From the IMG/VR virus record IMGVR_UViG_3300045999_013288, positions 1 to 44,394 of that record: a stretch of DNA of 44,394 nt; one strand, written 5' to 3'. Positions 1 to 44,394 of this stretch are shown in pieces. The stretch is from a virus. Under the pieces are notes generated by a model that saw nothing but the letters and a program-made list of their open reading frames with translations, was not told the DNA's origin and ran no database searches. The translations under genes and the position numbers were made by a program. Positions within the stretch are counted from its first letter, which is position 1, and every line of letters begins with the position of its first letter.

Positions 1-117
1 ATTAGAATATGGACTAGACAGCGGCAATTTAATTTTTGTCGAAAGCCGATCTCTCGAAACAACTTCAGAGTAATTTGGAACTAGAACTACATCTTTATAA
101 GATAGGGCGAGCTTCAT
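1..117 (-). CDS. IMP dehydrogenase / GMP reductase family protein, N-terminal part (runs off left edge)
   Basis: A reading frame opens with ATG at 117 and stays open to base 1, giving 39 residues. It begins MKLALSYKDVVLVPNYSEVV, followed by SRDRLSTKIKLPLSSPYSN. This matches the start of the IMPDH/GMPR TIM barrel (usual form LTFDDVLLVP.YSEV.SR..vdlsTk....iPl.SanM). IMPDH oxidises IMP to XMP, the committed step to GMP; GMP reductase runs GMP back to IMP. The fragment is too short to separate the two, and the CBS domains and catalytic Cys loop lie outside the window. The start overlaps the stop of the preceding gene as ATGA, so translation is probably coupled. A phage copy would suit guanine nucleotide supply for DNA or for GDP-sugars; that role is inference. 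Confidence 0.72.
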   Translation of the reverse strand, partial: MKLALSYKDVVLVPNYSEVVSRDRLSTKIKLPLSSPYSN

Positions 118-371
118 GATAATTTAGTTATTAAAATAGACAAATTTCCAAGAGAATTACCAATTATACAGTATCCCTCCAGCAAAATTCCTTTTTCCGT
201 GCATTTTACTTTGGGATTCATATTCATAAAAATTTCTTCATTTTCTTTTATCTTGAAAATAAAAGCTCCTGCAGCCGCTTCCATTAAAACATTGACGTAT
301 TCTTGATCTAAATATTCTCCAAAAATGTTATTTGCTCCGATGATTTTTATAGATGCTCTCATTTTGTCCAT
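114..371 (-). CDS. small hypothetical protein (85 aa)
   Basis: I do not recognise this protein. It has 85 residues, with a central hydrophobic stretch (LMEAAAGAFIFKI) but no convincing membrane segment or signal peptide. It lies between a nuclease gene, which it overlaps by 13 bases, and the IMPDH/GMPR-like gene, which it overlaps by ATGA. That tight packing on one strand is the main reason to accept it as real. Met4 is an alternative start. No catalytic motif is visible, and the single Cys pair (positions about 57 and 68) is not a recognisable metal site. Confidence 0.6.
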   Translation of the reverse strand: MDKMRASIKIIGANNIFGEYLDQEYVNVLMEAAAGAFIFKIKENEEIFMNMNPKVKCTEKGILLEGYCIIGNSLGNLSILITKLS

Positions 372-871
372 ATGTATGTTTTCATACTATTACAGATGTC
401 TTCCATTTTAATAAGAGAAATTTCATCTTTTCTTCCCATTCTAGTGTATTTTGCATAAAGAGCATCTTTGGCCGAAGAAACTTTTTTATTTTGTACGACT
501 CTTTCGCATAAAGTAACAAGATTTGTTCTATTTATGATAAGAAAATCGGACTGTCTTTCAAATGCAATATAATCTGCAGCGCCATAAAGCCAACCCTTTG
601 CTCCAATTACGTTCTTAAATTCAACCCAAATTAAATTATCCTCTGTTGATTTGTCGGTCCTATTAATTTTTTTTCTAGCTTTTACGTCAAAAGTATAAAT
701 TATTTTATTTTGATCTTCGATCAAAAAATCAATATGTGAAAGCTGCTGATTTTTAGTGGCGTCTTTTACAGAGAACCCTTTTGAGAGGGCAATTTTTTTA
801 AAAGTTTCTTCTGCAAAATTAGAATCTTTTTCATTTTGACCGTTATAATCGAAACAATTCCTGTATCCCAT
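359..871 (-). CDS. PD-(D/E)XK superfamily nuclease, phage type
   Basis: The protein has 170 residues. An N-terminal helix (NFAEETFKKIALSKGF) is followed by HIDFLI, a short turn and FDVKARKK. This is the D...(D/E)xK core of restriction-endonuclease-fold nucleases, with the conserved Glu in the first helix. A second conserved-looking block, WVEFKNVIGAKGWLYGAADY, follows. Members of this fold cut or trim DNA (Holliday junction resolvase, repair nuclease, homing-type enzymes), and I cannot tell which applies here. It is the first gene of a leftward unit that continues into a small unknown and an IMPDH-like gene. It sits divergently to the tail-tip operon across a 51-base gap. The fold assignment is fairly safe; the biological role is open. 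Confidence 0.62.
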   Translation of the reverse strand: MGYRNCFDYNGQNEKDSNFAEETFKKIALSKGFSVKDATKNQQLSHIDFLIEDQNKIIYTFDVKARKKINRTDKSTEDNLIWVEFKNVIGAKGWLYGAADYIAFERQSDFLIINRTNLVTLCERVVQNKKVSSAKDALYAKYTRMGRKDEISLIKMEDICNSMKTYIWTK

Positions 872-885
872 ATATTAAGTGTAAT
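871..885 (+). promoter_or_regulatory. AGTGTAAT-class -10 element for the tail-tip operon
   Basis: The short gap between the leftward nuclease gene and the rightward tail operon holds AAGTGTAAT, with TGTAAT at 880-885. The same core occurs before several other transcription units in this window. Here it lies 37 bases before the gpL start, so the transcript would have a leader, unlike most other copies. A TATAAT also sits directly before the gpL ATG. No clear -35 is visible. Confidence 0.45.
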
Positions 886-922
886 GCTGTTTGATTAAAA
901 GTCAAATAAAATTATTATAATT

Positions 923-1948
923 ATGAGTTATTTTAATCCTTCCTTGGGAAAAAGGAGATCTATTGGAAGAGATTTGTTAGATTCTGAGCCTTCTGCAATT
1001 ATAGAGCTTTATGAAATGTATTTTGATATAAATTTTGCTCCATTCAGGTTTCATTCTGGAACAAATGGAATTACAAAAGATATTTTATGGAGGGGCAATC
1101 CATATTACGCTACAGCTATCGAAGTTGAAGGTTTTGAAGTTAACACTGTGGGCAGACTTCCGAGACCAAAAGTCACCGTTGCAAATCAAGATTTGGTAAT
1201 TTCTAATATTTTACGCGAGTTTTCTGATTTCAGAAATGGAAAATTTATTCGATATCGCTTGTTTCTAAAAAATTTAGACAATGAAAATTTTGATGATTTT
1301 CAAAACCCTTTCGGGAATCCAGATCGAAATGCTTTTTTAACTCAAGAGAAGTACCATGTTTCACAAAAAATTATAGAAAATAAGCATATGGTTCAATTCG
1401 AATTAGTCACGCCTTTTGACTTGGAAAATGTTCAAGTTGCTTCTAGAGCAATTTACGGTAGATATTGTTATTGGCAATATAGAGGATTGGGCTGCAATTA
1501 TCAAGGAGATTTAATCTGTAAAGAAGACGATACAGATTTCGAAGAAGCTCCAACAGATCATATTAAAGATGTTGGTGGAAAATTTTACAAAACAAATTTT
1601 GTAAACACGGCGTTTAATTATCTTTGGGTGGAAAATAAACAATATGCTGTTGGCAATATTGTTTGCGTCGAAAATAAGGATTTAAATGGCTTTAAAGATC
1701 CAAGTAGAACTTGGTATGTCTGCATTAAAGCGCATAATTCAAAAAGAGAAAACAGGCCAAGCGCCAAAAGCACCCTTTGGGAAAAAGATGGTTGTTCAAA
1801 AACAGTTTCTGCATGTAAAAAAAGGTTTGGAATACCTATTTATGATGCTAAATATAAGAATTATATTGCTTATAATGATTTTGATGCAGTGAATGGGGTT
1901 TTGCCTTTTGGGGGATTCCCTGGAACTGACAAATTTAAATATGAATAA
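923..1948 (+). CDS. phage minor tail protein L (tail tip, Fe-S cluster type)
   Basis: Homologue of lambda gpL, which joins the tail tube to the tip and carries a [4Fe-4S] cluster in its C-terminal domain. Visible signature: GRYCYWQYRGLGCNY (Cys182 and Cys191) and GCSKTVSACKKRFG (Cys291 and Cys298). The spacings C-x8-C and C-x6-C equal those of the four cluster cysteines of lambda gpL (173, 182, 205, 212). The loop between the pairs is about 75 residues longer than in lambda and has further cysteines (Cys199 and others). At 341 residues it is longer than lambda gpL (232). It is the first gene of the tail-tip operon in the usual order L-K-I-J. Its end overlaps the JAMM gene by 8 bases. Confidence 0.88.
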   Translation: MSYFNPSLGKRRSIGRDLLDSEPSAIIELYEMYFDINFAPFRFHSGTNGITKDILWRGNPYYATAIEVEGFEVNTVGRLPRPKVTVANQDLVISNILREFSDFRNGKFIRYRLFLKNLDNENFDDFQNPFGNPDRNAFLTQEKYHVSQKIIENKHMVQFELVTPFDLENVQVASRAIYGRYCYWQYRGLGCNYQGDLICKEDDTDFEEAPTDHIKDVGGKFYKTNFVNTAFNYLWVENKQYAVGNIVCVENKDLNGFKDPSRTWYVCIKAHNSKRENRPSAKSTLWEKDGCSKTVSACKKRFGIPIYDAKYKNYIAYNDFDAVNGVLPFGGFPGTDKFKYE

Positions 1949-2339
1949 AAAATTTTTTAAATCTTTAGAAGATTTAATTGTGGAATTAAAAAATTGTTCA
2001 GAAAAAAATTTGCTCACCGAAATATGTGGATTTGTTGGAAAAAATGAAGATGAATTTGTATATCAACAAATGCAAAATAGATCTCAAACTCCAGACGCAT
2101 ATTTCATAATAGATCCCTTTGATCACTTAAATTTTATTAAAACATATGAAACTTTATTAATTTTTCATAGCCATCTTGCTGGTGACGAAAATCCATCAGA
2201 ATTTGACAAAAAAACGGCAGAGAATTGTTGTTTTCCATTTTTAATTTATTCAGTTGTGACTGAAAAATTTTGCATTTATGAACCTCAATACAAAGATTAT
2301 GATGTAAATATTATAGAAAGGTTAAGAGAATTAATATGA
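1941..2339 (+). CDS. JAMM/MPN metallopeptidase, gpK-type tail assembly protein
   Basis: A JAB1/MPN zinc peptidase of the kind that forms the N-terminal half of lambda gpK. The complete JAMM motif is visible: Glu27 (TEICGFVG), then HSHLAGDENPSEFD with His76, His78, Ser86 and Asp89, fitting H-S-H-x7-S-x2-D exactly. In gpK this domain is joined to an NlpC/P60 endopeptidase. Here the protein ends at 132 residues with no Cys-His peptidase domain. I chose the ATG at 1941 because it overlaps the gpL stop (ATGAATAA), as most junctions here do. An in-frame ATG at 1893 would add 16 residues that overlap the gpL C-terminus. Position between L and I supports a tail-tip assembly role. Confidence 0.85.
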   Translation: MNKKFFKSLEDLIVELKNCSEKNLLTEICGFVGKNEDEFVYQQMQNRSQTPDAYFIIDPFDHLNFIKTYETLLIFHSHLAGDENPSEFDKKTAENCCFPFLIYSVVTEKFCIYEPQYKDYDVNIIERLRELI

Positions 2340-3037
2340 CAACTGTAATTTTTCATGGATTACTCGCTAAAAAATTTGGAGATCGTGTTAAACTACACAT
2401 TGGAAATTTAAATTCTTTATTTGTTGCAATAGATGCCATCAAAATAGGTTTTTTAAATTTTATAAAAGAAAAACAAAAACAAAATCAATTTTATTCTTAT
2501 TGTGTGCAAGGAGAAAGCAAAGAAATCTACATTTTCCCGAGTTTGATTGGTGCAGGTGCTAATTTCGGAATAATTTTGGGATTTTTAATAGGTGGCTTTA
2601 TTGGTGGGGCGATAATTTGGGCAACAGGTTTGTATAAATCGCCTATTTTTTGGAAAGTTATAGGTATTATATTTCAAGTTGCAGGAATGATCGTAAATTT
2701 TTTTATGCCTGGTTTGGGTTTTGTTCTTCAAGCAATAGGATCGGGTATACAAACATATGGGAACATTCTAGAAGCTGAAAAAAAAGCTCAAAAAATGAAA
2801 ATATCCAGACAGATACATGCTGGAGGGCAAGCGATGGGAATAGAAGCTAGGGGAAAAAGTTATAATTTTAATTCTTCAGTAAATTTACAGGGACAAGGCA
2901 AGCTAGTAGCTTTGGGATACGGGAAAATGAAAGTGGGATCTTCATTAATCTCTATAAGTATGAAAAGCTTCAATCCAAATTTAACTTTTGAAGATGAAGT
3001 TTTTAAAGGAGATCAAAACGTCCAAATATATGGTTAA
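2336..3037 (+). CDS. tail tip assembly protein I, first copy
   Basis: Homologue of lambda gpI, an assembly factor for the tail tip. The N-terminus (VIFHGLLAKKFGDRVKL) is the ubiquitin/MoaD-like beta-grasp start typical of gpI. The middle is Gly-rich and strongly hydrophobic (about residues 75-145, several helices, as in the family). The C-terminus carries EARGKSYNF and LVALGYGKMKVGSSLIS, which recur in the next gene. It has 233 residues, close to lambda gpI (223). Its start overlaps the JAMM stop by ATGA. Together with the next gene it forms a tandem pair of diverged paralogues. Confidence 0.75.
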   Translation: MTTVIFHGLLAKKFGDRVKLHIGNLNSLFVAIDAIKIGFLNFIKEKQKQNQFYSYCVQGESKEIYIFPSLIGAGANFGIILGFLIGGFIGGAIIWATGLYKSPIFWKVIGIIFQVAGMIVNFFMPGLGFVLQAIGSGIQTYGNILEAEKKAQKMKISRQIHAGGQAMGIEARGKSYNFNSSVNLQGQGKLVALGYGKMKVGSSLISISMKSFNPNLTFEDEVFKGDQNVQIYG

Positions 3038-3689
3038 GATATATTTATATGGAATGCTTGCAAAAGAATTTGGAGGTTTTCACAAGTTAAATGTCTCAGA
3101 TTGTTTTTCTGCATTAAAGGCAATAAATGTAAATAAAATTAATTTTTTAAAAAGAATTGATTACTTATCTAAATGTGGAATCAATTATCAAATTATTGCT
3201 GATGACGATTTGGTGAAAAATCAAAATGAATTTATTGAAAAGAGAAAAATTAGCAACATTTATATTGTGCCTAGCATATTTGGAAGTGGAGAAGCGGTTG
3301 CTCAAGGAATGGGCATGGTTGCGACAAATGCTGCGGGACAAGCTGTTCTAACTACTACTGGTCAAGTTGTAGCTACACTAATTAATGCCGCAATAACTGC
3401 GGCAATTTCAGTTGGAATATCTTTCATAGCAACAGCTTTAACAAAAAGTGGTCAACCTGTTACTTCAAATCTTTCCTTTGGTGGAGGAGAATCTGCAATT
3501 GAATCTAATGCAAGAAGTTATATATTTTCAAATTACGAAAATAGTGTTTCTCAAGGAGCTGGAATACCTATTGGATACGGAAAAACTAAAACTTCTTCTA
3601 AAGTAATCTGGAACACGGTGAAAAATTATTCTACAAGTCAAGTATTTGAAAATGAATTTAATTTAATGCAAAATTTAAGTTTATCATGA
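3030..3689 (+). CDS. tail tip assembly protein I, second copy (tandem paralogue)
   Basis: A second gpI-like protein. It begins MVKIYLYGMLAKEFGGFHKL, parallel to FHGLLAKKFG of the first copy. It shares IYIVPSI (IYIFPSL in copy one), a hydrophobic alanine/glycine-rich middle, and C-terminal ARSYIF plus IPIGYGKTKTSSKVI (GKSYNF and LVALGYGKMKVGSSLI in copy one). I chose the ATG at 3030 because it aligns with the copy-one start and overlaps the previous stop by 8 bases. An in-frame ATG at 2988 would add 14 residues. The stop overlaps the gpJ start as ATGA. The two proteins are clearly related but far from identical, so the duplication is old. Confidence 0.75.
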   Translation: MVKIYLYGMLAKEFGGFHKLNVSDCFSALKAINVNKINFLKRIDYLSKCGINYQIIADDDLVKNQNEFIEKRKISNIYIVPSIFGSGEAVAQGMGMVATNAAGQAVLTTTGQVVATLINAAITAAISVGISFIATALTKSGQPVTSNLSFGGGESAIESNARSYIFSNYENSVSQGAGIPIGYGKTKTSSKVIWNTVKNYSTSQVFENEFNLMQNLSLS

Positions 3690-6600
3690 AGCATTTTTTA
3701 GAAAAAAGAAATTTAACCATATTTGGTGCAGGGGGGTCAGCGAAAGCTTCTCCGCCACCAGTAATTACCTTATATCCTGCGGTTTTAACTCCGCCAGTTG
3801 TAGGAGACGCAAATCAATTATCATCTTTTAGTTATGCAGAAATGATTGATTTAATTTCTGATGGACCAATTGAAGGTTTGGTTAATAAAAATGGAAATAA
3901 AGTTTATGATGAAAATATTTTTGAAGGAATTTATTTAAATGATGTAGCAGTAAAAGAAACTTCTAGGTCGAGTTCTTATCCAATTGACATATCAGTAATC
4001 AAATATTTTTTAAAAGATTTATGGAAAGACTCTTTAGATTCAATTGTGAGTTTGCCAACAGACGGAAGTAAAAATATACAAAAAAATGTTACATGGGTGG
4101 ACATTTTGACTCAAACAAATGAAAGTTCAATAATGTTTGATAAAGGTTTTTCAATCACCTCTTACCATCCAGATGAATCAATTTACCAATTAATTAATCA
4201 AACAAATCAAAATTTTGATTTAATTTCAAAATTTCAAAGAACATTTGATTCCGCTCCAATTTCAAATGAAAGGCCATTTTTGACTGTAATTGATATACCC
4301 AAAATGATAGTCCCAATTGATGTTAACTTATTTGATTTTACAGAAGGTGGTGCCAATGCGCCATATCCATTATTTTTGTCAATAAAAAATTTAAGTGAAC
4401 ATGTATATTTTTCTATAGGGTTAAACTCTTTTGATTCTTTTAACTACTTTGAAATGCCAAGAAGTTTTATTTACAATTCTCAAGTTACTCCTAATGGTAA
4501 AAAAACTTTTTTAAAAAATCCTCTTTCAGTTGATAGAACCGCTCAAAATGTTTTTGCTAGATATGAATTTTTAAATTTAAAAATATTTCTATGGTCAATA
4601 TATAGCGAGGATTTTGGAATAAAAAAAATTGGAAATGTTTTAGATCAATATTTTAAAAATATTTACGTAAATCAAAATAATGCATCTTTGTTTAATTATA
4701 ACTTAGTAAATTCTGAATTTAGAAATGGATCTCAAGATCAGTTGCAATTTAATAATTTTAAAAATATTGAAATAGATGTAAATTATGGAAAAGAATTAAT
4801 TGGCCCTTTTAAAGTTTTAAACACTTCACCAGATTTAACAGATGCGAAATATGGCTTTGGAGTTACAAGACTTAAAAATTTATGTTGCGCAGAATCTCAA
4901 CAAATTTTAAGTGCAGCAGAATTGAAAGCTGAAACGTCTGACGACATAAGATACGTAAAAAGTTGGCCAGTTGAATATGATAAAGCGGGAAATCCAGCAA
5001 TTATATCTGGCATAAAATTTAATTATGCTGTTTTTGATAAAAATACAGCTTCTAGAGTTCAACAGGACGCAGTGCCAGTTACTCATTATGTAACAAATCA
5101 AAATGTTGAAGATATATATATAAGCTTAAACGTGAGCGCTTTGAGTGATACAAATCATATTGATTTAGTATCCCCAGATAGCATAGGCTTGAAAGGAGGT
5201 CAAACAAGCGCTCCATACCAAGGGGCTTTAACGTATGGCGAGTTAACAAACGCATGTTCTTTTATTTCAAATTCAGTTCAAACAGGTTATTTAATAGTCG
5301 TTGGCAATGATTTCAATAATGGATATGTAATTGGTGGTGGAAAATGCTTTAAGGAAAATTTTATTTTTTGTGATCTGGAAAACATCACGAGAAAAGGTGA
5401 CATCTATAATAAAATTATGCTTAGTGAGTTGAATTCGCTGTATGATATTCAAAATAAATTATCTCCACAATACGATCTCACTCCTGCTAGCCCATTATTA
5501 GATTATATTGTTCCAAATGAATATGAAGAAATAGCAACTACCAGTTTTCAAATTAAAGATTATTTGCAAGTTGATGCGTTGTCGGTTAAACTTAAAAATT
5601 TAAAAGAAGATAATAGTTTATATTATGAATTTGGATTGGCTAGCAGGGATTCTTTAATGCCTCAAAACGACAAGAATAGCACGTCCAATAATATAAGTTA
5701 TATGTCAAGTTTTTCTACTTTTGCAAAAAATTTTTATAATCAGTTGACTGTTAGTTTTACCGCAAATACAAGTTTTTCAGAAACAACAACTTCTCCAATT
5801 TTTAATATTGGTCAAGTTACAGATATTAAGAATAGAAATACTTCTCCCACTAGTATAATTAACAAGGGGCAAAATAAAATTTTTATTGTTGGGTATAATT
5901 ATTATACTTTATCAAAAAAAGATTTAACAAATAGAAATTTAATTACTACTGACGTAAGCTCTTTCATTCCTTGGAGAAAAATATTTTCTGGAGTCATCTA
6001 TAGTGAATTCACCAAATTTTGGTCCCTTGAAAGCCTACAAGCCGATAACGTACAAACTAATAGTCTTTTAGGAGCAGCTTCTCTGTATCCAAATATTAAT
6101 AAGTATCTTGTGTCTGTAGTTCAAGCAAAGCAACCAATTAAAAAAGTTCGAACAATTAATGGAGTCCCTGGATTTTATTATTCAATTTCATTACCAAGTA
6201 GGAATATATATGCCCTTGGTTTTTATAAAGCTTATTTAGATAGTCGTGAAGATATTTGGGAAATCGATCCAGTAGATAACAAAAAATATTTTAAACTTTC
6301 TTTTTTAGAAAATTTAATAGAAGATTATGTGTTAAAAATTGGAGGAGAAATTACAAATATAAGCGCAGATGGAGCGGAGATAGTTAGCTTTTCCATTTCT
6401 AATGCTTTTAAAAATATTATTACGCCTTTTGAAAATGGAAAATTGCTTTCTGGATCTTCAATTTACTCAATAAAATTGAGTAACCTCAGTTTTTTAAATG
6501 AGGCGACTTTAAGCAGTTTAAAAATAAAAAACAATTTTAATTATACAATTTATAATATAAGTTCTGTTTACTTATTGTACCAAAATCAAGATGGACTTTC

Positions 6601-9600
6601 AAGAGATACGGTGGATTTAACATACGATGGAATTTTTACATATTCGCTATATTCAAATCAAGGTCTTGGTACAACCGCGGCGCTGAATAAAAATTATAAT
6701 CTTGGTGGAAATAAACTTTATATAGAAGGTGGCGACAAAGCCAGTGGAGGTAAAACTGGGCCAATCAAATTTATAACGCAAAATATAACTGCTGGAACTC
6801 GACTTCCTTCTGTTGTTTCCATTGAAGTTGAAACTGGATACGAAAAAGATGAAAAAAATTCATTTTTAGAATCTGTTTTTAAATATAGATTTGATATTTT
6901 TGGAATATCCAGCGATCAGACAATATTAGATATAGGTAGAAAAAGCTATAATTTCATCAAATCTCAAAAAGTTCCTTTAATTTCTGGCGGAATTGCATCA
7001 AATTTGAGGAAAATTACTGTCAGAAAAAAAATATATTTTTATAAATTAGCTAGTGTTGATGAAAATGTTTTACTCGAAGAAATGTATTTCATTTCTGACA
7101 AAAAAGATACTATTGTAGATTTTAATTTAAATAAAATCGATACATTTACATTTCCTTCGCAAAATGGAGCTTTTTTGGCTAATGAACAAGCTTATCAATT
7201 TTTTACAGAATCGTCAGCTATATCAACCGTCGGTCAAAGCGTTGGTATTAGACATGAAAATTCTAAATATAATTTTTATTACTTCTTATGTTACAAAGAA
7301 GCGCTTGAAGGTTTTGCACAATCCATAGATTCGTCCGAGTTTGGGTCATGCATAAAAATAAATGAATTAAATTTAAATTCAGCTGCAAATATTTTAAAAA
7401 AATATAATCTATTAAAAGATTTTGAAATTCCAACTGTAACAACAGTAAAATCTAAAAGTCTAAAGTCGTCAAATGCTACTGGTGTAGATTGTTTTAGAAT
7501 AGAAAAAAGTTTTAATAGTTCGAGTAGAACTTATACTCAAGTTGATGTATATACTTTTGAATTTGATTGTGTAGAAGTGTTTGATCCAATAGACACTTCG
7601 TCAATTGAAGCTTATTCAAGCAATGTGTATTTTGCTGTTTATTTTGAATATTCCAAATATGGATTTTCGGAATTGCCATACATAATGAAGAAAACTAACG
7701 ATCCAGTTTACAGTACTCAACTTTTTATAAACGATTATCCATTTCCAAGCACATCAACTAGCCCATACAAAAATACAAAATACGTTTTAAGAATTTCTAT
7801 AAGAAGGTTAATGCCAGATACTGAAGAAGAGCTTTTGCGGCAATCCTATGGCACTAGAGACATTTTTACTAATAATTATTCAACCAGAAATACTTATTAC
7901 ATAAGTAAATTCATGTCGGTTGACAGCGAATACCCGACTGATTGGAACAATGATACTGGCAATATATTTACTAATTTTAATGGACTTTCTTTTTCAAATG
8001 AAGGAACTATTGCTCCGCCTTTTTTTAAATCAGGGACAGAGGTAGAGAGCCCCTCTAGCAACCTTATTAGTTACACATTTAAAGAGACTTTTGATTTAAA
8101 GTCTAAAAGGGCAGAAATTTTAAATTGGTTAAATAGCTTTAGGTTCACAAAAGATAATAAAATTGTAAATGTGGATGCTTTGATTGATACAATTACTAAA
8201 TATAATTTTCCCACTTGGTTTGAAGGAGGAGATCCGAATCTCAAGTATTCATTATCTACTTTTTATCGTGAATTTCCACTTGGAAAAAAATTAGCATCTC
8301 AAATACTCTCAACTCGCGCATTCAGTGTTCCATTATCACCGATAGCTGAAATTCCATCTTCGAGTGAAGTGGCTCAACAGCAAACCACAAAAGTTAATTT
8401 AAATATTGCTTATTGGACGCTCCTTGCAAAAGAAAAAAATAGATTATCTATTATTTTGCCAAGTTTTGATGCCGATAGTTTTTATGAAAACCTTACAAAT
8501 AAAAAAACTATAGAATATGTTGAATTAACTCAGTTTTTGGAGGATTTCGATAATAAATATGAATTAATTATAAATAGTGAAAGCCTCCAAGCTTTTTACT
8601 CAAAAAGCATAAGCTATACAAGAAATAATAGAGGAAGTGGACTCATGCTTTATGGTCAAAATAAAGGCAAGGCTAATTTTGATAATAGTAGAGGCGGTGG
8701 CAACGAAGATAAAATCTTTCCAGAAGGGGGTTTTCTTAAATTAGATCCTTTAGATGTGATAGATGCGGAAAGAAATCAGCAGATTCTTTATAGTTTTTAT
8801 GAACATATTTTTAAAGAGAATTTTGAAGGAAATTCAAAATCTGTTGATGGAGCAAAAATAAAAATTATTACAATTGATTATGATAAATCCTTGTCAATTC
8901 CTCAACAAGTCGCAAATGCCCTCAAAGATATAAATATATTTGGTGATGACGCACTTCCTGCAGATATCACTTCTAATAATAACGAGCCTAAATTTACAAA
9001 AACTTGGACGGTGAAATATGATTCAAAAACAGCGCCGTATACTGAGGCGGATCAAATTCTTGTTTTTAAAGGCGAACCCCCTTCCTTTGTGACCGAAGAT
9101 GATATTGCTAGAGCACAAGAGTTCGCAAAAAAAGTTATTATGATTTCACCTTCATCAGGAGGACAAGGTCAGAACTCCGCCACCAGCATCTTTGATATGA
9201 AGCCAACTAGTTATGCATATGGCAAATATTATTATGATGTTTATCAATTATCAAATGGTGATCTTTTGACTTTTGAAGGAGTTGTTTTCACAAAGAATTC
9301 GCCAGCTTGGAATATGTTTTTCCAACAGGGGCAGTATGGAGGGCAGTATGGAAATAATGTTTACAGAGTAATAGCAGCTCCAGAAAATATAGATATTAGT
9401 TCGTCCCAAGTTGAATCATCAAATGTTTTTTTAACAAATCTTCTTAAAAGATTAGAAGATACTGGAGAAAGTTTTATTTCTTATGAACAATTTGTGAGCA
9501 TGCCCCGCATAAACAATCAGGTTATCCAGCATTTGCGGCTTCTTGCCCAGCAGGGGGGAAAAAATTATTATTTTTCAACAATTAAATCAATTGAATCAGG

Positions 9601-12529
9601 AGGTGAGAATGTTGTAAACCAAGATCAAATATTAGATATTTCATATTATCCCTCCGTACAGATCTCAAATACATTGTCTTACGAAGGTGAAGTTTCTTAT
9701 GCAACAGCGGCTCAAGGCACTGAAATTCTCTTACCAGTACCAAAGTATAAAGAAAATAATGATATTGTTAGAAGATATGTGAAAGTTACAAGGCTATCTC
9801 ATGAGACAATGTCTCCATTAATTTCTAAAAAAATAAGTTTACAAAAAATAACTGAAATAATACCTCAAAATTTCTCTTATCCATTTTCGGCAATGGTGGC
9901 AACGAAAATAGATTCAAGAGCGTTTTCTCAAATTCCAAATAGAACATTTGATTGTAAATTAAAAAAAGTTTTAGTTCCAAGTAATTATTTTACAGAAGAT
10001 CCTGAAACTGGAGAAGACGTTAGATATTTACAGAGTGCAAGGGGTAGAATTATATATGATAAAAATTGGGACGGATCTTTTAAATTGTCTTGGACAAATA
10101 ATCCAGCGTGGATTATTATGGACCTTTTGATAAATAAAAGATATGGTTTAGGAAATCATATTGAATCTAGCCAAATTGACATTTGGGAATTATATAAAAT
10201 TTCAAGATGGTGCGATGGTGTTGATGAAGATGGTCGATATTGGGGAGTTCCCGACTCTTACGGCGGACATGAACCCAGGCATGCTTTTAATGCAATAATC
10301 GAAGAAAAATTTAATATATTTGAAATAATAAATCAAATTGCTTCTGTTTTTAGAGGAAGTGTCTATTATATGAATTCTTTGATTACATTTGATGACGATA
10401 GGCCAAAGCTTCCCGCTGGAGAATTTACAAATTCTGATGTAAAAGATGGTATATTTAATTATACTAATTTAAGAAAAGATGAAGAGTATACAGCGTTAGA
10501 TATAGCGTTCATTGATGAAAAAAATAATTATAAACCATCAATTGAATACGTAGAAGATCAAGATTCAATTAGAAAGCGAGGAATTTTAAAAAGACAAATT
10601 AATGCTTTCGGAATAACTTCAAGAGGTCAAGCTAGAAGATTCGCCAAACATATTTTATATCACACCGCAAAAGAAAAATTAAATGTGTCTTTTACGACTG
10701 ATATAAAGGCTTTAATGTTTAGACCTGGAGATATTATTCAAATACACGATGAATTGTTTACGACTTATAAAAATTTTGGAAAAGTTTTAAAAATTGAAGA
10801 TATTGACGAAACAAAATTTAAAGTAGTCATTGATCAAGCTCTCGATTCTGGTATCTATTTACATAATGAAATTAGTTTACATGTCCCAATTTCAAAACCT
10901 TCTAGACCTGATTTGGAAGCATTAGTTTCTTTTGCCCCCCCAAAAATAAATGTCACTCAAACTTCTTTATTTAAAAATTTTATTTATTCGTATCTAACTG
11001 GCTTGTATAATATAGCTCCTGATTCTTCTTCTTACGTGACAAGAGATTATACAAGAAAAATTGATAATTGGTACAATGTTCCAGTGAATCAAAGACCACC
11101 AATTCAATATTCAACTGTAAATGGAACGGAAGAGTATGCAACAGGAATGTTGGATTTAAATACATTAAAATCTATTATAAATGCAAATGAAAATGGAATT
11201 TTTTCAAATGCAATTGGAGTTGAAGAAATAGGATTAGGAGCTTACATTGATATAAAACCATTTTCCTTGTATAAAGACGATATAGAAAAAGAATATATAT
11301 CCTATACTGGAAGGATAAAAATTTTACATAAAAAAAATTATAGAAGATATTATTTAAAGCCAGCTAATTACATAATAGATACCAGTAGCGGTTCACACTG
11401 GGGCGAAAGTCTTACATTTAAATATTTAAATGTAAAATTAATTTACAATCAAGAGCAATCAAATATTACTACGCCTTTTGGTGCTTGGAGCTTTATTTTT
11501 GAAACTCCAAAAATTAAATCATATCTTGTTTTTGACACCCAAAATCAAGTTAAAAATATTTTTACACATCCATATTTTCATACCTTTTTTGATAACGGAA
11601 TGTCTATAGAAACAAAATCACAAGAAGATGGAACTGTTTCTGTAAAGACAAAAGAATTTAAAATTCCTCCAAGTGATATTTCTCGATATGGAACTGCAAA
11701 ATTTGAATATTCTAGTGATGCATATTGGACTTCAAATATTTCTTATCAAAGTATTTTAGAAAGCGAAAGGCCAACCGTTGAAACTTTTACAATTAATACT
11801 TATCAAACTGGCTTTTACAATATAGAAGTCTATAATAAAAACGGACAATCGAATTATAACGAAGTTGCAACAAAATATTCTGAATTAATTTTAAATAAAA
11901 CTGGAGCTAATGGAAAAATTAAAGAATCGGTTATTTTTAATTTAAATAACTTAAAGACAGCTTCGAGCTATTCTTTGAATTTAATTGGAAAAGAAAAATC
12001 ATTTTTTAAAATAAATTCAATTAATGAAAATTACATAAACGAATATAATATATTGGCAACTCAATATTCTGAAGATAAATATCAAGAAATTGAGCAATTT
12101 CAAATACCTAGAGAAAAAGTCGAAACAACATTTAATGCTCTTTATTATTATGATCGTTCTACGAGAACAATTGATTTAGAAAAATCTTTAAATTCCCCTA
12201 TTATAAATAATATTTATAAATATATATCACAAGATAATAGAATAGGTTTAATTATTGATTGGGAAATGTCTCACGATTTAATTGAGACGGTCACATATAA
12301 AATATATATACAGACCCCATCAAAGCAAACAGCAAATATAGAGTTGACTGCAAATTATTCAAATTACAATCCAACTTTGGGCATGTTTAGATATACATGG
12401 AATGGAAATTCATTATTAAATAATGAATTCGGAACATATACAGTGCATATTATGGCATCTATTAAAGATGGAGATTTAAATAAATTTTCAAATAAAAATT
12501 CTAAATCTGTTACAATTTTAGATTATTAA
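3686..12529 (+). CDS. giant host specificity / central tail tip protein J
   Basis: At 2947 residues this is about 2.6 times the length of lambda gpJ (1132). The N-terminal gpJ motif is at residues about 45-95 (SYAEMIDLISDGPIEGLV and YLNDVAV). The main gpJ core appears only after residue about 2050: VPSNYF, then DGSFKLSWTNNPAWIIMDLL, KRYGLG, WCDG, EPRHAFNA, TFDDDRP, KRQINAFGITSRGQARR and FRPGDIIQIHDEL, ending near residue 2360. In lambda these two parts are nearly adjacent. The roughly 1900 residues between them are rich in Asn, Ser, Tyr and Phe and have no fold I recognise. The last 550 residues are a beta-rich receptor-type tail. The ATG overlaps the preceding stop. It should form the trimeric hub and tip fibre that contacts the host receptor. 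Confidence 0.85.
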   Translation: MKHFLEKRNLTIFGAGGSAKASPPPVITLYPAVLTPPVVGDANQLSSFSYAEMIDLISDGPIEGLVNKNGNKVYDENIFEGIYLNDVAVKETSRSSSYPIDISVIKYFLKDLWKDSLDSIVSLPTDGSKNIQKNVTWVDILTQTNESSIMFDKGFSITSYHPDESIYQLINQTNQNFDLISKFQRTFDSAPISNERPFLTVIDIPKMIVPIDVNLFDFTEGGANAPYPLFLSIKNLSEHVYFSIGLNSFDSFNYFEMPRSFIYNSQVTPNGKKTFLKNPLSVDRTAQNVFARYEFLNLKIFLWSIYSEDFGIKKIGNVLDQYFKNIYVNQNNASLFNYNLVNSEFRNGSQDQLQFNNFKNIEIDVNYGKELIGPFKVLNTSPDLTDAKYGFGVTRLKNLCCAESQQILSAAELKAETSDDIRYVKSWPVEYDKAGNPAIISGIKFNYAVFDKNTASRVQQDAVPVTHYVTNQNVEDIYISLNVSALSDTNHIDLVSPDSIGLKGGQTSAPYQGALTYGELTNACSFISNSVQTGYLIVVGNDFNNGYVIGGGKCFKENFIFCDLENITRKGDIYNKIMLSELNSLYDIQNKLSPQYDLTPASPLLDYIVPNEYEEIATTSFQIKDYLQVDALSVKLKNLKEDNSLYYEFGLASRDSLMPQNDKNSTSNNISYMSSFSTFAKNFYNQLTVSFTANTSFSETTTSPIFNIGQVTDIKNRNTSPTSIINKGQNKIFIVGYNYYTLSKKDLTNRNLITTDVSSFIPWRKIFSGVIYSEFTKFWSLESLQADNVQTNSLLGAASLYPNINKYLVSVVQAKQPIKKVRTINGVPGFYYSISLPSRNIYALGFYKAYLDSREDIWEIDPVDNKKYFKLSFLENLIEDYVLKIGGEITNISADGAEIVSFSISNAFKNIITPFENGKLLSGSSIYSIKLSNLSFLNEATLSSLKIKNNFNYTIYNISSVYLLYQNQDGLSRDTVDLTYDGIFTYSLYSNQGLGTTAALNKNYNLGGNKLYIEGGDKASGGKTGPIKFITQNITAGTRLPSVVSIEVETGYEKDEKNSFLESVFKYRFDIFGISSDQTILDIGRKSYNFIKSQKVPLISGGIASNLRKITVRKKIYFYKLASVDENVLLEEMYFISDKKDTIVDFNLNKIDTFTFPSQNGAFLANEQAYQFFTESSAISTVGQSVGIRHENSKYNFYYFLCYKEALEGFAQSIDSSEFGSCIKINELNLNSAANILKKYNLLKDFEIPTVTTVKSKSLKSSNATGVDCFRIEKSFNSSSRTYTQVDVYTFEFDCVEVFDPIDTSSIEAYSSNVYFAVYFEYSKYGFSELPYIMKKTNDPVYSTQLFINDYPFPSTSTSPYKNTKYVLRISIRRLMPDTEEELLRQSYGTRDIFTNNYSTRNTYYISKFMSVDSEYPTDWNNDTGNIFTNFNGLSFSNEGTIAPPFFKSGTEVESPSSNLISYTFKETFDLKSKRAEILNWLNSFRFTKDNKIVNVDALIDTITKYNFPTWFEGGDPNLKYSLSTFYREFPLGKKLASQILSTRAFSVPLSPIAEIPSSSEVAQQQTTKVNLNIAYWTLLAKEKNRLSIILPSFDADSFYENLTNKKTIEYVELTQFLEDFDNKYELIINSESLQAFYSKSISYTRNNRGSGLMLYGQNKGKANFDNSRGGGNEDKIFPEGGFLKLDPLDVIDAERNQQILYSFYEHIFKENFEGNSKSVDGAKIKIITIDYDKSLSIPQQVANALKDINIFGDDALPADITSNNNEPKFTKTWTVKYDSKTAPYTEADQILVFKGEPPSFVTEDDIARAQEFAKKVIMISPSSGGQGQNSATSIFDMKPTSYAYGKYYYDVYQLSNGDLLTFEGVVFTKNSPAWNMFFQQGQYGGQYGNNVYRVIAAPENIDISSSQVESSNVFLTNLLKRLEDTGESFISYEQFVSMPRINNQVIQHLRLLAQQGGKNYYFSTIKSIESGGENVVNQDQILDISYYPSVQISNTLSYEGEVSYATAAQGTEILLPVPKYKENNDIVRRYVKVTRLSHETMSPLISKKISLQKITEIIPQNFSYPFSAMVATKIDSRAFSQIPNRTFDCKLKKVLVPSNYFTEDPETGEDVRYLQSARGRIIYDKNWDGSFKLSWTNNPAWIIMDLLINKRYGLGNHIESSQIDIWELYKISRWCDGVDEDGRYWGVPDSYGGHEPRHAFNAIIEEKFNIFEIINQIASVFRGSVYYMNSLITFDDDRPKLPAGEFTNSDVKDGIFNYTNLRKDEEYTALDIAFIDEKNNYKPSIEYVEDQDSIRKRGILKRQINAFGITSRGQARRFAKHILYHTAKEKLNVSFTTDIKALMFRPGDIIQIHDELFTTYKNFGKVLKIEDIDETKFKVVIDQALDSGIYLHNEISLHVPISKPSRPDLEALVSFAPPKINVTQTSLFKNFIYSYLTGLYNIAPDSSSYVTRDYTRKIDNWYNVPVNQRPPIQYSTVNGTEEYATGMLDLNTLKSIINANENGIFSNAIGVEEIGLGAYIDIKPFSLYKDDIEKEYISYTGRIKILHKKNYRRYYLKPANYIIDTSSGSHWGESLTFKYLNVKLIYNQEQSNITTPFGAWSFIFETPKIKSYLVFDTQNQVKNIFTHPYFHTFFDNGMSIETKSQEDGTVSVKTKEFKIPPSDISRYGTAKFEYSSDAYWTSNISYQSILESERPTVETFTINTYQTGFYNIEVYNKNGQSNYNEVATKYSELILNKTGANGKIKESVIFNLNNLKTASSYSLNLIGKEKSFFKINSINENYINEYNILATQYSEDKYQEIEQFQIPREKVETTFNALYYYDRSTRTIDLEKSLNSPIINNIYKYISQDNRIGLIIDWEMSHDLIETVTYKIYIQTPSKQTANIELTANYSNYNPTLGMFRYTWNGNSLLNNEFGTYTVHIMASIKDGDLNKFSNKNSKSVTILDY

Positions 12530-12996
12530 ATTTTTTTAATGTAAGTCTCACTATCTTTTTGGAAGCCTAGTAATTTATATACTTTTTTCACTTTGTCTGA
12601 GGTTGGATGGTTTTCAATCACATTCATGCATAAATATTCACAACCTTTGCTTTTTGCAAAATCAAAAGCAGTTTTGTACATTTTCATTCCTGCGTTAGAA
12701 TTTTTTGAAAGCCAAAGGTATTCTTCCATTGCTTTTTTATTAAATTTTTCAGACTTTCTTATGATCCCAACAAATACTCCGTCCCATTTTTCTCCGTTAA
12801 AATGAGCCCAAACGTGGGCGTTCCAAGCTAATAAACTTTCATGAGAAAAACTAGAGAGCATTAATTGAGAGTCATGCTTTAAACCTAAAGCGTGAGTAAA
12901 ATTTTCATTATCTTCCTTGTAAAGTTCTTCCAAATCTTTTGTTACAGAATTGAGTTCTTCTACTTTTAGAATCTTTTTTATATAAGATTTAGACAT
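12526..12996 (-). CDS. GNAT-like acetyltransferase (tentative)
   Basis: A 156-residue protein convergent with gpJ, with the two stop codons overlapping. The C-terminal half reads like an N-acetyltransferase fold: YKTAFDFAKSKGCEYLCMNV, then KVKKVYKLLGFQKDSETY, the 'aN..A...Y.k.GF....' ending common in GNAT proteins. The acetyl-CoA loop (Q/RxxGxG/A) is not well kept; the nearest match is the stretch around NSNAGMKMY. It could therefore be a degenerate member. Substrate unknown. The gene follows the putative annealing protein by 3 bases on the same strand, so the two are probably co-transcribed. Confidence 0.45.
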   Translation of the reverse strand: MSKSYIKKILKVEELNSVTKDLEELYKEDNENFTHALGLKHDSQLMLSSFSHESLLAWNAHVWAHFNGEKWDGVFVGIIRKSEKFNKKAMEEYLWLSKNSNAGMKMYKTAFDFAKSKGCEYLCMNVIENHPTSDKVKKVYKLLGFQKDSETYIKKI

Positions 12997-12999
12997 ACT

Positions 13000-13725
13000 C
13001 TATTTAATGAGGGAAATTAATTTTCTGCATTCTTTAGCTGGAATATCTTTAAAGCACGACCAAGATTTGGCCTCTTCGTTTTTATAAATTTCATCTGTCC
13101 AAAATTTTCTAAGAAGATTTTTAAATTCATCAAAGTCTTCGCATTTTGCTTTTTCTTTTGCAATTTTCTTTAAAATTCCATGTGGAGTAATATCCGATAC
13201 AGTCTGTTCTAAATTTTCATATTGAAATGTTTTATTTTTTGACTTGTCAATTTCTTCGTCTCCAACAATATGAATATTTAAAAAATTACGAACGCAGCGC
13301 ACGAATGCTCGATTAGCCGCAATAGTTTCAAGAAATTTAGCGCAAAAATCATTTGTATTTGCAAGCGTAGCATTAGCTACGTCTTCAAAAGAACAGGGAT
13401 CTTCAAGAATTCCCATTGAAGACTTGCTTTCCATCAATGCTTTCCAAGAAATTTTACATTTAACAACTACATAATCTTTCTCGCATTTAATTACATCATA
13501 ACTTACCTGATTGTATCCTCTTAATTTTGCAAGTTCTTTAATTCCGCCAAGCTTAATTAGTAGTTGATTATCTGCTAAACCTTCAATTGATTCGGGCACT
13601 GGTTTATTTCTCGCTTCAAACCAATCCTTGTTCGGATACAGGTGCTCCGCTTTGATCATTGCTCTCCAATTGATCGTCCCGTCCTCGTTCAATTTGAATT
13701 TGTTCTTCTGGTCTTGATTGCTCAT
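13000..13725 (-). CDS. putative single-strand annealing protein (Rad52/Erf-like), tentative
   Basis: A 241-residue protein with a conserved-looking N-terminus (EDGTINWRAMIKAEHLYPN) and a central block FLETIAANRAFVRCVRNFLNI. The latter resembles the Ala/Arg-rich helix of Rad52, Erf and RecT-type annealing proteins (pattern AEt.A..RAl...lgi). Those proteins pair complementary single strands during phage recombination. The match is by eye to a short motif, so I hold it loosely; a conserved phage protein of unknown role is the alternative. Its start lies 110 bases inside the upstream glycosyltransferase frame. I keep ATG 13725 because residues 1-45 look like the ordered start of this protein while the overlapping tail of the neighbour is low in complexity. 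Confidence 0.35.
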   Translation of the reverse strand: MSNQDQKNKFKLNEDGTINWRAMIKAEHLYPNKDWFEARNKPVPESIEGLADNQLLIKLGGIKELAKLRGYNQVSYDVIKCEKDYVVVKCKISWKALMESKSSMGILEDPCSFEDVANATLANTNDFCAKFLETIAANRAFVRCVRNFLNIHIVGDEEIDKSKNKTFQYENLEQTVSDITPHGILKKIAKEKAKCEDFDEFKNLLRKFWTDEIYKNEEAKSWSCFKDIPAKECRKLISLIK

Positions 13726-14866
13726 ATAGATAAAAATGCTCTACGTCTTTCCAAAACGAATCGTCATCATAGATTGTATCATTATCTTTGTCAAGCGTTA
13801 CATTCAGTTTTAAGTGAGCTTCGCTGCCAAAAAGTTTACCATTTGAAATTAAAATTTTATTTGTCAAGAATTTTGAGTTTATTTTTTCAATTTTTTGCAT
13901 TTTTTCTTCTATATCGTCGTATTCAATTTTAAAATCAAAATATTTATTTCTTATTTTTGATAAATTTTCTTTATCTTTTGAGCATAAAACAAAATTAATT
14001 TTTAATTTTTTAATTTGTTCTAAATATTCAATTTCTATTTCTTCTTCTTCAAGTTTGAAGAAGACTTGGTCTATATTTTTTTGAAACTGACCCAATAAGG
14101 GGATTGGAATTTTTTTATTTGTTATTATTCTGCTTTTATAATGATGACACCAATAAGCAATTTTTTGATCATCAAAATGCAAGTCTGCCCTTATGTAAAT
14201 TAAATTATCTTTATGGTCTTGAAGAGCAGCCATAAAATTTGGAACAACTTCAACAATTGGAAGGTGATAATGACTTCCTATTTTTAGTGTTTTAAAAATG
14301 ACTTGTGTATTTAAATTTAATAATTTTAAAACTGAATTTGCAATATCTTCTGGTTTAATTGTTCTTATGGTTTTGGGATTTTCTTGATATGAAAAAGATG
14401 GTTTATTTTCTCCTTTTTCTGATTCCAGAAGAATAATCTTTTCTGGGGAAGACCAATATGGATATGCGTTAGAGGGGTAAATATGAGAGTATAAAGCAAC
14501 AATTGGAATGTCATACATGCTGGCAATATGTATGGGCAAACTATCAATTCCTATATGTAGACTAGAATTTTTTAATAAATAAGCAGATTGTTTATAGCTC
14601 AAATTTAAAAATCTTGCATCAGCGCTTTCTAGTATTGGATCTTGATGACCTCCAACTTGAAATATTTTATATCCGTGTTGATGCAAAATTGGTTTGAGTA
14701 ATTTAATTACCTGTGGAAAATATTCATAAGTTTTTGATGGAATTTTATTGTCGGCATGTATCGTTATGTATTTTTGATCTAAAACGGGATAAAAATGATC
14801 AACAATAATTGGCTTGCCAATTTTTACTCCCAATGATTTTGCATATTCTTCTATAAGGTGTCCCAT
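13616..14866 (-). CDS. GT9 glycosyltransferase, C-terminal half plus extra domain (split gene, part 2)
   Basis: 416 residues. Residues 1-190 are the second Rossmann half of a family 9 glycosyltransferase (ADP-heptose:LPS heptosyltransferase type): KYITIHADNKIPSKTYEYFP, then FQVGG and SSLHIGIDSLPIHIASMYDI with IPIVALYS. The first half of this domain is at the end of the next gene upstream, which stops one base before this ATG (TAAtATG). Sequence flow is continuous across the break (..LQFSLK | MGHLIEEYAKSLGV..), so the two frames are one ancestral GT4-GT9 protein. Residues 190-375 form another domain I do not recognise. The last 37 residues are Gln/Glu/Arg-rich, overlap the next gene out of frame, and may be an overrun. 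Confidence 0.72.
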   Translation of the reverse strand: MGHLIEEYAKSLGVKIGKPIIVDHFYPVLDQKYITIHADNKIPSKTYEYFPQVIKLLKPILHQHGYKIFQVGGHQDPILESADARFLNLSYKQSAYLLKNSSLHIGIDSLPIHIASMYDIPIVALYSHIYPSNAYPYWSSPEKIILLESEKGENKPSFSYQENPKTIRTIKPEDIANSVLKLLNLNTQVIFKTLKIGSHYHLPIVEVVPNFMAALQDHKDNLIYIRADLHFDDQKIAYWCHHYKSRIITNKKIPIPLLGQFQKNIDQVFFKLEEEEIEIEYLEQIKKLKINFVLCSKDKENLSKIRNKYFDFKIEYDDIEEKMQKIEKINSKFLTNKILISNGKLFGSEAHLKLNVTLDKDNDTIYDDDSFWKDVEHFYLYEQSRPEEQIQIERGRDDQLESNDQSGAPVSEQGLV

Positions 14867-14867
14867 A

Positions 14868-16772
14868 TTATTTTAATGAAAATTGAAGTTTATCTTTTCC
14901 GTTATGTTGGTAACCAAAAACCTTTTGAGTTGTTATGTGTGGTAAAAAAGCTAATTCAAAAAATCCCTTGTGAGATCCTCTTCCCTCCAAAAATAAAAGA
15001 TCATCGCACATTGGTGCGTATTGCACACATTTATGTACCGCTGGATTGTCACGAATTAAATCAAAAAATCTTGGATCTGTAAAAACATACAAATTATATT
15101 CGTTATATAATTCTTTTAAATTACCCAATAAAGCGTTTACTAAAAGTACGTCTCCACCTGATTGAGGAATCACTACAGCCATTCTCTTTCCAGCGTCATC
15201 TTTATCTAGAAGTTCCTCAAAGTCAATTGATTTTGGTTTGTTTAATTTTTGTTTGGCTTGCTGAATTAAATGATTAAAAATTTGTTCTTTTGAAACTCCA
15301 AATTTTAATTGATTGCAATATTCAATGCAGGATGCGTGATTTTTGTCGATATCTTCATTCAGTATATTTTTAAAAATATCAATTATGAATTCCTCATTGT
15401 CTTCAATCTGTGGAATTTTGTAATCAGCATTTGCTTGCTTTTCTTCAAATGAAATATTTGAATAATTTATTTCTGGCATTTCATCAAAAATTTTTTCAAG
15501 CTTTTTGCCTATTACTTCAATTGAAAAATTATCAATTACCCATTGCCTCGCAATCTTTCCAATTCTTTCTCTCTTATCTGGATGAGTGAAATAAACGTCG
15601 CTTATTTTTTTGCAAATGGATTCTGGCAAAGTGGAAGCTTTAATGAATTGAGTGCCTGGTTCTCTATATTCGGCCCATTCTAATGGCACGCCCCCGCTTT
15701 TCGTAGTACAAGAATCTTCGCCACAAGAATAATTTGTAACCAATGTAATTAATTCAGTTAACTTTGCTTCTTGAATTGGAATTTCCTGACCTCCACTTGT
15801 AAATGGATGACAATATACATCCATTAGATTATAAATTTCGTTTAATTGTTTGTCTGAAACCCCAGCAGTTACATTTGTTGTAACTTGACTATTTTGAGTT
15901 CCACAAAATTTGCAAGGAATATGTTGTCTTGTAAATGGCTTAACTTCATATTCTGAGCAAGCGTGACAAAAATAAGTAGTATAAACTAATTCATTTGGAA
16001 TTCCTTTTTCTCTTAAAAGCCTTGGAATGTCCCAGCCTTCTGACCAATGCGTATGTAATAATAATTTTGCATTTGCTTGTGGACTTTGTTGTCTAAATAA
16101 ATTAAATCCATCTAATAGGTTTGGAACAGATTTTCTTAATTGATTTCTAAAAACAAATCCAATAACAAAAGAATCTGATAAATTAAACTTGTTTCTTAAT
16201 TCTTGTTTTTTTTGTGCAGTTAATTTAAAGAAATTATTAGTGTCTAAACTTCCCCTTAAGGTTTGAACGTGATCGTAACCAAGTTCTTTCATTGCCCTTT
16301 CTGCAAAAGAAGCCCATACATAATAATTTCTAATTTTAGGGGCAGCATTAATTGCCTCTGGTAAAATTGGAAGACTGTCAAGAGTCGTCCAAATCATGCA
16401 ATTAATCTTATCCCACCAAGGCTTATCCCAATATCCTAAAAATCCCCAAATATCTTCCGTTCCAACATAAATGTCTGGCTTTTCAAGGTTAATTAATTCA
16501 TCGATCATTCCTGCTCCATAACCAAGAGACCTCTCAACATTTGGATCTTGAGCTTTTAATCTTTCGACTTTTTCTGGAGGTGGAAATGTGCCATAGCTCT
16601 TCCAAGGTTGCCTTTTTGTTTCTTCTGAAGAAAATTGAATGCCATTTGCAGCCTCTACAATTTCATATTTTTCAGTTTCAAATAAATATCTAAGAATGTT
16701 TTTTGTATTTTTTCCAAAACCAGTAAAGGCTCTTGAATAATTTGAATGAAATAAAATTTTCTTTTTTTTCAT
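14868..16772 (-). CDS. GT4 glycosyltransferase with zinc-ribbon insert, fused to GT9 N-terminal half (split gene, part 1)
   Basis: 634 residues. Residues about 1-420 are a GT-B, family 4 type enzyme: MKKKKILFHSNYSRAFTGFG (start and glycine loop), then FVIGFVFRNQLRKSVPNLL (acceptor/donor hinge), LLLHTHWSEG and HPFTSGGQEIPIQEAKLTEL (the E-x7-E-like donor site). Near residues 266-291 FCHAC and CKFCG form a Cys4 zinc-ribbon insert. Residues about 530-634 (KRMAVVIPQSGGDVLLVNAL, then YNLYVFTDPRF) are the first half of a GT9 domain that ends abruptly at the stop. The remainder is in the next gene. It probably adds sugars to a surface glycan or virion protein; substrate unknown. Confidence 0.75.
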   Translation of the reverse strand: MKKKKILFHSNYSRAFTGFGKNTKNILRYLFETEKYEIVEAANGIQFSSEETKRQPWKSYGTFPPPEKVERLKAQDPNVERSLGYGAGMIDELINLEKPDIYVGTEDIWGFLGYWDKPWWDKINCMIWTTLDSLPILPEAINAAPKIRNYYVWASFAERAMKELGYDHVQTLRGSLDTNNFFKLTAQKKQELRNKFNLSDSFVIGFVFRNQLRKSVPNLLDGFNLFRQQSPQANAKLLLHTHWSEGWDIPRLLREKGIPNELVYTTYFCHACSEYEVKPFTRQHIPCKFCGTQNSQVTTNVTAGVSDKQLNEIYNLMDVYCHPFTSGGQEIPIQEAKLTELITLVTNYSCGEDSCTTKSGGVPLEWAEYREPGTQFIKASTLPESICKKISDVYFTHPDKRERIGKIARQWVIDNFSIEVIGKKLEKIFDEMPEINYSNISFEEKQANADYKIPQIEDNEEFIIDIFKNILNEDIDKNHASCIEYCNQLKFGVSKEQIFNHLIQQAKQKLNKPKSIDFEELLDKDDAGKRMAVVIPQSGGDVLLVNALLGNLKELYNEYNLYVFTDPRFFDLIRDNPAVHKCVQYAPMCDDLLFLEGRGSHKGFFELAFLPHITTQKVFGYQHNGKDKLQFSLK

Positions 16773-16773
16773 T

Positions 16774-17235
16774 TTAGTTTGTTGTCTTTTCTGCTGAAAA
16801 AATTTGAAACAAGCAAAATCTAATAAACTCAGCTAAAGCTTCAGCCTCTGCAAGCTCAATTCCAATTCCAAATTTTTGATTTCCATTTCTAGAAATGGAA
16901 AAAGAAAAAGCGTCAGTTCCATCTTTCTTTTGATACGGTTTAAAAGAAATTTGCGTTTTGTTTTCTTCAAAAGAATGAAAAGCTGAAAATTCTGTATAAA
17001 CTCTAATTGCTCTTAATAATCCACCGAGTTCATTTACATTTAATTTTACATTTGCGGTTTTTTCTGGATTTTTAGCATTTTCAGAAAAAGAGCCCGTTTT
17101 TGTATTTTCATTCCAAGACCCCTGCTGAATAGCACTGACATATACCGTTTTTTCGCCATTTTTATTTTGACCTAATTTAAACTGAAAAGCGCATCCAGTC
17201 ACTTTTGAATTAGGTTTATATAGACTAAAATTCAT
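16774..17235 (-). CDS. hypothetical conserved phage protein (153 aa)
   Basis: I do not recognise a named family. Visible features: start MNFSLYKPNSKVTGCAFQFK, a Trp-turn motif QQGSWNENTKTGSF, then FSAFHSFEENKTQISFKPY and a C-terminal amphipathic helix (IELAEAEALAEFIRFCLFQI). The alternation of short beta strands with one long closing helix resembles whirly/PC4-like single-strand nucleic-acid binders, but that is only a shape argument. It is the first gene of the leftward unit leading into the GT4/GT9 genes, with a TATAAT element 5 bases before the ATG. Confidence 0.55.
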   Translation of the reverse strand: MNFSLYKPNSKVTGCAFQFKLGQNKNGEKTVYVSAIQQGSWNENTKTGSFSENAKNPEKTANVKLNVNELGGLLRAIRVYTEFSAFHSFEENKTQISFKPYQKKDGTDAFSFSISRNGNQKFGIGIELAEAEALAEFIRFCLFQIFSAEKTTN

Positions 17236-17240
17236 ACTAG

Positions 17241-17246
17241 ATTATA
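17241..17246 (-). promoter_or_regulatory. -10 element TATAAT, 5 bases before ATG
   Basis: A perfect TATAAT read leftward lies 5 bases before the ATG at 17235. Transcription from it would start at or next to the start codon, giving a leaderless mRNA. No good -35 hexamer is visible at 16-18 bases. Confidence 0.45.
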
Positions 17247-17263
17247 ATAAAATATCAGTGTCT

Positions 17264-17278
17264 TTCTAAAAGTGTAAG
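17264..17278 (+). promoter_or_regulatory. AGTGTAA-class -10 element for the 17287-19037 unit
   Basis: AAAAGTGTAAG, with TGTAAG at 17273-17278, sits 8 bases before the ATG at 17287. Core and spacing repeat those before 24538, 27273, 35074 and 43480. It is the only promoter candidate I see for the four small plus-strand genes. Confidence 0.5.
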
Positions 17279-17286
17279 AAATAAAT

Positions 17287-17541
17287 ATGTCTCAAAATTA
17301 TCTAAAAGTACCAAATTTATATAATTTAACTTCGACCAGTAACGTCTCAATTACTGGTGCGAGTTTTTTGCACGCAATACACAACTCAATGACAGACAAT
17401 ACAAAATTATGTGTTTATGTTAACAATGGATTTCTTTTTCATTTTGGAACACATGATTATGTAGCATTTGATCCTCCGTTGCCATTAACTTCGGCAAGAG
17501 TTTCGCCAGGTGGGGCAACGGGTTTATTAATTTATAGTTAA
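17287..17541 (+). CDS. small putative virion protein (84 aa)
   Basis: Unknown. The protein is polar and beta-rich with Thr/Ser/Asn repeats at the start (YNLTSTSNVSITGASF), HFGTHDYVAFDP in the middle and a Gly/Pro turn near the end (SPGGATGLLIYS). No signal peptide or membrane segment. It opens a four-gene plus-strand block with the next gene 2 bases away. The block lies between the tail-tip operon and the fibre gene on the structural strand, which is the only reason to guess a virion role. Confidence 0.6.
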   Translation: MSQNYLKVPNLYNLTSTSNVSITGASFLHAIHNSMTDNTKLCVYVNNGFLFHFGTHDYVAFDPPLPLTSARVSPGGATGLLIYS

Positions 17542-17543
17542 AA

Positions 17544-18023
17544 ATGCCGAATCCAGTTTATAAATCATCAGACGTTTATCACGGTAAAGCCAATCCGCAA
17601 TTCTCCTACATTTATGATGGAGATACTGCGGAATGGCGTCCGATGACGCCTGCTGATTTGGCTGGGATCGGAGATAGTGCATTACTAAAACCTCCAACTA
17701 GCTCTGGATACAGAAACATAAATTTATCTGGAGATCCACAAGTTGTAAGTCAAAATGCCACTAAATTAGTCGGCTTTTTTTTTGATAATAGTCTTAACGA
17801 TGAACCTTTGTTTGTTCAATTTTATAGTTATCCCTACAATCCATCAAGTCCAATTTTAACGTATCCAATTTATGCGAATTCAACTTTAGATCAATTATTT
17901 GCTTATTCCATAGAGCAATTTCAAGGTATTGTAGTCAAAATATCAGAAGATAGAGAGGGCATTTATCCTTGGGCTGGCAATAATGGAACTGGATTAATGT
18001 CCAATATCTATTATAGAGCTTAA
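17544..18023 (+). CDS. putative virion-associated protein (159 aa)
   Basis: Unknown. The N-terminus contains YIYDGDTAEWRPMTPADLAG, a short 'data-and-text' segment of the kind seen in phage tail-fibre adaptor or baseplate decoration proteins. The remainder alternates beta strands rich in Pro, Tyr and Ser (FVQFYSYPYNPSSPILTYPI). No catalytic motif. It is packed 2 bases from both neighbours, which suggests one transcript with coordinated expression. Confidence 0.55.
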   Translation: MPNPVYKSSDVYHGKANPQFSYIYDGDTAEWRPMTPADLAGIGDSALLKPPTSSGYRNINLSGDPQVVSQNATKLVGFFFDNSLNDEPLFVQFYSYPYNPSSPILTYPIYANSTLDQLFAYSIEQFQGIVVKISEDREGIYPWAGNNGTGLMSNIYYRA

Positions 18024-18025
18024 TT

Positions 18026-18769
18026 ATGGGACTTTTTAAAAGAATACCTTATAATAGATTTGTTAATACTGGACAAACTGGTCAGTTTGTTTCTTCGTGT
18101 ACATTTCCTGTTTTTGGGATAAACCCTAGAGAGCAAAAGAGTGGAGAAATGATACTGTCCAATAGTTGTTATCCATCTGGAGCTACTCAGCTTTCATTTT
18201 TTGTTTGTTCTCAAGAAACAGAGGGTTTTAACTTTAATGGAAATCAAAATCTTTCAACTGCTTGTTTTTGCATAAATCTATTTAAAGACTACACCAATCA
18301 AGCTTGGCTAATAAAAAATTCACTAATTGGAATAGGACAACATTCAAACGGCAATAAAGATCAATATTACTCTGCTGATTTGATAGCTTTTGTTTATTCT
18401 GACTCTGGAAGTCCTTATAAAGTAAGGGGTCCATTTAATAATGTTTATACAAAAAGTCAAAATAGTTTTTGTTCAATTATAGAAGCAGCTCCTAGCGGAA
18501 TAGTTTTAAAAGTTTGCGATTCTCCAGATACAAGAATGAAATGGACAAATAAAATTGAAATTATTCAATCAATCAATCAGGAAGAATTGAATATTTTAAC
18601 TGATGAATTGCAGATTTTAGATTATTTTAATGTTTCTCAAAGTCCACAAGATTCGGCAACAAACATTCAAGTTTATAATTTAGGAGATCAAATACCAACA
18701 ATTAATGCTGGAGAAGAAGATGGAGATCCCTATCCAGTGGACATATTTGACGGAGGATTAGATATTTAA
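18026..18769 (+). CDS. putative virion protein sharing the TGQTGQF motif with the fibre
   Basis: 247 residues, unknown family. Near the N-terminus (residues 14-21) it carries NTGQTGQFV, the same short motif that is repeated in the large fibre at 20033-23461 (GTGQTGQFV). That links the two as partners or as products of module exchange. It has about eight cysteines, unusual for a phage structural protein but in line with the fibre. The C-terminus is acidic (AGEEDGDPYPVDIFDGG). No enzyme motif is visible. The next gene follows after 22 bases. Confidence 0.55.
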   Translation: MGLFKRIPYNRFVNTGQTGQFVSSCTFPVFGINPREQKSGEMILSNSCYPSGATQLSFFVCSQETEGFNFNGNQNLSTACFCINLFKDYTNQAWLIKNSLIGIGQHSNGNKDQYYSADLIAFVYSDSGSPYKVRGPFNNVYTKSQNSFCSIIEAAPSGIVLKVCDSPDTRMKWTNKIEIIQSINQEELNILTDELQILDYFNVSQSPQDSATNIQVYNLGDQIPTINAGEEDGDPYPVDIFDGGLDI

Positions 18770-18791
18770 TTTTTTAAATTTATAATTAAAT

Positions 18792-19037
18792 ATGGAATTT
18801 CAACTTCAATCACCCAAAACCGTCACAGTTCGTCCAGCGGAAACGCACGAATTTTCTTCAATTAAAGTTCAAAGAGTATTAGACGATCCAGTTGAACGAA
18901 AAGTAATTGTTTGGCTGGAAGGATTTCCTCATCCAATTGAACTGGCAACTTTGTCAAACGAAAACTATGACAATCCTCAATGGACAAATGAATCTGTTTT
19001 GCAGGCCGTATCAGATTTTATCTCTTCAATTCAGTAA
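18792..19037 (+). CDS. small hypothetical protein (81 aa)
   Basis: Unknown. An 81-residue protein beginning MEFQLQSPKTVTVRPAETHE, with a beta-rich centre (VERKVIVWLEGFPHPIEL) and a C-terminal amphipathic helix (NESVLQAVSDFISSI). It is the last gene before the strong terminator at 19062-19087, so it ends the plus-strand unit that begins at 17287. Its codon use looks slightly less AT-biased than that of its neighbours. No function can be assigned. Confidence 0.6.
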   Translation: MEFQLQSPKTVTVRPAETHEFSSIKVQRVLDDPVERKVIVWLEGFPHPIELATLSNENYDNPQWTNESVLQAVSDFISSIQ

Positions 19038-19061
19038 TATTTAAATAAAAAATTAAATAAA

Positions 19062-19087
19062 AAAGCCCCGCATTGCGGGGCTTTTTT
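19062..19087. terminator. bidirectional rho-independent terminator
   Basis: GCCCCGC (19065-19071), loop ATT, GCGGGGC (19075-19081), flanked by an A-run on the left and a T-run on the right. It can terminate both the rightward four-gene unit ending at 19037 and the leftward GT9 gene ending at 19106. It is one of only two classical terminators in the window. Confidence 0.93.
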
Positions 19088-19105
19088 TGTTCTATGTTTT
19101 TTATT

Positions 19106-19981
19106 TTATTGAAAGTTTTTTACGACTTCTGTCAAATCAAAAACGTCTGCTGAATTATATGGGTAATCATGAATCCTATGTCCAGAAAAATCATATTCTT
19201 CAACAAATCCTTCTACAGGTGGTTGTTTGATTGTTTTTAATTTTGGATCTATCGATATGTTTTTATTGTTCTTGTATCCAAAAACAACGGGTTTGTTTGT
19301 AATCCAGCATACAGTTGTTTGCAGATTAAAAGCAGCGGCAGCATGCTGCATAAAACTATCAATTCCCAATCTAGCTTGAGAAGCAGAAACTAATCCAAAC
19401 AAGTCTCTAAATGGCGCATGCACATGTTGAACATTTTGAAGTTTAATTTGATCTTCCCGACAAATCTGAAGAATGTGATATTTTTGGCTCAAAACATTTG
19501 CAATTGCTTGTGCTTGATGGGGCGGAATATCTCTATTCCAACTGTATTGTAAATCTTTGTGGCCGCCACCAAAAGGCTGAAAAATCAATGTCGGTTTTCC
19601 AGTCGGAGATTGAAATCTTGTTTTGTTTATTTCTACTGGATTTAAATATAATTCTGGCTTTGGTCCATCGTATTTAATTCCTAAAACTTGACACCAAGCT
19701 TCTGTGAGGTGCATATCTTTTTTTAGATATCCCTTCGCAAGATATGGTTCATCGCACATAAAAATTGTTCCATCTCCTTTTACAAAATCTTCATAAAAAT
19801 AAGGAGCCATTCCAACTCTATAAAATCTATAAACATTTGGGTTACCAATAAAAACTTCTGGATATCCAGTTAAAACAATTAAATTATAATCGGGGTACGC
19901 TTTTTTAATTGCCCTGCATACGGCGGTAGCCATAATTGACTTTCCGATTCCTCCGTTAATTTGAAAAATAATGTTCTTCAT
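19106..19981 (-). CDS. family 9 glycosyltransferase (heptosyltransferase type)
   Basis: 291 residues, one complete GT-B enzyme related to ADP-heptose:LPS heptosyltransferases. Visible features: the N-terminal glycine loop FQINGGIGKSIMATAVCRAI, a conserved centre LHLTEAWCQVLGIKYDGPKP (the same region that is broken in the split GT9 gene), the nucleotide-sugar loop LIFQPFGGGHKDLQYSW, and ARLGIDSFMQHAAAAFNLQT, the acceptor/donor signature. It acts in the cytoplasm, transferring a sugar from an activated donor; the donor is not determinable. It is a monocistronic leftward gene wedged between two structural plus-strand units, with TATAAT 6 bases before its ATG and a shared terminator after it. Confidence 0.8.
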   Translation of the reverse strand: MKNIIFQINGGIGKSIMATAVCRAIKKAYPDYNLIVLTGYPEVFIGNPNVYRFYRVGMAPYFYEDFVKGDGTIFMCDEPYLAKGYLKKDMHLTEAWCQVLGIKYDGPKPELYLNPVEINKTRFQSPTGKPTLIFQPFGGGHKDLQYSWNRDIPPHQAQAIANVLSQKYHILQICREDQIKLQNVQHVHAPFRDLFGLVSASQARLGIDSFMQHAAAAFNLQTTVCWITNKPVVFGYKNNKNISIDPKLKTIKQPPVEGFVEEYDFSGHRIHDYPYNSADVFDLTEVVKNFQ

Positions 19982-19987
19982 TTATAA

Positions 19988-19993
19988 ATTATA
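19988..19993 (-). promoter_or_regulatory. -10 element TATAAT, 6 bases before ATG
   Basis: A perfect leftward TATAAT lies 6 bases before the ATG at 19981 in a very AT-rich divergent gap. The predicted transcript starts at the start codon. The AT-rich context makes chance matches likelier here than at other sites. Confidence 0.4.
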
Positions 19994-20009
19994 AAATATA
20001 TAGTGTAAA
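19993..20009 (+). promoter_or_regulatory. AGTGTAA-class -10 element for the fibre gene
   Basis: ATATATAGTGTAAAA, with TGTAAA at 20004-20009, lies 23 bases before the fibre ATG. Unlike the other copies it leaves room for a short leader with a strong ribosome site. Confidence 0.5.
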
Positions 20010-20022
20010 AATAAACATAATT

Positions 20023-20032
20023 AGGAAAAAGG
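20023..20032 (+). promoter_or_regulatory. strong ribosome binding site of the fibre gene
   Basis: AGGAAAAAGG directly before the ATG at 20033 is the clearest Shine-Dalgarno sequence among the unit-leading genes. It contrasts with the missing sites upstream of the predicted leaderless genes and suggests high fibre output. Confidence 0.6.
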
Positions 20033-23000
20033 ATGAGCATATTAATACTTTCCAATTCTAGTGGTCAAATAGAATGCGCAATTAGTCAATCTTATGATAG
20101 ACTGACAAAATCTTATGCAGGTCCATTAATCGCCTCTACAAATTCAGCGAGTGGATTTACAATTCAAAATGGGAACAAACAAACGGGCATGTTTGTGGGC
20201 AACTCATCGATTGATTTTCATAGAAATAATATTTGTTTTAAAGACAATTCAAATTTAAGATTTAATTTAAATCCAAATTATTGCTTAAGTATTTCTGGAA
20301 CCTCCTTGTATGTTTTTGGCACCGATGGAACCGTCTCACTTGGATCTGGAATAAATTTAAATTATAAAGGAATACAATCTTATTCGACTAATCCTAGTTT
20401 AATTTTAGTGAATTCCGACTCAAATTGTAATCAAGCAATTAGATTTTTAAATAAAAACACGGAACAAATATTTAATATTTGTCAACAAGGCGAAAATGGA
20501 ACTTCATTTTCTGGAAAATATTTAGATTTTAAAACTAGCTTGGGATCTAAATTTTGCTTAAGTGGAAATAGCATTTCTTTAAATGCTCAAATAAATCCAA
20601 ATTATTGTCAATCTTTTGGTGGAGACAGTTTATTTTCTGGAAATGTTTATATTCATGGAGAATTAAGTGGGTCGGGAAATTTTAATTTTTCTGGAGATTC
20701 AAATTCAAATTTTTGTGTTTCAAATAGAAGTTATTTTAATTCATCTGGATTTTTTCATTCTGGAGTTTGTGTTTGTAAGGGGTTAAATGTTACTGATTAT
20801 ATTTCTTCCAATTCTGGAATTTTTTGCACAATCAGTGGTAAATCATTATTTATAAATAATATCACTGGAGATAATTTTTGTTTTAAAAATTTTGGAACAA
20901 TTGGAGAAAATGGATTAAATTTAACTGGAATTAAAACAAATTGCATTTCTAGTCTGTGCTCTTGTAATATTTCAATTGTTTCTTTGGATGGTTTTTTAAA
21001 CGCAAATGTTCCAAACGTAAATATCACTGGAGATTTAAATTTATCTGGAAATATAAAAATATCATCAACAAATACTACTCAAAATTTTATTCGAGCAAAT
21101 TCTCTTGCGATCTGTTCTACTGGAAATAGTTCATTTAATAATTTAATTTCTGGTGGAGTATGTGCGCCTGGAACTTCTTTATTTGAGTGCGCGTGCGTAG
21201 GTTTGGGAAGATTTTATTGTGACACTCCGTCTTCTTTTTCTTGTTTCTTTCATCCAATATGCACGACTAGGGGATTAAAAACAACTTGTATTAGTGGGGA
21301 CGGAATCGTTGTCAGTTCTACTTGTTCAACTCTTGTTTGCGGCGAAAATATTCATTCAAGATGTTTTTCTGGGCAAACTGGTTTTTTTGCAAATTTATCT
21401 GGATGTGGAGTTGGAATTTTTGATCAAAGTTTAAGATTAAAATCTCTTGATCGAAATGGAGCTTCAATAGGAAATGTTTTATGCTGGTCAGATAGTTCTA
21501 ATTCTTGGGTTCCAGGCAATGTGCAGCTCACAAACAACGGAATTTCCCTTGCTTCTCCAAGTCCAAACACTTGTTTGGGTTCGCCTATTTGTTGGAATGG
21601 TACTGCTTGGGGGGTTGGACAAGCGTATGTAGCAACTGGACAAACTGGAACATTCGAAACTACTGGATATGCCCGCCGATGTTTTGTGACTACGGGTCAG
21701 ACGGGAGATTTGAGATTTATTAAATGCCCTTCAAATGCTGTAACGAACTGTGTGCTTTGCTATGATGGCACAAATTGGGTCGCTGGAACTGTAGCTGGAG
21801 GTGGTGGTGGAACTACCCTTACTGCTGGAAGCTCCGCAAATTCAGCTTTGTGTTGGAATGGGGTTGCTTGGGCAGCTGGACAGACATATGTAGCAACTGG
21901 TCAAACTGGACAATTCGTAGGCACGGGTCAAACTGGACAATTCGTAGGCACGGGTCAAACTGGAAATTTTTTAACTAATTTTTTTGGTACTGGACCAAAC
22001 AGAGTTATTCAAAGTCTTCCAAAAGAAAATTTAATTTTAATGGGGGTTGATAATTGCATACTTTCGCTAAATTCTGGAAATAATTTAATTATCGGTGGAT
22101 CAGGAATATGCATTGGTTCAGGAGCACAAAATATAGTTGCAATTGCTTCAACTTTAAGTTTGGACATAATAAGTGGCAAAAAAAATATTATTTTACTAGG
22201 AAGACAAGGAGATCTTTTTCCAGGTGTTGCTTATCAAGATGATACAACATACGTCAATAATTTGTGTGCTGATTGGAATATTTGCGCTGAGAATATGATA
22301 CAAGCAAATTTTCACATTTGTAGTAACACGAATATAATAGCACAAAGTAAAGTTTGCGGTTTTGATTCCGTTATATCTCCATGGGGTTGCTTCAGTAGTA
22401 TTTGTACCTCTGCAAATACATTTAAACTTTGTAATCTGGAGCAAGGTGGCGCAACACAAGGACAAGTTATTTGCTGGAATGGTACAAATTGGGGGGCTGG
22501 AGCCGCAGGTGGGGGTGGATCTGTAGATTTGACAGCTTATGTTCAAAAAACTGACACTGGTCAATTTGAAACCAGCGGATATGCTCGCCGATGTTTTGTG
22601 ACCACAGGTCAAACTGGTCAATTTTTAGGAACAAATCAAGTTAAATCAATCCCCTTAAAAAATTTATGCCAAGATAACGCAACGGCTGGACAAGTTATTT
22701 GCTGGAATGGAGCGCTTAACTGCTGGACTCCTGGAAATACAGCAGCAATAGATTTAAATTCCTATGTCTTAAAATCTGAAACTGGTCAGTACGAAAGTAG
22801 CGGATATGCTCGCCAATGTTTTTTAACAACTGGACAGAACATCTTTATCTCTGGTTTGTATATAACAGGATATAATATTACTGCGCGTAATTGTATTAGT
22901 GGTAATATAATAAGTCCATCTATTTGCTCTTTTAACGATATTTATTCTAATAGAAATATTCATATTAGAAATAATGCAATATATGGAGTATCTAGCGTTA

Positions 23001-23461
23001 GTTCCGAAGCAAATTCCCAATGTGGTTTTGTTTACGAAGGAGCGTTTGGTGTCTCTGGGAACTCTACTACTCATGCTCAAAACACTTTAATAGCTTCTTG
23101 CGAGTTTTTGAGTCTTATTAACGCAGGACAAGCAAGTGCTCCATACTATTATGCATATATAAATTTTGATATTTCAGCTTTTTATAAAAACAATCTTAGT
23201 CCATCTTATGGAATTATTAATTTAGATTGGTTTGGTAAGTTTTGTACGGCAACGTCAGCTTGGGTTAATGTGACCTGTACGCAAGTAAGAAAAAACGCCT
23301 ACGGCTTTAATCTTCCTAGTCCTACTTTTACTTTAAAACCGCCTATTAATGCATTTCCATTAATAAACTTTTGCCAATTTTCTTTTGGCGCTACTCCTCC
23401 CAATCCTCGAATATACACTTGTTACAGCGTAAAATATCGAGCGCACTTATTCGATAAATAA
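20033..23461 (+). CDS. large cysteine-rich repeat tail fibre / adhesin
   Basis: 1142 residues, dominated by Asn, Ser, Gly and Thr in short beta-strand repeats, as expected of a fibrous trimer. Repeats: NPNYC; CWNGxxW modules (near bases 21590, 21850, 22470 and 22700); GYARRCFVTTGQTG (three copies); and tandem GTGQTGQFV. About 58 cysteines are present (roughly 5%), spread over the whole length, often as F/I-C between strands. This is very unusual for a protein assembled in a reducing cytoplasm. Glycine runs (AGGGGGTT) look like hinges. The C-terminal 200 residues lack the repeats and may be the receptor-binding head. It could bind metal through the cysteines or cross-link after lysis. The shared motif links it to the gene at 18026. 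Confidence 0.72.
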   Translation: MSILILSNSSGQIECAISQSYDRLTKSYAGPLIASTNSASGFTIQNGNKQTGMFVGNSSIDFHRNNICFKDNSNLRFNLNPNYCLSISGTSLYVFGTDGTVSLGSGINLNYKGIQSYSTNPSLILVNSDSNCNQAIRFLNKNTEQIFNICQQGENGTSFSGKYLDFKTSLGSKFCLSGNSISLNAQINPNYCQSFGGDSLFSGNVYIHGELSGSGNFNFSGDSNSNFCVSNRSYFNSSGFFHSGVCVCKGLNVTDYISSNSGIFCTISGKSLFINNITGDNFCFKNFGTIGENGLNLTGIKTNCISSLCSCNISIVSLDGFLNANVPNVNITGDLNLSGNIKISSTNTTQNFIRANSLAICSTGNSSFNNLISGGVCAPGTSLFECACVGLGRFYCDTPSSFSCFFHPICTTRGLKTTCISGDGIVVSSTCSTLVCGENIHSRCFSGQTGFFANLSGCGVGIFDQSLRLKSLDRNGASIGNVLCWSDSSNSWVPGNVQLTNNGISLASPSPNTCLGSPICWNGTAWGVGQAYVATGQTGTFETTGYARRCFVTTGQTGDLRFIKCPSNAVTNCVLCYDGTNWVAGTVAGGGGGTTLTAGSSANSALCWNGVAWAAGQTYVATGQTGQFVGTGQTGQFVGTGQTGNFLTNFFGTGPNRVIQSLPKENLILMGVDNCILSLNSGNNLIIGGSGICIGSGAQNIVAIASTLSLDIISGKKNIILLGRQGDLFPGVAYQDDTTYVNNLCADWNICAENMIQANFHICSNTNIIAQSKVCGFDSVISPWGCFSSICTSANTFKLCNLEQGGATQGQVICWNGTNWGAGAAGGGGSVDLTAYVQKTDTGQFETSGYARRCFVTTGQTGQFLGTNQVKSIPLKNLCQDNATAGQVICWNGALNCWTPGNTAAIDLNSYVLKSETGQYESSGYARQCFLTTGQNIFISGLYITGYNITARNCISGNIISPSICSFNDIYSNRNIHIRNNAIYGVSSVSSEANSQCGFVYEGAFGVSGNSTTHAQNTLIASCEFLSLINAGQASAPYYYAYINFDISAFYKNNLSPSYGIINLDWFGKFCTATSAWVNVTCTQVRKNAYGFNLPSPTFTLKPPINAFPLINFCQFSFGATPPNPRIYTCYSVKYRAHLFDK
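21899..21965 (+). repeat. 27-bp tandem repeat in the fibre gene
   Basis: GGTCAAACTGGACAATTCG plus TAGGCACG, period 27 bases, repeats from 21899 and 21926, with a partial third unit from 21953. It encodes nine residues, TGQTGQFVG. The two full units are almost identical at DNA level, so the expansion is recent or held by gene conversion, and copy number could vary between relatives. Confidence 0.9.
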
Positions 23462-24538
23462 TTAATCTAAAATTAGTTCATTAAATTTTTGAATAAAAAT
23501 TTCTTTATTTTTTCTGAATTCATTTATTTGATCAAATCTATAAAAATGATTTGAAAAATAATGACCAAGTTTAGACATTTTTGAAACTCTTGTTTTGTTT
23601 AGTACAATTACTTCTTTAATGTACCCCCTAATCATATCCAAGAATTTTTTTCTAATCCAGATTTCTTTGCATATTTTATACTCCTCCAAATAAGATCCAG
23701 CCTTAAGTCTATTTTCAATGATATTCATGTTTTTTATTTTATTTGTAATGAAATCATATTCATGAACTCCTGACATTTGAGCTTCAAAAACAAGATTTGC
23801 TAAATCAAAAAATGGGCTTCCAACAAAAGAATTTTCAAAATTTATAAATTTATATAAATTTGAATTACTAATTATAGTACTTAAATTTAAATTTCCATGA
23901 ACAAATTGATTTAAATTTAATTTACTTTTTTTGTTTTCGTAAATTTTAAAAATTTCATCGTAGACGTTTTCATAAATTTTCTTTATAAAAGAAAAAATTT
24001 CTTCTTCTATCTTTTCTACATAGCATAAAATATTATCGAAACTTATTTGGTGATACTCTAAAAAAGATTTTGTATCATCTAAATATGGCCAAACTTCTTT
24101 AGGAGGACAATACTTATGTATTGTTGCTAGTGCGATATCTAGATTTTCATTATTTAGTAAATTTGAAGCTCCAATTTGAAACATATTATCTGAATATTCA
24201 AATGTTTGTATTGTGTAATATATAGTTTTTCCATATTCAATTTGATTTCTATCAATCATTTGTGGGCTGATTTGCAAATATTCTATTCCTTTTAAAATCA
24301 TATGTTCATAAAAAATTGGAACTGAATCAAAAGACATTTTTAAACAAAAGCCCTTATCTTGACTTTCGACTAAAAAAGAATCATATTCATCATTCTCGTC
24401 TATAAGTTTTATTTTCTTTAATGAATTTTCTCCATGCCTAGACATTATAAGTTTAATAATGTCAAATTGAGATTCTGAAATAAAATCTGCTTGTGGCGTT
24501 AAAAATAATCTTTGACTGTATGCTGAAGTTATGCTCAT
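23462..24538 (-). CDS. APH/choline-kinase-fold protein, probable pseudokinase
   Basis: 358 residues with the aminoglycoside-phosphotransferase fold: a possible nucleotide lysine (GFCLKMS, Lys67), the catalytic-loop position VHGNLNLSTI (214-222), the metal-loop position FINFEN (231-236) and the family tail SPFFDLANLVFE with Asp245. In active members the motifs read HGDxxxxN and IDFE/IDWE. Here the catalytic Asp is Asn216, the metal Asn is Thr221, and the DFG-like Asp is Asn233. Phosphotransfer is therefore doubtful; it may be a binding protein. I start at ATG 24538, because an in-frame GTG at 24565 lies inside the upstream terminator. A TGTAAT element sits 7 bases before the ATG. It converges tail to tail with the fibre gene, whose stop codon it abuts. 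Confidence 0.62.
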   Translation of the reverse strand: MSITSAYSQRLFLTPQADFISESQFDIIKLIMSRHGENSLKKIKLIDENDEYDSFLVESQDKGFCLKMSFDSVPIFYEHMILKGIEYLQISPQMIDRNQIEYGKTIYYTIQTFEYSDNMFQIGASNLLNNENLDIALATIHKYCPPKEVWPYLDDTKSFLEYHQISFDNILCYVEKIEEEIFSFIKKIYENVYDEIFKIYENKKSKLNLNQFVHGNLNLSTIISNSNLYKFINFENSFVGSPFFDLANLVFEAQMSGVHEYDFITNKIKNMNIIENRLKAGSYLEEYKICKEIWIRKKFLDMIRGYIKEVIVLNKTRVSKMSKLGHYFSNHFYRFDQINEFRKNKEIFIQKFNELILD

Positions 24539-24545
24539 ACTTATT

Positions 24546-24551
24546 ATTACA
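24546..24551 (-). promoter_or_regulatory. TGTAAT -10 element, 7 bases before ATG
   Basis: TTGTAAT immediately follows the terminator T-run and lies 7 bases before the ATG at 24538. It is the same position as in the AGTGTAAT class, although the base before TGTAAT differs (T for G). No -35 is visible. Confidence 0.4.
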
Positions 24552-24554
24552 ATA

Positions 24555-24584
24555 AAAAACCCCACCTTGTGGTGGGGTTTTTTG
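24555..24584. terminator. rho-independent terminator after the small basic gene
   Basis: AAAAAACCCCACC, loop TTGT, GGTGGGGTTTTTT: a seven-pair GC-rich stem with A- and T-runs on the two sides. Read leftward it ends the transcript of the 24607-24849 gene and insulates it from the APH-fold gene. Confidence 0.93.
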
Positions 24585-24606
24585 TTAAGAAGGTTTTTTT
24601 AAGAAA

Positions 24607-24849
24607 TTAAACTGATGCTCCAGCCACTTGAGTCTTCAAGATCCTTCTATTTCGAACTCTATTTCGATCGTAAACCATGAGGTAGCGATCTGATTGGCTT
24701 CGATATTGAGCGTTAATGCATTCGCCACTCTTGAGGTAGAGTCCAAAAAAGCGACCACCAGTATTGGTTAGACGCTCAAATAGCGTTGGAGCTACAACTC
24801 TAGTTGCTGTTGCGTTTGTGCGATTTGTAGTAATTCTAGTAGTACTCAT
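24607..24849 (-). CDS. small basic protein, probably highly expressed (80 aa)
   Basis: Unknown family. 80 residues, Arg/Thr-rich, pI clearly basic: N-terminal STTRITTNRTNATATRVV, then FGLYLKSGECINAQYRSQSD and RNRVRNRRILKTQ. The second half could be a small beta barrel of SH3 type, such as nucleic-acid binders have. The codons are visibly less AT-rich than in the surroundings. The gene has a near-consensus promoter and its own terminator, so it is a single-gene unit built for strong expression. Candidates are a DNA- or RNA-binding protein or a host-takeover factor; none can be proved here. Confidence 0.65.
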   Translation of the reverse strand: MSTTRITTNRTNATATRVVAPTLFERLTNTGGRFFGLYLKSGECINAQYRSQSDRYLMVYDRNRVRNRRILKTQVAGASV

Positions 24850-24858
24850 ATGTGTAGG

Positions 24859-24887
24859 ATATTAAACAAATACTATCTCATTGTCAA
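24859..24887 (-). promoter_or_regulatory. near-consensus sigma70 promoter TTGACA-17-TAATAT
   Basis: Read leftward: TTGACA (24887-24882), a spacer of exactly 17 bases, TAATAT (24864-24859), then 9 bases to the ATG at 24849. Start-point spacing predicts a leader of 0-3 bases. It is the strongest-looking promoter in the window. Confidence 0.75.
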
Positions 24888-27273
24888 CAACTTTAAATGA
24901 AATTTCTTCTAAATTTTCTTTCTGAACAATAAATTTACAAAGTGGAAGTTCAAATTTATTTCTCAATATTTTTTGTACAGCTCTTGCGTTTGAGCCGTCT
25001 TTTTCAATCAGATCATAAAGATGTTCTAAAAGTTCTGGATTTTCATTAAATTTTATATTTTTCTCTAACAAGGAATTTTTTATCTCTTCTAATGAGAAAG
25101 ATATCATTTTAATGAGTCCATCTTTAGAAAACTTACTATTAAAAATTAAGACTTCGTCTAGTCTGGAAATTAACTCTGGTTTAAAAGTTCTTTTTAAGAT
25201 ATTTTCGTATTCGCTTTTTCTAGAGTCGTCATTTTTATGAACCACAAAACCCATTGATTTTGCCGATTCAGTTTCAGCGCCAACATTTCCAGTTAAAACA
25301 ATAATTGTATTAGAAAAATCAATTTTTCTATTGAAGTTGTCTATAATAGATCCTTCATCCATTATCTTTAATAAAATGTTTACTACGTCTGGATGAGCTT
25401 TTTCTACTTCATCAAATAGAATTAACGAAAAAGGATTATTTCTAACAAATTCAGAAAGAAGTCCTCCTTCTTCATATCCGACGTATCCAGCGGTTGTGCC
25501 CAAAAGTTTTGATACTGAATTTTTATCAATAAATTCTGCCATGTCAATTTGTAAAAAACAATTTGGTTTATCAAAAAATTTATCAGCTATAATTTTTGCA
25601 GTGTAGGTTTTCCCAACTCCAGTTGAACCAATAAAAAGTAAATTTGCTAATGTTTTTTTTCTTTTTTTGATTCCTGCTTTCGCGCATAAAAGTATCTCAT
25701 AAATTTTATTTAAAACCTCATCTTGATCAACAATAAGTTTTGACATATCTTCTTTGAGAGATAAAACGCTTTGTGTTGAACCTAATTTTAATCTTTCTTT
25801 ACTTAGTCCACTAACTCTTGAGAACATATCTAAAATGTGATCGTTTTCAATTTTAAATAAATTTTCAGCGGTTTTTTTAATCCAACTATTTCTTTTTGAA
25901 AGATAATCTTTCAATTTTTTTTCGCATTTTTCTTTTTTCTCATCAAGAGAAAGGTCTGATTTTTCCATATAATCAATTAATTTTTCTTCAATTTTTTTAA
26001 TATTATCTGGAACTTCGTACTTAATGATTTTTCCTTTTGCTCCAATTCTATCTAAAATATCAAACGCTTTATCTGGAAATCTTTTATAGGGAAGATATTT
26101 ATCAGACAATTCAATTATATTGTTAATTATGTCGTCATCATATGTAACTCCATGAAAATTTTCGTAAGAAGTTTTTGCCTTCTTTAAAATATCAAATGTC
26201 TGTTTTTTATTTGGTTCGTCGATATTTATTAATTGAAACCTTCTATTTAAAGCGGAATCTTTTTCAAAATATTTTTTATATTCAGCGTGAGTCGTCGCTC
26301 CAATGCATTTTATTTCTCCTCTTGCTAAGGCAGGTTTAATCATGTTGGCCAAATCTAAACTGCCTTCGTTTGAACCAGTTCCAATTATAGAGTGAATTTC
26401 ATCTATAAATAAAATGGCTTGACTATCTTCTTTTAATTCTTCAATCAAACCCTTGAATCTTTCTTCAAATTGCCCTCTGTACTTTGTGCCTGCGACAAGA
26501 GCACTTAAATCAAGCGAATATATTTTAAATCCAGTAAAAAATACTGGACAATCACCTTGATTAATTTTTTGAGCCAAAGCTTCAATGATTGCGGTTTTTC
26601 CAACGCCAGCGTCTCCAACTAAAACTGCATTATTCTTTACTTTGCAAGAAAGAACTTCAATTAATTTAGACAGCTCACTTTCTCTTCCACTAATTTTTAC
26701 ATCTAATTTTAGGACAGATTTATTTAAATCAACACAATATTTCTCGGTAAACTTACCTTCTTCTTTTTTGATTTCTTTTTTATCTTTGCCTTGTTCTTGA
26801 TAGGGGTTTCCCGAATCTTGTTCGGAAGGGTGAAGTGTGGATAAAATTGCATCTCCAATTTCTTCTACTGGAACTTCTTTTGATATTAAATATTTTTTTA
26901 AAAAACCATCTTTTTTAAAGAGTCCATATAAAATATGTTCAATTCCAATAAATTGATGATCTAAATCTCTGGATAATTCATGGCTATATCTTAAGCTATT
27001 TTCTAGATCAATTGACCACCAATCTTCCATTTTTTGAGCTTTTTCAAAAAACGAAGGATCTATTTTGGGCAACTCTAAAACTAAACAATTTTTTAAAGCG
27101 TCTAGGTTTACTTTAAAATGAGAAAGAATGTTTATGATTGCGGTGGTGCCATTATCGAGTAAAGCATAAAATAAATGGGCTGAATTTACCTTTTGATGTT
27201 TGTATTTATTTGCAACTTCAATTGCCTCTTCGATAGATTTTTTTGCCCGTGGAACTAAATTATATTTTTCCAT
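24862..27273 (-). CDS. ClpA/ClpC-type AAA+ unfoldase
   Basis: 803 residues in the full HSP100 layout. Clp-N double repeat (about 1-145: KSIEEAIEVANKYKHQKVNS); linker; NBD1 with Walker A GDAGVGKTA (about 220) and Walker B ILFIDEIHSIIGTG; a short helical insert (about 410-470), far shorter than the ClpB middle domain; NBD2 with Walker A GSTGVGKT (about 555) and Walker B LILFDEVEKAH. After NBD2 Walker B, KSMGFVVHKND (about 673) matches the (I/L/V/M)-G-(F/L) loop that docks ClpA/C/X on ClpP. It should unfold proteins and feed them to a ClpP peptidase, presumably the host's, since none is encoded here. I prefer ATG 27273, 8 bases after a promoter element, over ATG 27279. Confidence 0.9.
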   Translation of the reverse strand: MEKYNLVPRAKKSIEEAIEVANKYKHQKVNSAHLFYALLDNGTTAIINILSHFKVNLDALKNCLVLELPKIDPSFFEKAQKMEDWWSIDLENSLRYSHELSRDLDHQFIGIEHILYGLFKKDGFLKKYLISKEVPVEEIGDAILSTLHPSEQDSGNPYQEQGKDKKEIKKEEGKFTEKYCVDLNKSVLKLDVKISGRESELSKLIEVLSCKVKNNAVLVGDAGVGKTAIIEALAQKINQGDCPVFFTGFKIYSLDLSALVAGTKYRGQFEERFKGLIEELKEDSQAILFIDEIHSIIGTGSNEGSLDLANMIKPALARGEIKCIGATTHAEYKKYFEKDSALNRRFQLINIDEPNKKQTFDILKKAKTSYENFHGVTYDDDIINNIIELSDKYLPYKRFPDKAFDILDRIGAKGKIIKYEVPDNIKKIEEKLIDYMEKSDLSLDEKKEKCEKKLKDYLSKRNSWIKKTAENLFKIENDHILDMFSRVSGLSKERLKLGSTQSVLSLKEDMSKLIVDQDEVLNKIYEILLCAKAGIKKRKKTLANLLFIGSTGVGKTYTAKIIADKFFDKPNCFLQIDMAEFIDKNSVSKLLGTTAGYVGYEEGGLLSEFVRNNPFSLILFDEVEKAHPDVVNILLKIMDEGSIIDNFNRKIDFSNTIIVLTGNVGAETESAKSMGFVVHKNDDSRKSEYENILKRTFKPELISRLDEVLIFNSKFSKDGLIKMISFSLEEIKNSLLEKNIKFNENPELLEHLYDLIEKDGSNARAVQKILRNKFELPLCKFIVQKENLEEISFKVVDNEIVFV

Positions 27274-27281
27274 CTTCATAT

Positions 27282-27290
27282 TTTACACTA
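27282..27290 (-). promoter_or_regulatory. AGTGTAA-class -10 element for the Clp gene
   Basis: Leftward ATAGTGTAAAAT with TGTAAA at 27287-27282. It lies 8 bases before the ATG at 27273 and 2 bases before the ATG at 27279. The 8-base distance equals that of other copies and favours the inner start. Confidence 0.5.
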
Positions 27291-29840
27291 TTTCAATTCT
27301 GAAAGTTTCATGTAGATTTTTTCATCTAGTATGAAAATATTGTCGAGGAATATCGTATCTGCCGATTTCTTCCCTGTCAATACTACAACGCTATCTTCTT
27401 TGGGTGTTTTGCCACCGTTTTCAAAATATTGCGTCATCTTATTTTGATGACCGTCCATTAACATTGCAGAAATTGATCCATATTCATCTTGAATATTTAC
27501 TCTTAAATATTTATTTCCATTTCTACTTGTTCTTTTTTCGGCTTCGGTTACCCAACCTACAATTTTAACTTGTGAGTTATTTTCTGTAGATTTAAATTCA
27601 AGAGTGTTTGCAAAACTATTCTCGTTTCCATCTTTAAAAATTTCTCTAATTTTGTGAGAATAAGAATAGCCCAAAAGCTTTTTTTCAAAAAACCAATTCG
27701 CAAATTTTTGATGTTTCACATTTTTTTCAAAAATTTCTTTATATGGTTCATATTTCTTTTTAAATGTTTCAAATCTTTTTTCAGTCATGATTTTTTTATT
27801 GTCATCTCCAATCATTGAGTCTTTTACCACAAGTTTGATGGAGCTTAAAATATCATAAGCATGAAGTTGTCCAAGGTTTACGAATTGGATTTTTTCCCTA
27901 TCAGTTAAAATATTAAATGTCTGAGCCTCTAAAACAAGCCTGCATCTATCTTTAGAGAAGCTGTCTAGTGCTCCAGCTTGAATTAAAGCAGACAACGCCC
28001 CAATATTCAATCCAGATTCTTTTGCTGCTATAAAAATATCATATTTATTTGCAAATATAGATTGCCTAAACTCAATCAAAGACTCTAGCACCTTCGTTGA
28101 AATACCTTTAATAGAATTTAAACCATATCTAATGTCTTTGCCCTCTATTTTAAAATCTGATTCAGACTTTGCTAAATCGGGCGGCAAAAGCTTCATGTCG
28201 AAATAACAAAGCTCTTTTGAGATTTTAGAAATTTCTTCATGAGGATCTGGTTCATATTGAGTTGATTTAAGCAGGCTCAAAAAGAATTCTTGTGGATAAT
28301 TAAATTTTAAATATACAGTCCAAGCCGCAAGAATTGCGTAAGAAATTGAGTGAGATTTATTGAAGCTATAATTGGCACTATCTTCAGCAACCTTCCAAAG
28401 AATAGATCCAATTTCTTCTGCAAGATTGTTTTCTTTAATTTTATCTTCAATCTTTTGTTTCCACGCTTCAATTTGATCTACTTTTTTCTTCCCCACAATT
28501 CTTCTGAGCTGTTCAGCTTCGTCAAGAGTAAAGCCAACCTTAACAGCCATTTTCATCAACTGTTCTTGATAAAGTGGAATGCCTCCCGTATATGAAAGTT
28601 CGTCATCAAAAAATGGATTAACGCTTTGGAAATTTCCAGTTTCTGTATATGTGGCATAATTTTGTAAAAACTCTAAAGCTCCAGGTCTTGCAATTGCCAC
28701 TACGGCAGATAGCTCTTCTAAACTTTTTGGTTTTACTTTTTGGCAAACTCTAAAATTTGTATCAGCCTCAATTTGAAATAGTCCTTGAGGGTTTTCGAGC
28801 TGCTGCAAATTATTATAAATCAAAGAGCTAGATAGGTCGATATCTTCTAATTTAATACCAGTTTCTTTTGCTACATTCTGAAGCACGGATAAAGTACGAA
28901 GTCCAAGAATGTCAAACTTAACAGTAAGCTCGGATACGTTATTCATGTCGTATCCAGAGACTAAATCTCCATCGCTTGTTTTTTGAACTGGCATTAGATT
29001 GCTCATTTCTTCATGCGAAATTGCAATTCCAGATGGATGCACGCCAGTATTTTTATTTAAATTTTCAAGCTTGCGTGCAATTTCATATACTTGTGGATGG
29101 AGGTTTGCAAACGCTCTAAATTTTTCTGACTCTTTAAATGCTTCTGTTAAAGGTGCAACTTTACCAAATTTTTTAGGAATGCAGTCACTGATTTCATTTA
29201 CTTTTGTTTCATCTAACTCTCCAACTATTTTACCGCATTCCTTAATGCAAAGCTTGCTACTCAAAGTATTCATCGTAAGAATTTTTGAGGTTTTTCCTTT
29301 GTACTTTTCTTCAATATAGTGAATAACCTCTTTTCTTCTTTCGTAACTGATATCATTATCAACGTCCGCTAATAGCGAGCCATCCAAATAAGTAACTCCA
29401 TTGTGCTCAATTTTTTTAGCACGACTTTTTGATACAAATCGCTCAAAGAAAAGCCCATATTTAATTGGGTCTACTTTAGTGACTCCAATAAGATATAAGA
29501 TTAAACTTCCTGCTGCGCTGCCGCGACCTGGTCCAGTAGGAATATCATTCTCATGGCAAAAATTTAATATGTCCCAATTTAATAAAACGTAATCGATAAA
29601 TCCAAGCTCTTGAAAAATAGACAGTTCAATTTTAGCTCTGTCATAGTACTCTTGTTTGTTTTGTAATTTGTCAATACCTTTGTCTTTAACTCCCTTATGG
29701 GCAAGCTTTCTCAAGAAATCAAAATTAGATGACACGCTTGGAATATTGAGCATGTCATAATATTTGTTTTCTATTTTAATTTGAGGCAAAAGAACCCCAA
29801 CAGCTGTCGGGGTCTCATATTTTTGAAAGTCTTTGAACAT
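27288..29840 (-). CDS. dnaE: DnaE-type DNA polymerase III alpha, polymerase core without PHP domain
   Basis: 850 residues. Family C polymerase motifs are in order: GPGRGSAAG (103-111), the active-site aspartates in LADVDND (Asp159, Asp161), HPSGIAI (about 268), the third catalytic Asp310 in KFDILGL, then the thumb/fingers, helix-hairpin-helix (GLNIGALSALIQAGALDSF) and a C-terminal OB fold (VKIVGWVTEAEKRTSRNGN). The family-typical PHP domain that should come first is missing. The protein begins at MFKDFQKYETPTAVG, which corresponds to the short segment after the PHP domain. The PHP-like part is the gene at 30455-31210, with an exonuclease gene between. The exonuclease stop and this start are one base apart (TAAcATG), so synthesis is coupled. 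It should copy the phage genome. Confidence 0.93.
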   Translation of the reverse strand: MFKDFQKYETPTAVGVLLPQIKIENKYYDMLNIPSVSSNFDFLRKLAHKGVKDKGIDKLQNKQEYYDRAKIELSIFQELGFIDYVLLNWDILNFCHENDIPTGPGRGSAAGSLILYLIGVTKVDPIKYGLFFERFVSKSRAKKIEHNGVTYLDGSLLADVDNDISYERRKEVIHYIEEKYKGKTSKILTMNTLSSKLCIKECGKIVGELDETKVNEISDCIPKKFGKVAPLTEAFKESEKFRAFANLHPQVYEIARKLENLNKNTGVHPSGIAISHEEMSNLMPVQKTSDGDLVSGYDMNNVSELTVKFDILGLRTLSVLQNVAKETGIKLEDIDLSSSLIYNNLQQLENPQGLFQIEADTNFRVCQKVKPKSLEELSAVVAIARPGALEFLQNYATYTETGNFQSVNPFFDDELSYTGGIPLYQEQLMKMAVKVGFTLDEAEQLRRIVGKKKVDQIEAWKQKIEDKIKENNLAEEIGSILWKVAEDSANYSFNKSHSISYAILAAWTVYLKFNYPQEFFLSLLKSTQYEPDPHEEISKISKELCYFDMKLLPPDLAKSESDFKIEGKDIRYGLNSIKGISTKVLESLIEFRQSIFANKYDIFIAAKESGLNIGALSALIQAGALDSFSKDRCRLVLEAQTFNILTDREKIQFVNLGQLHAYDILSSIKLVVKDSMIGDDNKKIMTEKRFETFKKKYEPYKEIFEKNVKHQKFANWFFEKKLLGYSYSHKIREIFKDGNENSFANTLEFKSTENNSQVKIVGWVTEAEKRTSRNGNKYLRVNIQDEYGSISAMLMDGHQNKMTQYFENGGKTPKEDSVVVLTGKKSADTIFLDNIFILDEKIYMKLSELK

Positions 29841-29841
29841 G

Positions 29842-30471
29842 TTAGATATTAATTTCTTGAATTTGTTTTAGGAAAATTTTAAATGTCATTTCAATATCAT
29901 ACAAAGCGTTATGAAGTTTTGTAGGATCATGTTCAATTTCATATTTTTTTAATAAAGATGCTTGACTAGTTTTAATTTTTTTATCTCTATGAGAAATGTA
30001 TTTATATTGAGTAAGAATATCATTTCTTGGAAAATCTTTGTTGTTTAAAGCTAGAGCCATTGCTAATGCACGAACATCTAAGATTCTAGGTATATAAGAG
30101 TGATCGGGATCTAAGCCGCAATGCTTTCTTAAGATATTTAAGATGTAAACATCGAAGTTGAGCAAGTTTTGTCCGACAATAATATAGCTTGGGTCAGATA
30201 AGACTGACCATAAATCACTTAAAACTTTAAGTGGTTCTTCAGCTTTTGATTCATAATAAAACTTATTAAAGTTTGTAATCTTTGCAGCTCCGTCTGAAAC
30301 CTTTAAGTCTGGCCATTTAACATATCTATCATTTTTAGTTTTAATAACTTTACCTTTGGCTGTAATCCAAGAAATTTGCCAAGGTCTAGATGCAACCAAG
30401 TTTAAACCTTCAGTTTCGGTATCCAGAATGACATAATTCTGGTTAAAATTAAATCTAAGAAGATCTTCCAT
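29842..30471 (-). CDS. DnaQ-family 3'-5' proofreading exonuclease
   Basis: 209 residues with a complete DEDDh set: Asp17 and Glu19 (ILDTETEGL), Asp107 (QNLLNFDVYIL), His187 and Asp192 (HNALYDIEMT). It removes mismatched 3' ends, as the epsilon subunit or as the exonuclease domain of PolC does. It lies between the PHP-like gene, which it overlaps by 17 bases, and the polymerase gene (1 base apart), exactly at the domain border of DnaE. That points to a stoichiometric three-part replicase. No clamp-binding peptide is obvious. Confidence 0.92.
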   Translation of the reverse strand: MEDLLRFNFNQNYVILDTETEGLNLVASRPWQISWITAKGKVIKTKNDRYVKWPDLKVSDGAAKITNFNKFYYESKAEEPLKVLSDLWSVLSDPSYIIVGQNLLNFDVYILNILRKHCGLDPDHSYIPRILDVRALAMALALNNKDFPRNDILTQYKYISHRDKKIKTSQASLLKKYEIEHDPTKLHNALYDIEMTFKIFLKQIQEINI

Positions 30472-31210
30472 TTTTTTCTAAGTAGCTTTCCCAGCAAAAT
30501 TCATCAGATCCAAAATGATTTAAATTTGGACTAGATAAAGAAATTTCTTTTCCAAATGATCTATTTGTTAGGCATTTATAAGTTTGAAATGCGAATACGT
30601 CTTTTTTATTCTTGTAAAGAATTGTTTTTGTCAAGATTGGATTGGAACTAATTTCTTTAACTTTTGAAATTAAAATAGAATCAAATGGTAAATTATTGTT
30701 TTCTATAAAATATGTTGGCTGAGTAAAATTGAAATTTGGCAAACAATTTGTAAAGCTACAATTATTAGTAAAAATATATGAATCGTAAAAAGGAATTGCC
30801 AATCTTAAATCTTCTTCCTTCCACATTGATGCTAAGGTTTTACAATCAATAAAACCATTAAATTCACAAAAAGCAGTAGAGTATATTTTATTTAAAAGTT
30901 TGCACCCATTGTCATTTTTGGCAAATACAATAATCTTATGTTTGGATTGCTCTTTGTTTTCATCTAAAACGTCATTGCAACAACTAAGCCTTAATCCAAA
31001 AATTAATTGGATATTGAGGCTCTTGCAAGATTTATGAGCTTCAAGAAATCCAATCATTGAATCTTCAACTAAAATAATTTGACTTAAATTATTTTCTTTT
31101 GCTATTTGCAATATTGAATCAGCCCTTGAATCATCGGGAGCATCCTCTGGTTTTTCAAGAGTGAGTATGCTTTTTCCAATTGAGAAATTGGATTTAAATA
31201 GAGGAACCAT
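30455..31210 (-). CDS. degenerate PHP domain of DNA polymerase III alpha, separate gene
   Basis: 251 residues collinear with the first ~250 residues of DnaE. VPLFKSNFSIGKS takes the place of F.HLH.HS.YSLLDG; IILVEDSMIGFLEAHKSCKS with IQLIFGLRLS takes the place of ALTDH..M.G...FY..... with I.PI.G.E. The end FQTYKCLTNRSFGKE and FGSDEFCWESYLEK matches the 'LlcI.tg....... f.s..fYlks.eEm' segment that leads into the polymerase. The metal-binding histidines of active PHP domains are absent, so it should be structural only. The frame ends exactly where the polymerase gene resumes. It has a sigma70-type promoter 6 bases before its ATG. Confidence 0.78.
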   Translation of the reverse strand: MVPLFKSNFSIGKSILTLEKPEDAPDDSRADSILQIAKENNLSQIILVEDSMIGFLEAHKSCKSLNIQLIFGLRLSCCNDVLDENKEQSKHKIIVFAKNDNGCKLLNKIYSTAFCEFNGFIDCKTLASMWKEEDLRLAIPFYDSYIFTNNCSFTNCLPNFNFTQPTYFIENNNLPFDSILISKVKEISSNPILTKTILYKNKKDVFAFQTYKCLTNRSFGKEISLSSPNLNHFGSDEFCWESYLEKNGRSS

Positions 31211-31216
31211 ATTACT

Positions 31217-31245
31217 ATCCTACTACCCAACTACATGACCGTCAA
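31217..31245 (-). promoter_or_regulatory. sigma70-type promoter TTGACG-17-TAGGAT of the replicase operon
   Basis: Leftward TTGACG (31245-31240), a 17-base spacer, TAGGAT (31222-31217), and then 6 bases to the ATG at 31210. It occupies nearly the whole gap between the RecB-like gene and the PHP gene. The transcript should be leaderless. Confidence 0.6.
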
Positions 31246-31252
31246 GCTGAAT

Positions 31253-32254
31253 CTATTTACGCAAGAAAGCTGGGCATCCCTTGTAGTCAAAAAGTACAAA
31301 CTGTTTATCTGGATATTTTTCTTTGTAGTTATTCAAATCTTCAACAAAACAAGAATCAATTATTTTGCCAGACTCTTCTTTTATTTGATAAAATTTAAAA
31401 GGAAATTTTGCTGGGCAATACCATTTTGGAGTGCCATCCACCTTTTTTTCATCTGGAGACTTTGCATAACCACACATCAATGGGCCGCCAAAAGAATTAT
31501 CTTTGGGATAATCGGCCTTTGCTGCTAAATTTTTTACAGCAGTTTTTTCGTTAAAATTATCAAGATAATTTTGAATTGCTGTAAGCTGCTGTTCAAATCC
31601 TTCTATTTCTTCGTCACTTATTTCTGGCATCTTTACAACGCCTTTTTCATGAGGGTATTTTAAAAATACAAATTCACTTTTTATGCTTTTTAGTTCTGGA
31701 TACATTCTTTTAACAGCAAGAACGTACATAAGATCTTGCACATTATCTTCTAAATCTTTTCCTTTAAAAATTTCTTTGCTTGATTTGAAATCTCTAATTA
31801 AAGCACAATCTTTTGTAATAAAAAGTTTATCGATAAAACCTTTAATTTTAAAATTAATTTTTTCATCTTCAAAATTTAAATCAAAATCTTTTTCAGAAAT
31901 GCTTTCCTCCAATTTGCCCATCGATTCTCCATAAAAGTCGTAATGCAAACCATTGAGTATCATTTCTTTAATTGACTCAATATTTTTTTCGTCTGAAACG
32001 CCTTCTTTTTCAGCAACTTGCCGAAGTAAATCTTGAACTATCTTGCTGCCAGATATGCAGTTTTTTTTAATTATTTTATTAAATTCTTTTTTATTCTCTC
32101 CAAGGAATTCAAAAATTTCGTGACAAACCGTTCCTCTTTTTGCCCCATCATTGCTTTTATCTGGGGCTTTTAAAAAATATTTGAACCAATAAAGCCAACT
32201 GCAAGATTGAACTGTTTTGATTCTACTTGCGGATAAAGTTGTTTTTTCAGACAT
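31253..32254 (-). CDS. RecB/Cas4-type PD-(D/E)XK exonuclease, possible Fe-S cluster
   Basis: 333 residues from ATG 32254, which overlaps the primase stop (ATGTCTGA). Visible features: SASRIKTVQSCSWLYWFKY (S.s.i..y..CP..y.y), GTVCHEIFE (the G...H helix), then INFKIKGFIDKLFI and CALIRDFKSSKE, the GxhD and D-x-K core, and QDLMYVLAVKR (the Q/Y motif). This is the RecB/AddB/Cas4 nuclease module. One cysteine near the start (Cys18) and several near the end (MCGYAK, WYCPAKF) could hold a 4Fe-4S cluster as in AddB and Cas4. Likely role: 5' or 3' resection that produces single strands for the RecA protein or the putative annealing protein. Confidence 0.8.
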   Translation of the reverse strand: MSEKTTLSASRIKTVQSCSWLYWFKYFLKAPDKSNDGAKRGTVCHEIFEFLGENKKEFNKIIKKNCISGSKIVQDLLRQVAEKEGVSDEKNIESIKEMILNGLHYDFYGESMGKLEESISEKDFDLNFEDEKINFKIKGFIDKLFITKDCALIRDFKSSKEIFKGKDLEDNVQDLMYVLAVKRMYPELKSIKSEFVFLKYPHEKGVVKMPEISDEEIEGFEQQLTAIQNYLDNFNEKTAVKNLAAKADYPKDNSFGGPLMCGYAKSPDEKKVDGTPKWYCPAKFPFKFYQIKEESGKIIDSCFVEDLNNYKEKYPDKQFVLFDYKGCPAFLRK

Positions 32255-33260
32255 TGCATTTTTTGATAAACTTATTGAGCTTATCTTTGTTGAATTCTTT
32301 ATTGTTTTTTTGACAGAAATGTAAAATATCACTTATTGCCATTGGCTGCAAGCTTTTCCAATCTTCAAACGATATATCTTTTTGCTGCATCTCTGAAAAA
32401 TCGTTTAAAATTGGAAGTTTAATTCTTAACAAGTCCAAATCAAAGAAAGAGGATAGTTTTATCAAAATTTTTATTGCAGCAAGTAGTCCTCTATTTTCTT
32501 GTTTTTCTGAATCGTTATTTGTTGCTATAATAATAGACTTAAGATCTTGAGAGATTAAGTAATTAATTATAGCTGGACTGCAATCTAGACCAAATGCAAC
32601 AATATTATTGTGAAATCCGTTTGCCGTCAATGCCATGCTATCTCCAATACTTTCAACTAAAATAATTTCTTGATTTTCAATTTGTGGAAAATCTGGAATC
32701 ATGAGTGGATAGATCCAATTTGATTTTTTTCCAATTAATTTCCATTTTGGAACTTCTTCGTCTTCGTCGGTAACTTTTCTTCCTGCAAAACCAAAAATCT
32801 GCCCCATTTCATTATAAATTGGAAATACCGTTCTCCTATACATTCTGCCTGCGGAAGCTAAACCGCATTTGTATAATTTTTGAATTTCTTCTGGGATTGC
32901 TCTCCTTTTATAAAAGGAGTAATTTGGAAATAGCTTTTTTAAGCAGTCTTCTGGATAAATTTTTTCCATCTCTAATCTTTCTTTTTTCTCAATTACGGTT
33001 TGAGAGCGAGATTCGCTTTCAATTAAATATTTTGAGATAATGGAATAGTCAGTTGTATTTAGTGTTAATTCAACAAGTTTTTTAAACGGCATTGGAGACT
33101 TGTTTTGAACAAAATCTTGCCACACGCCAGTATCTTTATAAATTTTTAAAGAAGAATTATTATTTCCATTTCTATATACCGCTTTGGTTCTCCAATGATT
33201 TCCATAATCATTGAGTTCATAGCCTAATTCAAGCAAAGAGGATTGGATTTTAGATCTCAT
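32247..33260 (-). CDS. DNA primase, TOPRIM type, without zinc-finger cysteines
   Basis: About 337 residues from ATG 33260, which overlaps the helicase stop; an in-frame ATG at 33320 would add 20 residues running through helicase code. The N-terminal segment HWRTKAVYRNGNNNSSLKIY with DTGVWQDFV has the layout of a CHC2-like domain but without the metal-binding Cys/His residues. The RNA polymerase part follows: GLASAGRMYRRTVFPIYNE and GFAGRKV, then the TOPRIM strand EIILVESIGDSMAL (Glu, Asp) and SIIIATNNDSE. It makes primers for the DnaE-type polymerase and works with the helicase encoded just upstream in the same operon. Confidence 0.8.
   Translation of the reverse strand: MRSKIQSSLLELGYELNDYGNHWRTKAVYRNGNNNSSLKIYKDTGVWQDFVQNKSPMPFKKLVELTLNTTDYSIISKYLIESESRSQTVIEKKERLEMEKIYPEDCLKKLFPNYSFYKRRAIPEEIQKLYKCGLASAGRMYRRTVFPIYNEMGQIFGFAGRKVTDEDEEVPKWKLIGKKSNWIYPLMIPDFPQIENQEIILVESIGDSMALTANGFHNNIVAFGLDCSPAIINYLISQDLKSIIIATNNDSEKQENRGLLAAIKILIKLSSFFDLDLLRIKLPILNDFSEMQQKDISFEDWKSLQPMAISDILHFCQKNNKEFNKDKLNKFIKKCNV
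32902..32919. repeat. perfect 18-bp palindrome inside the primase gene
   Basis: CTCCTTTTATAAAAGGAG reads the same on both strands. It lies in the codons for YSFYKRR and could be a protein-binding site, a hairpin in mRNA, or chance in AT-rich sequence. No second copy was noticed. Confidence 0.5.
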
Positions 33261-34770
33261 CGAAGTTTGGAATTCTTTGCCCCATAAACTCTGAATCTTC
33301 GTCAAGATCGGCTCTTCCATTTAAGAAAGCTGCAATGTCACGAAGATCTCCTTTTTCGGTAATTGAAAAATTTTTAAATTCTAAATTAATAAAATTATTT
33401 CTCATTGTATCTCCAATTCTAACTGGCTCTAACGCACCAGCTAAATCTGAACCAAGATGGCGATGCTTAATACATATGAACTTATGAGTTCCAAATTGAT
33501 TCCCCTCGCTTTGAATTTCGTCAATTGTTTTTTTTCTTAAAATAAACATGTGAGAGCTGAATTGAGTAATTCTGTCTGAAAGGGAAACAATACTTTCATC
33601 GTCAACTACATTTTGTGAATTTCTGTTATTTGTAATTCCAGTCCTATTGCTTTGAACTGAAGTAATCATGGGAATGATTGGCTTTCCATCAATTAGCATT
33701 TCTTTTTGAATGCATTTTTTAAATTTGTCAACCATTTCTCCAACTAGTTGCCATTCATTTTTATCGCTTCTTTCTGAAGTTGTTTTAATATAATCAAAAC
33801 TAAAAACCATTCTATTGCCTCTACCTATCGTAGAATAATAGAATCTTTTTAAGGTGTTAATCATTGAATCAACGTCTAGCCCACCGACATTGTAATAAAA
33901 AAATTTCATTTTTTTAATTTTAGGCCAAACTTCTCTTACTTTTTCAACAACTGATTCGCCAGCTTTTCTCCATTGGCCACTCTCTAAAAGATGCATTGGA
34001 ACTCCAGATAAAGCCGTACATTGCCTCATCATTAACTCCTCTTTGCTCATTTCTCCATTGTCAAAATGTAAAACTGGAACATCATATATTGATGCGACTT
34101 TTGTTGCATAGTCCATGCAAAACTGTGTTTTACCAACGCCAGAACGGGCAACAATGACCGTAATATTTCCAGGTCTTAAAAGGGAGCCATATATGTCATT
34201 TATCTTTTTATGAGGCCCCATTAAACCAAATTCTTTAATAGGATTATTTCCCCTGTCCTCAATGAGATACTCCATGTCATCATAGATATTTTGTGGAGTA
34301 TCGGCTCCTATCTCGTAGAAGTTTATTTTAGAATTATAAATCTTGTCGGCAGAACTAACAATGTCCAGATAGGAACTTTCTGGAGGCATTGTTTTCATTT
34401 TTTTACCAACATCAATAGAAGATTCGTAAATCTCTCTTCTTATTGTATATTTTTTTAATTCCTTTGCAGCCTTGAGAGTTGTTGACTCAGAGACTCTTCT
34501 CATTCCTAAAGATTTAATATAATCTGCAACATTAAAATTATCCTCAAAAGAAATTCCTATAGATTGAATTCTTTGCGCTATAATAACATCGTCAACATCT
34601 TCGGCATTCTCAATTGCTTGTTTAATTATGGTAAAAATAGTTTTATTTAGGATTGAATCCTCAGAATAAAAATCTCTTTCATTGACAAAAGAGCAGATGT
34701 CAATGAAAGAGTTGGGGTTTTTTATTAAGCCTGCAAGTAATTGTTTCTCTAGTTCATATGAATAGATCAT
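33250..34770 (-). CDS. dnaB: replicative DNA helicase, DnaB family
   Basis: 506 residues. N-terminal helical domain (EKQLLAGLIKNPNSF), linker (residues about 120-185), RecA-like motor with Walker A ARSGVGKT (208-215), the helicase motif VPVLHFDNGEMSKEELMMR and a Walker B-like strand MVFSFDYIKT. A later motif with SVQSNRTG corresponds to motif 3/4, and KHRHLGSD sits near the DNA-binding loop. It unwinds DNA at the fork as a hexamer and recruits the primase. It heads the operon helicase-primase-RecB-like nuclease. The promoter overlaps the stop codon of the preceding gene, and its -10 is 6 bases before the ATG. Confidence 0.9.
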   Translation of the reverse strand: MIYSYELEKQLLAGLIKNPNSFIDICSFVNERDFYSEDSILNKTIFTIIKQAIENAEDVDDVIIAQRIQSIGISFEDNFNVADYIKSLGMRRVSESTTLKAAKELKKYTIRREIYESSIDVGKKMKTMPPESSYLDIVSSADKIYNSKINFYEIGADTPQNIYDDMEYLIEDRGNNPIKEFGLMGPHKKINDIYGSLLRPGNITVIVARSGVGKTQFCMDYATKVASIYDVPVLHFDNGEMSKEELMMRQCTALSGVPMHLLESGQWRKAGESVVEKVREVWPKIKKMKFFYYNVGGLDVDSMINTLKRFYYSTIGRGNRMVFSFDYIKTTSERSDKNEWQLVGEMVDKFKKCIQKEMLIDGKPIIPMITSVQSNRTGITNNRNSQNVVDDESIVSLSDRITQFSSHMFILRKKTIDEIQSEGNQFGTHKFICIKHRHLGSDLAGALEPVRIGDTMRNNFINLEFKNFSITEKGDLRDIAAFLNGRADLDEDSEFMGQRIPNFDEI

Positions 34771-34776
34771 GAATTC

Positions 34777-34805
34777 ATGTTATCCCCACTAGAGATAAAT
34801 GTCAA
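34777..34805 (-). promoter_or_regulatory. sigma70 promoter TTGACA-17-TAACAT of the helicase operon
   Basis: Leftward TTGACA (34805-34800) overlaps the TGA stop of the preceding gene. A 17-base spacer follows, then TAACAT (34782-34777), then GAATTC and the ATG at 34770. The -10 end and the start codon together form the palindrome CATGAATTCATG (34768-34779), a possible operator. The transcript should be leaderless. Confidence 0.75.
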
Positions 34806-35074
34806 TCATCATCATCACTTTCTTCTGGGCTTTGCTCAAATTCAACATGATGCATTGCTGAGTTGTCTTCTGTAAAAATTTCTAAAAATTTTGTAAGCGC
34901 GAACTCTGTAGCTTGAGAGTCAAATTTTTGTTTAATTTGACCGTCGCCGTTTTCATCAATATAAACAAGAATATATCCTTTATTTTTTTCCATCCCACCA
35001 GTCAATTCATAAAGCGTTTCTAGAAAGTTTTCTGGTATTTCAAATTTGTTAAATTTGATTTTTTTTCTAGCCAT
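34802..35074 (-). CDS. small acidic hypothetical protein (90 aa)
   Basis: Unknown. I start at ATG 35074 (MARKKIKFNKFEIPENF), 7 bases after a TGTAAT element; the longer in-frame start at 35113 would run over that element and into the preceding gene. It begins basic, has a regular alpha/beta middle (GYILVYIDENGDGQIKQKF) and ends in an acidic tail (EQSPEESDDDD). Acidic tails in small replication-zone proteins often mediate contacts with DNA-binding partners, but no specific role can be read. Confidence 0.6.
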   Translation of the reverse strand: MARKKIKFNKFEIPENFLETLYELTGGMEKNKGYILVYIDENGDGQIKQKFDSQATEFALTKFLEIFTEDNSAMHHVEFEQSPEESDDDD

Positions 35075-35081
35075 ATCTTTT

Positions 35082-35090
35082 ATTACACTA
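35082..35090 (-). promoter_or_regulatory. AGTGTAAT-class -10 element, 7 bases before ATG
   Basis: Leftward TAGTGTAAT with TGTAAT at 35087-35082, 7 bases before the ATG at 35074. It overlaps the end of the preceding nuclease gene. Confidence 0.5.
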
Positions 35091-35495
35091 CAAATAAACA
35101 TCAAACTTTTCAAAAAGTTCTTTATTTAAAGTATCTGAAGGGTAGATCTCTATTAATTTAATATTATTTAAATTACAAAAATCAATTTTGCTAACGTCTC
35201 TTTTTATTTGCTTCAGATAAGCGTTTCTAGTGTTGTGAAAAAAGGGGGTATATTTAAAATGCTGTTGACCTTGAACTTCGATTGCAATTTTTTTATTTGC
35301 GTTATAAAAATCTAAAGATAATCTAGTCCCAGCAATTCTCATTTCTTCAAAAACCACATCTCCTTGCCAAAATTTTTTTAAAAAGCTTTTTACATCAAAT
35401 TGAAATTTGCTTCTGCTTTTTTTTTCCCACTTTATAAGAAATTGTTTTATATTTTTAACTGTTTTTTCTTTTCCATCAAGTGTTTTAAATTTCAT
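35088..35495 (-). CDS. PD-(D/E)XK endonuclease, DUF559/Vsr-like
   Basis: 135 residues. The core reads VVFEEMRI, then RLSLDFYNANKKIAIEVQGQ with QHF. The D...ExQ pattern with a preceding Glu is the catalytic site of Vsr-like/DUF559 nucleases; 'DFY......iaiEvdG.qH' is the usual form. C-terminal RDVSKIDFCNLNNIKLIEIY is the expected closing strand. Alternative roles are mismatch or branch cleavage, or cutting of host DNA. It overlaps the RecA gene stop by 4 bases, so it probably works in the same repair or recombination pathway. Confidence 0.78.
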   Translation of the reverse strand: MKFKTLDGKEKTVKNIKQFLIKWEKKSRSKFQFDVKSFLKKFWQGDVVFEEMRIAGTRLSLDFYNANKKIAIEVQGQQHFKYTPFFHNTRNAYLKQIKRDVSKIDFCNLNNIKLIEIYPSDTLNKELFEKFDVYL

Positions 35496-36616
35496 TGACT
35501 AATTGATTGCTTGAAATAATTTGTCAAGAATTTAATTAAAATTGGATTTTCTTCAATAAATTTGAATAATGCTTTTTCTCCTTGAAAATTTTCAGGAACT
35601 TGAATTTGAATTTCTTTAATGAGATCAATAAAGTCTTCTGAAGGTTTTATCCAAGGCCCAGCTCTTTCAACAAATTCCCAAGCATACAGCAAATCAACTA
35701 ATTCTTTTTCTACCCAAATTGAAGTGCCGTTTTTTCTACCATATCTGATTGGATATGGTATTTGTAAATTTGTTTTTTCATTGGGAGATTTTTTGATAGT
35801 TACTTTTGCCCAATGACCAATTGGAGGATTTTTTTCTAAATCTATTTTTTTATTATTTGGATCTTGTAAAATTAAATCTCCACCAAATCGAGGCTCAAAT
35901 TCAATAATCCAATTAGCAAAATGTAATAAAGCATTTCCTCCAGTTGCGGAAGTTTGTCTAATTGGAGCTTTGCTATAAGGATCTAGTTTAATATCTGCTC
36001 GCACTTGCGATATAAAGACTGCCATGTGCCCTCTCTTTGCTAGAGCGATAGACATGCGCTTCATAAAATTTGCAGCTATCACGGCCCCACCAGCAACCTT
36101 GTTACTGTCTTCAAAGGTTTTATCTAAATCTACTTTACTAATTAAACCATCGACTGCATCAAGAAGAAAATAATATTTTATGCCTTCTTGATTATTTGCA
36201 ACCAGAGATCTCATTGCGTCAACAACAGTTTCGTAAATATTGCTCTCAAAGACAAAACAAGTTCCATTAGTCCAATCTTCAGCAGAAGTTGTAAATTTAA
36301 CGCCAGATCTTTCTTTCATTTCTTGAGAAAGTCTTCCTTCAGCCTTAATATAAAATCCTTTTGCATTTGGAACGGTATTTAAAAAATTGCGCATCACTTC
36401 TAATGCTTGACTGGTTTTACCCCCTTCATTGATTCCACAAAATCTATGAAGTCCAGGCCCAAAACCTCCCCCCATATGAATATCAAGCTGTAAAGAACCG
36501 CTTGACACTTTGTAATTGAAGTCGTCCTCGAAGTTGTAGTGATCTTCTTTGTTATTCTTCAAGAAATTAGATAAAATTTCATTTGAAGTTACAATTTTTT
36601 CTTCTTTTTTAGCCAT
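35492..36616 (-). CDS. RecA/UvsX-family recombinase
   Basis: 374 residues. Walker A GINEGGKT (61-68), the Glu93 position (YIKAEGRL; Glu96 in E. coli RecA), Walker B YYFLLDAVDG (Asp153), and the DNA-binding loop region VAGGAVIAANFMKRM with FISQVRAD. SATGGNALLHFANWIIEF follows, equivalent to the RecA loop 2/ATP-cap segment. It forms filaments on single-stranded DNA and drives strand exchange. It is closer in style to phage UvsX-type proteins than to host RecA. It overlaps the preceding small gene by 8 bases and the next nuclease gene by 4. Confidence 0.9.
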   Translation of the reverse strand: MAKKEEKIVTSNEILSNFLKNNKEDHYNFEDDFNYKVSSGSLQLDIHMGGGFGPGLHRFCGINEGGKTSQALEVMRNFLNTVPNAKGFYIKAEGRLSQEMKERSGVKFTTSAEDWTNGTCFVFESNIYETVVDAMRSLVANNQEGIKYYFLLDAVDGLISKVDLDKTFEDSNKVAGGAVIAANFMKRMSIALAKRGHMAVFISQVRADIKLDPYSKAPIRQTSATGGNALLHFANWIIEFEPRFGGDLILQDPNNKKIDLEKNPPIGHWAKVTIKKSPNEKTNLQIPYPIRYGRKNGTSIWVEKELVDLLYAWEFVERAGPWIKPSEDFIDLIKEIQIQVPENFQGEKALFKFIEENPILIKFLTNYFKQSISQ

Positions 36617-36950
36617 TTAAAAAATCCCTTACTGTTTTAAATTTTTTCTTTACTTCTAAATCTTCTCCAAATTTTTCTTCCATTATTTTATGGGTATTGT
36701 ATTTGGAGTGATCAATTTCATATTTAAAGCATCTAAACCTTCTATCAAGCTCTTGTTTGAAAGAATCGCATAAAAGCACTGCAATACTATCATATTTCTT
36801 ATCAAGAGTTAATGCTTGAACAAAATCTTCCGAGTATCTTTCAATTAAAAGGTTAAGCATCTTCATCTCTTTCGAGAAGAAGATGCGGGAACCTTTGTTT
36901 GGAAACTCAACTAATTTTTTTAAAATTGTACGCTTGTTTATTTTCGCCAC
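36609..36950 (-). CDS. hypothetical protein with GTG start (113 aa)
   Basis: Unknown. A helical, Lys-rich 113-residue protein (KINKRTILKKLVEFPNKGSR; LNLLIERYSEDFVQALTL; EVKKKFKTVRDFLNG). The start codon is GTG, 5 bases after the -10 element of a good promoter. It is the first gene of the RecA unit and overlaps recA, so it may be a recombination mediator or loader (a UvsY-like role by position). The sequence does not show that. Confidence 0.6.
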   Translation of the reverse strand: MAKINKRTILKKLVEFPNKGSRIFFSKEMKMLNLLIERYSEDFVQALTLDKKYDSIAVLLCDSFKQELDRRFRCFKYEIDHSKYNTHKIMEEKFGEDLEVKKKFKTVRDFLNG

Positions 36951-36955
36951 AAGCT

Positions 36956-36984
36956 AAACTAGCATGACGATAGATCGTTGTCAA
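36956..36984 (-). promoter_or_regulatory. sigma70-type promoter TTGACA-17-TAGTTT of the recA unit
   Basis: Leftward TTGACA (36984-36979), 17-base spacer, TAGTTT (36961-36956), then 5 bases to the GTG at 36950. The promoter lies in the last codons of gmd. The distance predicts a leaderless transcript starting on GTG. Confidence 0.55.
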
Positions 36985-38023
36985 CCATTTTTTTTACCAG
37001 TTCTTTAAAAGAAACTTCGGGTTTCCAACCTAATTCATCTCTGGCTGGATTTGAGTCTCCCAATAACAAATCAACTTCTGCTGGTCTATAAAATTGAGGA
37101 TCAATTTCCATTAATACAGAATTTTTAATAGAACAAATTTCTACTAAATAATCAGGAATTATATATTTTTTATTTTGCCCATCTCCAACCCATTCGCCTT
37201 TTATTCCTACGTGTTCAAATGCAAGCTCTACGAATTCTTGAATAGTATGAGTTTCATTCGATGAAAGAACGTAATCTTTTGGCTTTTCTTGATTCAACAT
37301 TAACCACACGCCCCTTACAAAATCTTCTGCATCGCTCCAATCTCTTTGTGAAAGAATGTTTCCTAATCGCAGTGGTTCAAATTCTTTTTTAGATTCAATT
37401 GCTTTTTTAATTCTGGCTACATTTTTTGTAATTTTCCTTGTGACAAATTCTTCTCCTCTTCTTACTCCTTCGTGATTAAATAAAATTCCTTGAACTGCAA
37501 AAAGATTATATGATTCTCTATAAACTTTAACTAAATAATGAGCAGTACATTTTGAAACTCCATATGGAGATCTGGGCTTGAATGGATGTTTAATATCTTG
37601 GGGTGCATAATCCACGTCTCCAAATTGTTCTGAACTGCCAGCATTATAAAATCTAGTATCTGGTTTAATATTTTTAATTGCTTCCAAACAGTGAAGTACA
37701 CCCATTGCATTTGTTTGCATGTGATTGATTGGCATTTTCCAACTATTTCCAACAAAAGAATTTGCTGCAAAATTAATAAAATAATCAGGAAGAATTTCTG
37801 CAAATGTATTTCCTATGCTTTCCGTGTCCGTAATATCCATCTCAACAATTTTAAATCTTGGATTGGATTTAAGGTGTTGAATGTTTTTATGGTTTGGGAC
37901 GCTTAATCTTCTGCAAGCTCCGTAAATTTCTGCAGTTGGATATTTAAGCAAAAGGTATTCAGCCATTAAACTTCCATCTTGTCCAGTGATTCCTGTTATT
38001 AATATTTTTTTAAGCTCTTCCAT
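36959..38023 (-). CDS. gmd: GDP-mannose 4,6-dehydratase
   Basis: 354 residues, close to bacterial Gmd (about 370). NAD(P) loop ITGITGQDGSL (9-19), NFAANSFVGNSW, catalytic set Ser130/Glu132 (NAGSSEQFG) and Tyr154/Lys158 (YGVSK), then LFNHEGVRRGEEFVTRKI and LSQRDWSDAEDFVRGVWLML, both diagnostic of Gmd. It converts GDP-mannose to GDP-4-keto-6-deoxymannose, the precursor of GDP-fucose, GDP-rhamnose, perosamine and related sugars. No fucose synthase or reductase gene is visible in the window, so the next step must come from outside it. It is the last gene of the glycosylation operon and overlaps the methyltransferase by 25 bases. Confidence 0.95.
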   Translation of the reverse strand: MEELKKILITGITGQDGSLMAEYLLLKYPTAEIYGACRRLSVPNHKNIQHLKSNPRFKIVEMDITDTESIGNTFAEILPDYFINFAANSFVGNSWKMPINHMQTNAMGVLHCLEAIKNIKPDTRFYNAGSSEQFGDVDYAPQDIKHPFKPRSPYGVSKCTAHYLVKVYRESYNLFAVQGILFNHEGVRRGEEFVTRKITKNVARIKKAIESKKEFEPLRLGNILSQRDWSDAEDFVRGVWLMLNQEKPKDYVLSSNETHTIQEFVELAFEHVGIKGEWVGDGQNKKYIIPDYLVEICSIKNSVLMEIDPQFYRPAEVDLLLGDSNPARDELGWKPEVSFKELVKKMVDNDLSSC

Positions 38024-38607
38024 ACGGCCATTGAAAATTCTGTTTCTAAAAATGGTAATAAATTATACTTGATGCAAGTTTCTTCTATCGCAGAATCCCA
38101 AGTTTCATGCCAATCCCATATTTTATTTTTTAAATTTCGCTCCCAATATTCTCTTGTTGGAGCATAATCGTGTCCAAAAATTAAATCTCCAACTTTTAAA
38201 TATTTAGAAAATATATTTATTTCTAAATTTTTATCTCCACCGTCACAAAAAAATAAAGTTGTACCGTCTTTTTTGATTGTGTTTCCTATAGATTCTTCTA
38301 AATGAAAGCAATCTCCGTTGATTTGTATAACCTTATCGCTGTAGACAGCATTTGGATTAAATGCTTTTAATTCGATAGAATATATTTTTGCATTTTTTGA
38401 AATTGGATGATCTTCTAAAATTTTAGTAAAACCTCCACTAGAAGCTCCTATTTCAATTATTTGACTTGGATTTTCGTACTCGCTTAATACATCCAATGCT
38501 CTAAATATATTTCTACTTTGCTCTGCTCTTAGTCCTTTATAAAAAAAGGGATAATAATCTTTATCGGGCCAGTCTAAATCTTTTTCTATTTGAGTTTCAT
38601 CTATCAT
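37999..38607 (-). CDS. class I SAM-dependent methyltransferase-like protein
   Basis: 202 residues. SAM-binding motif I QIIEIGASSGGFTKIL, a motif II-like strand YSIELKAFNP, then INGDCFH and GTTLFFCDGGDKN (motif III/IV). The overall layout (SAM loop, GDCF, FCDGG, DLIFGHDYAP) resembles the cephalosporin-hydroxylase/CmcI-like methyltransferases found in sugar-modification clusters. Probable substrate is a glycan or deoxysugar. It overlaps FkbM by 11 bases and gmd by 25. Confidence 0.7.
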   Translation of the reverse strand: MIDETQIEKDLDWPDKDYYPFFYKGLRAEQSRNIFRALDVLSEYENPSQIIEIGASSGGFTKILEDHPISKNAKIYSIELKAFNPNAVYSDKVIQINGDCFHLEESIGNTIKKDGTTLFFCDGGDKNLEINIFSKYLKVGDLIFGHDYAPTREYWERNLKNKIWDWHETWDSAIEETCIKYNLLPFLETEFSMAVWKSLKKY

Positions 38608-39280
38608 ATTTCCACCAATCTAAAATAAAATCTTTTTTATCTTTTGCGTTCGGGTAATCAATTCCGAGTAATGGATATGGTTCTGTTTCGATTCCCTGTA
38701 CTTCATAGTCATTTCTAAGTAATGATAATTCTATACAATTTGGAATACCATCTAAAATAAAATCATGGTTATTTCCGTGAATATGGAAAATTTTATAAAA
38801 TTTATTTAAAGAATTAATTAAATTAATTTTTTCAAAAGTTAAATTATTGACATCGTGAATTTCAATTCCTATTTGGGAAAAATGTTTATTAATTAATTCA
38901 ATATTACTTGGAATTATACTATATTCAGCACCTTCAATATCCATTTTTAAAATCATATTTGATTCATTTTGATGTTCATTTTCTTGTATATGATTTTTAA
39001 AATTATCTTTCGTTAAGTGTTCCTTTTTAAAGAAAAAATTTTTTTTATTTACTGCGGGCTGTTCAATTGATGCATCATACATATAAATTTTTTTTCCCAT
39101 ATCAGATGCATGAATATCAAAAGCTATAGCCTCCTCTGTTTTGTCTAAACCATATGAATAAACTATTGATGAGGCATCAAATAATTCGGATAAAAAAATA
39201 TAACCAGAATCCCAATTGCATCCGTATCTTTTTTTTGTATATTTTGTTTTGAATGGTGTTAATTCTTTTTTTAAGTTCAT
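38597..39280 (-). CDS. FkbM-family methyltransferase
   Basis: 227 residues. YGCNWDSGYIFL near the start, then VYSYGLDKTEEAIAFDIHAS in place of motif I, the FkbM hallmark ILKMDIEGAEYSII (motif with MDIEGAE), and IGIEIHDV. FkbM-type enzymes put methyl groups on sugar hydroxyls. The first glycine motif is weaker than usual. It belongs to the glycosyltransferase operon and abuts the GT gene upstream (shared base at 39280). Confidence 0.78.
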   Translation of the reverse strand: MNLKKELTPFKTKYTKKRYGCNWDSGYIFLSELFDASSIVYSYGLDKTEEAIAFDIHASDMGKKIYMYDASIEQPAVNKKNFFFKKEHLTKDNFKNHIQENEHQNESNMILKMDIEGAEYSIIPSNIELINKHFSQIGIEIHDVNNLTFEKINLINSLNKFYKIFHIHGNNHDFILDGIPNCIELSLLRNDYEVQGIETEPYPLLGIDYPNAKDKKDFILDWWKYDR

Positions 39281-39915
39281 TATCTAAAATTTATTCCGTA
39301 TTTTGGAAGAAATGCGTGTCTTATTTCTATTTTTGGTGTTGCATAAACTTTGTATCCAGCTTTTATTACTTGTTCAAAAAATGGAATATGTTCATTTCTA
39401 GGATCGAATGGAATATAACGACACCCATTTTTATAAATATTAGCATTTATTAACATACAAGTTCCAATTGATTTTACTTCTTTTTTTTCAGACAAATCGT
39501 CGTTTGTATATGGATAATGCCAATTAAAATTATTTCCATCTTTTTCGACAAAACAACTTATGTCATAAAATCTTTTAAAATCCCAAATTTCATTATCTTC
39601 TATAAAGACATATGGAGATATACAATTATTAGAATCTAATTCTAATAATTGTTCTATAATATCTACTGGATATTCTACCACGTCAGTATCAATCCAGAAT
39701 ACGTGAGTGTGCTCTGGTTTTAAAAATTTTTCTATTGCTTCGTTTCTAGCTCTGGCTTCTTTTGCAAATTTGCCACCCAAAGGTGACACCTCTTCAGAGT
39801 AAAATTTAATTTCATTATTGGGATGAGTTAATGTTTGTGCTATTTTGTTTGCATTTTTTATCCAGCATTCTGGAGAGTCTGGTCTTAGTAATAAGATTGT
39901 TAAAATTTTATTCAT
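39280..39915 (-). CDS. GT-A fold glycosyltransferase
   Basis: 211 residues. A Rossmann-like start (NKILTILLLRPDSPECWIKN), then KFAKEARARNEAIEKFL, the nucleotide-sugar/metal motif VFWIDTDVVEYPVDII (DTD as DxD), SIGTCMLINANIY, and a C-terminal HAFLP with a possible metal His. This resembles the Anp1/GT62-like and GT2 enzymes of phage and bacterial clusters. Sugar unknown. It overlaps the GT90-like gene by 8 bases. Confidence 0.72.
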   Translation of the reverse strand: MNKILTILLLRPDSPECWIKNANKIAQTLTHPNNEIKFYSEEVSPLGGKFAKEARARNEAIEKFLKPEHTHVFWIDTDVVEYPVDIIEQLLELDSNNCISPYVFIEDNEIWDFKRFYDISCFVEKDGNNFNWHYPYTNDDLSEKKEVKSIGTCMLINANIYKNGCRYIPFDPRNEHIPFFEQVIKAGYKVYATPKIEIRHAFLPKYGINFR

Positions 39916-40858
39916 TGTATTGTTTATTATAAAAATAAAGTAAATTAGAAAAATATAAAACTTGATTTTTTATATCTCCAATAAATTTTGCAAATATTTT
40001 TTGTTTTTCATTAATTTCTGTCCAAAAACAATCTTCAAAATTGTTTTCCATAAAAAATTCAAAGTTATTGATTGAAACTTTGGGCATTACATTTAAAAAA
40101 TTCATCATTGGATAAAACCAAGACTCAAATTCGTATTCATGAAATGGATTTATGTATACACATATGGAGTTTGATGCCATTGCCCATAGCGGTCTTTCCC
40201 AAGATGTTGAATTTCCATCTATATTTAAAATAATTTTATGTTTTAGTTGATCTTGAATATGCAAAAAATTACTAGTAATATCCATATCTTGAAATTGTTT
40301 AATAACTTCATCTCTAATGCCGCCACTTAATTTAGCTATTATATTTTTATGATTGTAAAATTTTTTACAAAAAAGAGACCTGCATGTAAAATTATTTTTT
40401 AATTTACCAGTATCAGATCCTACAAAAATTGCGCTATCGCTTTTCTTGTCAAATGGAATATCTACTTGATCTAAAGAAGTGATTTTTTGCCAAGTTACAA
40501 AATTATGAGCATCTGGAATTAAAATATGATTTAATCCCTTCATTTGGGAGTAGCAAAATCTTCTAATTAAAAAATCTTCTTCTATTCCTTCTGATAAATT
40601 AAAAATTGCCTCGAAAGATATTTTTGAGTTTAAAATAGATAAACTTTGAATTAAGAAATTAATAAAAAAATTAATTCTCAAATTATCTTGAAATTCATGT
40701 TTTCTTAAAATTTGTATTTTGTCACCATCTATTTTTATGTGAAGTTCTTGAGGCAAAAGCTTTTCAGAAATAAAATCTTTTGATTTTATTTCAAAAGATA
40801 AATTAGATTCAATTAAATTTTCAAAATTTTTTTTGATGACTTCAGTTGATAGACTCAT
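39908..40858 (-). CDS. GT90 (CAP10/LPS-modifying) family glycosyltransferase
   Basis: 316 residues. Motifs in the expected order: SDSAIFVGSDTGK (equivalent to K..a.wRG...t), the helix with CRSLFCKKF, and HKIILNIDGNSTSWERPLWA with SNSICVYI. The latter is the GT90 signature ('yk.ll.lDG...S.R....l...S.v'). FESWFYPMMNF follows. Family members transfer xylose, glucose or related sugars to polysaccharides or proteins. It is one of four consecutive GT genes. It overlaps the gene before it by 17 bases. Confidence 0.75.
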   Translation of the reverse strand: MSLSTEVIKKNFENLIESNLSFEIKSKDFISEKLLPQELHIKIDGDKIQILRKHEFQDNLRINFFINFLIQSLSILNSKISFEAIFNLSEGIEEDFLIRRFCYSQMKGLNHILIPDAHNFVTWQKITSLDQVDIPFDKKSDSAIFVGSDTGKLKNNFTCRSLFCKKFYNHKNIIAKLSGGIRDEVIKQFQDMDITSNFLHIQDQLKHKIILNIDGNSTSWERPLWAMASNSICVYINPFHEYEFESWFYPMMNFLNVMPKVSINNFEFFMENNFEDCFWTEINEKQKIFAKFIGDIKNQVLYFSNLLYFYNKQYNE

Positions 40859-41453
40859 AAAGCTTGTTTTGTTTTATTTGTTTTTCCAAGGATTTTATAT
40901 GTAAAATTGCAAATGCTGGATGAGCTTCTAAAAATATATTTTTAGAAAAGTCAGAAAATGTTTCGTGAACTTTATTTACAAAATTAATATTTGAATCTCT
41001 GTTTATAAATCTTGGTTGATAATCTGGCCAATTAATCCATTTTTTTTCATTAAATGAAAATTTTAAATTTTCTAAATCTTTTTCTGATGCACCTTCAATT
41101 AAATTTATTCTTGGAATATGGATTCCAGATATTTCCTTATTGTTTGATATAATTTTTCTTATATATGAAATTAAAAAGCCATTTAATACTTCATCGGCAT
41201 CTACGTGAAATATATTTGAGTACTTGCATTCTGATATGCCAAAATTTTTAAATTCTGAAAAATTAAAATTTAAACATTTAAATATTGTTCTGTCTGAATT
41301 TTTTTTTGCAATTTCAAGTATTTCTTCATTAAATTTATCTTGATCCAATAAAATTATAACTTCATCATTTAACTCTTTGAATATGTTTATAATTTTTAAA
41401 TTTTGCTTTAATTCTTCTGTTTCGTCTGAAGCTGTTATTAAGAAACTTATCAT
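40842..41453 (-). CDS. GT2-family glycosyltransferase
   Basis: 203 residues. MISFLITASDETEELKQNL is the usual GT2 start. Then FSEFKNFGISECKYSNIFHV leads to DADEVL (DxD metal/donor motif), and WPDYQPRFINRDSNINFVNK with VHE is the acceptor-side signature of WaaE/SunS-like GT2 enzymes. The C-terminal third is short, and the protein looks compact rather than broken. It is separated from the next gene upstream by 1 base. Confidence 0.78.
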   Translation of the reverse strand: MISFLITASDETEELKQNLKIINIFKELNDEVIILLDQDKFNEEILEIAKKNSDRTIFKCLNFNFSEFKNFGISECKYSNIFHVDADEVLNGFLISYIRKIISNNKEISGIHIPRINLIEGASEKDLENLKFSFNEKKWINWPDYQPRFINRDSNINFVNKVHETFSDFSKNIFLEAHPAFAILHIKSLEKQIKQNKLYESIN

Positions 41454-41454
41454 A

Positions 41455-42243
41455 TTAACTCCAATAATTAAAACTATCTTTTATTTCATTTTCTGGTATT
41501 TTTCCGTCTTCCCAGCCATTCAATAAAACTTCATTCCATTCTTTATCGGAAAATCTAGGAAATGAAAATTTATTTTTAGGTTTTTTTAGCATCCAGAGCT
41601 GCTTTGTGTCTGTTCTATGCTTCCATTGGCTTCCATCTGGATTACTTCTATAGCTCCATTTTCCAGCATCTAAAAAAATTGGAATTTTTCTATTTTTTTC
41701 ATCTAAAAAAAAGAAACTTTTATATTTTAAATTATTATTTTTTATATAATCTTGGACATATTTTTCAGTCCATTCTATATGGTCCCAAGGTCCAGGTCCA
41801 CCAATCGCTTTTGGTATAGAATTATAAAAAGCAACGTCCATGAATTGTGCTCTTTCTGAATAAACGCCTCCGCCCTGATCTCCAGATAAATCAATATATG
41901 AACATTGATCAATTTCAATTGAATTTATCATGGCGTCAATAAATTTTTGATCTATTTTGCCAGCTAAAATATGATCGACTTGAATATAAAATGCGTATTT
42001 TGATTTACATTGAGCAAATAATTGAATAGTTCCAGCTCCACAGCCTACATTATCTTTATTTAAAATTAGATTATCTATTAAATTATTTTCTTTTAATTTA
42101 AGAACGTAATCTTGTCTTCCTCCATTAGATAAAAAAGTAACTTTATAATCGAAGTCGCTATACTTTTTAATACTCTCTAAGAGAGTATTTGCTTCTTGTT
42201 CTCTTTCATAATCTAAAATTAAATATTCAATCATTTCGTTCAT
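41455..42243 (-). CDS. GT-A (GT2-like) glycosyltransferase
   Basis: 262 residues. Start YLILDYEREQEANTLLESIK, then VTFLSNGGRQDYVLKL, NKDNVGCGAGTIQLFAQCKS (a GT2 'N.G...a.N.g' analogue), and YAFYIQVDHI with VDH in the DxD place. GDQGGGVYSERAQFMDVAF and FLDAGKWSYRSNPDGSQW follow. The donor is unknown. A stable 9-bp hairpin lies 3 bases before the ATG. It follows the acidic structural-type gene by 40 bases. Confidence 0.65.
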   Translation of the reverse strand: MNEMIEYLILDYEREQEANTLLESIKKYSDFDYKVTFLSNGGRQDYVLKLKENNLIDNLILNKDNVGCGAGTIQLFAQCKSKYAFYIQVDHILAGKIDQKFIDAMINSIEIDQCSYIDLSGDQGGGVYSERAQFMDVAFYNSIPKAIGGPGPWDHIEWTEKYVQDYIKNNNLKYKSFFFLDEKNRKIPIFLDAGKWSYRSNPDGSQWKHRTDTKQLWMLKKPKNKFSFPRFSDKEWNEVLLNGWEDGKIPENEIKDSFNYWS

Positions 42244-42246
42244 TTT

Positions 42247-42270
42247 CCCATAGTTATTTTAAACTATGGG
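42247..42270 (-). promoter_or_regulatory. 9-bp hairpin next to the start codon of the GT operon
   Basis: CCCATAGTT, loop ATTTTA, AACTATGGG. On the leftward transcript the stem ends 3 bases before the ATG at 42243, followed by AAA rather than a T-run, so it is not a classical terminator. It may block ribosome access, mark an RNA processing site, or be a weak terminator of the 43480 gene. Confidence 0.5.
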
Positions 42271-42283
42271 TTATAAAAATAAA

Positions 42284-43480
42284 CTAATCTTCAATAATTT
42301 CCACAAAAGCTAACGAAGGATTTTCTTTAAGAAGATCTTGTTGACTAAACTCTTCCTCTCCGTCCCATTCGTACTCGTCTGCTTGAGCTTTTTTCCAAGC
42401 TTCTGGATCTGGACGATCTTTATCACCTGGTTTTGCGGGCTTATATTTTTTACCCATTCTTTTTTTCTTTTCGCGAATGTTGTCCCAAAGACCTTTTTTG
42501 CCAGCTTCTGTAGTTTCCTTTTGTTCGCATTCTCCGCCGCAATCGCATCCACATCCACCATCAGAGCCAGCAATTTTACTAACTGGTTTTGCAGACCACA
42601 TTTTGCAAGACCAATAATTGGCTTTCCATTTGGGGCCAGGGTTTTCGCAGTTATGTCTAGCTCTATAATTTCTTCTGCGATCTGGATCATCCCTTTTGAT
42701 CTCCATATTGGGATCACCAAATTTAACCATAACGACATTTCCTTTGTCGTTTTTTACATATACACCAAATTTCTTTTTGGAGCCAGAAGGAAGTCTAAAT
42801 GGTTTATTTAGAGCTTTTTTTTTGCCTTCTTCTTTGGCTTGCTGGAATTCTAAATCAACAAGACCAGCCTCAATACAATTAAGTTTGGCTAATTGAAATT
42901 CAATATCTTCAAAATCGGCAAAATCATAATTTTCATTTACTACTTCGCCTAAAAGGATATCGCTATCAGCTTTAATATAGGAAGCTTTTACTTTTTGATT
43001 AGCGGCCATTTTAAAGAAAAGGGCGACTCTAGCAAAAGCCCACTCATCTTCTGTTTTTCCAGGTCTAAAAACTCTAGAGGCTTGATCAATGCCTCTCATG
43101 TAAACTCTTAAAACTTGGTCTGGAGAAATTTGTCTTTCGTTTGCTTGATTGTACTTGTCAACTTTCTTTTTTAAGAATGCATAAACTTTTTTAGTTTTAG
43201 GGGACATGTTTTCTTCATCTTCATCGTCCTCCATCTCTTCTTCATCTTCACCCTCTTCTTCGTCATCCTCTTCCTCTTCATCTTCCTCTTCTTCGGGTTC
43301 TTGAGCTTTAGATTCTTTTTTTGCTTCTAAAGTATTGGGCTTTTGATTATCGGTAAATTGTTCTGGCGTGATTGGAGTTTCGATCTCTTCTGAAATAGAT
43401 AAATCTGAATTCTGCAGCTCTGATTTTTTTTCACCAGAGAGTCGAAGTTGTTTAATTTTATCTGAAAAGTCTAGTTCCAT
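42284..43480 (-). CDS. acidic phage protein with a DUF5872-like C-terminal domain
   Basis: 398 residues. N-terminal 100 residues are disordered and extremely acidic (long Glu/Asp runs, about 60-95). A helical middle (YAFLKKKVDKYNQANERQIS; WAFARVALFFKMA) follows. Then comes the conserved phage block: FRLPSGSKKKFGVYVKNDKG, VKFGDPNMEIKRDDPDRRRN, YRARHNCENPGPKWKANYWS and CKMWS. I know that block as a widespread phage domain of unknown function (DUF5872-like). A Gly/Cys cluster CGCDCGGEC may bind metal. The C-terminus is basic, then acidic. Such proteins are often linked to the capsid or packaging set. It is the first gene of the unit that may lead into the glycosyltransferases. Confidence 0.7.
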   Translation of the reverse strand: MELDFSDKIKQLRLSGEKKSELQNSDLSISEEIETPITPEQFTDNQKPNTLEAKKESKAQEPEEEEDEEEEDDEEEGEDEEEMEDDEDEENMSPKTKKVYAFLKKKVDKYNQANERQISPDQVLRVYMRGIDQASRVFRPGKTEDEWAFARVALFFKMAANQKVKASYIKADSDILLGEVVNENYDFADFEDIEFQLAKLNCIEAGLVDLEFQQAKEEGKKKALNKPFRLPSGSKKKFGVYVKNDKGNVVMVKFGDPNMEIKRDDPDRRRNYRARHNCENPGPKWKANYWSCKMWSAKPVSKIAGSDGGCGCDCGGECEQKETTEAGKKGLWDNIREKKKRMGKKYKPAKPGDKDRPDPEAWKKAQADEYEWDGEEEFSQQDLLKENPSLAFVEIIED

Positions 43481-43488
43481 TTGAAAAG

Positions 43489-43497
43489 ATTACACTT
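43489..43497 (-). promoter_or_regulatory. AGTGTAAT-class -10 element, 8 bases before ATG
   Basis: Leftward ATAAGTGTAAT, with TGTAAT at 43494-43489, 8 bases before the ATG at 43480, in the 41-base gap after nrdA. AT-rich upstream sequence, no recognisable -35. Confidence 0.5.
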
Positions 43498-43521
43498 ATA
43501 TTTTATATTTTTGAAATCGAT

Positions 43522-44394
43522 TTATGCTTCGCAGCTTTTGCAATCTAAAATAGAACGAGCTAGTTCTTGAGCTGGATTGGCGCTTCTTTGATAATAAAGA
43601 GACTTTATTCCTTGTTCCCAAGCAAATATCATTAATTCATTAACTTCTTTTGGTTTTGTGTTAGGTGGAATCATGATATTCAAACTTTGGCCTTGATCGA
43701 TATATTTTTGACGTTGACTAGCTTGGATAATTATTTCTTTTTGAGAAATTTCTCCAAAAGTTTTGAACACATTTTTTTCTTCTTCAGATAAAAAGCTTAA
43801 ATGCTGAACGCTTCCACCCTTGATCAAAATTGATTTCCAAATTTCATCTGTATCTTGATTTTTAATTTTTAAAAGTTTTTTAAGGTAAGGATTTTTATAT
43901 GTAAATTTTCCTTTGGCAAGATCTTTAACAAAATAATTACTATTTAAGGGTTCAATACTAGGCGATACCTGACCAAGAATAAAGGAACTAGATGTTGTTG
44001 GAGCCACAGCCATAGTGGTAGAGTTCCTTCTTCCTGTTCCTTTCATCAATTCTGGCTCGCCGTAAAGTTCGGCTAATTTTTCAGACGCTTTGTGGGAATT
44101 TTGCTTAATATGTTTCCAGATTTCAACATTTAGCATTTTTGCCTCAAAAGATTCAAATCCAATCATTTTGTTTTGCAATAAAGAGTGCCAGCCAAGCACT
44201 CCCAAACCTAAAGCTCTTTGAGTTTTAGCAAATTTATTTGGAGCTTGCATGTATGCCATTTCATCAGTTTTTTGTATAAATTCGCTCATTACTGCATCTA
44301 AAAAATAAATCATTATTTGGACGGCGTCCGTATCTTTCCATTCTTCCCATTTTTCCAAGTTCATTGAAGAAAGATTGCAAACAAAAGATTCCCT
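43522..44394 (-). CDS. nrdA: class I ribonucleoside-diphosphate reductase alpha subunit, C-terminal part (runs off right edge)
   Basis: The frame is open to the last base, and upstream codons read ESFVCNLSSMNLEKWEEW, which contains the cysteine equivalent to Cys462 of E. coli NrdA. Visible downstream: RALGLGVLGWHSLL, TGRRNSTTMAVAPTTSSS (substrate phosphate loop), LNIMIPPNTKPKEVNELM, SLYYQRSAN (the radical-transfer Tyr-Tyr pair) and the redox tail CKSCEA (C-x2-C). The enzyme reduces NDPs to dNDPs for phage DNA synthesis. About 290 residues are seen, some 40% of a typical protein. The NLCxE motif is outside. The radical-bearing NrdB is not in the window. Confidence 0.95.
   Translation of the reverse strand, partial: RESFVCNLSSMNLEKWEEWKDTDAVQIMIYFLDAVMSEFIQKTDEMAYMQAPNKFAKTQRALGLGVLGWHSLLQNKMIGFESFEAKMLNVEIWKHIKQNSHKASEKLAELYGEPELMKGTGRRNSTTMAVAPTTSSSFILGQVSPSIEPLNSNYFVKDLAKGKFTYKNPYLKKLLKIKNQDTDEIWKSILIKGGSVQHLSFLSEEEKNVFKTFGEISQKEIIIQASQRQKYIDQGQSLNIMIPPNTKPKEVNELMIFAWEQGIKSLYYQRSANPAQELARSILDCKSCEA

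Follow-up and report, generated by a model that had tools for sequence, protein, structure and literature searches.

We identified three separate, closely packed genes for a PHP domain, a DEDDh exonuclease and a DnaE-type polymerase core in a 44,394-base virus record (IMGVR_UViG_3300045999_013288; hereafter the window, meaning the whole stretch of DNA that was analysed), and their products probably assemble as subunits of one phage replicase with proofreading. The positions of the three ORFs (Table 1), their overlap and their single-base spacing were exactly as given by a first-pass annotation of the window made from its sequence. Minor-tail and tail-assembly genes are also present in the window, and an ORF similar to the ClpA/B-like AAA+ gene occurred in 67/68 relatives tested. 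Among cultured phages no near relative was found; the top polymerase match had 29% identity, and the PHP protein and exonuclease had zero tblastn matches among 50,697 phage records.

Table 1 Features of the replication operon and its surroundings in the window.
Feature	Positions	Strand	Remarks
DnaB-type helicase	33250..34770	(-)	Replication operon, upstream side
DnaG-type primase	32247..33320	(-)	Replication operon, upstream side
RecB/Cas4-type PD-(D/E)XK nuclease	31253..32332	(-)	Same operon, upstream of the PHP gene
Detached DnaE PHP-domain protein	30455..31210	(-)	251 aa; ORF, Pfam, model, alignment
PHP gene end / exonuclease gene start overlap	30455..30471	(-)	17 bases
DEDDh 3'-5' exonuclease	29842..30471	(-)	209 aa; ORF, Pfam, PHROG, profile matches
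Exonuclease/polymerase stop-start junction TAA-C-ATG	29838..29844	(-)	1-base spacer at 29841
DnaE-type polymerase core without PHP	27288..29840	(-)	850 aa; ORF, Pfam, profiles, structural alignment
ClpA/B-like AAA+ gene	24862..27279	(-)	Directly downstream of the polymerase gene

The first-pass annotation had described the PHP frame as collinear with the N-terminus of DnaE and had proposed a profile search as a check; significant DnaE PHP similarity was recovered by both profile and structure. The protein matched the Pfam PHP family (PF02811, 4e-7) above the cut-off and covered positions 61-288 of PHROG 405, a phage DnaE family of 1190 positions. Residues 1-249 of its structure model (pLDDT 89.8, pTM 0.88) aligned to residues 6-249 of E. 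coli DnaE (Z 21.7), and the model aligned to residues 7-259 of Taq DnaE (Z 22.2), far above the Z of about 11 obtained with free-standing PHP phosphoesterases. A 2026 survey of bacterial polymerases scored PHP domains as active by the metal motif HHDHEH[C/H]DH (PMC12926913). All nine of these ligands are replaced in the phage protein, as had been proposed, when mapped by profile alignment (E 2e-10) rather than by structural superposition of side chains. Three of the former ligand positions carry conserved basic residues, namely K13 (K/R in 124/125 sequences), R74 (R/K in 128/128) and K92 (K/R in 127/128). Against close relatives the PHP gene had a dN/dS of about 0.07-0.12, which, with synonymous sites near saturation, can be read only as purifying. 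By alignment the protein is a catalytically dead DnaE-type PHP domain, and its gene is under purifying selection despite the lost metal ligands. Such ligand loss accompanies a separate proofreader (PMC3666897).

The polymerase core is DnaE-type. It matched the Pfam families DNA_pol3_alpha (PF07733, 1e-60), finger (PF17657), HHH_6 (PF14579) and OB (PF01336), covered positions 324-1082 of PHROG 405 and matched DnaE PDB chains by profile at 1e-109, and the NCBIfam search listed DnaE models and no PolC-type model such as TIGR01405. Structural alignments used the polymerase part of a model of the close relative L001, which from its residue about 10 aligned to E. coli DnaE from about 270 onward, and which spanned residues 285-1122 of Taq DnaE (fingers, tandem HhH and OB included), with Z of 29-40 against DnaE structures versus 20-28 against PolC. 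The complete set of polymerase motifs noted earlier was borne out by these matches and by the palm aspartates, with D159 and D161 present in 141/142 sequences and D310 in 133/142 (the remainder being gaps). The chain ends about 10 residues beyond the part aligned to the Taq DnaE OB domain, too early to accommodate a C-terminal tau-binding domain, and no conserved clamp-binding motif (Qxx[LM]F) was seen on inspection by eye. The N-terminal PHP domain is likewise absent from this chain and was a separate gene in 178/178 three-gene loci. Together, the PHP protein and polymerase core tile residues 6 to about 1023 of E. coli DnaE. As the PHP model ends at E. coli residue 249 and the polymerase resumes at about 270, the cut falls on the domain border. 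The polymerase frame had been proposed to start with the very next DnaE segment; the core does continue beyond the PHP portion, but the seam lacks about 20 residues.

The frame between them encodes, as first described, a complete DEDDh exonuclease. It matched the Pfam RNase_T exonuclease family (PF00929, 2e-10), and its top match was PHROG 192, a phage 'DNA polymerase exonuclease subunit' family. Residues D17, E19, D107, H187 and D192 were present in 127-128/128 sequences (one row was gapped) and D132 was likewise conserved throughout. By this conservation the protein is an active-looking DEDDh exonuclease of the DnaQ superfamily. The chain stops 17 residues past D192 and has no epsilon-like C-terminal PHP-binding tail, so its docking likely differs from that of epsilon, the binding site for which lies on the PHP domain in E. 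coli (PMC3919608).

Across viral contigs and genome contigs, the exonuclease was present in 186 non-identical loci. Of these, 178 showed the complete trio of genes, invariably in the order PHP, exonuclease, polymerase on one strand (178/178). The survey of relatives for fused forms that the first-pass annotation had suggested returned none (0/178), and further-out searches with distant members as queries again found separate genes only. In the first locus set, loci without one of the genes were contig-end cuts, except for the distant L181 and L182, in which the exonuclease was not recognised. The PHP gene of L182/L207 lies 5.4 kb from the polymerase gene; the interval contains helicase, primase and nuclease genes, and the 31-kb fragment yielded no exonuclease. 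More than 150 bases, often containing other genes, separate two members in 42/178 loci, so tight coupling is not required. Among the insertions are ORFs for an FkbM-type methyltransferase, a mannose-6-phosphate-isomerase-type cupin and an IMPDH/GMP reductase, and L177 carries a TnpB-type OrfB. Frame relations among the three genes also differed from relative to relative, and in L001 one in-frame stop separates the exonuclease and polymerase frames. A further, intein-like split was present within the polymerase core of L170.

Thirteen large relatives (72-203 kb) each had one DnaE core and, in records that may be incomplete, no PHP match beyond that of the three-gene set. The additional full-length DnaE with an intact PHP domain that had been named as evidence against the split reading was therefore not encountered in them. 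In the large relatives searched, no DnaN clamp was detected by a Pfam domain over the cut-off, a search that may miss divergent clamps, and Pfam recovered no delta'/gamma clamp-loader domain from these possibly incomplete records.

The split-family polymerases grouped in a single clade (SH-aLRT 100) with a long stem, which indicates that the split is old within the family; the tree, with few references and long branches, does not settle the sister group. The first-pass annotation had further suggested that the gene border may record a stage at which the exonuclease insertion was gained or lost. With no fused relative and a single long-stemmed clade, this suggestion gained no ground, and the idea of a step toward PolC is unsupported. 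The data fit either insertion of the exonuclease into a DnaE gene or its recruitment after fission, and do not tell the two apart.

A three-subunit replicase, with the core, the proofreader and a PHP domain acting in trans, is the parsimonious reading of this evidence. The near-universal co-occurrence and order of the genes in a large phage clade argue for it; the tail-less exonuclease, the spaced loci (42/178) and the distant PHP gene of L182/L207 argue against. The DnaE parts, active-looking DnaQ-type proofreader and dead PHP domain of the replicase first proposed are retained here, whereas its PolC-like order is not, the PHP domain being uninterrupted and the core DnaE-type. DNA synthesis would be performed by the 850-residue protein, with its DnaE palm, fingers, HhH and OB, and the 209-residue exonuclease would serve as its 3'-5' proofreader. 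The 251-residue PHP protein, no longer a nuclease, would act as a structural or docking subunit in trans, packing on the N-terminal palm edge like the attached domain in DnaE and probably holding or positioning the exonuclease. Matched supply of the three chains may be achieved by co-translation from the packed, mostly overlapping genes. In a single-chain model of the L001 exonuclease and polymerase (TAA read as Gln), the polymerase was modelled well; pLDDT in the exonuclease was mostly 20-45 and its placement was unusable.

Several other readings were weighed against a three-subunit replicase. The nearly invariant Lys/Arg at three ex-ligand positions could be taken to mean that the PHP protein is an independent subunit with a new non-catalytic role, its former metal site being rebuilt into a conserved basic pocket to which DNA or the proofreader binds and which possibly aids processivity in phages without a recognised sliding clamp; we consider this unlikely. 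The same residues, together with the separation of the PHP and polymerase genes in L182, would also suit a polymerase core that works without PHP and a PHP-fold protein with a separate job, such as binding DNA, nucleotides or host proteins through the pocket. That the model, over its whole length, matches DnaE PHP (Z about 22) much better than it matches free-standing PHP proteins (Z about 11), and that the gene keeps strict co-occurrence and order with the polymerase gene, makes such a job improbable. It is more doubtful still that the two enzymes work with subunits from the host (epsilon, clamp) and that the phage proteins form no dedicated three-part complex. For the phage exonuclease and polymerase, host processivity factors may serve, given that neither DnaN over the cut-off nor delta'/gamma was found in the large relatives, but clamp absence is weak evidence where records may be incomplete, and a phage exonuclease with all its catalytic residues persists in nearly every relative.

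The proximity of the frames, and the single in-frame stop that parts the exonuclease and polymerase frames of L001, might suggest one chain restored through a programmed frameshift, read-through of a stop codon or protein splicing, or a gene broken by sequencing or assembly error. This is scarcely credible, as no intein sequence was seen at the PHP/exonuclease/polymerase borders, frame relations vary between relatives, other genes lie between the members in many loci and the arrangement recurs in 178 loci. A single frameshifted gene or an assembly error is specifically excluded by the inserted genes, varying frames and recurrence in relatives.

Comparison with known systems placed the three-gene form closest in its parts to the E. 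coli and T. aquaticus DnaE1 alpha subunits, with which the PHP protein and core are collinear and share intact aspartates, and to the E. coli alpha-epsilon pair, which likewise has a separate DEDDh proofreader. It differs from DnaE1 alpha in its separate PHP domain and in the missing seam residues (~20) and tau-binding C-terminal domain, and from the DnaE1/epsilon system in having a tail-less exonuclease encoded between PHP and core. PolC also encodes PHP, exonuclease and polymerase together, and in NCBIfam and PDB profile searches the phage exonuclease scored best against the PolC exonuclease, above epsilon. PolC, however, carries its exonuclease as an insertion within PHP (PMC3919608), and all its parts form one chain with a PolC-type core, in contrast to the three chains, uninterrupted PHP and DnaE-type core found here. 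PolC identity was rejected, with PHP continuous over DnaE 6-249, the exonuclease in a separate gene and the core DnaE-type.

Exonucleases are built into PolC or joined to certain DnaE1 proteins (PMC12926913), and in Bacteroidetes DnaE1 the order is exonuclease-linker-PHP-polymerase in one chain (PMC3919608). Fused proteins of this type were seen in L186 and L187, and their cores were not tree neighbours of split-family cores. They resemble the phage system in encoding a DnaE core and a DnaQ-type exonuclease together, and differ from its PHP, exonuclease, polymerase order in three chains. Group 2.2 jumbo phages also have Pol III alpha in more than one gene, but there the split lies inside the polymerase, giving NTP-binding and Mg/template-binding parts in distant genes, a minimal form that stands beside a family B polymerase (PMC7824862); in the window it is the PHP border that is cut, and the large relatives yielded no second DnaE. 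Cyanobacterial split-intein DnaE is similarly encoded by two genes, but its break lies within the polymerase and trans-splicing joins the halves again, whereas the PHP/exonuclease borders in the window are without inteins. Among the cultured phages that were examined, any PHP similarity detected shared a chain with polymerase sequence; Sundance has PHP and polymerase in one chain, and the polymerases of Alicyclobacillus KKP_3916 and Cellulophaga phi13:1 are cut elsewhere.

Strict conservation of PHP among the replicative polymerases of bacteria has been described, as has its role as a major structural element, the integrity of which modulates both how stable and how active E. coli Pol III is (PMC3666897), and the 2026 survey calls it universal in C-family polymerases (PMC12926913). 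In cellular enzymes the counterparts of the three phage proteins mostly belong to a single chain. This uncultured tailed-phage group represents a natural detachment of a domain thought inseparable from the polymerase; in the literature searched, outside which most subscription journals lay, we found no description of a three-gene PHP/exonuclease/polymerase arrangement. A separate PHP gene, sometimes apart from the polymerase gene, offers a natural three-part enzyme for asking what the non-nuclease role of PHP is, and the clade offers a system for asking how docking is achieved by a proofreader that lacks the epsilon-type tail. It also bears on the repeated origin of exonuclease-PHP-polymerase arrangements, as epsilon plus DnaE, the Bacteroidetes fusion, the PolC insertion and the three-gene form. 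Metagenome-assembled genome contigs carrying the genes had been binned to Flavobacteria, Bdellovibrionota, Woesebacteria, Verrucomicrobiales, a Lokiarchaeote bin and others, a scatter that is probably binning noise.

The polymerase core was found further divided in the related locus L170. In L250, another related locus, the polymerase gene occupies two frames, which may reflect an error, an intron or an intein. At L170, the break point between the two ORFs was SFNK|SHS, with the first half carrying ~98 additional residues that begin with Cys and the second half 38 additional residues that end with Asn. A Pfam Intein_splicing match (2e-4) was also detected, under the family cut-off. Judged from these sequence features, the break in the L170 core is apparently a split intein, and its position presumably lies near the cyanobacterial DnaE intein site.

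The ClpA/B-like AAA+ gene lay immediately downstream of the polymerase gene in 67/68 relatives tested, in forms ranging in size from ~800 aa to ~500 aa. Three further related loci (L177, L042 and L059) each carry a gene that separates PHP from the exonuclease; these genes are listed below, together with other genes of the window, amongst which the very large ORF probably encodes a tail-tip protein.

Coordinates of the features in the window and in related loci (locus handle before the colon).
Feature	Coordinates	Remarks
Polymerase gene in two frames	L250:9001-12048	200 aa, then 780 aa
Polymerase core in two ORFs	L170:9614-12598	Verrucomicrobiales MAG contig, phage-like
TnpB-type (IS605 OrfB) gene between PHP and exonuclease genes	L177:1286-2446	Bacteriovorax MAG contig
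IMP dehydrogenase/GMP reductase gene between PHP and exonuclease genes	L042:1263-2312	Pfam
IMP dehydrogenase/GMP reductase gene between PHP and exonuclease genes	L059:4380-5354	Resemblance to L042 judged by eye
1142-aa ORF	window 20033-23461	Zero Pfam matches
367-aa ORF	window 23462-24565	Zero Pfam matches
ClpA/B-like AAA+ gene	window 24862-27279	Directly 3' of polymerase gene
HNH homing-endonuclease-like gene	window 35088-35495	Flanked by UvsX-like and DnaB genes
2947-aa ORF	window 3686-12529	Phage-tail_3 domain near residues 2213-2356
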